Shown: in pieces, positions 1-64,000 of the stretch | Numbering within the stretch: position 1 is the first letter of the stretch | Layout of the letters: each line of letters opens with the position of its first letter | NCBI GenBank assembly: GCA_964030785.1 | Contig: OZ034979.1 | Span: 12,254,883 to 12,318,882, forward strand | Length of the DNA stretch: 64,000 nt | From: Siderastrea siderea | Taxonomy: Eukaryota > Cnidaria > Anthozoa > Scleractinia > Rhizangiidae | Direction of reading: 5' to 3' | Made by a program: the position numbers and the translations under genes | Notes under the pieces: model-generated | The model's input: only the letters and a program-made list of their open reading frames with translations | The model's database searches: none | Told to the model about the DNA's origin: nothing

Positions 1-426
1 GCGTGTTGATAAACTTATCTGGCCCTTTTATTCCGTTTCAATTCCGGGAGCAAAATCAAGTTCAGCTGAAATTAAAGCAAGTTTTGATGTGTCGTCCTGC
101 TTTTACCAAAATCTGGAACGCTCGAATTGTTGCCTTCCATTCAAATCCAGCTACGCGCCGTGACATTTCTTTTATCGCAACCGCCCGTTGAAGTGAAATT
201 GCCAAAAAATATTCAAGACGATGAAATAATCACCAAAGGACACGCGATAGACGTGGCATGAGTTGACGTATTTTACGTCGCTCTAAAGCCCAATTCCTTT
301 TGCAGTTCCAAGATTCGCGACAGATGTGACAGCCAACCATATGTGGTACGTGCTAGCTTGGAGAATTCAAAACAATGCAAAGAAGGCTTCTTGCAAGGGG
401 TTCTTGAAATACATATGTGTACAGTA

Positions 427-1804
427 TGTTGCCCAGTTTTCGTACGGGCCCAGTTTTCGTACAAAAAGAACTTTATTTGATTATTTTCGTCGGTCATTTA
501 AATCTTCGTCAACCGAAGAATTTCAAAAGTAAAAGGAACATTTCAGCTATAAATTGCCGGTTTTGCCGGGCTTTTTGACGAAGACGTAGGTCAGTGCGGC
601 AATTTCTTTCGAGGTGAGTAAAAGTTTAGCGGCTAATATTTGCACTTTTCACTGCACAGTAAAGGTACTGTAGATGAACAAATAGCCCGTTTTGTTGGTA
701 ATTTTGCAAGGAACTTCGTGAGTTTTGGACATATGGTAGATAAAAGATGAAAGTGAATGGAAAAACTTTCAAAACCAGCTTAAATTTAACTGCTCCTGAA
801 TTTTAGCGGTGAGAATCTTCGCATACATTTCGACCTACTGTGCCAGTTTTCGTACACTTAGCTGCGCCTTTCTCAAAACCTATTTTTAAATAAGTTAAAG
901 AACTGAAATTTAAACTTAACTGTTCGAAAACTAATAAATCGCAAGTGCAGCAAAGATTACACAACAATCCTTGCAAAGTACGATACACTACATGTATTTG
1001 TTGTGGTATAACAGCGACGCTTAACATCCAGGTCATGCAAAGGTCACGAATATTTAATAAACTTAATCCCACGCAAACAATCTAAATCGTCAAATAATTA
1101 ACTAAGATAGATGTCTTTGCATAGAATGTTGACATACACCTTGAAATATCGTTAGTTTAGCGATTCTAATAAACATTTACAAAAGTAGTTAAGAAAAGCA
1201 AGCGTAAGCGGAAACGGAAGTAAAGCGTTTGCTATTCTAAAGGCGTAAGCGTAGGGAAAACGTCGAATCTTATGCAGGCCATTTCTTAACAGTTGTAACA
1301 CGCAGAATAGTAACCTGTCAACTACCTTTACCAAGGCAGTAAATGACGTACGAGACAGTGGATTGAGCGTAAGAAAAGCCGCCCAAAAGTGAGGGACAAA
1401 AAAATCAACACTGCAGGATCGATTAAACATCCACCCCCAGAATAACCATTTGCTTTGTATACCAAATGATTGGTCGCTAGGCCGATATTTATTCACAAAT
1501 CGAAGAGAAAACACGATAAGCACTCAGCAGGGTGGCTGACATATCACTTTGCGTCGAGCGTTTTCGTGGAGAAATGTTGTTTTGTCGATGTACGAAAACT
1601 GGGCCAGGTGTACGAAGACTGGGCAACTTAGGAGTTTTGGGGAAAATGGCATAATTTTGAACATACGTCGATCAAGCGGCCAATCGTTTTATATATTGAA
1701 TGTAATTAAATGGGGTATCTTTAAAAGAAATTTCATAAATTTTCGTCTCATAGACGAAAAGATATAGCGATTTCAAACTAAAGTGTACGAAAACTGGGCA
1801 ACAC
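427..1804. mobile_element. Possible MITE-like element with repeated motif in inverted orientation
   Basis: The motif CCCAGTTTTCGTACA occurs at about 432, 449 and 843 (the third slightly changed) in one orientation. It recurs reverse-complemented at about 1589, 1609 and 1784, the outermost copies being preceded by TGTTG. This gives inverted ends around 1.4 kb of otherwise non-coding DNA. The target duplication is not resolved. Confidence 0.5.
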
Positions 1805-4440
1805 ACCGTATTTCCACTGTTGTAGTTCTGCCTTTCCTCCGTTCTCCGGCGCTGACTGAAGTGATATGGAGTTGTGATTTTGTACAGAAAAGAACGCTAA
1901 CTTTGGTTTGTTTTGCTGTACGGTGTTGCTACCACAAAATAGACAAAAATAATCAAGTTGATGTCAACATCGTATAAATTTTTCAGTCGCATCGGTTTAA
2001 ATTCATTCGGAATCGCTCAGTCCCTGCCTGCTGTGTAAAGATCGCATTCAAATTACTAAGAAAGGATTTCAGCGAATGCCAATCGATTTTTATTAGCGAA
2101 TGCAAATTCGAATAGATTTTTCCCAATATAATTGCCAATGAGCCAAAACGGCAAGAGAGCGAATAATGTAATTCGCGAATGCGAGTTCCGTCGCAACATC
2201 GAATTCTGAGTGCAGCAGATTTCAAAACGTACGCAAAGGCAGTGCAAAGTAGTAAGCAAAGTGCTGATCCTTAAAGCTTGCACAGGGGAAAAAGAAGAAA
2301 CTTGAGCTCCACCAAGCCCGCAAATTCGATTCAACTGTAAGGTTTGCGTGACAAGGGGCTAGAAATGTCAAAAATTGCCAGGAGGCGCCCACGCCAAGCA
2401 AGTTTCGCACTCTCTGATTGGCTAACTTGTGAAAATGTTTGTTGGGTGGACACGGTAAGACGCGCCGCACTGTAATTAATCCAGGTCAATCTATTTAATC
2501 AGGTACAAGAGCGCTAAAAATCAAAACAGAAAGGTTATAAATTTAATTTTCCAAACACCCAGAAACAAAGTGGCAAATACATTAAAGTGTGCAATGCTAA
2601 CAAAACACATTATCTTTGTGCAGTCAGCTAACAAAAATAAGAAACAAAAAATCTAAATAAATGAAAATCAGACAAGACAATATGAGCATTAATTGCCTGC
2701 TTGATTGTTAAAGCTGGATGTATTAAGTCAAAGTGGTCTTCTTAGGATGTCAGTAGTGCTCAATTGAATAGCTTTCACTTGAATGTTCTTTCGTCAAACA
2801 AATTAACATGGAATAACATCAAGGTTTGACTCTGTGGGATGAAACTGAGAGCTGTAATAACTGGCTTGCAGTGTTACACAAATCAGTGTCGACCGGGTTT
2901 TGGGAAAACCTTATGGTTGTAAGAGAAGGTAGGACATGGAGGAAGGAGTTGAGTCTTCTACATTACTGGTCGTTTGTTTCCTTACTATTAGTTACACGTT
3001 TAATGCCCAGGAGCAGGTTGTTCAAAGCAAGGACGCGTTAACCCGGGATAAGTGCCAACTTAAAAATCAAAACTATACGTTAATAAAGCAGATTTCAGCT
3101 AATTCTTTCAGCCTATGATTCGACTTTTACCGTTCTAAAATTATTTATTTGACAGTGAGAACGCTTTCAAACATGAGAACCAGAAATTAAACCTAGAGTA
3201 ACACTTAATCCGAGGGTAATGCTAACCGGCTTTCGCACAACTGGGCCAAGGATTAAATGTTGACAAACACTTTTCGAGAACCGAAGCTAAAATGCGTTGT
3301 TGTCGTCTTCCATTTCACAGATAAAGGATATGAGTTGACAGAACGCGAAACCAAACTTTTGCTTGAAAGCACAGCTGACAGCACGCCCAAGTGAACTTAA
3401 CCTTGTTCCTAGTTTTTATCTCTTCGCCAAGAAAACGGGGCAGGACTTTACTTCTAGTTAACCAAAAAAAAAAATTAAACGTACATGTGTTTAATAAATA
3501 CAGTAGACCTTGCTATCTCAGATCTTCGAGGGAAACGACAAATTATTGGGAAGAGTGGCGATTCAAGGTAGCCAGACTGGATTTAAAGTTTTATTTTGTG
3601 GACCATCGGTTACATTGATATGAATGACTGACCTGACTAGCTTGTGTTGCCTGCTCTATACATTTGTATGTACAGTAATAAAGCATCACCGTACGGCAAA
3701 CACGAAACGGCAAAATGACCACGTGATTATGCTATTTCCCGTCATTTCTTACCGTTTTCCTTCTGTACTTTAACGTTTTCAACGTAAGAGGGCCTGTTTT
3801 CGTGTTTGTCATCAACGTGAGAATTAATTTGCAGTTTTTTTTTTTAATCGTTCTGACATTGATCTTCTCGTGTGCCGTGTGTGGGGATCTCTAGTAAGTA
3901 GAATGTTAAGTCGTTCAAAGAATGTGTTGGCTACCATAGGGAACCCTTACATTAAAACGAAATGCAAACTTTTATGGTACAAGTTTCTGCTATAGTTTTG
4001 TCTTTTCAGTTTGTAGACACCGAGTAAATTACATAAAAGGCCACGGGAAGTCACACCGACTTTGTTCAAGATAGCAAAGGATTCGAGAGTTTGCGATAGA
4101 CAGTAGAATATGAGGGTAGAATAATAAGCAAGCCCAAGGGAAGTGTTTCAGTATCCCTTTGTGATAGCGGGGGATTTGAGGTAGTGAAAGACGAGAGAAT
4201 AAATAAAGAGAAAGATAACATCGCAATGATGCAACAACTTCAGCTCGATTGAAGGAGCCATGAGGCTCCGTAGCATGAAGCGACCACGACCATGACATCT
4301 CCCCCTTTTTAGGTTTGTGCGTTTGTTTGTTTTGCCTGATTTTTTTTAATATATGGTATGCCATCACTAATATTAAAAACCAAGAGATGCTAATCTCTTC
4401 TGGGTTTCAATATATTTGGGACTTTATGATAGAGTTTATT

Positions 4441-4712
4441 ATATACCTATTTCAAAAAAGGTTGCTTCAGTGATGCATGTTTCATAGACCGCAGTGCATC
4501 ATGATCGTTAAATTTGTGACTGCTTTTCTCTAGCTATTAGCCCTAAAGCAAGAACAAATGTATATTTTTATGATTTGGTTTTGTCCTAGAGTGCCTTCAG
4601 CGAGAAAAGCGATCATTACATTTATTTATAGCAAACATGAGGCTTTACGATCTATGAAACAAGGATCATGGATCATGCATCACTGAAGCAACCTTAACTG
4701 AAATAGGTGTAT
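4441..4712. mobile_element. Short MITE, TIR AAGGTTGCTTCAGTGATGCATG
   Basis: The left end TACCTATTTCAAAAAAGGTTG and the right end are inverted copies (about 35 bp with a small mismatch block) in a 270-bp non-coding unit. The flanking TA is compatible with Tc1/mariner-type insertion, but the ends are approximate. Confidence 0.65.
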
Positions 4713-5157
4713 ATTAGTTAACGAGTAAACAGTCACATTAAGGGAAGCTTAACGCTGAAGGCAATAGATGAACGCACAAGCCACGTCACCGAATGAATGG
4801 CCACGAACGAGAGCGAGTCTACTCAGAAGGTCTGTCATTCTTGTCAGGGGCACAGTGAACAGACCTGGTAGAGAGTTAAAAAAAACGCAACTGGAATGGT
4901 GAAACCCACGGAAGGAAAAGTTAACGTAAACAATGGGGAGAGATTCTATATTTTCTGCTTTAGGGTGAAACTCTCTAACCACACTTTTCAAACTTGGGTA
5001 CCACTGACAGCTGGCCCTAAGTGCTTCAACTGACAGTTATCATTCTACACAGTTAACTACAAATTGAAATGTTTGTTGTACCTTGCTGAAAATTGTTTAA
5101 GTTTGCTGCTCCGACATTTCTGCGCAATTCAAAGGATAGCGTCGTCACAATGTTTTT

Positions 5158-6720
5158 TTTTCTTCAGAGATAACTGACGGTTTTGTTGTGAGGTGTTTGG
5201 CTCGGTCGTATAGACACTTAACAATGCCACGTTTCACTGACGGAGGATGGTGTGAATCATAGGCTAGGTATTAGTCAGTGTGGGTGGGCTTTCTGTAAGC
5301 AATGGTGATGAGAAGACCGTCTGAATTCCTTGAAACTGAAGTGTCGAGAAAGGGAATAGTGTTATCCTTCTCGATTTCCATGGTAAAACGAATGGTAGTC
5401 TGTTGACTGTTTAGAAGTTGTAAAAAGCCGTCTTCACAGTCTTTTCCATAAGATTGTTAAAGTGTCAGCTACATATCGCTTCCAGATCGTAGGTTTATAG
5501 GTCGCTGCTGCTACCGCCCGTTCCTCAAACTCTTCCATGTGTAGGTAAGCAATAACCGCGGAGACAGGGCTCCCCATAGCAGCTCCGTCTGTTTGTTCGT
5601 AAATCGACCCGTTGTATTGGAAATACGTGGATCTTAAGACAAAGTTTAAAAGGTCAGCAATTTGTATAGGTGTAAGGTTTGTGCGGTCGGCAAGACCGGG
5701 ATCGTTCTCTTGCATAATGAGGCCTTTACGGCACCTTCGATCGGCACGCTCGTAAATAACGATTCTACGTCAAAAGATACCATGACTTCGTTTTCTTGTA
5801 TTCGCTCATGGCTGATGTAGAGTTGGTAACTGTGTAGTCTGATTTGCCTGTCAATGGGGACAGGATGTCAGCTAAGTGAGCCAACAAATCGTAAGCGAAG
5901 GTGTTTACACACGATACAATGGGTCTTAATGGTATCTCGGGCTTGTGTGTCTTAGGTAGACCATATATCCTAGGTGACCTAGGTTTGATTTTGTTGTACA
6001 CAGCTTCTGAAAGATGTCCACTTCGTTTTAAGCTAAGAAGCTTTTAATTACGTTTTAGCCTAAGTCGGTCCGTTGGGTCTTTATTAAGGAGTTGAGATGG
6101 ACCTGTTTCAATGAGTGTTTTCATTTTATCATGATATGTGTCGGTATTCAAGACTACACTGGCACGACCTTTGTCCGCTGATAGAATCATAATAGAGTCG
6201 TCTTGTTTCAAGTTCTTAAGGGCTTCTTGCATTTCCTTCGTGATGTTAGGTTTGGGCAGTTCAGCCTGTTGAAGGATGTTGTTAACAGTTCTCCTTATGG
6301 TGTCTGCTTGTTCTGAGTAAAGCGTTGTTATGGCCGATTCAACTTTGAGGACTATTTCAGTGGCTGGATTGTTAGTTGGTGTTACTGCGAAATTCAAACC
6401 TTTCTCTAGTAATGATACCTCAGCATCGCTGAGGGGCCGTGACGATAAGTTAATAACCCATTTATTTTTGTCGACTTGAGGTGTTTGGTCAACATCAGGT
6501 GTCCTAAAAACAGAAGCCTGTTTCTCTTGTACAAGTCTCAGAAACTTGCGTTGTTGCCGATCTTTTCTGGGTGTTAACTCTGATCTTTTCAAGTATTTCA
6601 CTGGCCTCGTCTGCCGTGAGGGCGGCTGTTATTCCCCTGCATCTCCCTTAGCTCTCTGAGTAAGTCGTATTCTCTCCCTCAGGAACCTCATAGAGGCTAT
6701 TTCGGCTACTCTGCGGCCAC
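5158..6720 (-). pseudogene. Penelope-like element reverse transcriptase, broken
   Basis: The Penelope-like RT is spread over several minus-strand frames. The N-terminal part is at 6601-6044 (weakly traceable up to about 6720), with SADKGRASVVLNTDTY. Then RIYGLPKTHKPEIPLRP at 6001-5765, VMVSFDVESLFTSVP (motif A) in a shifted frame at about 5780-5735, YEQTDGAAMGSPVSAV at 5715-5434, and a thumb-like part with PFLDTSVSRNSDG and KRGIVKCLYDRAKHLT running down to about 5158. There is an in-frame stop near 6044, a shift near 5770, and further stops. The catalytic YVDD is YVAD (about 5466-5477), so the enzyme is dead even without the frameshifts. The C-terminal endonuclease expected after the thumb is missing here. 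Confidence 0.85.
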
Positions 6721-6898
6721 CTTAGTTGGAACCTGGTGGCTGGACCCGAAGGTCTCGTGGAAAAATGTGGCTCTTAATACACCTTGTAAGAAAGGTGAGA
6801 TGGTTGTTGTAGCGAGCGAGCTTACGTGAGCAACGCTCGTGGCGACGAATCAACCTTAGGGCTGTGCGCCCATGATATTTCAGTTCAATGTCATTAAA

Positions 6899-7571
6899 GA
6901 TGTTTATTGTTCATCGTGGTGTAAGATAGGAAAGATGACCGTTTATTCGTTTGTCTCACGATGGAATCGCTTTGAGTTGTTGATCGCGACGTTTGGACTG
7001 TAATACTGCTAGTCTTCATCAGGCGATGAGGTTGATTGTTTACGTGTCGCTATTTGTAGCATGTTGGTTCGCTGCTACTGGTGCATTTCGATCCTCATTG
7101 TTATTCCGACTATTAGATAATGTTCCCTCCAGGTCCGCTTTGTGGTTGATCGGCCGTTGTGCTTTTTAATCGTAGTATCCAAGCTTCCGGGATTTCGATT
7201 CCACTAACTCTGTTCATGTTATTAGGATGAAGTCTTATATGGATAGCCTCTTTGACCCTACGTGTGTACCAGTGAGGGTCACAATCAACAAACTTAACTA
7301 CTTTCCAAATAGGAAGATGCCCCGTTTTGTTAGCGTGCTCCGAAACTGCGGAGGTTTGCGTACGAACAAGCCGTATATCTCCGTCGTGTTTTTTTTTTAA
7401 TCCTTTCTTGCATCGCTCTCCTTGTTTCCGCGATGTATACTTTGCTGCACTCACATGGAATCTTATCGACGACAAAGTCAAGTTTAGTTGGTTCAAGGGC
7501 GTCTTTCCGTCGCACTAAGTGAGACCTAAGAGGTCTCATCTTTCCTATCTTACGCCACGATGGACAATAAA
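6899..7571. repeat. Inverted repeat of the Penelope-like element
   Basis: About 35 bp at 7535-7571 (TCATCTTTCCTATCTTACGC...) recurs reverse-complemented at 6903-6940 (...GTAAGATAGGAAAGATGA). The pair encloses the GIY-YIG piece. Such inverted copies are known from Penelope-like terminal structures. Confidence 0.8.
7113..7560 (-). pseudogene. Penelope-like GIY-YIG endonuclease domain, broken
   Basis: The minus-strand reading starts CECSKVYIAETRRAMQERI (GIY-YIG start, with YIAET where YIGET is usual) in one frame. After a frameshift at the A-tract opposite 7389-7398 it continues with SAVSEHANKTGHLPIW and ends in ILRLKSTTADQPQSG before the stop at 7113. This is the catalytic domain that Penelope-like elements use to cut DNA. 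It lies upstream of the RT in transcription order. In classical elements it follows the RT, so this is either the 3' end of a partial tandem copy (as in the terminal repeats of such elements) or a permuted element. Confidence 0.75.
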
Positions 7572-8496
7572 TGGCATGTAGTTAAACCTGGAACGCCGGA
7601 ACGCCGGAACGCCGGAATACTTAAACCCGGAATGCCGAAATACTTCAACTCGAAATGACGATTTAATATACACAAGATCGCTGAAAAGACGAACAATTAA
7701 GGTTAAGCCACGCTACATTATTAACGTCACCTTCTGACCCCCACCAAAACCATTCTCCTCACCATCCCTACCCTAACCCCCTGCCTTACGTTTTCCCGCC
7801 AACTGTAATTATTATAATTATTCCTGGGCTTTTTCGCGCTGCCATCGACATGGAGGACTCTCCAGGAAGGTAAGCGTATGTAGCTGAAATTTTCTGGTAA
7901 ATCGAAAGCTACTTCATTCGAACTCTCGCGGTATGTCGACACTATGTTTCTTTAATCTGTTCTCCACTATTTTGATTTGCCAGCGTTTCCCCCTAAGTGA
8001 AAGATTTAACGATCCATATGTCTTCACAAGCTCACAAAAAAAAAAAAACTAACAGCTAAGGGTCTTGGTGCATGTGTTTTTGAGACAGTTTACTCGTCAC
8101 TTAGAGCATTTATACTGCTTGGATATTTTCAGTATTGCTGTCATTACGTGAAGCCACACCATGTGCCTGACATTTGTCAACCGAGTTATAAATACCCCTT
8201 ATTAGCCGAGTTCGAGGTCCGTACTGTGAGTTAGGGACTAAGTTTTTTCAACTCGAAAAATAAATGAGTTTTTTCAGCTCGGAAATGAAACGCGCGAATT
8301 TCATTGGCTTTTGAAAATCGCTGCTCGTCGAAGTTCAACGTGAACTGATGTCGCTGAACGAAAATTTCATGGCTTTATTTCTGTGAAAAAAAAAATTTTT
8401 TTTCGTCCAGAACATACCCAAAAAGCAAGGCTAATTTAGTTGCAAAGCGTTCTTCGTTACCGTCAGGGACAAACAAGAAGAAATCATGGAACGTTG

Positions 8497-8522
8497 AAAC
8501 ACGACTTCATGAAGTCGTGTTT
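8497..8522. repeat. Perfect 26-bp palindrome
   Basis: AAACACGACTTCA followed directly by its exact reverse complement, with no spacer. It lies inside the inverted-repeat element. Confidence 0.9.
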
Positions 8523-9835
8523 GTCAAGGTGGAAATATGGCGGCAATCAGCCAAGAACAAGTGAAAGATGGAACTTAATTTTAAATAACAAAGAAAGTAC
8601 TTCCACCTGTCCTTGACTCTCAGTTGTGCTCAGGTTGTTTTTCGAGCAAACTATATGCTGGAAACTGAAAATCAACGAGTTGCGTAGGAAATTACGAGTT
8701 TTAGTCGGGCTTTACAAACGCCGGCTGAGCTAGCGAGGGTGGACTTTTGAAAAACGTTATTTACAGGGATCTCCCTGCAAGAACAAGACTGCTTTTGAGC
8801 AATCAAGGTACTTAAGGTTAACAATAATCAGTTTTGTTTCCCTGAAAGGAAATAACTAGAGCAGTGAGTTGCAAGTTTCAAGCTTAATTCTGATCAAAAT
8901 TTAAGCTTATGTAAACCGGTTAACGATGAAACTATTTGCGAGTTGTTTTGAAGTTGAGTTTTTTCCACTATAAACAGAACTGTTTCTGAGGGAGCAATTG
9001 CTAGGGAATATTTCGCTTCTAGTTTTCACGGTCTTTGCAAGTTAATTCAAAGGTTGTTTTAGCTCCTTTTTTTCAGCATGTTTTGACTTACCGGTTGCGA
9101 TATAAACTTACGGGCTCTCAAGTTGAAATTATAAATACCTTTAGCTTCGCAATTTTTAAGTGAAAGCTTTCAGAGAGTTTCTGTAAACTAGAAAGTTTTT
9201 AATCTAGATTTAACTCGTTTTTATCGCGTCTAAGAGATTAGCCTACTATTTCTTCAATGTATAAAACTACTGCCGCAAAGTGTCCAAAATGGATTCAAGA
9301 CGTTTCAAATTTTGCGGTCCGTACAGTAAAATACGGCCCGCAAAATTGACCAATCGTAGAGCGCGTACTAACCGAGAGATATAACAAAACTGGTTAAGAT
9401 TTCCTTTACTTCACATGGAAAAGGGACCTTTTCCGCGTGAAGCAAACGAAATAGGAGACGTCTGCGCGCAGGCTAGTTAGGATTCAATGTCTTACCTCTT
9501 TTTTGGGGGAGCTTTGGCTGGGACTAAAGGGAAGAGAATAACAGTTTATCACTTTGTAAATGATACTTTAAACGCGTAAAGTTAAAGAGAGAAAATTTCG
9601 GCTACATACGCTTACCTTGCTGGAGAATCCTCCATGTCGATGCCAGCGCGAAATTTAAATTATATTAATTATGGTTGGCGGGAAACGTAAGGCAGGGGGT
9701 TGGGATGGGGATATTAAGGAGAATAGTTTTGGCGGGAATCAGAAGGTAACGTTAATAATGGAGCGTGGCTTAACCTTAATTGTTCGTCTTTTCAGCGATC
9801 TTGTGTATATTGAATCAGTCATTTAGAGTTGAAGT

Positions 9836-10093
9836 ATTCCGGCTTTCCCGTTCCTTGTTTAAGTAATCCGGCGTTCCGGGTTTAAGTATTTGGGTGTTCT
9901 GGGTGTAAGTATTCCGGCGTTCCGGGTTTAGATATTCTGGCGTTCTGGGTTTAAGTATTCCGTAGTTCTGGGTTTAAGTATTCCGGTGTTCCAGGCTTAA
10001 GTATTCCGCCGTTCCTGGCTTTAGTATTCCGGTGTTCCAGGTTTTAGTATTCCGGCGTTCCGGGTTTAAGTATTCCTGCGTTCCGGGTTTAAG
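9836..10093 (+). repeat. 23-bp minisatellite (TTAAGTATTCCGGCGTTCCGGG)
   Basis: About 11 imperfect copies of a 23-bp unit make up the outer right arm of the inverted-repeat element. The left arm (7585-7660) has only two to three inverse units, plus GGAACGCC triplication, so copy number differs between arms. Confidence 0.85.
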
Positions 10094-10197
10094 TACAGGC
10101 CACAATAAACACATTTTTAATGACAGGTTTAACAATGTTGCAACGAAAAAAATTGAGGTAGATTGCTTCTAAAATTACTGTAGAAGGACAGTTTTAC

Positions 10198-10214
10198 ATC
10201 AAGAGAAATCAGAG
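10198..10214. repeat. Target-site duplication, 5' copy (LINE)
   Basis: ATCAAGAGAAATCAGAG, identical to 15543-15559. It defines the 5' end of the LINE just upstream of its 5' UTR. Confidence 0.9.
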
Positions 10215-10282
10215 ACTGGATTAGCATACGGCAGCATGGCGGCCGGACGGACTTTTCCGTAGTCCGTTTCTTTACCTTCCCG

Positions 10283-11161
10283 ATGACCGAAGAAGATAAA
10301 AACAAGGAAGGCCTTACCACTTTTTATTTACGTGGCAAACGGCAGGAAAGATGCAGCAGTAGCAGCTCCCCTGATTCCAAAACTCCGCCTGCCAAATCGG
10401 TAAGAATTATGCCTTCAACATCCGATAGCATCGAAATGGCGGATATGCGCGAGATTTTGACACAAATACAAGACAACACTAACAAATTGTTAGAAGACAA
10501 TCAAGCTTTACGAAAGCAATACGCCGACTTACACGAATCGCTAAGCTTTCATATAGCTGAAGTGGAAAAGCTTGTGAAGGAAAACCAAACCTTAAAGAAA
10601 GAAGTCAAGTCTCTAAAAGCTAGTCTCAAAGAAGTCAAAGAAGACAATGATATAATGGCCGAAGACCTCGCCACCGCTATCAACAAGATTGACGACTTAG
10701 AACAGTACTCGAGAAAACATAATCTAGAGTTCCACGGCATTCCAGAGAGCTCCCAAGAAAACCTGGCCGAACAAATTATTAAGCTCGGAAATGTGCTCAA
10801 CGTCCCTATTCGAAACAATGACATTGACATCTGCCACCGGTTATCCGCAAATAAGAAATCAAACAAACCCAGGCCAGTCATTGCCAGATTTAAATCGTAT
10901 GAAGTTAAGAAAGCACTATACAGCGCCCGCAAGCAGCTGAAGAATCAAAGCTTAAACCACGTTTTCCCTGGAGCAGACATCGTATACATCAATGAGAACC
11001 TCACAAGAAGACGCCGCGAACTTTTCAACAAAGTCTGGAAAACCAAAAAGTTGAACCATTGGCACAGTGTGTGGACAGTTGATGGTAAAGTCTTTTTCAA
11101 AATTTCTGTTGATGATGCCCCAGAAAGAATCTATAGCTTAGAAGACTTAGATAATTTCTAG
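10283..11161 (+). CDS. LINE ORF1 protein, coiled-coil nucleic-acid-binding
   Basis: 292 aa. Residues 1-50 are basic and Ser-rich. About 55-140 is a long heptad-type coiled coil rich in Leu, Lys and Glu. From 141 on comes the motif LEQYSRKHNLEFHGIPE and a C-terminal domain of the kind found in L1 ORF1 (Transposase_22) and baculovirus-FP-like proteins of LINEs. The expected role is to form multimers that coat the element RNA and act as a nucleic-acid chaperone in the ribonucleoprotein. ORF2 follows after 383 bp in another register, as usual for two-ORF LINEs. The start chosen is the first ATG of the open frame, which leaves a 5' UTR of about 68 bp. Confidence 0.88.
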   Translation: MTEEDKNKEGLTTFYLRGKRQERCSSSSSPDSKTPPAKSVRIMPSTSDSIEMADMREILTQIQDNTNKLLEDNQALRKQYADLHESLSFHIAEVEKLVKENQTLKKEVKSLKASLKEVKEDNDIMAEDLATAINKIDDLEQYSRKHNLEFHGIPESSQENLAEQIIKLGNVLNVPIRNNDIDICHRLSANKKSNKPRPVIARFKSYEVKKALYSARKQLKNQSLNHVFPGADIVYINENLTRRRRELFNKVWKTKKLNHWHSVWTVDGKVFFKISVDDAPERIYSLEDLDNF

Positions 11162-11544
11162 GTTAATCACTTCCTTATTATCTGAGGTTACAGCTAGTTG
11201 AAATGTATTGCCTAAAACCATGTATTTTCCAGATATTTTTATTTAATAAGGCTTCGCCCTTGTATATAATTTCTTTTTTCAATCACGTTGAACGAAAGTA
11301 GAATTAATAATTAGGTCGCGGGGAGGCGTAGAGGGGACACCTTTAATTATCTTCATGAGTTTTAGCCATTCTCTAGTATCCCTTCTATACAATAAGCCGC
11401 TTGTCGGCTCTTTTAGTTTCTATTGTGTGTTTAATGTTAATTTATTTTCTTTTTTAAATAGTTGCAGTCAGGCACATCTCTTGGGAAATATCCCTTTTGA
11501 GCGGTGCGCATTTGTTGCCCAGTAATTTATGTTTTTAAGCAAAC

Positions 11545-14500
11545 ATGAATCTTAAATGTATTTCTCTGAACATCAGAGGCATAAATAAGTCGATCAACCG
11601 AAGGAATTTATTTCGTTGGCTCCATAACGGTAAATATGACGTAATTTTCTTACAAGAAACCTATAGCGACGACAAAATTGAAAACATATGGCGCGCGGAA
11701 TGGGGTGGTGACGTTTTCTACTCCCATGGTTCAAAACACAGCAGAGGCGTGATGTTGTTAATCAAACCGACTTTCAAAATTGAAAACCCTGACATTATCC
11801 GAGACAAAAAAGGGAGGTTTCTTCTCGTTCGGGCTTCGCTACAAGATGAAGAATTTTGTTTTGTCAACATTTACGCTCCAAATGATCCAAGTCTCCAAAA
11901 AACGTTTTTCAATGAATTGTCTAACAAATTGCGACCCTACTCTAACGACAATATCATCCTTGGTGGCGATTTCAACTGCCCGCTTGAAAGTGTTGATAAG
12001 ACGGGAGGAAAAGATACAAACAACCAAAGAAGCGTTATTGATAGCATAAACGACCTTCGCAACACTTTGGGTCTCGTTGACATTTGGCGATTTCATCACC
12101 CCTCCTCCCAACGTTTCACGTGGAGCAACAGTTCTGGCAAAATACAATGCCGCCTAGATTACTGGCTTGTGTCTAAACACTTAGTGCCGCGCACATGTAA
12201 AACGGAGGTTAAAGCATATCATGATTCCGATCATTCCCCAATCTATGTTGAAATTCAGTACGAAAATTCACAGAAAAAACCTGGTCCAGGATTTTGGAAA
12301 TTCAACAATTCCCTCCTTGAAAATGAAGAATTTGTCTTAAACCTGAAATTCTTTCTAATTCACGCAAAAGAAAAGCACAGTAAAACTGATGACAAAAGAC
12401 TTTATTGGGAAATGATTAAAATGGAAATCAGGGATTTCTGTATACGATTTGCAAAACGCCTTAGCAAAAACAGAAAGAACAAAGAAATGGACCTACTTCG
12501 AAAATTAAACGAACTCAATGTTCTTCTCGGTAAAAACCCCAACGATGTGAATTTAACAACTGAAGCGAGAAGCGTTAAATTGGAACTGAAAAACTTATCT
12601 GAGCGCAAAACAAAAGGTGCTATAATTAGGAGCAGAGTAAGGTGGTACGAGCACGGTGAAAGGAATAACAAGTACTTCGTCAATTTGGAAAAGCGCTCGC
12701 ACAATAGGAAACACATTGTTAAATTAAAAACAGATGAAAACGAGTACCTAGAGGAACCAAACAAAATTCTATTGGAGATGGAACATTTTTACAAAACGCT
12801 GTACACTTCACAATTGCCTGAAGTTAGCACATTTAATGAACCCAGCAAACACTTCCTAAACCCTGAAATGGTACCCAAACTAAATGCCGAACAGCAAAAC
12901 ATCTGCGAAGGTCTTATTACTGCCGATGAATGTCTGTCTATTCTCAAAACTTTTGCAAAAAACAAAACCCCCGGTTCCGACGGCCTTACAGCAGAATTTT
13001 ATTTATGTTTCTGGAACGATGTTGTGGGCCCTTTTATTGACTGCTATAATGATGCCTACCAAAAAGGTGAAATGTCAATCTCACAAAGAAGAGGCGTGAT
13101 CTCGCTTATACCAAAGAAAAACAAAGATAATCTTCTTCTGAAAAACTGGCGACCAATTTCTTTGTTAAATACAGATTACAAAATTGCAACCAAATGCATT
13201 GCAAATCGACTAGAGAAAGTTCTTCCGACTTTAATAAATAGTGATCAAACTGGATACGTAAAAAATCGCTTTATTGGAGAAAATATCCGCTTAATCTCCG
13301 ATGTTATCGATGTGTACGAGAAACAAAATCTGCCTGGCATGCTTCTATTTATAGATTTCGAAAAAGCTTTTGATTCCCTCGAATGGAAGTTCTTATTCGA
13401 GGCTATTGACGCTATGAACTTTGGGCCAATGTTCCAGAGCTGGATTCACGTCTTTTATTCTAACATCTCCAGCTGCGTACTTAATAATGGTTTTGCTTCG
13501 AATTTCTTCTCCCTTCATAGAGGAGTCAGGCAAGGGTGTCCCCTATCAGGGCTGCTATTTATCTTGGCTGTTGAAACGCTGGCCCAATCCATCAGGCAGA
13601 ATAATAACATATGTGGCCTGAAACTTAATGACACTGAAATAAAACTAAGTCTGTATGCTGATGACATCACAGCCTTCATACTTAACGACTCTTCTGCGGA
13701 CCACCTATTTAACCTCCTAAGCGAATTTGGAGAGTGTTCAGGTCTTAAAATAAACATTTCTAAAACAGAAGGAATGTGGCTTGGCAGCCTTAAACAAAAC
13801 AAGGGCAAGCGATCCCCCTTTAGTATCTCGTGGCCAGAGAAATACGTAATTGTTCTCGGTGTTGCTTTCGCTTACGACCCGGCGGTTAGCTGCAGAATCA
13901 ATTTCGAAGAAAAAATTGTATCACTGAAAAAGACTTTAAACCGGTGGTCAGCGAGAAATCTAACTTTAATAGGAAGGATATGCATTGTCAAGACTCTTGC
14001 CATCTCCAAACTAGTCTATAACACATCTGTTCTCTCAGTTTCATCCAACATATGTAAACAAGTCAACGATATTTGCTTCAGGTTCGTATGGAAAATGAAG
14101 CCGGATAAAATTAAACGGCACACTCTTATTGGTCCTCTTGATAAAGGCGGTCTTAACATGGTTGACTTTGTTATGATGGATAAATCTCTTAAGGCTGCGT
14201 GGGCAAAGCGATTATGTGAAGCTGGAGATAGTAAATGGTGCGCTGCCTTCTCCTTGGCCACAACCCACCTCGGTGGCACTTTCCTTTTCGAATGTAACTT
14301 TGATATACATGACTTAAATCTGTCTTCAGAATTACCCTCCTTCTACAAAGAAATACTTTCGGCTTGGCAGGAGTTACACTCCACAGACCCCTCATCTGCT
14401 GACGAATACGGAAATGAAATCATTTGGAACAACCGTTTTATTAGAATAGATGGAAAACCGATCTTTTTTCTGTCATGGTATCAAAAAGGTGTGATTAAAA

Positions 14501-15303
14501 TACGCGACCTTCTGGTAGATGGTAGGTTCTTGTCCATAACCGAATTTCAAGATAAATATGGTCGAAAAGTAAATTTCTTAAAATATTACGGCCTCCTCTC
14601 TGCAATCCCTAGTGGGTGGAAAAACTCCCTTTTAAATCCTAAGCAAATACCCTCCAATATGGCTGTCAGAGATAACCTAACCCCCTCTAATGTCACTGCC
14701 AAAATTGCTCGCGAACTTTTTGTTTTGAAAGTTCTTAAATCCCCAAAAATAGAACTAGAACTAGTCGGAAAAAACTTATCCACGAAAGCTATCTACCAAT
14801 TGCCTTTTAAAGTCACAGTAGAAAACAAACTAAGATGTTTCCAATACAAAATCATTCATGGTATTCTTCCTACAAACAAACGCCTTTTTAAAATGGGACT
14901 GAAAACGTCACCTCGCTGTGAGCGCTGCAACTTTCCCAACGAAACTTTGGTTCATCTTTTGTATGAATGCCCCATTACGCAAAGTTTTTGGCGTGAAATT
15001 GTTAATTGGTGGAATGAGAAACGATCGGAGAATCGTTCCTTAAGAGTGACGGATATTCTGTACGGCTATAAACCAGACTGTACTAAGTTTTACGCCTTAA
15101 ACCATGTTCTAATCATCGCAAAATATCACATTTTCCAGGCTTGGTTGGATAACAGCCCCCCAAGCTTTGAAATGTTTCATCTCGTTCTCAAAGACAAGAT
15201 CCTTTGTGAAAGCAGAATCGCTTTTAAAAACAACACCTTGTCGAAATTTAGATCAAAATGGACAACATTATGCGCTTTAGCCCCTCAAAATGTTTCCACA
15301 TAG
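11545..15303 (+). CDS. LINE ORF2: endonuclease-reverse transcriptase
   Basis: 1252 aa, full length for the family. Residues 1-240 form an APE-type endonuclease: N9 in SLNIRG, E38 in FLQET, GGDFNCP with D142, and DSDHSP with H230. A linker follows with a helical basic region. The reverse transcriptase covers about 480-760, with NWRPISLLN, LFIDFEKAFD, GVRQGCPLS and YADD (Y704-D707). The C terminus has a zinc-binding motif CERC-x8-H-x4-C (C1125, C1128, H1137, C1142) and the Tx1-like SFWREIVNWW. It nicks target DNA and primes cDNA synthesis there. All catalytic residues I can check are present and there is no stop or frameshift. Confidence 0.95.
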   Translation: MNLKCISLNIRGINKSINRRNLFRWLHNGKYDVIFLQETYSDDKIENIWRAEWGGDVFYSHGSKHSRGVMLLIKPTFKIENPDIIRDKKGRFLLVRASLQDEEFCFVNIYAPNDPSLQKTFFNELSNKLRPYSNDNIILGGDFNCPLESVDKTGGKDTNNQRSVIDSINDLRNTLGLVDIWRFHHPSSQRFTWSNSSGKIQCRLDYWLVSKHLVPRTCKTEVKAYHDSDHSPIYVEIQYENSQKKPGPGFWKFNNSLLENEEFVLNLKFFLIHAKEKHSKTDDKRLYWEMIKMEIRDFCIRFAKRLSKNRKNKEMDLLRKLNELNVLLGKNPNDVNLTTEARSVKLELKNLSERKTKGAIIRSRVRWYEHGERNNKYFVNLEKRSHNRKHIVKLKTDENEYLEEPNKILLEMEHFYKTLYTSQLPEVSTFNEPSKHFLNPEMVPKLNAEQQNICEGLITADECLSILKTFAKNKTPGSDGLTAEFYLCFWNDVVGPFIDCYNDAYQKGEMSISQRRGVISLIPKKNKDNLLLKNWRPISLLNTDYKIATKCIANRLEKVLPTLINSDQTGYVKNRFIGENIRLISDVIDVYEKQNLPGMLLFIDFEKAFDSLEWKFLFEAIDAMNFGPMFQSWIHVFYSNISSCVLNNGFASNFFSLHRGVRQGCPLSGLLFILAVETLAQSIRQNNNICGLKLNDTEIKLSLYADDITAFILNDSSADHLFNLLSEFGECSGLKINISKTEGMWLGSLKQNKGKRSPFSISWPEKYVIVLGVAFAYDPAVSCRINFEEKIVSLKKTLNRWSARNLTLIGRICIVKTLAISKLVYNTSVLSVSSNICKQVNDICFRFVWKMKPDKIKRHTLIGPLDKGGLNMVDFVMMDKSLKAAWAKRLCEAGDSKWCAAFSLATTHLGGTFLFECNFDIHDLNLSSELPSFYKEILSAWQELHSTDPSSADEYGNEIIWNNRFIRIDGKPIFFLSWYQKGVIKIRDLLVDGRFLSITEFQDKYGRKVNFLKYYGLLSAIPSGWKNSLLNPKQIPSNMAVRDNLTPSNVTAKIARELFVLKVLKSPKIELELVGKNLSTKAIYQLPFKVTVENKLRCFQYKIIHGILPTNKRLFKMGLKTSPRCERCNFPNETLVHLLYECPITQSFWREIVNWWNEKRSENRSLRVTDILYGYKPDCTKFYALNHVLIIAKYHIFQAWLDNSPPSFEMFHLVLKDKILCESRIAFKNNTLSKFRSKWTTLCALAPQNVST

Positions 15304-15519
15304 AATGTGCCACCTGCTTTTTTTTTTTTTCCTATTTCTTTTTTTTCTTGTTTTCGTTATAATTGTAATTAAATTAATCTGTTGTAAACTAACTCTGTAC
15401 TTGTACTTATATGTAGTGAAACGGTGTAATTTTTTCTCTGTATTATCAATATTGTATCTGTTTTTTGTACGTCTTTTTTTTTTCCAACATTCAATATTGT
15501 AAAGTCTTATTTTCTTCAA

Positions 15520-15542
15520 TAAAAAATTAAAAAAAAAAAAAA
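15520..15542 (+). terminator. LINE polyadenylation signal and poly(A) tail
   Basis: CAATAAAAAATT followed by an uninterrupted A-run ending at the 3' target duplication: the 3' end of the retrotransposed transcript. Confidence 0.75.
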
Positions 15543-15559
15543 ATCAAGAGAAATCAGAG
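15543..15559. repeat. Target-site duplication, 3' copy (LINE)
   Basis: ATCAAGAGAAATCAGAG directly after the poly(A) tail, identical to 10198-10214. Confidence 0.9.
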
Positions 15560-18500
15560 CCAAGCGAAAAACAACCTCGTTTGTCCATTGCAGGGTCAAT
15601 GCCCCCCCCCCCCCCCCCCTCAACTTTTTTTTGTCATAACAGCTGGCCTGTACCCATTTATACACCTGGGGAGCAAGAGATAACGTAGAGTAATGTTTCT
15701 TGTCAGAAGAGGGGGGGGGGGGCAGGGAGGGCGGTTAAACCTCCCGCTTCCCGTGCCCTTTAATCCCGGTCCCCGCCCTAGTTTCGTTGGTTCTCGCATC
15801 TTTGCGCTTTTCGATTCCAAAATATTGCGCAATGTTCTGAATTCTCCCTATTTCTCCCACTTCCCACCACCTTGAGAATCCCGCTTCCCGCTCCCTCTTC
15901 TCCTGCCTCCCTGGTTGGTCCCCCCCCCCCCCCCCAATAAGGAATCAACTCGATATTTTGTTTTATTTGATTTATAATCATTTTTCATGTGTCATTGCAT
16001 CTTCGTACGTTTCTACATAACCTGCGTTGATCATTGAACCAGTTGAGGTTCTTAACTACGTCGTGTTCATTCGGATTATTTGTTTCATTGTCCCTGAAAA
16101 GTCTCCCACGGGAAGTGGTCAATCTTAATTTACCACTTAAAACCAATTTCAATTGACCACTTAATAAATTAAAAGCTATAAATTTGTTATACAATTTCAC
16201 TCAATCTCCTCTTACACTAACTCATAACGACATTGTGCGCCTCGTTGACAGTCAACTCATCCACAACTGGTGTAGCCAGCGCGTACATATTTTTGGGTTT
16301 GTGACGCGCTCCTCGCCCACAAGGAGGAATGCATTGCGTGACTAGCCCTAAGAACATCTGTGTTAGTGGCTAATTCACGACTCATCTTCTTGGTGTAACT
16401 GTTGATTAGTGCCAGATCAGACATCTTCCTTTATCCAAACCCCTTTTAATCCAGTTAGAACATGTCCACACAGATTTTTACCCTTTGAGTGGATTTAGGC
16501 GCTGTCAGAGTTAAACAAAGCATTTCAGTAATCTAGTTTTTTTTTTCAAGGTTTTACTTGAAAGATACTGTGATGATCTCTCACTCTTTGATAATAATAA
16601 GTAGGGGAATAATAACAGCTATGTCGCTTTGAAAAGCATCTAATTTCTCCTTAGAAGATTACTGCATGTTCAACCACACAGGAAAAGGGAAATAAAGGAA
16701 ATGATCACCAAAGATGAATGTCGTGATGTTTAAGTAAATTCTCCCAAGTAACGCAATGAGAAATACTTCAAGAACAATGAGAAGAATATGCATGTCGATA
16801 TGAGGATTCACTTTTTTTTAATTCTTCCCTCGAGTCTTAGAAAAGTCGCTAATTGAAGAAATTCGTTGTAATTTGTTCTCCCACTGGAAGAAAAAATAAG
16901 TCAGTTGATATTTTTTCGCATGCGTTTTGTGTACGTATATACGCAAAAAGCTGCTCAGTTTTAATTTCAGTATCGTTTTGACTCTCAAAACGTAGAAATC
17001 CCAATGGGACACATTTTTGAACAGCTGATTTTCTCCTAGAGATTTAAGGGTGGCCTGAAGTTGATTAAATTTTATTACTGAAACAGGATGTGATTTTCAA
17101 AAGGAGCTAGCACGCACGCAAACGTAATATAATAGTAAAATAACCGGCCTACGTTTAGGTCAGTCCGTTTAGAACTTTGAGTACAACCATGGGGCTCAGT
17201 TTTGTCTATACGGCTTCTCGTATAGACAAATAACATATATAGCTTTGCTTGCCGTTCGAGAAGTTGTGCGGCATGTCAGTCAAGGCAATCAGCAACACGC
17301 CTGCTTGTATGCGTACGGGATTTTCCAGGACTTAATTTACTAATATGATCTATAATTTTTCCGTATACGTAGTTTTTAGCTTCTTGATCTCACACAATTT
17401 TGGGTTAGCAAAACTTAATGTCTAAGAGTGAAGTCAAATGTAGCGTGATGTAGAACGACGGACAATTTGGATGACAAAACTGCCTGACTTGCTCGTTCCG
17501 CGATAAAGCACCGCTCGTCCTGGAAATCCCGTGGATGGTCACCAATGAAAAAGGCCGGAAGTGCACATTCAAAATTTGACACAATCGAGTGGGATTCAAA
17601 GGTTTTTACGTGAAAGAAATCCCATAAGTTACTACAGCACATCAATTTCCTTACATACTCTACAAAATGGCGAACGAAACCGTGAAAACATCTAGGTTTA
17701 TTTTTTTACGATTGCGATCATGCTAGTTATGTTTAGGGCGTGAGTTGATTCGGCACAGTCTTTGCAATCATAGTGGATTTTAATTGATAAAGGCCGGAAG
17801 AACGTGATAGTTCTTAAAAGACGTGAAAGCAGTGTTTAAAGCATTTCGCAACGGCGTTAGGTCAGGGCAGATTTAACCTGCGATCAGGCGTTCTTTTTCT
17901 TGGCGGGAGGAGTTTTTTTTTTTTGGTAGAGGACCGAAAGGCGATCCGGCGTTGTTTTTTTTTTTTTTGGGGGGGGGGGGGGCTGGGTCACAGGTTAGGG
18001 CAGATTTGGGGCGTTATAGTCTCCCCTTGGTCAAGGAAATTATTTGAAAAAAAATCACTCCATTTGAATTTTTATACCACCACTGATGTATTGTTTATTG
18101 CTTAATAATCTAGCTCAGCATGATGAAACCAAAACTAAACTATGTACCTTTTCCTGGATTCTTCTGCATTAATCAATAGAGTTAGTGCTGAATACAAACG
18201 ACTCAAAACGACAAGAAATTATATCTGTGTGTGTGAATGTGTCAGAGGAGGGTAAGGTATTTTGTGCATTACTAGCAAAAACAAACACTGAAACTGATAC
18301 TGATACTGATACTGATTCCACCTTTTAGGGGGTTGTCTTTGCTTTCGCTCAAGTTTACATAATTTGTTTATGCACTTCTTGAACCTTTTTTTTTTCATTC
18401 ACTTTAACAAATAATGAGCACACACTGGGATTTCTGATTGATTTCTCCCAAATGCAAAGAATACAAACATGCATTGCAATAATTCTGGGAGGCATGGGAA

Positions 18501-20000
18501 GAGGGCAAGTATGGGCTGGTTAGGTCCAGCAAAGTGTCTTAACAGCTCTCTCTCATGTCGTTAGAAAAACCCTAATCAATGAGGTTACAAAACTTGGCGC
18601 ATTTTCACAGCTTTTATTCCTGCCTTTAAGTTTTACCAAAACTATTAAAAGCGTCTACAATTTTCTTACAGCAGGCAAAAAAGGATAAATATATTTATGG
18701 GAAGATAAATATGGATGACATTTTTATATGTTGCCATTATACTGTTACTGTCGTATCCTAATAAAACCTAACAAAAATCTACAAAATCTACAAAATTTTT
18801 GTTTAGAGGTATAAGAGATAAATATACCTTTAGGAAACGACACCAAAATAGGTATGCTGGTTTACTATTTCCTGCCTTTTGTTCCGGTTACAATAAACCA
18901 CACAATCTAGTTTTCATATGATCCTGGAGATCGCTGTGAAGAATGAGAAAACATGTTCAGCGATTGCTGGATCGTTTGAACTCTCTTATCATCACATGGA
19001 AACCGGACGTTAGTCTAATAAAAACTAACAAAATGTCGTCTTTCCTTTAAGGTATACATCACTGATAAATGACGTTTGGTATAAAGGATAATAAGATAAA
19101 ATGAATACATTGTTTTTAAAATTGATTTTTCCTGCTGGTTGCTATAAGTCAATTAAAACCATCTAATCAAAATCTACGAAAATGTGACCGATCTCTTCTG
19201 TAGCTAGCCTCCCACGCAGTCGTTTTTAGGGGAGTCATATTACCCTATTCTGTAGCAGGCACGAAAGATAAATAATGTAATTTTGTCAAAGTGATAAACG
19301 CGATTAATGTTTCCCTACTTGTACGTTCAAAACTATTATGTCGCAATAGTTAATATCATTGCATGTTCCTTGCTTGCTTGTTTGTCCTTTTTTCCAAGGG
19401 GTTTTCGTTGCAGTTCCATCAGTGGTTATCAAAGGCAGACACCTTGGCAAACAAAAAAGTAACTGTTTATTAAAGGGATTATTTATTAAATGACAGTGAA
19501 TATATGAAAGAACGATATGTGTTAATTGTCGATGAAGTAAGAAAAGATGATAACCCTGCCTTTTTCAAGCCTGCATTTTTTGGTGGTTTTTTCTTTTTTT
19601 TTATCAACGGCTTAAGTTGATATCTTTAGCTGTGAGGATCATTTATTGCTTATGCCAAGCACTCCGATTTAAAGACATATAAATCCGTGGCTTAAGATAA
19701 AACAGGTTTCATCTATGACAACAAAACTTGTTTAGATCAGTTTTATAAGCTAATTCAAACCTATCCATATCACAACACTTTTCCTTCTCTGCGGTCACGC
19801 AGTATTTTTGATCCTATTTCATTTTATAAAAAAAGAGTAAAAACCAATGGCATATCAATAAATCTTGCAATTTAATTTCTCTCAATTCCTTTTTTAAGTT
19901 TTATTTTATAGGAAATCAAAAATACCTAACGAATTACCTCACACTTTCGCAGAGGTTGGTTAAAATCCTCCCTCCACCAGTCAAACCTACCAAAGACAGC
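15560..20000. other. Non-coding DNA with homopolymer tracts
   Basis: C- or G-runs at 15602-15620, 15710-15722, 15920-15936 and 17968-17982. A CCCGCTTCCCG-type low-complexity stretch lies at about 15740-15905, and a short CTGATA repeat at about 18294-18317. No gene was recognised. Confidence 0.65.
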
Positions 20001-20200
20001 NNNNNNNNNNNNNNNNNNNNNNNNNNNNNNNNNNNNNNNNNNNNNNNNNNNNNNNNNNNNNNNNNNNNNNNNNNNNNNNNNNNNNNNNNNNNNNNNNNNN
20101 NNNNNNNNNNNNNNNNNNNNNNNNNNNNNNNNNNNNNNNNNNNNNNNNNNNNNNNNNNNNNNNNNNNNNNNNNNNNNNNNNNNNNNNNNNNNNNNNNNNN
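20001..20200. other. Assembly gap (200 N)
   Basis: Exactly 200 N, probably a nominal-length gap rather than a measured one. Nothing can be said across it. Confidence 0.99.
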
Positions 20201-21282
20201 ACTGGCTTCATTTTCATATTTATTAAATGAAGCAAATTAATTTAAAGAAATTCAAGATGGCGGATCCAAGATGGCGGACACCAAAATGGCCATTTTATCT
20301 CTAATACGAAATTTATCTGCATAATTTCATGTCTTGTCATGTCATGAGCTATTATAGATCCATTTATAGCCAACAAAAGTATTCTTACTCCAGCTACAGT
20401 ATTCAGTAAATTTATTGCTTTTGAGCTTCTTAGTGAAACATTGAGAAACAAATGACCACACAGTGACATCACAGTTTATGTACTGATCAGAATTAGCGCG
20501 TACACTATCCTGTTCAAATTTGGTGACCATAGCGTAAGCGGTTTTAAAGTTACATAGCCCCCCCCCCCCCCCCCGGTCCCAGAAAGTCGAAAAAAGCCCG
20601 GTCTGAATAGGGCTAAAATATTTAAACAAACACAACTCAGTATATAGTCCGGCGGCATAGCTCTAAATTTCGGCTGAATTGTGCACTTCTTGTTACCAAC
20701 CTGAAATTTGGCACACACAGAAGGACTATCGAGGAAAACATTTTTAGCTATAGAACCACCTTGACAGAGATGCCATTTCCATGGAAACTGCATTTAAATG
20801 AGCTACATGTGAAAAGCCATTTCCTGCATATTTTAAGGAGAATTGAATACGTCGGCGTGTAGGGATGGCCAGTAGCGGCCATTGCGAGACGTAGAATGGG
20901 ATTAAATGTCGTCGCCATGGTAATCACATCCTAATTAATGCGTGTATCTTAATTTATGCCTTTTATGCAGAGTTTGCACGGTTAGATTAGGCAAACGATA
21001 ATCACACATCATTCACACCTAAGTATATCTCGTTAGAAGTACGATGTTACAACTTGCCACGTGTTCCTGTGGCAACCAAGTTCAGTTATCGACTTGTAAA
21101 ACTGAGAAAAAATTCCAATGGCATCTGCTTCTACTTGAGATAGTTGCTGAGTTTATTTAACTTACGACCGCGATCGGCTCTACTAACATATACCTGTTGA
21201 GTCTTTCTTGATCAAAATGCTTTATGAGAACTATTCTCGTACACATTTTCCATCACACACGCACAATGAAGTGCGAGGCAAA
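20201..21282. other. Non-coding DNA after the gap
   Basis: A short repeated AAGATGGCGGA motif at about 20252-20280 and a C-run at 20560-20574. No gene was recognised. Confidence 0.6.
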
Positions 21283-23570
21283 TTAGCTCCACGCACTTGC
21301 ATCTATTGTTTCTACAGTCGGTCTTGCAGCCACAGCGGACGAGCTATTGGCAGGACATTGCAGCTTTAGGCAGTGTGCACCATCTCGGTCCCCACATTTC
21401 CTCACTGGACGTTCAGCCCCATTCTTCTGGGTGTGGTAGCTGGGGCATTGGTGCGGTTGATTGGCCACAAACGTGTCCTCCCTGGTTGGTCGCCCGTTTA
21501 GCATGCTGCAGTTACCTGGTGCGCGTGCCTCGTGCAGCTAATGTGTGCACAGTTGATAAGCGACGCCGCTCTTCCTGCTCTAGTGATCTCAGCTTGTGAT
21601 AGAACTTCAACCCATCCACTGCCAGCGCGCCAGGTCCTGATAGCCTTTAGCGTCGCCTTCTTGGTGTGGAGTCCACCAAGCTTGACCACTAGATTATCCT
21701 CCCTGCACTGTCCTTCTGAGCCCACTGAATTGTTTTCGCTAAAGCAAAGAGTGGCTGGTCGCAAGCAATAACCACAGTTTGTCCCGGGTTTAGATACTCT
21801 ACGGCTTTGCTAATAACAGCTATGGCGTGACTTATCATCGTTACGGAATGAGCACAATCCGGCCAAAAAAAGAGGCAGTAGAGAGCTTGTAAATTAGGGG
21901 TTACCTGGCGTCTGTCTCGCAGCGTGAAACGCAGACCACGAAATTGCTTCAGCTGTTTTATTTCGGACTTTGCTTTGATCTTTAATTCTCCTCTCTCCAA
22001 CTTTGGACGCATTCACACTTCTAGTCTCCGTCTCGGTCTCTCCAGCTGTGTAGAGCTTGTTGATATCCTCTAACCGTTCGACTTCTTTGCTGATTGCATC
22101 AGCAATGGTAGTCTGATTACAGACCATCATGGACTCTGAGACTGGGCTTACAGTAGGCTTGTCGCTCTACGACACGAAATTGGTGTAACTGGCATGCAAA
22201 GAATTGATGCACTTTTCAGGCTACGACTCCCGCAAGATAATTTGCCCCGTGTCATGGCCTTCTTCAGTGGTACTTGAATGTTGAACGACAGAAATACTTT
22301 TGCCATGGAAAGATACTGTTGCTGTTGTGGACAAAGGGCTGTGGTCTAATGTTGTCCACACTGGCAGTAGTAAAAGCCTGTCCAAGTAGGTTAGGGGGGC
22401 ATACCGTTCCATTTTCGTCATAATTTCACAGACAGCAGTGGCAAGATCTGATAACAGGCGCAGTCATATGACACAGATAAACCTAACGCGCAAAGATTCT
22501 TTACTAATTCCTTTCTTATTGTTTTAACGTGCATCTAAAGTATAAAGGTAAGGGTGTTTCCTGATTGTACTATGCCTAACAGATCCATCAGTAGATCTCC
22601 ACCCATGCTTTATACTGTTGAATTTTAGAAGCTGCGCTTTTGAGAGAGCAGCTTGATGATTTCTTTGCTCGTGAGACTGCTCATTGATGCCTCTGAGAAT
22701 CATATTTATGTTAGCAAGGACGGCAATACAGAGCGTTGTTGGCATCCTTGGGAAAATTTCCCATTGAAGAGGTCACTATTGCTGAACATATATTCCTTCG
22801 CAATTCGGCCACTCGTGAGAGAGAGAAATTATTTTACAATCCTGCTCTCTTTCAAGACTCTCTGACAGCACTGACGCGATACCGTTTTCAAACACCAGCA
22901 ACACCTCCCTCCCCTTCGCATATGCACTCAGTCCTGGGAGGCTTAAGCGCGTAGTTTGTCTTAAAATTGCGTTGAGTGTACAGACTGATCCTGTGTCGGT
23001 GCACCTAGTTCCTGTAACCTTGTCAAATATTCCCTCTTGACGTCAGACATTTTTAACACCTCACAGTCAGAGGTACACATTTTGCAGTCTTCTAACTTAC
23101 GTTCTATCTCAGAATTCCTTTACCCAGTGGTTCACGACGGACTCTAGCACGTGCATAAAGTGCAAATAAACATTGTTTATGGTAGAGACTTTTCGGTGCT
23201 ACCATGTCCCAGCACTAAGTCTCCCTAAAAGATTAAAATCGTTTGCCTCCATGGCAACAGCTCGAACACAAGAACCTAGCTCCATTGTGCTTGCCCGAGA
23301 TAATGGGTTCCCCTCAGTGGCTGCTCCCCCGCAAAAGAAACAGACTTCCTCTCCTACAGACGTACTAGCGAGGTCAGATCTTGTGCGCTTTCCACTATCA
23401 TCGAGTTGCAGCGATACTTTTCCTTCAATTGGCTTTCTTTTCCTCTCCAGCCTCTTCAATTTGGTTACGTTGTACTTAACGCGACATGACTTATGCTATG
23501 AAGCATTATGCTTCAAAAGTGTCTCAGCAATACCCTCTACTTCATCCAGCTCCGCTCAGTCAAGGTAAAG
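21283..23570 (-). pseudogene. Decayed member of a multicopy uncharacterised cnidarian gene family
   Basis: Minus-strand fragments in several frames follow the order of a large protein family I recall as abundant in corals, anemones and some fish, with no known function. An N-terminal zinc-finger-like VCFFCGG and GRLSAGTW part lies at 23459-23199. SKAQLLKFNSIKHG with GSVRHS lies at 22745-22524, and DHSPLSTTATVSFHGKSISV at about 22390-22270. EYLNPGQTVVIACDQPLFAL lies at about 21830-21770, and VVKLGGLHTKKATLKAI with RHAHQVTAA at 21764-21498. No frame is open across more than about 130 codons, so it is broken by many stops and shifts. Family recognition is from memory of shared motifs and needs a database search. 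Confidence 0.6.
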
Positions 23571-23789
23571 TTCTCCAGCCTCATAAAAACTCTTCAAAGT
23601 TTGATGTATCTAGCACAACGGTTGCTCTGTTACGAGTTTGCTGGGCATTCCCTCTTCTCGCTTGTATTTTCTTGGCAAAATAAGCATTTTCTCCAGTCAA
23701 CGCTGCTGGACACTGATACATTTTGGCTTGATTCCTCGATATTTGGCCTAGATCACAGCCCAGTAATACCAGAGCGTCACTAAAAATGC

Positions 23790-26014
23790 GGTTGACAATT
23801 TTTCCTTACGAAATAATATTGCCGAAACACGCGCAAAGGAAGACAATACCAGTATCCACACAAGCAAGCAAAAAGTTTCTACCCAATTTGGCTCGCTTAA
23901 TTAGAGCACTGATTTTTGGTATTGTTCTGTATGAATGGCTCATTAATGCAACAAAATTTACCGTTGTTAGACGCAATGTTTTAACTATTCCGAACATTTT
24001 AATTTTTTCGTGAAAATTATAGTGTCATTTCCGAGTTACTGAAAAAGGACGACCTATCTTCGCGGGGGGGTGTCAGCGAGGCAAAACTTCAAAGCCGTTT
24101 ATAGGCCATACGATGAGAACTGAGAGTGGTTCTATAGCAGAAGTGAGTCATCTTGCGTATATCTATAGATCTGCAAAATATGACACCAGTAACAAAAATG
24201 ACACAATTTTCCAGCTATGCCGCCAGACTATATATCACAAAGGAAAATGGAACAAAGAAGTACACTTGGCTATGCTGTTTTGCGATGTATATCTATACCC
24301 GTCATTTGTTCTAAGCTATCACGTTTGAAAGTCATCAGTTTGGATCTCTATAAAGTAATAATTCCTTCTTTTTACTTACCGTGTGGTACTAAATTTTTGC
24401 TTGTTGTAATTTTTGCGATTTTTGCGGGTTTTTGAACGATCCGCAAAAAAATAAATTCGCCCAAAAAAAAAAGTTACCGCAAAATTACGCCACTGTCGAA
24501 ATTACTTGCAAACTGCATCACCGTTTTCATGTCGTATAAAATTGTGTTGGTTCCCAGTAAAAAGGTCTCTTTCATTCATAAACAGAAAGAAATGAGAAAC
24601 AGAACATTCAGAAATAAAACGATGAAATTGAAGTCGGAAACACAACAAGGACGTAGCTACTAAAAGCTTTTCAGAAAAGGATCGTCTAAAGGTACTAATT
24701 GATTAACCGTTTAACGTGTTTTACATCTGCATGTTGTTCACATGTATTTTGATTGCATGTACTCAAAAACCGTGAATGTTTTAATTGCAGTAGAACTGGT
24801 CTTCCTGAAAATCGCACAAATTAATCCCCAGCAAGAAAAAAACAGTTTTTTTTTGTCCAATTGCAAAAATTATTTCCCTCAAAACACAAAAATATCACCA
24901 AAAGTTAAACTCCCGCTAATATTTAGGGATGAACGCTATTTGTACTAGATATGCAATGCTTTCGAGTATTTTCTCCTGAGAATTTCCAAAGATTACCAAG
25001 GTATCCTGAGGAAGATTCGAAGATCTTTCGGGCTAATAAGAAGCCAGTCTGAGCGCGGTGCTTCCTTAGAACGATATCCAGTGTAAGCAAGATTGTAGGT
25101 GAAGACAACAGACATTTATAACAGATAACATCCCCTAAGTATTCTCTGTCAAAGTGCGATCATGCATATCAATAATAGTTGATTAAGTTGACAGAGCTGG
25201 GCGCTATCCTTTCAGTCTCACTTACAGCAGATTCAGATTTGTCAACTGGGCAAACAATCCGTGCTGAAGAATCCTAACTTTATTCGATTGTAAAAATCTG
25301 AAGTAACAAGCACATACATGTAAAGAAATAGCAGTTTTTACAACTCCTACATATAACTAACTATTAATCCACGAGCATTGGAAGTGAGATTATAATCACG
25401 TCGTGTCCAACAAGCACGAGTGGAACAACTATTTTATTGAATGCTCAACTTCGGCAATCGTAACTGAATATTCTTTTCCATGAATTTGCCTGAAAGTGAA
25501 CCCTATTATGCGTGGTTGTATTGCAGAATCTGTATATAAGTTGAAACAGGACATTCAAGTCATTCAACGTTTGCCCTGATCAACGGCAACAAAAAAATTT
25601 TAACATTAAACGCAAAGTACCTGTAAGGAGATTTGAAAAGCCTTGACAGTTAATGACAGAATATGGAAACATTGCAAAAACCAAGCAAGACGGCTCCTGA
25701 GTAAAATATGTGTTCAGTTTGATGCCCGAAAAAAAAATAATCAAGCTGTGCTCAGCCTCTAGAATGACCTTTCGAGCTTGGATTTACAGATCAGATCCTC
25801 AAAATATTGGAGGACAATTCGGAACACTTTCGGGCTTTTTGAGAAACACTTTTCGAAAGCGAACGAGCCAAAGAAAGCCCCGAAATGTATTTCAGACCGA
25901 AAAGTTTCAGGACTATTTTTGAGAAACGAGCACCAGTTTATTCCTTGGCGGCTCCGCTTTTAGGCATGGCTAAATCTTTATATTCGGTAATACATAAAAG
26001 TATCTATTACGTAC
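23790..26014. other. Non-coding DNA with a dispersed repeat
   Basis: No gene was recognised. The stretch at about 25640-25975 resembles 56245-56520 (shared CTTTCGAG..., CACTTTTCGAAAG and GCCCCG blocks). The GGCTCCGCTTTTAGGC terminus at 25949 recurs at 41098. Confidence 0.5.
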
Positions 26015-26086
26015 AAGGCTACTAATTTGGCCAAGTTGGAAAAGACTCCATCAGGAAGTATCTCAATACCGTTTGAAGACAAATCC
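26015..26086 (-). CDS. LRR exon (72 bp), last one seen
   Basis: Acceptor AG above 26086 and donor GTACGT below 26015. It encodes DLSSNGIEILPDGVFSNL then AKLVAL, with phase-2 ends. No further LRR or LRR C-cap exon was recognised between 1 and 26000, so the gene either continues outside the window or ends in a form I cannot see. Confidence 0.65.
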
Positions 26087-29000
26087 CTAGAAGATCAAAC
26101 AATAAAGGTTATATGTAAACAACAACAGTCTGTCTTGTTAAGACGGGGTCTGTAAGGCACTTTCTTTTAGTTCTACAACTTTGTGGTCGCAGTAGGTCGT
26201 CCAAGGTCACGATGATTGATTGGTTTCTAAATGATGTTCTATGGGAGTGGGGATGCGAAGAGGTCTCATGCTTTCTTGGGTAAGGGCTAGGCCTCCACCA
26301 TGCTTAGTTGGGGGTTTTAGGGGACTCTGAAAAATGGTGTTCCGACAAACTGTTGTACGCAACAATTTTAAAGAGGGTTTTGAGCGTTATACGGGTCAAA
26401 ATACGCCATTTTAACGGTGAAAATCAAATGAGAAAGCTCTGAAAGACTCGCTTCAAATGGACTGGACACTAAAGGGCTCAAAACTGTTCGAAGGAACGAA
26501 AAAAATTGTTACAGGAGAGAAAATAGCATTTTCTTCAAAGGAGAAGACTTATCCGAATGTCGGCAACTGATAAATGAGGCTATATTTCGATCCTTGGAGT
26601 TCCTGAGGCTTTGCGTAGCCTTTTCTGGATAAATAGGAGATTAAATTACACGTAAAACTATTAGTTTATTTTTTTTGTTGAAACATCTGCCACTGTGCTC
26701 GCACAGAATATGCCGATTCATTCATTTGGAAACTAGCTGATATGAAGAGGGAACAAAAAAGCTAAAATCTACACTAGGTTAATGTTGTCTAATTCGTTGA
26801 TAAACCACAGGTTTTCTTGTTATGTTTATATCCCGTACAGTGTAACGCGGTCGTCACCTTAATGGTGATTTTCAACTCCATGCGGAAAAAACTCTTCATC
26901 ATCCGTCACCTACTCTCGACTAAAACGGTATGGCTCGACCTTTTATGTCATCTTTTCTTGTCATTACTTTGGTTATGGATGAAGGGTTTCGCATGGCATT
27001 GCTGCAACTGCACAGTCCTCGAAGCAGTCTTCGGGCCTCCACAGACTAGACATTTAGTTGTCGACAACTAGATGTTATCGACAACTAAATACTGTCGACG
27101 ACTAAAAACGCCGTGTGTGAGATTAGTTGTCGACAACTAAACGCTAAAGTTTTAGTTGTCGACAACTAACGTCAACTAACCAGTTTCCCTTTTTGAAAAG
27201 GAAAACTGCCTAGTTGTGGACAACTACGTTTTTGACCGTTTTTCCCGTGTGTGGCAATGATTGGTTAAGCTGTCAACAACTATCATAACTGCGTTGTCAG
27301 TGGTTAGCGGTTTTTTTTCTGGGAACAAAAATAGGGAGCTAACGCAAATACGACGGCGACGGCTAAGAACCTCACAGAACAAAAGCTTTAATTAGCAAAA
27401 CAATGACTTGGCACGTGCGTTATACTTTTTGGCTCATTTCTTTGCCGTCCTGTGCTCAACTACAACGCGATATGACCAAATTCAAAGTTTTGTCTAGAAA
27501 GTGAACACACGACAGTGTATTTTTTGTTTTTCTCCCTGAACTTTGATGGGTCCATACAAATTCAGCTCCTAGATAGTTCGGCTAAATTAGACAGATTAAG
27601 CGAGTCAGAAAAGTTGCGAAAAAGTTTAAGATTGTAAAGGTCATTTTAAAGCGACGTTATTCTTCGCGTTGCCGTCGTGTTTGCGTAAGCACCCCAATGG
27701 CGGAAGGCTGCTGGCGAAAAAACTCATGAAAGAAAGCATTCTTTTCGGAATACCGACACCGTCATTGAAAGCTCAAACTGATAATAGTCTTGCCGTTATC
27801 GCTGCTGCTTGTTCTAAAAAAAAACTTTTATCGTCAGACCTCTTGTCGAAAGGGGTTAACAGGATAGCAGAAGGTACGTTCCAGAGAATTCTGGTCAACT
27901 TGCCGCGAAAACTGGGAAAAGAAAGACTACATTGCGAATCTACGCCGTAATAAGTAAACTTTTTTGTTAATCGTTGAAAGATTGACACCTTATATCCATG
28001 GGGAAACAAGAAGAATTAGGCAGTCGATAGGTTTGGATGAAAGAATAGCTATGGCATTATGGAGGTGCTGAAGCGGTGACTCTTGTAGGACAATCTCCTG
28101 AATGTTTGGAGTAGGAGAGTCCACATATACAGCCCACTTGTCTTCAAGTAACACAGTCGATATGCAAGGAGTTTGGCCCGGCGTATTTGGCGACCCTGAC
28201 TCATGAAGAGCTCGAAAGACAAGATGAACGTTTTGAAAGAGGGCGGGGTTTTCCGATGTGTATAGGGGGAAGAGATGGAACGCACATCCCAATACGTGGC
28301 TTGTTTGGCAGAAGAAAGCTCGTATGCTGTTTCAAAGGTTTTTATTCTCTAAAGTTACAAATAGTAGCCGAGGCAGATAATCTTATTCTTGCGGCTACAA
28401 TGGGTCATGCAGGAAATTTTCATGACTCAACAATCATGGAAAAACATTCTTTCTGGAAAAATAGAGAGGATATTTTCCCACTTGGAGTCAGAGTTATTGA
28501 GGGTGTGGAAGTCCCTTATCTTGAAACTGGCGATTCAGCTTTTCCAATTACGACAAGGTCAATAAAGCCCCATGCGCACAATAAACTGAAAGATGCCGAA
28601 GCCTATTACAACAACAGGCTTTCAAGTCTGAGGATGGTAGTTAGAACAAACATTTGGACTGCTGAAGGGAAGATTTCGAATTCCCTTGTCAAGAAACGAG
28701 TCCTCGATCCCTACTGTAAATGTCATCAGTTTCACAATGGCTTGCTGTATTTTACATAATATGTGCATTTTCAGGGAGGTTACGTTTAAGTATGCGTGGA
28801 TTATTGCAAGAAAGGATATCCATATACTAGGCAATAGTGAAGAAGATGATGTTGATATCGTTGACAGGAATTTAGCAGGGGCTGCTGATGCAAAAGAAAT
28901 CCGAAAAGCCCTCACCGTCTGTTTGAATCAAAAGTGTGAAGGACAGGACTTAAAGGAAATCCCATTATTGAACAATCAAACAATCTGTCGTTTAGATGCA

Positions 29001-32000
29001 ACTTTATTCACAAATTATTTATGTAGGGAGTATTCCACGGGGTCTTCATAGTTATGGAAAACAGACAAGGAAGCTATTTTCTCCGACTGCTTGAGTTCCC
29101 TAGCAACTAAAATCTAAAGCTAAAACTTCCTCTGTTAATCTCAATGCCCCTTTACTGCAGAAGTTAAACCGATGTCAACTAGAAGTTGTTGCATAGCTTG
29201 ATAAGATAGTGGAGAGACCTGCATTAATGTTTGGTTTTGTTCCACTGTATTGTAGCAGAAACTGTTGAAACCTCAATGATCATCCATAACATCCTTATAA
29301 CACAACTGAATCAAACGTGCTAGTTTGTAACATTTTAAATATCAAATCAAAAAAGCTCTTCTTGAATATGATGTCTTCCAACTGATTGAATTCTCAGTAA
29401 TATGTAACACTGAAATATGAACATCTAACAACTATAATCTTGAGTTCTGTCAACAAACTAGCTGTCCAGGGAGTCCTACAAATTTAAGTAAGAATTACCA
29501 TAATTACGGGAGATGTGCTGTTGGCTCCGATTGAAATCAGGAAAATTGCTAGTTCTAGGATTACCACATGTTACAAATGGCTGTTGCTGTATTTGCCCCC
29601 GGAGAAAGCCCCAGACTGCATTGTGCCGCCTGCATTGTACCTCGTTCTCATCAGTTCTAACTCATATGTCCTTTTGTTCTCTCTTCTTTGTTTCAAGCTT
29701 AAGCCTCTGAAGCTCCCTATCTTTCTCCCTCTCTTTAGCTTCATGCTCAAGCCATAACAACAGGTTATTTTTGCGCCTTTATCTTGTGCTTTACTTGTCT
29801 CTCCAATTGCTGATGCCAGCAGGACAGCTTTGCTGATTTACGTTTGACACCTTTATCTCTTGCCATTTTATCAGCCGCTCTTCTCTTCTTTCCGGGAGCT
29901 CTACCTTCACTTTCTTCCTCACAGTCCACTGACACTTCATCATCACCATCTTCACTGTTAGCATCAGCTCTATCAACTTCATTATTGGCCATTCCATCAA
30001 TGGTTAATGTGCCCTAATTGCCTAATTGCTTCGGATTGATTGCTTCGGAGCTGTTAAGACAAATCAAAAATACTCATTGAGCACATATGACAAAAATACC
30101 ATATCATACATGAATACAGGTCTTTCATATTTGCTACACACCCTTTTTCCAAACAACAAGGGTGTAGTCAGAATGTTTGCGAAGTAAAAAAAACAGCTTT
30201 GAGATTTCAAGTAAAACTCTCAGCAACATCCAACCTCCCCTCCCACAGAATCCCCTTTCGTACCTGAAAGTAACATTTAGGTCCTGACTGTCTAGCACCA
30301 CATTGATATCTCTTCATCGCTTCGGCAATGGTTAGAACCCAAGGACTGTTCTTCACTCCCGATTTTGTTTTGATTATGTCTTTCGCTTTAATGTACTCGC
30401 CAAGAAGCAAGTTCCACATCCGTTTAACCCCTTTGTAGCTTCGGGCTTCATAACCTCTTTCCACCGGCTGGTCACAGACTATTTTGTATAAAGCTGTCTT
30501 GACCTTGTTTGAGAGGGATTTTGACCTCAGTTTCACAAGTATAGTTTCCTCAGCATTGACCGGCTCCTCGTTGCAAATAATGACTGCTATATCTTGTTTT
30601 CCGGGGTTAGAAAATCTACTTTCTCGGGTGTTCTTCTTACTGACGCACGCCATTTTGGAAACGTACTGCATTATGAGCATGCGTAGTGAACGTTCGTTCC
30701 CAAGCTCTCGCTGGCCTGACTAAGTTGTCGACAACTAACATTCCAGTGTGTGAAATGCTTGCATAGGAAAGAATTAGTTGTCGACAACATTTAGTTTTCG
30801 ATAACATTTAGTTGCCGACAACTAAATGTCTAGTCTGTGAAGGCCCTTATTGTTTCACTTTATACATAAAGCCTTGCCAGCTTTTTCAACCCTACTTAAC
30901 AACATGACGCATAGATTCGAGGAGGTGAAATCTGTTTTACGCATTAATATAATAACAACTGTAAAAGTAATACGAATAAACTATTGAGGTAATAAAAACG
31001 ACTAACCGTACAGGTAATGCATTTATGACCTATCATAGATGTTATCACGATTTTCGCCATGAACGTAATATGCCGGTTATCAAAAACACATCTAACTCAA
31101 AATTCTTTAAAGTGCTGAAGTACCTCTATTCTTGACCCTCTTATTTAAATATTCACTCTAGACATAAAAATTGACATGGAATATCCATATAATATTCACT
31201 AAGTGAAGAGAAGTCAACATGGACAAGTGAACAACATGATAAACATATTAAACCAAGTTAATAACGTAGAACTGTGTTAAACGTAACTGAAGATTTTGTA
31301 ATGTATTAAGTATCTCAAGACAAGCCTTAAAGTCCTTGAAACTTTCCTTGTGTACTCTCGCCTTTTTTCATGACCTTTACACATTTCTGTTTTCTTGTTT
31401 TCCTTCTTATTCTTTCATTTAGAAATCACAATTTCTCATTTTCTACATGCATACATCAGTGTTATCTTTCATTTTGTCTCAGCAACGAACTACAATATAT
31501 TTCTTATTTAAACTTTAACTTTTTATTGTATTGCTTTTTCATTATCTTGCTTTTTATTGTATTTTCTGATTTCATAGTACTGTATTTTTTATGATAGTAA
31601 CGACATTCCACATTAAGATATTTGCACTGAAAGAGGTAGTGTTTATACATGTTGTGCTGTACCTAGAATAACTGTAAAAAAAAAAGTAGCCGCCTAATGC
31701 TACTTTAATAGGCCCGGTTTATATTACTCTTGGAGAAATTGACAGAAAGGTTATGCAAAATATGAATAAAGTTTGCAAGTAATGCAATACAATCCATTTT
31801 CTTTTATGGTATTATATTGCACAACACGGCTGAACTAGTAGTATTTCCCAGTAGTAAGTAGTTAAGTTCCAGTTCTAGTTTAACAGGAAAATAAAGACAA
31901 GATCTCCTGCTATCCTTTCGAAGTAGCTCAAACACGAAACACTACAGACCAAGTAGAGAATTAATTGAATAGCATAGTTGTGCCAATCCGTTGAATCCGT

Positions 32001-35000
32001 GTTGGATGAAGCATTCTGTCATGTGTGAATACGGTATCGCGATCAGCGTAAATCCTTATAATTACTCAAGCAATAAGACGATTACTCATTTATCGTATGA
32101 CCGACAGATGACAGACGTGATTAGCAGTAAAGGCATTATGTTCACATTATTTGCTAAACAAAAACCACTGAACCGTTGCAAACAACTACCTGTACCTCAC
32201 AAAAGACTTATCAACGGCACCAACAAGAAAGACAAACAATAGACAAACCGACTTATCTTCCCAACAATAGACAAACGGTAATTTGAGTAACGAAAGACGG
32301 ATTGAAAAGCACCAATCACTCTTTACAGTCTTCAAAGCGAATCACGTGACAGTTTAATTGACAGACGACTAAAAGCATCGAGAATTCGTCGACCAATCAG
32401 GTCAACAACCAGAGACTCATAACACCTACTTCACTTGATTGTGATGATGACTTCACAAACAGTCCTTCTCAGGGCTACACTCACCCGGAAGATCATACCA
32501 CACCGACTTATATGACCTCTAGGTTCAAACCATTTACAGAGTAAAATACAAAGCTTAAAACTCCTGGGGCACATTGATGAACCTCGGATAACTCTCGTTC
32601 TTTATCGAATTTGGACCAAAACTACAAGTAAAGTTAATTGGGTTTTCAATTAAAAAACGACGGTGGAATCGTCGTCAACAGACCCAACGTTGAACACGAC
32701 ACTGCAGTTGTAACATCCGTCTACTGTAAGAAAGTGGTGCCTGAGACTGTCAGAGCTGGTTGGATTTTCGAGATGATTTTGTTGTTGGTCTTGGCCGCTT
32801 GTGATAAGGCCAGAAGTAGAACACGTGGCAGCTGAATTTGGAGCGACACAAGGATGCTGTCGTATAGTGACATAACTCCTTGGATTTCCATCGACCTTAC
32901 TGATAATATGAGAGATACACCATTATGTTCTGATTACCCTCATCGTAGACTTTCGGAGATCGTACGTGTGCAAATTGGATTTTCAATGACTGCCCTCAAA
33001 TTCTTGCCCGGAGGTTCCTAGTCCTGGGTGGTTTGTCAGACACTGAAAGAAGCCTAGCTTCCAGTGTTGTGCCTTGTGCCAATGTATGAGCTCGTGATCT
33101 TGTTTGTGGAATTTACCCGAATGTCTTGGCATTTGAACCACACTCTAGATCTTGTGTGGAGATTTGGGATGGGTGCAAAGTTCGATGGCCCAGAGGACTT
33201 CCTCACGACAGAACAGCGAATTCAATTTTGAGCTCAAAGTTTTTGAGCTTCATTTTGTTATGCCCTTGCCTAACCCTCTAGCCAAATTGTCCGGCGATCA
33301 ACCACATTAAGTTGTTGTCGAGTCTATTGGCCTACCACAGAATTTCCTCCCCTTGAAGGGTCCAAGTTTTCGCTGAGTTAGTACGTTTCCTACAGACGAA
33401 GGTACGCAACTGACAACCTTTCCTTTCAAGTTCCTTATTAGGGTTTCAGAATTCCCTCTCGAGTCAAGAGCACCTTGAATGAATTTGAGACCGTCAGTGA
33501 AGCTCTTATTTTTCCTCTTTGTTTCGAACTCAGGCATGAAATGGTTGAGTAATGAAGAGCAGGTTTCGAGTTTGTCTTTGTGTTTAAATAATCTGGCCCG
33601 TGTTAACGGACGTTTTGCCTCTGCTTATATTTTTCTTTTTTGTTTGTTATCTTAGTTTTGCTAAGACTGACCCGCTTGTCACGGGAAAGCCCTCGGCCAA
33701 TTGTCAAAGTTTTCAAATCGCCGCCTTCCGCATTTTTTTCAGTCATGCAACAATAAAACTAGCCATGGATAGATACACTTCATTTTAACTCACAGTTGTT
33801 CCAGATTGTTAAGGTTTCCGAAGACTCCATCCGGTAGAAATAAAATAGCGTTTGAAGATAAATTCCTGTGAAAGCATCGCAATAAACAGCAGATAAGGAA
33901 GTGAACAAATTATTGGTTATCTTTCCAATTACAGTATTGGAGAGGAGATGAATGATTTTTCTTTTCGTCACTACATTCTATACCATCGTTATCAACATCA
34001 ATATCACCATCCCCACTATCACTGAAAAAATATCATCATCGTTTCCATCATAACCATCTTTCACGTCGTCATCATTATTATCATCGGCATGATGCATCGA
34101 ATATCGAGAAACGCGTATTGTGCATAATTTACAGTGAGTACAACACAATCGAAACATAAATCGAATATCGTCCAACCCAACAATTTCTTTTATTATTTTT
34201 TTGCTGATATTATCTTTACTAGGTTTTTCTTTTTTATGCTGGGTCTCCTGTTCTTTACTTACAAATATTCAAGATTGTTCAGGTTGGCAAACACTCTTTT
34301 AGGGAGAAATGCAATGGAGTTTGAAGGCATATACCTGTGAAAATACATGTACATCATCTTTAAAACCAAAGTAATCGAACTGATCTTTGATTCTTTTTAT
34401 TTCTTTTAAAGGCACCCTCAGTTTATTAAGGTGATCATGAATAAATTCAAATGCATTGCGCATCTTTTCTGCTCACAATTTTTGGCGTGATTAGCTTGCG
34501 CAAGAGCGCCCGTACGTTCAGAACTTGATAGTTTTTCTTTGAAACTGAGCTGTTCAATGAAATAAATAGTCGTTTCTCCTAAACGAGATCGGTGACCCAA
34601 TTTTTTAATGCATAAATTTAAAGCCATACGGTTGAGTACCATATATCGCGATTTTAAGAATAGTTAAAAATTCTATAACACGTTTTTAGGTACAGCAGGA
34701 TATATGCGCACGCACGCACGCACGCAAAGAATTCGTTAATTTATTTCGTAATCTTAATTCCTCATCAACTAAAATAGTATACAATACAAGATATATGTCT
34801 ACTTTGGACTGCTGCAATATTTCAATGTGAGCAATAACGCTCTAACGACGTCATACTTTTCATTTCTGATTACTAGGGTTTCTCAGAAAAACCTGGCGGG
34901 TGCATAGTTGCTATTAATGGCTATCCATGCTGCACAAAAAAGAGCTGTGACCGCTTTGTTTTATAGCATGTTCGCAACATAATTACCAGTTGGACCGAGT

Positions 35001-38000
35001 TTTAGAGAATTTTAATTTTTTTTCTGTTTCTATGGAATCACCTTAAATGGGGTAGACATTAGCTGGCGAGTTTATAACCAAGGAAAAGCGTTGACCATTA
35101 CCAGGATCGCAGTGATTCTGTCTTTACGATGTGCTGAGTAATATATTTTTTACTTACAGCCATTCCAGATTTCTTAAGTTGGCAAAAACTGCGTCCGGTA
35201 ATGTAGTAATAGCGTTTGAGGACAAATACCTGTAAAAAAATTTCATTGAAGACTGAAAGAATTGTTGCTGTTGTTATTTTTCAGAATTGATGTTACTTTT
35301 AGTACACAGTTATATACACCTATGCACTATTTATCATTACATATTTAAGCAATTCATTTCTGGGCCTCCAGGAAGGCAGGGCCACAAGTTTAATCGGGGA
35401 GTTTATATTTTGACCGTTTTTTTTTTTTTTTTTTTTTTTGCTAAGACCTTTTACCACGGCAACAGAGCTGTTAACAAACCAGACTACAAATTGAGCTTTG
35501 TTTTTATGGAGAAATCTAACCGCTACATTTTTTCCTCTATTTATCAGCAAAAAGCTCTGAAATGAAAAACATGCAAGTGTTGTTTTTTTGCGACCACACT
35601 CTCTCCCTTCACAGAGATATAACAAACCGTTTCAATTGCAATCATTTTTAAAAGATATAAAATCTGTGCTAACCATGCGAAACTGTTCAGCCACCCTAAG
35701 AGCGGCTTTTAGGGACTATCGAGCAAAATCTGAATTTTGTTACAGGGGTTAGTTTTTTAAATAAATGTTTATTAAAATAAAAAAACACTTTTTTATAACA
35801 ATGTTTCTTTCTGCAAAGGTTAAAATCTACTTCCCAGCCATTTTATGTTTGCTAATAAATGATCCTAAGCAAGCATTAATCTCCAGAAGCCCTCTTTACG
35901 TTTCCTTTGACTTACAATCCCTCCAGATTTACCAGGTGGGTAAACGCTGTTTCTGGTAGATGTGTTATAGCATTAGAACTCAAGTCTCTGTGGAAAACAT
36001 TGAATCACCAGATATATAAAAAAACTTTTTAGGAAGCCCGTGCGAAGTGGAGCCGTCTTTAGTTTTCCTGCACACATTCCTTTGGTAGGTTCTTGAAGGT
36101 TAGGGATGATTGATTCGTATGTTAATAATATATATTGGGACGGGAGGGGCGGGTAAAATTGAGTTACCGATATATATTTACGATACTAGTTTTTGGAAAG
36201 TGATCCTGAATTAAACTTGTAGAAAAGAATGGTTTTCTACAAGCAAACTTGTTGTTGTTAAGCAAACGTTTTAAACCCAAAATTCTAGAGCGAAACATTT
36301 GTAATTTTTTTAGTATTATATTAGTTTATAACCAAGGAAAAGCGTTGTCTATTACCAGGATAGCAGTGTCGCTGTCTTTACAATGTGCTGAGTACTATGT
36401 TTTTTACTTACAGCGATTCCAGATTTCTTAAGTTGGCAAAAACTGAGTCTAGTAATGACGTAATAGCGTTTGAGGCCAAATACCTGTGAAAAATATCATT
36501 GAAGACTGAAAGAATTGTTGCTGTTGTTGTTTTTCAGAATTGATGTTACTTTCATTACCCAGGTATATATAGACTTATGCATTATTTATCATCATATTTA
36601 AGCAATTCACTCCTGAGCCTCTAGGAAGGCGGGGTCACAAATTTAGTCGAGGGAGTTTATATTTTGACCGGTTCTTTGTGCTACCACCCTTTTTACCACG
36701 GCAACAGAGCTGCCAACAAACGAGACTACAAATTGAGTTTTGTTTATTCGCAGAAATCTATCCGCTACATTTTTCTTCCACTTATCAGCAGAGCACTCTG
36801 ACAAATACTCATGTGCGGTGTTCTCATAAAATATCAAGAGACGAGTTTTTAGTAATTCGCTGTTCTTGTTATGACGTTTCGTTTTTGGACGCTAAACCGA
36901 ACGGTGCAATTTTTTTTCGTTCAATGCACAATCACAAAATTTAATTGCTTTATCACGGTAACAATGAAAAACATGCAAGTGTTGTTTTTTTGCGACCACA
37001 CTCTCTCCCTTCACAGAGATATAACAAACCGTTTCAATTGCAATCATTTTTAAAAGAAATAGGATCTGTGCTAACCATGCAAAACTGTTCAGCCACCCTA
37101 AGAGCGGCTTTTAGGGACTATCGAGCAAAATCTGAATTTTGTGACGGGGGTTAGTTTTTTAAATAAATGTTTATTAACTAAAGAAACACTTTTTTACAAC
37201 AATGTTTCTTTCTGCAAAGGTTAAAATCTACTTCCCAGCCATTTTATTTTTGCTAATAAATGATCCTAAGCAAGCATTAATCTCCAGAAGCCCTCTTTAC
37301 GTTTCCTTTGACTTACAATCTCTCCAGATTTACCAGGTGGGTAAACATTATTTCTGGTAGATGTGTTATAGCATTGGAACTCAAGTCTCTGTGGAAAACA
37401 TTGAATCACCAGATATATAAAAGAACTTTTTAGGAAGCGCATACGAAGTGGAGCCGTCTGCACACATTCCTTTGGTAGGTTCTTGAAGGTTAGGGATGAT
37501 TGATTCGTATGTTAATGATATATATTGGGATGGGAGGTGCGGGTAAAATTGAGTTACCGATATATATTTACGATGCTAATTTTTGTGAAGTGATTCTGAA
37601 TTAAACTTGTAGAAAAGAACGGTTTTCTACAAGCAAACTTGTTGTTGTTAAGCAAACTTTTTAAACCAAAAATTCTAGAACGAAACATTTGTAATTTTTT
37701 TAGTATTAGACAACAAATTGCCTCATGTTGAAAATAACTGCGCCTGTGCTGCCTGTTGGCATTTTCGCAAAAACTTGGTGGAGGGAGACGATAAAGAAGA
37801 CTGTTGAGAAGAGGTACTAATTCATGGAAAATTTTAGGCTGTTTTTTGGACTACGGAAACCGTGTTATATTGCCTAATGTGTTCCTAGAACTGATTAAAC
37901 ACAACCAGACGAGATGCTGTTTTAAAATCACATTTAAAATGTCAAGTGGAAACACTTGAGTAGAACTTTCTAGGAAACGTTCCTATCTTAAATGGATTGC

Positions 38001-41000
38001 ATTACATAACAACTTTAACCTGAGAATGACCTTTCCACAAGAAGGCAATCCATAAAAAAGCTACCACAATTCTATAAAATGCACGGTATTTTTTTATATT
38101 GTCAATATGAGAGCGGTAGGAGAATTCAATTTTGTAGATTTAATTCCAGTGGCTCACAAATAAACTTCAGCTTGTAAGGGCCGTCGTTGATAAAACACAG
38201 TTTCTATTTTAAATTTTAAATTGCATAAAATAAGAGGGGCGAGTTTTTATCTTGTTCTTTAAGCAGTATAGTACCCACGAAACGACTTTCTTTCTTCATT
38301 GAACATTGGTGACATAAAAAAAGATACATACAACTAGGATGGCGCAATGTTCAATTTTTTGCCATGCAAGTGAAGGGCATTGCTTAACGAAACAGCCGCC
38401 AATATGAATCTCCACAAAGTAGGCCTCCAACTAAGGTTTTTACAGTACGAGCAAATAGCTAAGTAAAACTGATTCAGTTTGTCACGGTAATAGAACTGTT
38501 TGAGTCTCTAACAATAGGCGAACTGACTGAACTTACAGAAATTCTAGATTTTTTAGGTTTGCAAACACTCCATTGGGAAGAAATGTAATAAGATTTGACG
38601 AAAGATACCTGTGAAAATGCATGTCGAAGAAAATTTTAACTAAATTACTTGTATCTTCGTTGTGATTTTTAAGTTTACTACTTTCAGATTTAACGAGCTA
38701 TGTGTCTCACCGGTTTCGTACTTTTCCCTGGTTTCTTTACAGTTGGGCCCTGTTTCTGCCCTCCCCCCACCCCGACTCCCGGATGAGGTGCTATCCATCC
38801 ATGTTAGGTTTCCCTGATGCCAGTTTATACTACTGAGTGGAAAGAGGCGATGTGTAATAAAGTTTCTTGTCCTAACGCGGTATCAAAGGCCAGAGTCTGC
38901 CAACCAACCTTTAAATTATTAGAAAAACAGCGTAGCAGGAATGTCGATACGAAGAAGTTTTTAAAGCCAATAATTAAAGCGGTCGCATGGTAGTAACCAA
39001 CGAAAGACATTGTCAAGAGTGGCGTCCACAAAGAGTTGTACTTATGCCATTTTTCTTTCTTTGAATTCTAGGTTCCACTGAAAATATTCAATCCAATAAG
39101 TTAGCTGGCCAACATTCAAATCTGGTTTAAGTGGAACATTTTCTAAATCAAGGGGTTAGGCTATTAATCTTGGACAATGGATCATACAAAAACTAATCAG
39201 TCGAAGCAAATGGAGCCATTAGTTATTCTTTACTCACAGGTATTCCAGATTTTTCAGATTGGCAAACACTGCGTCCGGAAGATATTCAATGGCGTTTGAA
39301 TATAAATACCTGTGAAAACAGCTCATTAAGTATTCAAAAGATTTAAATTTGGAATAAAGCCTCACAGGAGGTTATGGCTTTTGAAGTGTTTCTACTCAGT
39401 TGTTTCCTTGCTTTATTTTTGAAAGGTGTCACTTTCAGTCTCCTTTGGAAAAAAAGTTCTTAGCAAAACGTATTTTTAAAAGCGTGAAAAAGTCAAATAA
39501 AGGTGAAAAATTAATTTGCATAAAACAGAACCTATCATCCAATAATTAAATATCAAGTAATCAGCCAAGCTTTGTTTACTTCCGTTTTACTTGTTTTTTT
39601 ATTCCTCCACTCTTCTTTGGTCCTTTTGGCACCTGCTTTACTTGCTGCTTCACCACCATAATCTCATTCGAAATGTTTTTTAAGCACAACAAACAACCAT
39701 CCTTTTCTTTACAATGTGTTTGCTGTTCTTAACTTACAAATTTTCTAAATTTCTCAGGTCCGCAAACACCGCCTCAGGAAGAGACGTAATAGCCTTTGAA
39801 TACAGGTACCCGCAAAAACATCTGTCTTAGGTTTTGTGTAGCTATTCGCGAGTACCTAATGATTGCTTTTCTTTGCTTATCAACGCAGATGCAGTGAAAT
39901 TTGTATAAAGAAACTTTACATTGGTGAGAATTACTTAGGTAAGCTGCTGCTGAACTACCTAGCATGACGCCTATTTGTACAAACAGTCGTTCACCCGGGG
40001 AGTGTCCGTTATGAGTCCATAAAATATTTGACGGCAATAAGATGGTCGATGAACAACACAATACAAAATTATCATGAAAGTCTGTTTAGAAATCTCTCAA
40101 AATATCTGAAATATCTTTGGCAAGATATCCGAACCTTTAAAGCTTATTCTCTCTTTAATAGAGTTGTAAATCATAGTTTATTGTTTAATGAATTACGGTT
40201 ATGGGGATTATTACTAATAGCAGAGGGTGCTCATAGGGTTAGTAGTTAACTGACAATTGGCCAAAAAAAAAATAGCGGAGCCAGCGCGCTAGCGCGTCAG
40301 CGGAGCTCCATTGCTAAGGAAATTTGGTAACCTATCAAGCCAAGAAATTTGGTAGTGACGTAATAGTCACGTGACCGTCCGTCCGTACGTGCGTACGTAC
40401 GTCCGTCCGTCCGTACCACAGGGTTACCAATACACTTCATAAACTGGATATAACCCTGTGCTGATTCCCGTGTGGTTTTGGCGCGAAATCGCATGTTGAC
40501 CCCGCGTTGTAGCAAAACAAGCAAAGACAACAAAATTCAAAAACAAGTTTGTTAATGGAAAAAAAAGTTCAAAAAAATACTCAGTTGTCTTTTTGGTGGA
40601 AGGGCAAAAGTTCAATTTAGGCGAAAAAAAAAAGAGGCGATAAAGTTCAGGCGAAAAGTTTAAATTTGCCTCGTCGGTTCTGTTCGAACTCGGTCGGCAC
40701 ACCGCTTGAGTTCGCAGCTTTTCGCAGCGTTTTCGACGCCAAATATAGCAGAGCTAGTGCTTTTTGTTTTTTTCTGTCCACAACCATGGTTTTTACGGCG
40801 TTCCGAACACATTCTGACAGGAAAAACACCAGCATTTTCATGCTGATAGGCAGCTTGTCACGAAGAGAGAAATAAGTATCAAAAGTAACTTTAAAAATGA
40901 CAATAAACGCTCATGGCCTAATATCCGGCTTCTGACGCCAACGACCCGGGTTCGGCTCTCAGCGAGGGTAGGCATTTTTTTCTTTTATGTTTTATTATTA

Positions 41001-44000
41001 TTTTTTTATTTAACGACTTGAATGAGAGTATTTTCACAAATTAATAACTGCCAGCAAAAAAACAAAAAAACAAAAACAAACAAACAAAACAAAAAGGGGG
41101 GCTCCGCTTTTAGGCTTGGCTAAATCTATATATTAGTTAACTGATATTTGGCCAAAAAATTAGTAGTTAACTGATAAATGAAAAGTTAACTGTTAACTGA
41201 CATTTTATTAATTATATTGAATACGATTGTTGATGTTTTTAAAAAAGCGACTAAGATTTTCCTAACGCTGCATGACCTGGTAACATATTAACTGTTATTT
41301 GAGTCACTTCCGATGTAAAAGTGCCAAGGGAGCGTAACTTGGACCTTGATCTCCGTGATGGCTTCGAGTGGCGTGGTCAAGGTAGCCTGCGTGACAGGTG
41401 CAGAAAGGGGAGGGAAAAGGGGAGAAATTATTCGCGACCGCGGAGGAAGCGAGGGGAGGGGAGAGGGAGGGAGTCATGCAGACCTTCCAGTCCCATTTTT
41501 ATAACTATGTTGAATGTAAATTGAGAAACACGAATCTCGAGTACTTAAGGTATCATGGTACCCCAAAATGGACCACTTTTTCAAAAAATACGCTTTTATC
41601 ATTTTCAGACAGATATTATTCAAACCTCTCCTTTTCAAAAAGTTTCAGAAAAAAAGATACGGACGAAAAAAGGTTAGGGCCATTAATTTCCTCTAATTAC
41701 GTGTTGACAGTCATCTGTCAACAACGCCTAAAATGTCATATGACATAAGAGGGCCGTGATGTTTTGACATGAGATCAATTGCGCACCAATTCCCGCGTTA
41801 TCGAAGGGTCTGTTGTGTAGAAAATATGAGATAAAGAAGAAGAGATCCTGCCTGTTTGCCTCCACCAAAACAAAAAAAAAAGTAAAACAAAACAAAACCG
41901 GCAAAGCGTAAGCGTACAAAAGATTTTTGCTCGGTGTGGGCCGAAGAACTCTGCTCGAGCGACAAAATCTGGTATATTTATAATCAAAGAATGTGGCTGG
42001 AAGAACCTAGAGAAGAACGAGAACGCCGTGTCTGCGAGCCGCTTAAAGATACCAACAGAGTCGTTGCAAGACGCTGAAAGAGAAGATGACGGAGAATACT
42101 GTGTAGAATCGTGGCAACGATTCAAAGGGAGAACAATCATGTCAGGCGGAACGCTCGTAGAAAAGCTCCATGAAGCGGTTTGTTGTCGAGTTTATCACCT
42201 GGACGTGACCTTTCTCGAAAACGTAAATTGCAAAAGTTGTGTCTGGAGTAATAAAGAAGTTTTTTTGTTACCCAACTGCTTGCATTTGTGACCAGACGTT
42301 CTCTCTTAGATCTTGAGCCGCGTGCTCGGCGGCTTCGTCGCGGGTTTCATCGTGCTTTCCTTTCGTGTTTACTTTCGTCATTCGGGTCCCAGCAGCTTGA
42401 TTTGTCTTACCCTTTCTTCTTGTTGGTGTCTTCGGCATTGTACAGCCAACGTGAAATTATGAGGGTAAAATTTCCAGTGCTTAAGACCCTTTGAACGGCA
42501 CGCGTACACAGGCCTGGACGAAAGTCGCTTTTCGATGAAAATATGACACCATACTTGGCGGCATGTTTGTGCTATTGTTATAAGGTAAGTTGAGCCTCCC
42601 CTCGATCAAACCGCAGGTAATTATCCTAACACCTAGGTGTTTTAATCTCATCAGACCGGAAAAACGTCTCCTCATCTATTTTGCCTTTTTCTCGAAACCA
42701 ATTTTTCAAGAAATTGAGTGTACGTTTTAGGTTTGCGTTCAGCGAGTTTTCAACCAATTTAGCTCTAATTTGGCGAGAATGTGGCCCGATAATTTGATAC
42801 CAAAACCATGTCTCCGAATTTTATTATTTGCGTTCATTCAAGAGTTATGATCCGTTAAAGAAAGAGAAGGGGTGTCTTTTTAAACTTTAAAGTTTAAGTG
42901 AGTGCAGAAAACAAACCAGGCCAGATTAAAACATTCCAAGACACAGTTTTTGAGACAAAGGTGTGAAGAATTCGGCGAGATGTTCGTCTTACTCTCCAGA
43001 CTATTTTCGAGTGGAGCCGAACCAATTTTGTGAAAGATGTACTTTTGAAAAACGTTAGCTATATTTTCAACAGAATTGCCTTTTTTCTTTATCTAAATAC
43101 ATTTTCGTAATCTTCAATTATTAAGCTTTCAGAAAATATATAGTTTGTCGGGGTTTTTGTGAAACGCCTGACGCTTAAACGGTGATAATGCAATGTTGTC
43201 ATTTGGGGTACCCTGATACCTTAAAGACATAAATTAATTGTGTCCAATCAGAGCGTTCGATTGGGCCCTTGATTGACATATAAATAATTATGACCAATCA
43301 CGATTTTTGCAGTCGCCTGACGAAAGGAAAATACGGCTGAAATACGCTCGTTGCTCGCGCTTGCGACAATTTCTTTCCTTTTCCCTCCCCTTTCTGCGCC
43401 TGCCACGCAGGCTATGGTCAAAGTTATTCTAAGTTTTTTATCGAGATGATGACAAAGGATCGGCATTCGAACGACACGCGCGTCGTTTGACTTGGCAAAA
43501 CACAATTCAATGGACATAGTTTGTAAACATTTGACAGATGTTATGGGAATAACAAGCGGTAAAGTTTGGACTCGGTGCGTTTGACTTGAAGTTGTTCCGA
43601 TTAGACAATACATTGTCCAGCAAGCGAACGTAGTTTGACCTTGTTTGGCCTGATTTGATATCACGTCAATAATTGATTACAGGTCGACAATAGACTCACA
43701 ATACACAAGCCTTTTCGTAATGAGCAAGATTTCTGATTTTAAATTGTGACTTGATTGTTTTTTTTTTATATAATTATTTTCATGAACAGAAGCTGTAGTT
43801 TATTTCGTGATTTGAGTAAGGTCCACCCCCAAGGATGATTGACGTAAGAAAAATTCGGGTTATGATGCAATAATTTTCGCTCTAAGAAAAGGAAAGTTAA
43901 TAGCTAGCTACAATTAGTAGTTGACTGACAATTGGCCAAAAAAATAGTAGTTAACTGACATTTGGACGAAAAATTAGTAGGTAACTGACAATTGGGTACC

Positions 44001-47000
44001 CCCATTAGCACACCCATAGCAGTATCAACGATTACAAGTACTATCATTGGTAAATTAAAAAGGTGTTGACAGATAAAAGTGAGTGTTATGTGACTATTTG
44101 CATATAAACATATTTAACTGAAGAACTCATTAATGTGAGCAAAAGGTATTTCAAAGTATAAAGCCCCATGCACACTAGGACAATTTCTATGACAGATTTT
44201 CTTTGACAAATGATTAGACCGTGCATACGGATGAGCAAGTTTTCTATGGAAAATGTTCTTGAATACGTGCTGGCAAAGGCTTTTTGACAAGCGCCTAAGA
44301 AGAGAAAGCTGTAAAATTGTTCAACGTGAGGAAGAAAATTCATCCAGAAATAAATGGTTCTCTTCTCAAGTAAAAGCAAGTATAAATATTTCATATGGCT
44401 CGGCAGCAGTACTTTTATTGCGAGCGTAGTTAAAAATGTGCAACAGAACCAGATAGTGGGCTTGCATGGCTCATGGGAAATGGAGCCTTGTAGTGTTTGT
44501 AGTATTAATTGTAGTAGTATTAATTGTAGTGTTTGTAGTATTAATGCTTCTGAAACAGCTAAATCACCAGGGTAGGCGCCATAAAAGCTTCAAGGCTCCG
44601 CTGAGAACTAATTTTCCACGAATTTATGAAAATGTCTTTGACGGCCCACCTACACGATCAAATCTCACGTTAGACAAATTTTCTTTGACCAATGAAAAAG
44701 GCCAGATTTCTTTTTTGCATGGAAATGTGACAATTCTCATTAAGATGACCAAATAAAATTTTGTCATAGAAAACTTATAAAAGTATTACAGGGTAGTGTA
44801 AATAGGAAATTGATAAGTTAAACAAAATGAAATAAAAATCAGATGTGTTAGTGGAAACTTTTGTAGGAAAAAAGTGCAACATTAAATTAATTCTCACTTA
44901 CAGCCGTTCCAATTTGCTAAGATTATCAAAGACTCCGGGACCTAGAAGGGAAATACTGTTGCGAGCCAAAGACCTGCAAAAATCAAATGCGATCGCCAGG
45001 GAACGTTTTGTCTTCGTTCAATAAGTTTCTTGCAGATTTTTTCTAAGAGAGATTGCCCACAATTCATTTCATTTTTATATTCATTTGATTTCAATTTTTG
45101 CTAGGATAAGTGTTAACCACCGCACCATTAGACTTTTTACTGTCGCGGGGAAGGAGTTAAAGTGCGTTCTCGCACGAATGACTGTAATTATCTTCTTTGA
45201 GCTCGTTACAAAAGAGAATTTGGTCGAGTGTGATCGGGTGACTGTTTCTTTAGATGCTTAAACACACAAGATTACCTGTTTTTTTAGGTTGGGTTCTTGC
45301 TTAGTTTGCTTGTTTTTATCGTAACTAACTGCTTTAATACCTAACATGGGGTGTGGGATGTTAATAAACATTCTTTATGGATGCACTTCTTGCATAAAGC
45401 ATCTATTCCTTCGTTCTCAATAAGCTTTTTTCCATTGCTCTCTCTATTAGCGTATTCTTAGAACTCAACTTTCCTAAGGCCTATCTATCAAGGCTTTGTT
45501 TTTTACTTACAGCCGCGTTAGTTTGGTCAGATTAACAAATGCTCCGTCGGGTACTGCTTTGATAGCATTTGACGACAAATACCTACAACGCCAACAAGAG
45601 GCTAGTAAATGACAATATCTGTCCGATTCACCCTTTTTCCTGAGTATTAAAGTTCACTATTATGATGGAAAGGTGAGTAAACCAATTTGGATAACGAGTA
45701 TTTAACACTCAAAAACTGGTCCCGAGGAAAACAGTGCAATGATGCTTCCCGAGAATCTCAATGTTTTTCGAGAAGAGGTCCAAAGAAAAATTGAGATTCA
45801 TGGAAAATAAAATTTATTACTTCCTTGCTGGGCCAGGTATTATATAGCAGAACAATTAGGCATACAAAACACGAATCAAATGATGCTGACAGATTATTAA
45901 ATTTGTAAAAATGCGAGTCACAAAGTTTTTCACTGAGACTAACGAATGCCATTTACACTTTTCAGGCGTAGGTTTTCTACCAAAAAGGTCCTTAAAATTA
46001 TCGGAAAGAACTTAATGAGCAAACTGACAATTGGATTCACAATTTGTTCATGTATAGTACTGAGACAAAGCCCATCCGAGTCTCATTACGTTCTTTCATC
46101 AAAGTTTCTTTTTAAAACTGACCGTGACTCTTCTCAAACCATTTTCATGGGAAAAGCTCTGAGCGTCCGCACAGCATTTCCAGTGGCAATTGCGTGTTCT
46201 TCGAATATTACTACGGAGGTAGCTTGTTAATTGGTATTTGTTTTCAAGGGGTATAAGCAAAACGAGTTTGATCGACAAACTTCCACATTTCCTTCTCTTC
46301 CACGAAAGAACAAAGATAGAGGAATAAACGACATCATAGCGACTCTCAGAGACGAAAACGTAGCGGGTACCAGCAGCGGCGACATTGCCATGTAATATAT
46401 CACGAGAAAGAGTATTTCATCAAGTTATCCAAACACTGAGAAGTGGGTTGAAAAACCGAGGCGCAGCCGCGTTTTTTAACTGACTTCGAGGTGTTTGGAT
46501 ACCTGATGAAACCCTCTTCGAGTTTTTTATATGGCTTCTCAAACCATTCATGATTCTTGGAGAAATTCTAAGCAAAACTTCGCACAATTTTATGGTAATT
46601 AAGCGGTATCCAAACTGTAGGAAACTGCGATATCCAAACATTATCCAAACCCCCGTCACGGTAGTGATTTCCTGATTTCCTATATAACTTATTCATGAGT
46701 TTGCATGAGAAGTTCTCTCTCTCACGTTATAGTTTTCGTAAATGTCGCCCTCTCAGAATTGTTGGCGAGACGCAGTTTCTTTGTTGACAGTGTCTAGATA
46801 CCCGGCAGCTGGGTACGAATGTTTCAAGACTAAAGACTCGGCAGTCCGAAATTTTCGAAGGATTTCGACGGAAAGGCTTATTCTAACGTTCTGCACGTAT
46901 TTGCTATTTGCTTAGAATTGCCAAGCGATTCAGACAAATCGCCGAGGCTGTGCACATCTACAGGTCTAAAGCTGACACAATAAATCGGAATTCATGCAGC

Positions 47001-48229
47001 CAGCGATGGAGAGAGTAACAGTTACCAGGGAACTTAATGAGGACTTTTAGGCGGAGCCTACAGATTCTTTTTTCCGCTTAATGACCACTATTGTCCCGCT
47101 CTCCCGATTTTACTTTTGTTTTACTTTTATTATATTTTGTCGTGTTTTTTATGTACAATTTAACAAGTTTCATTTTCTTATACGCGTCATTCGCTGCAGC
47201 ACAATAGCACTTTTGTTATTTACGCTAGCCGTTGTACCCGTTTTCTATAATTCTTTGTTCTATATCACGAACTCCGTTCTACACTGAACATATGTGAACT
47301 TGTATGCGCATATTTTAAGTACTATTTTTACATCGTACGCTGCTGAAGGAGCTTAGCTTCGGAAACGTTTCACACAGTTACGTTCACAGTTTCACGTTCA
47401 CAGTTTCACACAGTTACGTTTTGTAGTTGACGAATTTCCTGAGCTTGTGCATACTAGAAAATTGCAATGTTTGCGCCGTTTTCTACGCTAAAATTACGAT
47501 CAAATACGTCTGCTCACACGAAATGTCCCTAAAATACTTAGAGAAAGAAATTTTTGCAAGAAAAGCAACACAGTCGCAATCATGTTACTATGATGATGTT
47601 GCATGGCCTCGCTCACCACGAGTCCCCCACAGCTCAGTGGCTAGAGCATCCAACCGGCACCTGGAAGGTCATGGGTTCGACTCCCGTTGGGAGGACGCAG
47701 ATGTTTTTTTTTTTTTTTAGTAATACGACTATTTCAACATTTCTTCTTTAAACGTATTTTAGCTAGTCGTCACTCCATTATCATGTTTACGTTTATCGCA
47801 TTTGACATTAGGAGCCCGCAGAAGGCTGGCCTGTGTCACATATGAACGTAGTTGTATGGCCTCGCTCATCACGAGTCCCCCATAGCTCGGTGGTTAGAGC
47901 ATCCAACCGGCACCTGGAAAGTCATGGGTTCGACTTCCGTTGGGAGGACTCAGATTTTTTCCGAGTAATACGACGATTTCAACATTTCTTCTTTTAACGC
48001 ATTTCAGCTAGTCGTCATCCCATTGTCATGTTTTCATCCTCAAAGGTTTTAAAAATATAAATATATAACCGCTGGTTGATACAGAGCCTACAAATTATTT
48101 TGAATTATCGTTTACTTTTGTTGTTGTTTTGTTTTTTAGCTATAAGTGAGCTTGTTTGTTTGTTTGTTTGTTGTCTACCTTTTTAGCTTCCCAAATTTTT
48201 ATTTTAAGTAAAACAAAGATTTTTAATTA

Positions 48230-48277
<48 letters not shown>

Positions 48278-51200
48278 ACCAGGGAGCCCACTCGCCTTGG
48301 CGGTTTTCAGTGGGGCCCTGCAAATTGTGGAGCTGCTTCGCGGGGCCAAAGGCGCCGCGAGAGTGGAACTCCATACTTATAGAAACGGAACATGTAGACA
48401 CCGCGGCAAAATGCACTGCGCACGCGCTGTATTTTTACTTCTTGTCAATGCTCCCCTATTGAAAACTATTGGCAAGAATAACAAACTCGGGTTCCGGCCG
48501 CGAATTTTGAAAAACTTAAGTTCCAGACACCAAACTTAAGGTTAAAAAACCCAGAGCAGCTTCAATATAGTTTTATCTGTTTCTACACCTTTGTACCTCG
48601 TAGTTTCGGGCTTGCACCCACAGCGATAAACATCATGAAAGTCGATAGTTTACGTTCGCATGTCGCCATTGTAGTGACATTAAGAAGTTTAAGCAACCAC
48701 CACGGCGACGGCAACGAGAACATCGAAAAACAATAGGCTTTAATGAGCAAAACAATGACTCTGCACGTGCGTTACACATTCTGCAGGTACATTTCTTTTC
48801 CGTCCTCTGCAAAACAACAACGTGAAATGACCAGTTTTAAGTTGTTTTTTTTTTTTGGACAACGGGAACACACGAGGGTGAATTTTTCTTCTCTTACTGG
48901 ACTTGAGCGCCATCCCTACGAATTCAGTTCCCGGACAGTTCGAAAGCACACCGAATGAAAATGAACAACATAAAAACTCGAAACCGGAAATGGCCGAAGT
49001 GAGCGCATGCGCAGACGTTTTGCCACGGTGTCGAACATGTATAAAACCATGCGACTCAATTTTTTTGGTCATGACGTCATTCATGACCACCGTACGTCCG
49101 TTGCAACATGCCTCATGTAGTATGTTAGAAGTGTCCTTCAATGCTCACGTGTCTATGCTGGAGCTGGAGAAAAATGGCGGACTACTAGTATAGACGCTTC
49201 AGTCTAAACACCCTTCTTTGACTTGTTTGAGGCTTAAAGTAAAAAGGATGTACTTTCGGGGACCTCCGTTAAGATAAGACTGATGTTATAACGGGGTAAA
49301 GAGTAATATCTTATAAACTGGACACTGACAAGAAGCAAAATTCGGATGGCTTGTTATCACGAAAGAAGTTTGATATCAAGTCAACAACATGGCCGCTGGC
49401 TTTTCGTACGCTAGATCTTTTTTTTTTGTCCTTGAAATGAAGACATTTCTTTTAAAAGCTCCACATGAAAAGGAAAAGACCTGAAGAATACTCGACCGAC
49501 AGCGCGTATAGAAGAAATATTGGAGAGCTTACTGCTTCAGTAGAAGGTACAAAATTCTTGCTCGAGAGAGGAGATCTGGAAAGCGACCATCTCAAAAGAC
49601 CACGCGAGCGTCCAACCTTCGGTTGAATTCTTAAGCACTTCTTCCACTTCTACGGTAAAGTAAATTACGTATTTGATTGTGGGTTTACATTATAAGATTT
49701 GTTTGATCAAGAGAATTCCTATGTTGAAAACAATTTTCTTAAGATTTTCAAGTGAATTAAAGTCTTTCGATATCGAATGGAATTGCTTCCGAGTAATTTT
49801 TTCCCGAGGCCGCAACTGAATAAATTTTACTTTCCCAGGCAAACAAATGCTTTTCTAAATAAAAGCTTTTGTTTATGAAGGCTTGTTTTCTCTTTCAGTC
49901 TGTGTTTAAAAATATTAATTGAAGAAATTTTATCAGTAAGCCATTTGCAAGGTTGAAGGGACCCAAATTAAACTTTGTATTGCAGTTTTTTTATTACTTT
50001 GCATTTCAAGTTTGTTTGGCGATATTTATTTCGCAACTGGTGTGTATTATTAATACTAACTAGTCCACACTGAGTTGGTGTTGTTTTTCAAGCCATTTTG
50101 TTGTTCCTCGGTACCCATGCGAACTGAGTTGTTTCGATGATGACTTATTTGTGGACCAACCAAAAAATCGCTCGGTCGCCAATATTGTAGTCTTTTTACC
50201 TGTGCTTGGGAGCTTCCGAAAACCTTTTTCGGGTAAACTGCCTGATGCCAGGGAAATATTATTTATTTGAGCAAAGTTGTTTGATGGTTGACAGAACTTA
50301 ACAGCCAGCGGGATGCATGCGAATCAGTGAGAAATGCGTATTTACATTTAAAAGTCCGTCGTGTTGCTACCGAGAGCAACTTAAATGGGTTTATTAGTGC
50401 AACTGTATTTTCACGAGTACTCTTCTTGAACTTAAGAGCCAGTCCACGAGAGGTTCAAAGATTTTTGGAAATGGTCAGAAACAACCCTATCTCAAACTCT
50501 GCCTGCTGAAAGCTACTCATGAGCAAGTAATCAAATCGACATTATTTTGTCTTCTAACACTAATGGGGTCACGTGACAGGCCATTTAAGTTTTTTTCCCC
50601 CTGGGAGCAATTTTGGCTCAAAAAATTTCCAAAACACACATAAGCCAATCATAAATCAAATGATGTTTCTTAACTAAACTGGCCTTCTTCTTCATATTTC
50701 TTTCAGGCTCTTCTTATCAGCTGAACAATAATTTTCAACAGAGAGTGTTGTTTGGCAGATTTGAAAAAGTGCCAATTTTACCAAATTTCAAAGGAATTTT
50801 TTTCTATGTAGTACACAAGATCTTTGGTAGATCTGCATTTCCCAAAAGAGCCAAAGGATTGTACTTAAACATTATCGTAAAATCTTTGCGGGCAATTCAC
50901 TTTTAAGCTTTGATATACCTTATGCAAAATTGGCATTTTCCTAAAACAGACATATCTGCTGAGGGACAAATGGGTCGCGTTGAATCAGCTTTTAACACTT
51001 ATCAAATACATGAAACCTGTAAAAAGAGGTAAAGTACAGGCTAACAAAGTATACGTTTATCGTTTGAATTATTTCACTGGCACAGATTTTGCACATAAAC
51101 GTTTTGCAGCTATTGAAGTCGTTCCTTCCCCACCCCTTCCCCGATAGATTTCAGGTGAATCAGGTGTGTATTTAATATTTAATTTCCAGCAGAAGCTTAT

Positions 51201-54200
51201 TTCAAGGTATTCGTATAGAGTTCATTTGGCTTTTTGGTGTTGTTTTCAATCATTCAGAATCGAAAATAAATTCAAAGGCCATAAAAACAGACTGAAACGA
51301 GAGAATTGAAGTCCACAGGTTGCGTTACTGTGCATGGATAACTTCCCGACGGCAGATTTACTATTTTACAAGGGGAAAATGGCAACCAAATAATTTTACA
51401 TATTCCACGAGGAACAAGAATTTCCTTATACCAGCCTACGCCTTACACATGATGGAGGCTTAACGTTTTACAGTTAACAACTGTTATACCGACTTTGCGA
51501 TTTGTCTTTGTGTGTATGAACCGTGTGTCTGATTTGTTGCAGTTTAAGTCGGTAACCAAATGCTGCTTACATTCTCTAAAACCTCAAGAATTGAACCACT
51601 GTATCAACTGTGATTTGTCTCCAGAATACTCTGTTGAGGGAGTGAAGGGGTCTTCCCGAATGCCGCCCGAGGGTACCAGAAATTAAACATATAAATAATA
51701 ATGATACGTTTCACGTAATCAATAAATAATCTGTTGGACCTGATTTCGTCAGTTTAATTGATCGCAAATTATTGAGGCCGCAAGTTGAAATCTAGAATAA
51801 ATTAGAACTGAAAAAGTGGACTACAAACAGCAAACGAACAAATTTGGATAATCTAGAATGGGGCTCGGCAAAAGCAAGTATTAATTGCTCCCGATTCTTC
51901 CGCCCGTCAGAAACTTCTTCACGCACCGCGCATGAAAATATAACCAATCTCTGTACATACCTGTCTCGAATTTTATCACTCTCCTTTAATTTCCAATCTA
52001 AAAATACACATTTCCAGCAACGAACGGGTTTCAAAACCGTACTCTAACACATTCGTACAAACAACAGCGAAGCGAAAAGACATCAAGTTCAAAATTCATC
52101 AATGTTCACGTGATCACGTGTTTTAACGTTATCCGTCCACGTGTTAAAAATGTCACGTTTCAAAAATGTCACACTACAAACAAAGTAATTCGTGACACAC
52201 TCCCCCCTTGACCAGTTAAGTCACTGGTCAACTAGTCTCCGAATATAGTCCGCATTGATAGCAGCCGCCCGTCTGGGCCTCCTGGCTTCATCCTGTAATT
52301 GCTCATCATTGGTCACGAGCTCCAGAGGAAACACCTTTTACACTGGTCTCTTGACAGTCATAGGTCTTCCGCTTTTGGTAATAACCTTGATTACTGCCGC
52401 TCTCACGCAATTGTCTGCTCCGGGAATCAACTGCTCCACTCTTCCAAGTCTACACTGACTTCAGGGAAGGTTTCTTCAAACACAGTAACTACATCTCCGA
52501 CTGATATGGCAATCCTGCTTTTGGCTCTGAAGCGTTGACGATGAAGGTTCCTTCATTCTGTCACATACTCTCTACTCCATCGTTTCCAGAAGTCTTCGAG
52601 TAGCAACCCCAAGTACCTCCTTCCTCTTGGGAGATCTTCAGATGATACTGCTTGGTTAATGGAATCCTGACTGCTTGCTCTAACATCAGGTAAGGACAGG
52701 ATTCTTCTTCCATACATCAAGTGGCTTGGCGTCAAAGGCTCTTCAGGGTCATCGGAGGACAGATATGTCAAAGGCCTGGAGTTCAGTGTTCCTTCAACTT
52801 CAACCAGAACAGTATGCAGCTCGTCATAGTTAAGGTCTTTCGCAAGCACCTCTTCACATTCTGGATCATTCTTTCGAAAAAGCCACCCTACCAGGGTGCT
52901 CTGTCCACATTAAATCGCCATGCACTTCTTCTACCAGCAAGGAATCTCTTAACACTGGGATACGAAAACACCTTGCGCAAAACCTTTGCTGCAGACTTGA
53001 ATGTTTTCGCATTGTCAGAAACAATGATTTCTGGTGTGCCCCTTCTGGCTGTGGGTCTTCGCAGACAACGGATAAACGTGTCAGCTGACATATCTGTAAC
53101 AAGTTCCAAACGAACGGCTCTGGTTGAGCAGCACGTAAACAGGAGGACATACACTTTCTGCGACTCCGAATGATTCGATTTTTAATGTACAGCGGTCCTG
53201 CATAATCCACTCCAACATAAGTAAATGCAGGTTTCTGACTCAATCTAAATTCTGGAAGATCACCTTGAGGGGGTACTTTATAGCCACGCCCTTCATATCT
53301 GCGACACACCGTGCAGCTAGCGAGTATCTTCTTCACAAATTGCCTCCCTCTTATAATCCAATAACGTGTTCTCAGCTTGGCTAGGGTAGCTTCCACCTTG
53401 TCGTGGTGCACTCTCTCATGGGCTTGCCTCACCAGCAAGGTTGAAATATGGTGGTCTCTTGGTAGTAATTTTGGAAATTTAGTCTCAAGTGGTAAATCAG
53501 CATTGGCGATTCGTCCCTTACACCTCAACACCCCACTGTAATCTTCGTAAACTCCAAACTCGCGTTCCAATTGACTGCAATTCGCTTGTGACTTCATATT
53601 CTTCTGGACACTTCTCAACGATTGTGTTTCGGCATTCGCAACTTCTTCTACTGTTAAGTCACCTTCACAGACAGTTTCCTTCTTTAACATCTTTGTCTTA
53701 ATCTTCAGATTTCTCACAAAACGCAACACCAAGGCTGTAATGCGGAACAACTTGTCGCAGCAGCTGGAGTCTGTACTAGGGATGCAAGCTTCGAGGTCGG
53801 GTCTACCAGTCGACGCAAGGAGTACTGTTTCCTCAATGGCCTCCAATGCTTGTGCCTTCTTCAACTCTGTGCGACACTCTTCAGTAATAGATTCAAGGCA
53901 TTCCTCAGACTTCGGCCAATTTGTCTTTGGTTCTGACAGCCACCAGGGTCCTCTCCACCACAGCTGGTTACTCTTCAACTTGGAGGCGACTTCTCCACGG
54001 GATCCGATGTCTGCTGGGTTCTCAAGTCCTTGGCAATGGTCCACATTGATTCTTCAGTTAGGGACCGACCGTCCGCTTCTATTCCTTGGACCCCTTTATC
54101 CAGAGGATTGCCGTCTTGCTGTCCGGCCACAAGTGCGTCTCGTTAATTTGAATCCTTGGCTCCAACGTTTCTTTCCCTGAAGACACCAGTCTTGCTAGGA

Positions 54201-57200
54201 TCACTCCGGACAGCAACTCAAGTCTTGGGATAGACTGCCTTGATAGAGGTGCCACTCTGGTTTTGGATGAGAGCAAAACCGGGTGATATCCACTGCTTGC
54301 TTCAAGAACCAAGTACACTTGCCGCACAATAGGCCTTCTCTGAAGCGTCCCCGAAACCATGAATAGTACAGGAGACAATCTCTTCCTCCTAGCCAGCATG
54401 TTTAAGTACAATCCTTTGGCTCTTTTGGGAAATGCAGATCTACCATAGATCTTGTCTACTACATAGAAAAAAATTCCTTTGAAATTTGGTAAAATTGGCA
54501 CTTTTTCAAATCTGCCAAACAACACTCTCTGTTGAAAATTATTGTTCAGCTGATAAGAAGAGCCTGAAAGAAATATTAGCATTTTTATGAACAAGAAGGT
54601 CGGTTTAGTTAAGAAACATCATTTGATTTAAGTTGGAATTTTGGAAATTTTTTTGAGCCAAATTGCTCCCAGGGGGGTAAGACCTAAATTGCCTGTGACG
54701 TGACCACATTAGTATTAGAAGACAAAAAATAATGTCGATTTGATTACTTGCTCGTGACTAGCTTTCAGCAGGCAAAGTTTGAGGAAGGGTTGTTTCTGAC
54801 CATTTCCAAAAATCTTTGAACCTGTCGTGGACTGGCTCTTAATTAGCTTTCCTAAGAATGCTGCAAGAAGAGCTGCCAGTGAAAGCCGTGCTGAAGTCTT
54901 CTTTTCGAAGAAAAATAGTCAACTTCCCTGCTTCCTCAGCGGTCCGCACTGTGTTTTTGCCTTTATGTTTTCCCTTGTTGTTTTTCATCTATTGGCGAAT
55001 AACTGCGCAATTGAAATGTACTGTATTTTAGGGGCCTATAAGTTGAGAAGAATTTCATCTACAATCCACAAATGCACTCCAATTTCTTCAAATTTACGAG
55101 TGTTTAGCGCGATCAGGATTTAAAGCGCGGAACAATTGCACGACCTTCCTCTCTCTTTAAGACTGCTTTTAAAATGAAAGTCATAAAAATACATTGTATA
55201 GAGGACAAAGTTGGGGCAAACTAACTGTTTTAGATTTAAGCAATGTCTCATCTAACCCGAAACCGACAGTTTTAGTCAGACACGAGCAGCATTGTATTTG
55301 CGATCTTTTGCAGTAAAATAAATTAATCACTCCTATCTTTGAGGTACATGCTGTCATTTTCACGTGTGGCATTTTCCTTTAAGTCGCGGCTACACGAGCG
55401 ATTTTTTGCTTGCGATGGTGATGCGATTTTTTTTGAAAATTGTCGCGTCACCAGCGCGCGGAGAAAATCGCATGTGTAGCCACCCTCGCACAGGTGATGC
55501 GACAGATGAAAAAATCGCAGAAAAAAATCGCGAGAAATTCAATGAGTTGAATTTTTTGCGACAAAATCACGGACTTCCTCAGAGGGTGGCTACACAGGCG
55601 ATTTTCGCCGCGCGCTGGCGACGCGACAATTTCAAAAAATCGCATCACCATCGCAAGCAAAAAATCGCTCCTGTAGCCGCGGCTTTAGAGGGTAAGGAAA
55701 CGTGTCTAAGGCTTACATCTGATGAAAAACCTTTCCTTTTTTAGTATGATCTTCAGCGATTAGAAAGAGTCAAAAGAGTAATCAAATTTTGAAGCAATTT
55801 TATGGAAGAAAAACAAGAACGGCACCTAATAAACCGGTCGATAGTCTATAAAATCTTGAGAGAAAACGTAGCTCCTCTCAGTCTAGAAAATTGTCAGTAG
55901 CTGTTATAAACTGCAGCAATCGATGGAAAACCGGTCGACCAAACGCTAAAGCAGACGAATCAGATGAGTAGCGATTTTGATAACTCTGCTGAGCAATCTA
56001 ACCAAATGAGAAAGACCAAATCGAAAACTTAACGCGAAATTTCAACTTTCCATTACAGGTCAGTTTGCTTCAGCGCTAGTGCTTTCAATTTAGTGTCATT
56101 CCGTGTTATTTGTCAAGATCCGAACACGATGAAAACCCAAAACGATAAACCATTTAGCTTAGAGTGAGTTATATTTAGATGTTGTAGATAAGCGACGTTT
56201 CCAGTTCGTTCAAACGAACAGCCAGGAGCCTGAGACGATTTGACAAGCCTTGACAGTTTATTGAAACATTGTAAAAAGCAAGAAAAACGGTGCAAGAATG
56301 AGAAAAATATTTTATGCGTACAGTTTAAAGCTTAAAAAAAAATGAAAATTAATGATAACAAGAACACTGTGTTCTAGAGTGACTTTCGAGTTCAGATTAT
56401 TGTGATGCAATTCGTGGGAACAATTTGCGGCGCTGTACAGAACACTTCTGTTTTTTCTTTTAAGAAGCACTTTTCGAAAGAGTTTCGCGTCCGAAAATAG
56501 CCCCGCAATTTTTTGGGTGTCTGTGAAACCCGGAACACCCTCGGAACACCCCCGAAACACCCTCTGAACACCCCGGAACATCCCGTAATGCCCCCGAATA
56601 CCGTCAATAAACCCAGGAACACTCTTGAACACCAAAAACAGTGGTCAGCGGTCAGACCGCTCACTCATAGACTGACCCGAGGACTTCCGACGATTAACGA
56701 AGATTTCCGAATTTTTCCCAAGACTTTTGCGGATCACCCGAAGACAAAATTAGAAAAATAAATAAGATTGGTGTCCTTTACATCAACGAAGATTTGATTT
56801 TGAATATTTCAATTCAATTATTGAAGTTGTTGTAACTCATGCGAGATTTGCATGATAACTTTCGACAAACAGATGTAAGGTCATGGGTATAAGTGAAATT
56901 GTGGGGATGTGCATCCCGGATAATAATTCAGTTCACCGCCGATCCTTCTAAGGAACCCATTAGAAACATGTTTGAATTAGGTTTTGAGAAGTTAGTTGTA
57001 ACTCAAGGTTTATCGCAACGTATAAAGTTGGCTTTCATATTGAGGGAGCACATGAACTTTGCAAAGTTCACAAATGTGGTATGTACTCTCATCGTTGATA
57101 TTTTCCTTTTTTCGTTTATTGATTTTTTTTCTCTTAAAGTCTAACGAAATCTTGTGGCAGTAAATAACATACTTGTTCCTTTTCTTGCTATAAGAGTGTA

Positions 57201-57763
57201 AACTCGTTCGATCCTTTTGCTCCCGGTTTACGTTGTGACATCCCAAATATTATGCCCTCGGTCACCTCTACAAAATTATAGTGAGTACTTTTTTGCAGGC
57301 GCACATTTCTCCTACTCATTTATCTTCCAAGCTACGCTCTTTTGTTAACCAAAACTATATACCGGCCTAACTACAAAAACGTTGTCATTCAAATATGAAA
57401 AGAGAAAGTTGCGAGATGGGAATTTATTAGACATGGAAACTACGTTCTTGGTTTTTAATATTTCCGAAGCACTCATGCACTACGGTATGATACTTCAAAT
57501 TAATATACACCAAGTTGATAAAAGGTGAATTGGCCATCTAAAAGCACACATTTTGAGCGTTTAATTGCTCTTCGTCAGTGCGAATCCTTGAATGTAGTTT
57601 GCATGCCTAATCTATTCCGTTTTCTGTTTTCTTTCATTTTTATGTGAAATATTTTTTTTAATTAGGTGTATATATTAGCGTAACGAACCGGCAGGCAAAC
57701 ATTTTCCATTCGCCTGTGGAAATAAAACGATGACGATCGTCTTTCCTCGGAATAATAATAATG

Positions 57764-57826
<63 letters not shown>

Positions 57827-60177
57827 TATTAAATTCTCCCTACAGGAGAATACTAAATTAAATTCTCCCTATGGGTTATGTCCTTGAGGTCACACCTGTT
57901 TCTTGAGCGCAATAATGCAAACCTCGCACGAGAAATATCAATGCAGAATTAATAATTCAACTGTCACAATTTCATATCACTGAAAATCGTAAGTTATATA
58001 TTGATATGAAGGTCACGTGTATAATATTTTTTCCATGAAATAATGGTTCTTTCGCTGTTCTTAAAAGCTTCGAAAATATTCCGAAGCATTCTTGAAATGT
58101 TCGGAAATCTCAGTTAAAGTCTCAGCTAAATCTCAGCGAAATCTCAGCTAAAGTCTTATGAAAAATTGGGAATCTTCGGAGGTCTTCGGCTTAGTCAATT
58201 TGAGAGCAGTCTGACCGCTGACCACTATTTTTGGTGTTCTGGGGGTAATCCTGGCTGTTTCGAGGGTGTTCCGGGATATTATGGGAATTTCCTGGGGTGT
58301 TCCGGGGTTGTTCCGGGCTGTTCCGGGCTGTTTCGGGGGTGTTTCGGGGGTGTTCCGAGGTGTTCCAGGGGTGTTCCGGAATGTTCCAGGGTGTTCCAGG
58401 AGTGTTCCGGGATGTTCCGGGGGTGTTTCGGGGTGTTCCAGGGGTGGTCTGGGTTTTGACACCCCAATTTGTTTTGGTCCGAAGAGTTTTTGTTAGGCTA
58501 GCCTGTCTATGTATATTATTTTATATTGTCACCGATCGTGCAACTTTTGTTCGCTGTGATAATAATCAGTACTCACAGCAGTTCTAGATTCTCCAGGTTG
58601 GCAAACACTCTTTCAGGTAACACAGTAATGGTGTTGTAACGCAGATCCCTGTTGGAAATTCTCAAAAATGAGTGACAAGTTTGATTTCGAACATTTTAGT
58701 AAAAAGGTGTGATACGTTTTACTTACAGTCGTTCCAGATTCTCCAGGTTGGCAAACACTCTTTCAGGTAACACAGTAATGGTGTTGTAACGCAGATCCCT
58801 GTTGGAAATTCTCAAAAATGAGTGACAAGTTTGATTTCGAACATTTTAGTAAAAAGGTGTGATACGTTTTACTTACAGTCGTTCCAGATTCTCCAGGTTG
58901 GCAAACACTCTTTCAGGTAACACAGTAATGGTGTTGTAACGCAGATCCCTGTTGGAAATTCTCAAAAATGAGTGACAAGTTTGATTTCGAACATTTTAGT
59001 AAAAAGGTGTGATACGTTTTACTTACAGTCGTTCCAGATTCTCCAGGTTGGCAAACACTCTTTCAGGTAACACAGTAATGGTGTTGTAACGCAGATCCCT
59101 GTTGGAAATTCTCAAAAATGAGTGACAAATTTGATTTCGAACATTTTAGTAAAAAGGTGTGATACGTTTTACTTACAGTCGTTCCAGATTCTCCAGGTTG
59201 GCAAACACTCTTTCAGGTAACACAGTAATGGTGTTGTAACGCAGATCCCTGTTGGAAATTCTCAAAAATGAGTGACAAGTTTGATTTCGAACATTTTAGT
59301 AAAAAGGTGTGATACGTTTTACTTACAGTCGTTCCAGATTCTCCAGGTTGGCAAACACTCTTTCAGGTAACACAGTAATGGTGTTGTAACGCAGATCCCT
59401 GTTGGAAATTCTCAAAAATGAGTGACAAATTTGATTTCGAACATTTTAGTAAAAAGGTGTGATACGTTTTACTTACAGTCGTTCCAGATTCTCCAGGTTG
59501 GCAAACACTCTTTCAGGTAACACAGTAATGGTGTTGTAACGCAGATCCCTGTTGGAAATTCTCAAAAATGAGTGACAAGTTTGATTTCGAACATTTTAGT
59601 AAAAAGGTGTGATACGTTTTACTTACAGTCGTTCCAGATTCTTCAGGTTGGCAAACACGCTTCCAGGCAGAACTGTAATAGCATTGTAACGCAAGTCCCT
59701 GATAATAGAAGAAAGTGCATAAATGAGTGAAACTTTGATCTATAATCTAAAGAACCTTAGCGTGCATCGAAAAATGGCCTGTGATTCACGTTCGACAAGA
59801 TTTGGCGTCTAAAAAAGACAAATATTCGTGATCGCAGATTTGTAGTGTAGCAGTCAATAGAAAAGAAAATTAAATATAGCTCAAACGAAAGTAGGTACAG
59901 TACACCTCAACCGAAAAAAATGAGAAGTGGCCCAAGAAGAATGAACGGACAGTCCACAAGAGACAAAAATACAACCTAAATGTGCGCATAGAATGGTGCA
60001 AATTAAGCGCGACCCCTCTTAGTGTAAGAGTAATAATGCTGCTATACATAATCAGGCGACCTTACATTTTTTCAGTAATGACTGGACTGCATTTGCTGAC
60101 GCTTTCAAGGGATACTTTATTCCTGCATGTTATGTAATTTCCATAATACCATCCATTATAACATTGTGATCCACAGT
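26015..60177 (-). CDS. Multi-exon leucine-rich-repeat gene (partial), one LRR per exon
   Basis: The gene model is assembled by eye from splice sites and LRR periodicity. Exons 5' to 3' are an N-cap exon at 60066-60177, then 72-bp exons ending at 59698, 59548, 59398, 59248, 59098, 58948, 58798, 58648, 45582, 44973, 39809, 39309, 38608, 37388, 36483, 35987, 35229, 34334, 33865 and 26086. Each encodes 24 residues fitting (D/Y)LxxNxIxxLPxxVFxNL. All but one are bounded by AG acceptors and GT donors, and all have phase-2 introns splitting a Leu codon CT|G. One-LRR-per-exon with phase-2 introns is known in LGR-type (glycoprotein-hormone and relaxin) receptors and other extracellular LRR proteins. 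An extracellular or receptor role is therefore plausible, but no transmembrane part is visible. Signal-peptide exon, C-cap and 3' end were not found. Introns host several transposons. Splicing is predicted, not shown. Confidence 0.75.
26087..27033 (-). other. LRR gene intron between the 26.0-kb exon and the Harbinger element
   Basis: No exon or gene was recognised in about 950 bp. The sequence is unremarkable. Confidence 0.5.
27055..27290. promoter_or_regulatory. Subterminal palindrome cluster, left end of Harbinger
   Basis: TAGTTGTCGACAACTA or close variants at about 27056, 27076, 27094, 27124, 27154, 27212 and 27270. They are probable binding sites for the element's Myb-like protein or transposase; the right end has a matching cluster. 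Confidence 0.65.
27337..27690. mobile_element. MITE nested in the Harbinger left end
   Basis: The ends TAACGCAAATACGACGGCGACGG and, inverted, TTACGCAAACACGACGGCAACG (about 22 bp) enclose 350 non-coding bp. A related body with the same end lies at about 48690-48955, so this is a dispersed family. Confidence 0.65.
27980..29051 (+). pseudogene. Harbinger DDE transposase, broken
   Basis: A HARBI1-like nuclease. The upstream part reads IGLDERIAMALWR then SGDSCRTIS and MFGVGEST, with in-frame stops at 28069-28071 and 28099-28101 and a later shift. The main open part, 28187-28759, has CIGGRDGTHIPI (first Asp), AATMGHAGNFHDSTIMEKHS (second Asp) and ETGDSAFPI. Just after SSLRMVV, near 28638, the frame shifts: the expected LEQTFGLLKGRF with the catalytic Glu and the tail MACCILHNMCIF read in the next frame, which runs to 29051. 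At least two stops and two shifts make the enzyme non-functional. It would have cut and joined the element at TTA-type targets. Confidence 0.85.
29765..29992 (-). CDS. Probable C-terminal exon of the Harbinger accessory protein
   Basis: 74 codons: an acidic stretch (DANSEDGDDEVSVDCEEESE), then a basic nuclear-localisation-like stretch (PGKKRRAADKMARDKGVKRK) and an amphipathic tail. It lies 215 bp downstream of the Myb-like exon on the same strand. The acid-then-basic layout is common in the tails of these proteins. The splice join is inferred. Confidence 0.4.
   Translation of the reverse strand: MANNEVDRADANSEDGDDEVSVDCEEESEGRAPGKKRRAADKMARDKGVKRKSAKLSCWHQQLERQVKHKIKAQK
30207..30680 (-). CDS. 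Harbinger Myb/SANT-like accessory protein, exon 1
   Basis: 157 codons, the likely start being the second Met (MACVSKKN, about 30650). The C-terminal half has the trihelix/MADF-like pattern KRMWNLLLGEYIKAKD ... SPWVLTIAEAMKRY. In Harbinger elements such a protein binds subterminal DNA and brings the transposase to the nucleus. The divergent position near the right TIR fits. It probably splices to the acidic-basic C-terminal exon at 29765-29992. No internal stop was seen. Confidence 0.5.
   Translation of the reverse strand: MLIMQYVSKMACVSKKNTRESRFSNPGKQDIAVIICNEEPVNAEETILVKLRSKSLSNKVKTALYKIVCDQPVERGYEARSYKGVKRMWNLLLGEYIKAKDIIKTKSGVKNSPWVLTIAEAMKRYQCGARQSGPKCYFQVRKGILWEGRLDVAESFT
30722..30835. 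promoter_or_regulatory. Subterminal palindrome cluster, right end of Harbinger
   Basis: Variants of TAGTTGTCGACAACTA at about 30724, 30776, 30794 and 30810, mirroring the left end. Confidence 0.65.
30850..33793 (-). other. LRR gene intron sequence
   Basis: AT-rich, with no LRR exon or mobile-element protein recognised. Small open frames look random. Confidence 0.5.
33794..33865 (-). CDS. LRR exon (72 bp)
   Basis: Donor GTGAGT, acceptor CACAG. It encodes NLSSNAILFLPDGVFGNL then NNLEQL, with phase-2 ends. The next exon downstream is about 7.7 kb away across a Harbinger insertion. Confidence 0.76.
34263..34334 (-). CDS. LRR exon (72 bp)
   Basis: Donor GTAAGT, acceptor CACAG. It encodes YMPSNSIAFLPKRVFANL then NNLEYL, with phase-2 ends. 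Confidence 0.76.
35158..35229 (-). CDS. LRR exon (72 bp), duplicated pair
   Basis: Donor GTAAGT, acceptor TACAG. It encodes YLSSNAITTLPDAVFANL then RNLEWL and is the paralogue of 36412-36483. Confidence 0.76.
35916..35987 (-). CDS. LRR exon (72 bp), first copy of duplicated pair
   Basis: Donor GTAAGTC, acceptor CACAG. It encodes DLSSNAITHLPETAFTHL then VNLEGL. It is nearly identical to the 37317-37388 exon, with matching intron sequence on both sides. Confidence 0.76.
36412..36483 (-). CDS. LRR exon (72 bp), duplicated pair
   Basis: Donor GTAAGT, acceptor CACAG. It encodes YLASNAITSLLDSVFANL then RNLESL and is the paralogue of the exon at 35158-35229. Phase 2 at both ends; the LP of the consensus is LL. 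Confidence 0.75.
37317..37388 (-). CDS. LRR exon (72 bp), second copy of duplicated pair
   Basis: Donor GTAAGTC, acceptor CACAG. It encodes DLSSNAITHLPEIMFTHL then VNLERL. It is the paralogue of the exon at 35916-35987 and lies in the downstream half (by + coordinates) of the roughly 1.3-kb tandem duplication. The split Leu codon is CT|A or TT|A here rather than CT|G, a silent difference. Confidence 0.76.
38537..38608 (-). CDS. LRR exon (72 bp)
   Basis: Donor GTAAGT, acceptor CACAG. It encodes YLSSNLITFLPNGVFANL then KNLEFL, with phase-2 ends. Confidence 0.77.
39238..39309 (-). CDS. LRR exon (72 bp)
   Basis: Donor GTGAGT, acceptor CACAG. It encodes YLYSNAIEYLPDAVFANL then KNLEYL, with phase-2 ends and all key LRR positions conserved. 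Confidence 0.77.
39738..39809 (-). pseudogene. LRR exon with lost splice acceptor
   Basis: A 72-bp LRR unit in the correct place and phase, encoding YLYSKAITSLPEAVFADL then RNLENL, with a normal GTAAGTT donor. The bases expected to be the AG acceptor (39810-39811 read on the minus strand) are GG. The invariant Asn of the repeat is Lys. Because the exon is 72 bp and symmetrical, skipping it would leave the reading frame intact, so the gene could tolerate this loss. Confidence 0.7.
40237..44005. repeat. Region bounded by repeats of AGTAGTTAACTGACAATTGG
   Basis: Copies and variants of this motif occur at about 40239, 41133, 41161, 43916, 43947 and 43977, often followed by CCAAAAAA. They border a composite of smaller elements, including a GTAC/GTCC microsatellite at 40376-40420, a unit ending GGCTCCGCTTTTAGGC at 41098-41113, and the TTAA-flanked element. 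Confidence 0.5.
41549..43220. mobile_element. TTAA-flanked non-autonomous DNA element
   Basis: The ends GGTATCATGGTACCCCAAAA and, inverted, GGTATCAGGGTACCCCAAAT sit directly inside TTAA at 41545-41548 and 43221-43224. TTAA duplication is known from piggyBac and some Kolobok elements. The 1.67-kb interior has no transposase domain. Outside it, GCAGAAAGGGGAGGG (41398) and its inverted copy (43382-43402) suggest it landed inside an older inverted-repeat element. Confidence 0.7.
44902..44973 (-). CDS. LRR exon (72 bp)
   Basis: Donor GTAAGTG and an AG acceptor bound a 72-bp phase-2 exon encoding SLARNSISLLGPGVFDNL then SKLERL. The usual LP in mid-repeat is LG, otherwise it fits the family pattern. 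Confidence 0.72.
45511..45582 (-). CDS. LRR exon (72 bp)
   Basis: Donor GTAAGT lies below 45511 and an AG acceptor above 45582. It encodes YLSSNAIKAVPDGAFVNL then TKLTRL, a full LRR with Asn, Ile and the F-x-NL part conserved. Phase 2 at both ends. It is the first exon downstream of the tandem array, after an intron of about 13 kb that holds the BEL/Pao remnant and MITEs. Confidence 0.75.
45583..47600 (-). other. LRR gene intron, no gene
   Basis: Contains several ATCCAAAC-type motifs in both orientations at about 46423-46655, probably a dispersed repeat. No exon was recognised. Confidence 0.45.
47622..47696 (+). ncRNA. tRNA-like sequence (pseudo-tRNA or SINE head), copy 1
   Basis: 75 nt folding as a tRNA: acceptor GTCCCCC/GGGAGGAC with one mismatch, D arm GCTC...GAGC with an A-box-like sequence, and T arm with GGTTCGACTCC (B box). 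The anticodon arm is irregular and lacks the T before the anticodon, so it is probably not a functional tRNA. A T-run at 47704-47719 follows. A second copy lies 253 bp on. Confidence 0.6.
47875..47949 (+). ncRNA. tRNA-like sequence, copy 2
   Basis: 75 nt, colinear with 47622-47696 with a few substitutions (GCTCGG, GGTTAG, GACTTCC). The sequence downstream (AGTAATACGAC...TTTCAACATTTCTTC) is also duplicated, so the repeat unit is larger than the tRNA-like head. Confidence 0.6.
48231..48273. repeat. (AAT)n microsatellite
   Basis: About 14 AAT units. Confidence 0.95.
48690..48955. mobile_element. Second copy of the dispersed MITE-like repeat
   Basis: It begins near CACGGCGACGGCAACGAGAA and is colinear with 27352-27590 (GCAAAACAATGACT, CACGTGCGTTA, AACACACGA and GTTCGG blocks). 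The far end is not clear. The short minus-strand frame here shows no domain. Confidence 0.55.
50437..50873 (+). repeat. Inverted repeat arm A around the BEL remnant
   Basis: About 440 bp, reverse-complementary to 54400-54843 with small differences. It includes TTTCTTTCAGGCTCTTCTTATC and an open stretch ending AAAGGATTGTACTTAAACAT. Confidence 0.8.
51732..52199 (-). repeat. Probable BEL/Pao 3' LTR
   Basis: Read on the minus strand, a purine tract AAGGGGGGAG is followed by TGTGTCACG..., which runs about 468 bp to ...GGTCCAACA, giving TG...CA ends. It lies directly after the pol end of the BEL remnant. No 5' LTR was found for comparison. Confidence 0.5.
52200..54400 (-). pseudogene. BEL/Pao retrotransposon pol remnant (RNase H region, integrase)
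   Basis: Reading from 54400: HGFGDASEKAYC and LLSSKTRVAPLSRQSIPRLE (Pao RT/RNase H region). Then NPADIGSRG and RDHHISTLLVRQAHERVHHD with CTVCRRYEGRG (integrase zinc-binding HHCC). Then FTYVGVDYAGPLY, SADTFIRCLRR and TPEIIVSDNAKTF (integrase core Asp residues), and VEGTLNSRPLTYLS near 52770 (core Glu region). It occupies at least four minus-strand frames, with shifts near 54350, 54080, 53160 and 52850. Protease and RT proper are absent: the element is truncated exactly where the inverted arm at 54400 begins. Dead insertion in an LRR gene intron. Confidence 0.85.
54400..54843 (-). repeat. Inverted repeat arm B around the BEL remnant
   Basis: Reverse complement of 50437-50873. BEL coding sequence starts immediately inside it. 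The open stretch here (VLFGRFEKVPILPNFKGIFF) has no BEL homology I recognise. Confidence 0.8.
55382..55683. mobile_element. Foldback MITE, about 90-bp inverted repeats
   Basis: The ends GTCGCGGCTACACGAGCGAT and, inverted, GCCGCGGCTACAGGAGCGAT continue as near-perfect inverted copies (TTTTTTGCTTGCGATGGTGA). TTTA on both sides (55378-55381, 55684-55687) looks like the target duplication. No coding capacity. Confidence 0.85.
56513..56640 (+). repeat. Minisatellite of GGAACACCCC units, orientation 1
   Basis: About ten degenerate 9-12-bp units, followed by CAGTGGTCAGCGGTCAGAC. The same unit and flank recur inverted at 58200-58445. Confidence 0.8.
57757..57822. repeat. (AAT)n microsatellite
   Basis: About 20 AAT units, with one early interruption, followed by ACTTTATTAAATTCTCCC, which recurs in part at 57853. 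Confidence 0.95.
58240..58445 (-). repeat. Minisatellite of GGAACACCCC units, orientation 2
   Basis: About 20 units reading TGTTCCGGGGG on +, preceded by the inverted flank GTCTGACCGCTGACCACT. Open frames across it on both strands (VFRGVPGVF / TPEHPGT types) are artefacts of the repeat. Confidence 0.85.
58571..59710. repeat. 150-bp exon-intron minisatellite
   Basis: A direct tandem repeat of period 150 bp in about 7.5 copies, each unit made of one LRR exon and one short intron. Among the internal copies I see only one variable site, G or A at the position seen at 59129 and 59429 (A) against the same place in the other introns (G). The outermost exons are more diverged, the usual sign of homogenisation in the array centre by unequal exchange or gene conversion. 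A collapsed or expanded assembly of this array is possible because the copies cannot be told apart by short reads. Confidence 0.9.
58577..59698 (-). CDS. Tandem array of eight 72-bp LRR exons
   Basis: Eight exons lie on the minus strand at 59627-59698, 59477-59548, 59327-59398, 59177-59248, 59027-59098, 58877-58948, 58727-58798 and 58577-58648. The spacing is exactly 150 bp throughout, giving a 72-bp exon and a 78-bp intron. The six middle exons are identical as read and encode DLRYNTITVLPERVFANL followed by ENLERL. The 5'-most exon differs (NAITVLPGSVFANLKN), and the 3'-most ends ENLELL with donor GTGAGT. Every exon starts with the G completing a split Leu codon and ends with CT, so the array is open across all eight repeats. 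Six identical 24-mers give a highly uniform solenoid stretch right after the N-cap. Confidence 0.8.
60066..60177 (-). CDS. LRR N-terminal cap (LRRNT-like) exon
   Basis: This is a 112-bp open exon on the minus strand, with an acceptor AG just above 60177 and a donor GTAAGG just below 60066. It enters in phase 1 and leaves in phase 2. The peptide is cysteine-rich (DCGSQC ... ITC ... VSKC) and ends SPVITEK plus AT. Joined to the first LRR exon at 59627-59698, it reads EKM-DLRYNAITVLP, exactly the usual passage from an LRRNT cap into the first repeat. The matching phase and the conserved context make it the best candidate for the exon preceding the LRR array. Cys spacing is not textbook LRRNT. 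The upstream exon, which should carry the signal peptide and start codon, was not identified; a possible 20-bp exon lies near 60355-60375, but I do not call it. Confidence 0.6.
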
Positions 60178-61868
60178 CTATACGAAAAATAAACACAAAG
60201 GGAATTTTTTAATTCCTAGAACTAGCGATTAAACAGCTTAAAAAATGGTTTGTGACCAGTAACATAAATTTGCTACCATGAAGTCTTCTATCAATCTATG
60301 GTACATAATTCGCAATTCAAATAGCGTTATAACTTACGAATGAGTAAGGACACTTACGCACGTGCTTGGCTATGAAACTGAAAGGAAAGTGACATGCCGT
60401 CTGGTTTCTTCCGAGTGCGTCGTCGGGGAGAAAATTGAATGGCGAAGTCCAATTCGGGTTTATTTATCTTTTATTAAGTAATCGGTGAGAAAATGGAGGA
60501 AAAGATAACTTTTATAAAGTTTACAGAAATAGTGCTGTTGTGGATACCTTGCCTGTGGTCAAATTCTAACAAAAGAAATCAAAAACTTAAAAGCCATTTG
60601 CTCTTATGAGAAATAGGTTGTTGCAGTGCCCCTTTATTTGCCAAATTCTGGTCGAAACCACAGTTTGTGTCATTTTCTTCCACATTATAGACTTCTGAAA
60701 TTTTGGGTATTTGACAGCAAAAGGAGACCACTTTGTTAAAGCCCGTGATGGTTCTCTAGTCTTTCTCCCCACCTTCAACGAAAATTGCAACTGTTCCACT
60801 TAAATCTGCTGGACTATTTATATCCTTTCAAACCTGTGAGGTTGACGTAGTATAATCAGTAATTTGAAAGTTCAGGGATTGACTCTCTATACCAACAAAA
60901 TTAAGACCAGCGAGGATTCGCATGTTACATTTAACAACTATTCTACGAGGGCGCGCTGGAATCGAATGATAGATAACCAACAAGGCGCGTACGCCGAGTT
61001 GGTTATAATCATTTGATATCCAGCAAGCCCGAGCAGAATAATTGTTTTACTAAAAACTTAGCCACTACTTTTTAAAAAACCAAGAAAGAAAGGAAATAAA
61101 AGAAAATTACTGAGAATGAGTAAAGAGATAAAAAGGGAACAAGGATAGATCACATGACTAAACGAAAAAGGCGCCAATACCTTGCGAAATGTTGTAGCGT
61201 TTCTTTGCAAAGCTGAGTGAATCAATGAAACTGCTCCGAAGTGAACGAAGTGGCTCAAGGTTAAAAAAGAAATCTAATTATTGGCTCTGAAATGTGGTAC
61301 GTATTTGATTTTTCCTGAAACAATGTTGTAATCATCTTTCAACGCGGATTGAAGCTGTACGATTTCACCATAGGTTAGCTAGCTACTGGAGTTGAAACGG
61401 AACAAGTTTGTAATCCGCTCGTACAAAGGACCCGTCATGTGCGTGTTTGATCGAACTGAAGACAAATTTGAACTTGAACAGGTAATTTCTATGCAGCTCA
61501 GAAACAAGATTACTGTAGCGAGAGACATTAGAATTCACCATCATGGTTTGTTAACCATGGTTAAATGCAAAGCACAAGACGCAGTTGTTCTCAGTTAAGA
61601 GATTGCGGTCGGAATGGTAAAAACGATACTCAAACAACTGGGAAAGCGATTCAACACCATTTACATGGCATCCGATTTCTATCTGAACATTTGGACCTGT
61701 TGGAACACAGCGCCTACAACGAGTGCGTGTAAACCTGTGTCAATTTTGCGTGTTGTAGGCACTTTGTTCAGTATTTGTTTAGATTGCTTCATTTTTTTCA
61801 ATTAATATTTTATTAGGTATTAGTAATTACACAAAAAAGTAACAGTTACCTGTACAATGTACGTCTAA
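60178..61868. other. Region upstream of the LRRNT exon
   Basis: It should contain the LRR gene's first exon(s) and promoter. I could not identify a signal-peptide exon. A + frame at 61392-61598 (68 codons) has no recognised domain. Confidence 0.4.
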
Positions 61869-62700
61869 GGGGCTGTTCACATGAAACCAGAATGAGTTTC
61901 ATTCCGGAATGAGTTTCGTTCCAGAATGAAGTTCGTATTGCATTCACATGACAAAATCGACCGGCTCAGCCATCTTGAAAACGACCGTTTTTTCCTTCAT
62001 TTTGAAAACGATACGCATGCGCCACTCGCCCCAGACTACACGGTTTGCGTTTTCATCTCGGAACGGAGTTCGTTTTCAGTTTATATGATAACTTAATGAA
62101 ATATCATACCAGAACGAGAATTTCATTCGGATTGAAAACCGGAATGAACTCATTCCGGAATGAATTGTGCGGGGACGAAATTTCGTCTCAGCATCATGTA
62201 AACAGATACAGAGAAATATATGGTGATGGAATGAACTCGTTCTGGAATGAAAGTCATTCCGGTATCATGTAAACGGCCCCTAACAGAGGCGTTTTATAAG
62301 ATATTACAAAGTATATATGTGAATTACAATTGATTTTACATACACAGCATAAATTTATTACCATACTAAAAATTACCAAAAAAAAAAGGAACAACAAAAC
62401 TAGTAGTTAAAGAATATACACACGGTAAATAAAATAAAATAAAATAAAAAAGAAGAAAAATTAATTGAAGAAAAAAAACAAGCAAATTTACAAAAGATTT
62501 CCATATATTTCATTAAACGTAGTAAGTTTGTTATTTTGAAGAGCAATTTCTTTTTGTATATTTACTTTTTCCATTAAGAGCTGAGTGATAGAAATTTGTC
62601 GAAACAGAGTTTTTCATCGTGTAAGCATTTACTGTATATGGAGTTCTTCGCGATAAGAAGCGTGTAGTTTAAAGAGTACATGCATGCATGTGTTTCCTGT
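61795..62700 (-). other. Probable 3' UTR of the second LINE, interrupted by a MITE
   Basis: AT-rich sequence downstream of the ORF2 remnant on the minus strand, with A-runs near 62378 and 62434-62475 and a T-run at about 61792-61800 that could be the reverse complement of a poly(A) tail. No target duplication was found. The MITE at 61869-62280 sits inside it. Confidence 0.35.
61869..62280. mobile_element. MITE with TAA target duplication
   Basis: The ends GGGGCTGTTCACATGAAACC and, inverted, GGGGCCGTTTACATGATACC, continuing as repeated GGAATGA blocks, sit between TAA at 61866-61868 and 62281-62283. A 3-bp TAA/TTA duplication suits PIF/Harbinger-type movement. The GGAATGA motif recurs many times inside in both directions. 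No coding capacity. Confidence 0.85.
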
Positions 62701-64000
62701 TATCGAAAATTCCATATAGAATCATGCCGTTTGATAATGTAATGTTTTCCTTTGGTTTTACTGACCCACCAGTTTTGAAATGAACTCCAAAAAGATAAAG
62801 TTAAAAAGCAATGTAAAAACATGTGATCTAAAGAATGTCTGTCAGTGAGGCATTGAGGGCATATGTCACTATCGGATGTTTTGGCTTTAAAGAGACTAAC
62901 TTTTGTTGGAAGAATATTGTGAATAATCTTATATTGAAACATTGATATCTTTATGTCATTTTTTATCTGGAAGGGTAATTCATAAACTCTGTTTTTGTTT
63001 TCTCGGGTAAAACCGTGCCTTAGAATGTTGCTTTCCGCGGTGGGGGTTAAAAAGACGTTTTTTAACATGACAGAGTAAACGTTTTTAGTGGAGATTCTGT
63101 TTATGTTATTTTCGTTTTCCGACGTTTGCTGGGGCGTTCTTTTCATTGCTAATTTCCAGTTAGTCAGACTGGCATTGATTAACCCGAAATAAAAAGTGAA
63201 AGGCGTTTCAAGATGAAATTTTTCGGAAAATTGCTTAAAGGAAAGGAACTTACCGTCGTTGTCAAGGAGATCTTCAATACGCACAATATTTTTTTCAAAC
63301 CAGTTTTTATAAAAGGGTGCTTTGCCATCAATTTTTATGTTGCGGTTGTTCCAAATTATTTCGTTGTGGGGAGATGTATCCTTTTGAAAGGCCTGTTTGG
63401 TGCTTTGCCAATGTTTCAAGACTTCACGATAGAAGCGGTTAAATTGCAGAGAATTAATATCGTAGTTGCAGTGTGTCAGAAAAGACAGCCGTCCATAATT
63501 TTCCAACGCGACCTCAGGGATGATCTTCCAGGATGCGTCAGTCCTGGTTTGCAAACGCGGTATCCAAGCAACCTTTAAAGCTTTATTCATAATGTCAAAG
63601 TCGGTCATCTTGAGTCCGCCATGTCTTCTCTCACCAATTATAGTTGATTTTTTTATCTTTGCGGGTTTTCCATCCCAAATAAAGTTGAAAATTAGTTTCT
63701 CAATTTCTTTGATAAAATTTTCTGGGATAACAAGAACAGACGCATTGTAGATTAATGTGGAAAGTCCGAAAGTTTTAACGATGTTTATTTTCCCGTAAAG
63801 TGTTAGATTTCTTCTCTTCCAACTATTTAGCATCTTTTCTAAATTTCCGATTTTCTCTGCAAAATTTAACTCGTTGGTTTTATTTCTGTCATAAGAAAAG
63901 AAGATGCCAAGAGCTTTTATTGGGTACCGAGGCCAGCGAAAGCTTAAGGGCGTTTCGGTGTTATTTTTCCAGGAACCGAGCCACATTCCCTCAGACTTTG
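62480..64000 (-). pseudogene. Tx1/L1 LINE ORF2, 3' part, degenerate end (partial at window edge)
   Basis: Reading from the window edge at 64000, the open frame encodes the RT C-terminal part (KSEGMWLGSW corresponds to KTEGMWLGSL of the intact LINE) and continues to 62700. The zinc motif CPQC-x8-H-x4-C and SFWSSFQNWW are clear. The protein is colinear with ORF2 at 11545-15303 but clearly diverged, so it is a separate family. After WNFR at 62700 the frame stops; the expected C-terminal peptide resumes in another frame (YTLLIAKNSIYSKCL) and decays by about 62480. Upstream endonuclease and RT core lie outside the window. Confidence 0.85.

Follow-up and report, generated by a model that had tools for sequence, protein, structure and literature searches.

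Probable tandem amplification of a leucine-rich repeat exon together with its intron in a likely Ig-LRR receptor gene of the coral Siderastrea siderea

Results

In the window analysed here (64,000 nucleotides of Siderastrea siderea DNA, contig OZ034979.1), the minus strand carries eight 72-bp phase-2 leucine-rich repeat (LRR) exons at an exact period of 150 bp, starting at 59698, 59548, 59398, 59248, 59098, 58948, 58798 and 58648. TRF, run on the window, reported 58570-59701 with period 150, 7.5 copies, 97% matches, 0% indels and a score of 2138. An acceptor AG precedes every exon of the array (8/8), and the donor is GTAAGT in 7/8 and GTGAGT at the last exon. The six interior exons, 2 to 7, are identical (59477..59548, LDLRYNTITVLPERVFANLENLER; 59327..59398; 59177..59248; 59027..59098; 58877..58948; 58727..58798; these and all features below are on the minus strand). 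Exon 1 (LRR1, exon A; 59627..59698, LDLRYNAITVLPGSVFANLKNLER) differs from them at 12 sites, none outside positions 4-56 (dN 0.079, dS 0.627), and exon 8 (LRR8, exon B; 58577..58648, ending LEL) at three, positions 64, 69 and 70. Exons 1 and 8 differ from each other at 15 sites, and across these the interior exons switch once between the two: their positions 1-63 are those of exon 8 and their positions 57-72 those of exon 1, which makes them single-switch hybrids.

The seven 78-bp introns of the array have a single variable site, unit position 120, which reads C T C T C C C in order. Comparison at a lag of 150 bp gave a repeat tract of 1057 bp (58586..59642), about seven units with one variable site per unit, in which mismatches are confined to position 120 and the mean difference among the seven units is 0.32%. 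TRF and the exon and lag comparisons thus confirm an earlier, sequence-only reading of this DNA, which had described eight phase-2 LRR exons at 150 bp, six of them identical, with introns varying at one site. The repeat unit does carry one whole exon, as that reading held; since the tract starts and stops within exons, it is more exactly a circular permutation of exon plus intron. Our check of splice sites and exon phases also bears out that gain or loss of a unit preserves phase 2 and the splice sites.

The array is preceded by a cysteine-rich N-cap exon, phase 1 in and 2 out (60066..60177, DCGSQCYNGWYYGNYITCRNKVSLESVSKCSPVITEKM; tblastn E 1.5e-7 with Oculina P0003; AG/GTAAGG). The same exon criteria yielded 12 further LRR exons on the minus strand of the window, and no LRR exon was found on its plus strand. 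Exon search and splice sites place LRR9 (45511..45582), LRR10 (44902..44973), LRR11 (39238..39309), LRR12 (38537..38608), LRR18 (33794..33865) and LRR19 (26015..26086). LRR13 (37317..37388) and LRR14 (36412..36483) are the first copy, and LRR15 (35916..35987) and LRR16 (35158..35229) the second copy, of a duplicated exon pair, a recent duplication in which dN about equals dS. LRR17 (34263..34334) and LRR20 (25226..25297) show 0/72 and 18/72 differences, respectively, from exons of a sister gene described below. One more LRR exon (39738..39809) is decayed, having lost its acceptor AG; its counterpart in the sister gene has both an acceptor AG and an uninterrupted frame. Joined, the 21 exons of the gene model form one continuous open frame of 517 amino acids. 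LRR20, the last LRR exon found on the window's side, lies 5 kb from a 200-N gap, and the 3′ end of the gene is across the assembly gap. Outside the window, at a distance of 5.3 kb, is an Ig exon; no CUB exon for this gene was found in the 244 kb examined. The only receptor-tail match on the same strand (C14:12220395-12222758) contains one in-frame stop.

The relatives of the array gene are coral Ig/CUB-LRR proteins, mostly multi-pass, with CUB, Ig, Cys-rich and mostly membrane-spanning parts. One of them, P0121, is predicted to form a regular LRR solenoid (pLDDT mostly >90, residues 411-710), and in Foldseek the closest folds to this predicted structure are the LGR4/LGR5 ectodomains. Chains of variable lymphocyte receptors (VLRs) were also among the matches of the family searches. 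Given the N-cap exon before the array, the Ig exon nearby and the domain make-up of the coral relatives, the product is likely a cell-surface receptor; its LRR domain is likely extracellular, as the sequence-only reading had supposed.

About 80 kb from the array gene lies an inverted copy of it, the sister gene, which at the position of the array has only exons A and B, separated by a 79-bp intron. Its exon A (pA) shows 6/72 differences from array exon 1 and 16 from exon 8; its exon B (pB) shows 4/72 from exon 8 and 15 from exon 1. The intron between them matches the array intron at 73 of 79 columns, with one gap, and the intron that follows exon B is homologous in the two genes over a 37-base stretch. 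The remaining exons are collinear. For five extra LRR-exon matches of the sister beyond its LRR20 no counterparts were found on the window side. The sister gene keeps N-cap, A, B, LRR9 and so on in order on one strand; B and LRR9 are about 10 kb apart. This order, and the agreement of exon phases, argue against the array exons and those at 25-46 kb being two separate genes, as might be supposed from the 13-kb intron with Pao-type element fragments between the two groups; we regard such a division as very unlikely.

The missing 3′ LRR exons and the stop in the tail match mean that the array gene may be broken or truncated. Together with the decayed exon and the near equality of dN and dS in the LRR13-16 pair, they would fit a real but neutral minisatellite, in a gene that is non-functional or tolerates any number of LRRs. 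Nevertheless, 21/21 model exons have an open frame and are flanked by AG and GT, and in the comparison with the sister gene the exons have diverged less than the introns (94.2% identity over 760 exon sites, 88.0% over 10,823 aligned non-exon sites). Leaving aside the N-cap and the decayed exon, the same comparison over 12 exons (864 nt) gives dN 0.051 and dS 0.137, a ratio below 0.4; for the N-cap the values are 0.068 and 0.423. Neutrality is thus possible, though we think it unlikely.

Two LRR exons at a 150-bp period with a 78-bp intron also occur at a third locus, 4.9 Mb away (C14:17231704-17231925). It is a weak outgroup for a two-exon ancestor, because a further LRR exon pair, spaced at 139 bp, lies upstream of it at half a kb, and because the exon B of this locus is scarcely nearer to exon 8 (21/72 differences) than to exon 1 (24).

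The two exons of the sister gene, and the fact that the array is known from one assembly, could also suggest that extra units were introduced during assembly into a gene of two or three exons. However, the whole tract, at 1.06 kb, is shorter than one long read, and an assembly of 402 contigs for 831 Mb (C14 is 42 Mb) points to long reads. Moreover, an assembler duplicating a single unit would not make the intron variant alternate C T C T, and the hybrid interior exon is absent from the two-exon sister. We give an artefact very little credence.

Discussion

We propose, with a probability of roughly 80%, that the array arose by tandem amplification of an LRR exon and its 78-bp intron in a likely coral Ig-LRR receptor gene, most likely growing through unequal exchange and subsequent expansion from a pair of exons to eight. 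The ancestor would have had two neighbouring LRR exons, A and B. A first unequal exchange within the stretch they share, positions 57-63, would yield the hybrid seen in the interior, and later expansion at the 150-bp register would have produced six hybrid copies, eight exons in total. The hybrid footprint implies that the ancestor had only two such exons; together with the two-exon sister gene, it makes it most likely that eight were made from two; the sister, in the same genome, gives the expansion direct comparative support. The alternation of the intron variant suggests that two units were duplicated as a pair at least once during the later expansion. The footprint left by unequal crossing-over would be no different from that of gene conversion or replication slippage. 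Judged by divergence, 0.3% between units versus 6-12% between sister introns, the expansion was most likely recent relative to the gene duplication. The outer exons do differ from the interior, as had been noted, but they are not merely decayed copies, the interior being a hybrid of the two; ongoing homogenisation, proposed earlier, is unnecessary, since one hybrid-forming exchange accounts for both.

That every exon has consensus splice sites and is symmetric in phase 2 suggests that all eight are spliced in. This would add six identical 24-residue modules to the N-terminal side of the LRR solenoid, after the N-cap and ahead of LRRs 9-20, which are more diverse. The number of units may differ between haplotypes, and the effect would be on ectodomain length or avidity (a repeated D-R-Y face) rather than on the variety of specificities. 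VLRs of lampreys and hagfish are assembled somatically from many different LRR cassettes. The array gene has modular 24-residue LRRs as they do, but identical ones, in an ordinary spliced germline gene; as these would change length or avidity and not specificities, the likeness to lamprey VLRs drawn earlier is weak.

Variable skipping might instead give cells receptors of differing LRR number from one allele. The array exons are all symmetric (phase 2-2) with splice sites common to all, so any skip preserves frame, and brown-algal ROCO genes, according to PMC11378527, have splice variants. Against this, the GTAAGT donors in 7/8 favour constitutive use, and identical exons would offer differences in length only, not sequence; we consider such splicing improbable.

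The same source describes the ROCO genes as having one 72-bp phase-2 exon per LRR (Zambounis 2012 as cited in PMC11378527), as in our array, and an LRR set altered by tandem exon duplication. It presents their exons as differing, shuffled and joined to ROC-COR GTPases, whereas in the array an exon-intron unit of exactly 150 bp recurs with identical exons, and the gene is an animal Ig-LRR gene. DMBT1/SALSA likewise has tandem copies of an exon-encoded extracellular domain, with alleles of 7 to 21 SRCR domains whose number alters bacterial binding, as reported in PMC9038570; its units are far larger and its polymorphism proven. In the innate immune Rlec lectins of prawns, PMC7536079 reports that repeat number (1-9) alters activity and proposes slippage, but those repeats, of 33 or 30 bp, lie within one exon; here a whole exon and intron are repeated. 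Gonadotropin-receptor/LGR genes have LRR exons of similar size with phase-2 introns (PMC11378527), and LGR4/5 ectodomains are the nearest folds to the coral relative; in the sources consulted we found no exact exon minisatellite described for them.

Genes with one LRR per exon, and copy-number variants of exon-encoded domains, are already known. Here, if all eight exons are spliced in, a candidate receptor would have had its repeat domain lengthened by six identical modules.

An exon minisatellite of leucine-rich repeats

We noted that TRF placed a tandem repeat with a period of 150 bp at 58570-59701 of the window (score 2138). The repeat comprises eight leucine-rich repeat (LRR) exons on the minus strand, all 72 bp long and open in phase 2, the first base of each completing a codon, for leucine or methionine, that starts in the preceding exon. 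AG stands on the acceptor side of all eight, and the donor is GTAAGT after seven and GTGAGT after the last. Six of the eight exons are identical, and the seven introns between them, each of 78 bp, vary at one site only (in order, C T C T C C C). Indeed, head-to-tail units with a period of 150 and a mean difference of 0.32% extend over a 1057-bp tract, which bears out the sequence-only reading of the array as a tandem minisatellite of near-identical units. As read from the sequence, an array intron that stays in the mRNA would bring a stop codon at once; inclusion of array exons thus depends on splicing. Another minisatellite, of the 11-bp type (GTGTTCCGGG), occupies 58233-58453, with its start some 120 bp beyond array exon 8 on the downstream side, and there is a comparable stretch in inverted orientation at 56529-56733.

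The gene containing the array and its family

A search by fixed criteria for LRR exons of 57-98 nt and a few longer lengths, on both strands of the 64-kb window, found 20 on the minus strand and none on the plus strand. All 20 modelled LRR exons have the same structure, one LRR per 72 bp with phase 2 on both sides, a type of exon also known, according to PMC11378527, from brown-algal ROCO genes and gonadotropin receptors. A profile scan added a decayed LRR exon at 39809-39738, which has lost its acceptor AG. Directly before the LRRs, and joining array exon 1 in frame, is a cysteine-rich N-cap exon of 112 nt (60177-60066, minus strand; E 1.5e-7 with the coral protein P0003). An Ig-like exon outside the window (12324141-12324398 of the contig, minus strand, tblastn coordinates; E 1.3e-24 with P0004) is placed before the N-cap, a linkage that rests on strand and order. 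The 21 exons joined give 517 stop-free residues. The scan of joined exons shows a 24-residue LRR consensus recurring in tandem (Pfam LRR_8, E 3.2e-161), as in LRR proteins of the extracellular type.

The first named matches for the joined LRR part were proteins of Oculina patagonica (P0001, 50% over 76%; P0121, 52% over 95%), and a tail search with the relative P0128 returned 50 proteins: 47 from Oculina, one each from Pocillopora and Stylophora, and one unnamed. The relatives scanned combine CUB, Ig-like, LRR and ephrin-receptor-like or DUF7630 parts, and 11 of the 13 examined have several hydrophobic segments, which suggests that the window gene likely encodes a surface receptor of a stony-coral-like cnidarian. 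The exon structure had first suggested a glycoprotein-hormone-type LGR. We abandoned this identity; the named relatives have instead CUB/Ig parts and an unnamed multi-pass tail, and none of seven relatives scanned matched a 7tm family. CUB is a part of several relatives but not of all; across the 244 kb examined, no CUB match reached E <= 1e-3. When CUB, Ig, Cys-rich and TM exons were sought inside the window, the N-cap alone was found. The AlphaFold model of the membrane-part relative P0227 had a mean pLDDT of 46.8 and was set aside.

The window also holds mobile elements and tRNA genes. A long LINE-like open frame (11542-15300, plus strand) with endonuclease, reverse transcriptase and zf-RVT domains is preceded by a smaller frame at 10187-11158. 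Pieces of a Pao-type retroelement (Peptidase_A17 and Integrase_H2C2; 52869-54618, minus strand) lie inside the 13-kb intron between LRR8 and LRR9, a DDE_Tnp_4 transposase frame is at 28118-28756 (plus strand), and two tandemly duplicated tRNA genes, 86% identical, are at 47598-48033 (plus strand).

Origin of the array

Of the 72 sites, 15 distinguish the first array exon, A, from the last, B. At the 12 of these that fall in positions 4-56 the interior exons match B, and at the other three (64, 69 and 70) they match A; the pattern is a single switch between 57 and 63, for which we roughly estimate a chance of ~0.001 if every site were drawn at random. One unequal exchange between side-by-side A and B would yield such an interior hybrid exon, in which the point of exchange is marked to seven bases. 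Homogenisation, claimed earlier as ongoing inside the array, was considered in the form of conversion and is not needed, since the single-switch hybrid fits one unequal exchange of A and B. Coral genomes are described in PMC10236652 as rich in tandem gene duplicates, conversion being said there to be uncommon. Upstream of exon 1 is a remnant resembling the array intron (score 29, reached by none of 500 shuffles; best shuffle 28), which hints at an older duplication as the source of A and B themselves. No such likeness was found after exon 8, where the score was reached by 369 of 500 shuffles.

The window occupies 12254883-12318882 of its contig, in an assembly of 831 Mb and 402 contigs. A search of the 244 kb around it revealed a sister gene on the plus strand of the same contig at 12395210-12434001, inverted and divergently oriented relative to the window gene; its N-cap (12395210-12395321, plus strand) is ~80 kb from the window gene. 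The order there is exon pA, a 79-bp intron, exon pB, and then counterparts of LRR9 to LRR20. Exon pA is separated from exon 1 by 6 differences and from exon 8 by 16; pB is 4 differences away from exon 8 and 15 away from exon 1. Because the sister gene has just these two, closest to A and B respectively, the two-exon ancestor predicted from the footprint is, by sequence comparison, present there as the pA-pB pair. Two LRR exons with a 150-bp period and a 78-bp intron also occur at 17231704-17231925 of the contig, a weaker witness because a further LRR exon pair, 139 bp apart, sits just upstream.

Aligned with the sister intron, the array intron shows 5 mismatches in 78 bases and one gap; outside the exons the two genes differ at 12% of 10,823 sites, as against 0.32% between units. 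From these divergences we infer that the present units trace back to a common ancestor much younger than the duplication of the gene, through either expansion or turnover. A second and older tandem duplication, at 35069-37708, doubled an LRR exon pair of the window gene (stretches 94% and 84% identical); LRR13-14 is one pair in the sister gene versus two in the window gene. The decayed exon of the window gene has an intact form in the sister gene.

Evidence for and against a living gene

Open frames and splice sites in all 21 modelled exons argue for a living gene, as do a dN of 0.051 versus a dS of 0.137 over 12 exons compared with the sister, and identity with the sister of 94.2% at exon sites versus 88.0% at non-exon sites. 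Against it, five sister LRR-exon matches beyond LRR20 had no counterpart found on the window-gene side, where a 200-N gap lies (20001-20200, 5 kb past LRR20; the window has no other N run). LRR20 is unusually diverged from the sister exon (18/72), and the sole same-strand match to the Cys-rich/membrane-spanning tail, 57 kb downstream and across the gap, has one stop. A third Ig exon copy between the two genes (12354374-12354604 of the contig) also holds a stop, and in the LRR13-16 duplicates dN is near dS; both were counted against.

Comparison with known repeats and predicted effect

The sequence-only reading had likened the array to the modular diversity of variable lymphocyte receptors. The likeness is weak: in those receptors diverse LRR cassettes are joined somatically, whereas here six of eight array modules are identical, within one spliced gene. 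The longest exact run of lag-24 type is 147 residues in the predicted array, 16 among 58 coral-family proteins, and 44 among 272 proteins fetched, in P0213, an LRR protein with a Pfam 7tm_1 domain from the brittle star Amphiura filiformis, where it is perhaps a similar expansion. Adjacent LRRs in the coral family agree at no more than 21 of 24 positions, a strict pattern having found LRRs in 22 of the 58 proteins. Our literature search, which reached few subscription journals, found no publication describing a minisatellite built of LRR exons. The novelty is that, in an animal receptor, LRR exons and their introns form an exact minisatellite, which bears a crossover mark and has an unamplified sister.

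The variable strand positions are D, R, Y and T in all array modules, and mostly S and S in LRR9-20. Each added unit would give 24 residues and one solenoid turn adjoining the N-cap. Since the modules are identical, the effect would likely be on reach, spacing or avidity, by analogy with two known cases: DMBT1 with fewer SRCR domains binds bacteria 30-40% more weakly (PMC9038570), and the activity of prawn Rlecs goes up with repeat number (PMC7536079). We give a chance of about one in five to the array being an exon minisatellite that is hypermutable in the germline, in a coral surface receptor whose number of identical N-terminal LRRs differs by haplotype, and perhaps by somatic lineage of the colony, and so adjusts its reach or avidity for microbes, symbionts or other colonies.

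At this locus an LRR expansion can be seen while the genome still contains its before-state, the sister gene representing the two-exon start. The 1.06-kb tract is short, has unique flanks and can be sized by one PCR in many colonies, which opens to direct test the question of rapid length change in the repeat receptors of animals that lack adaptive immunity.
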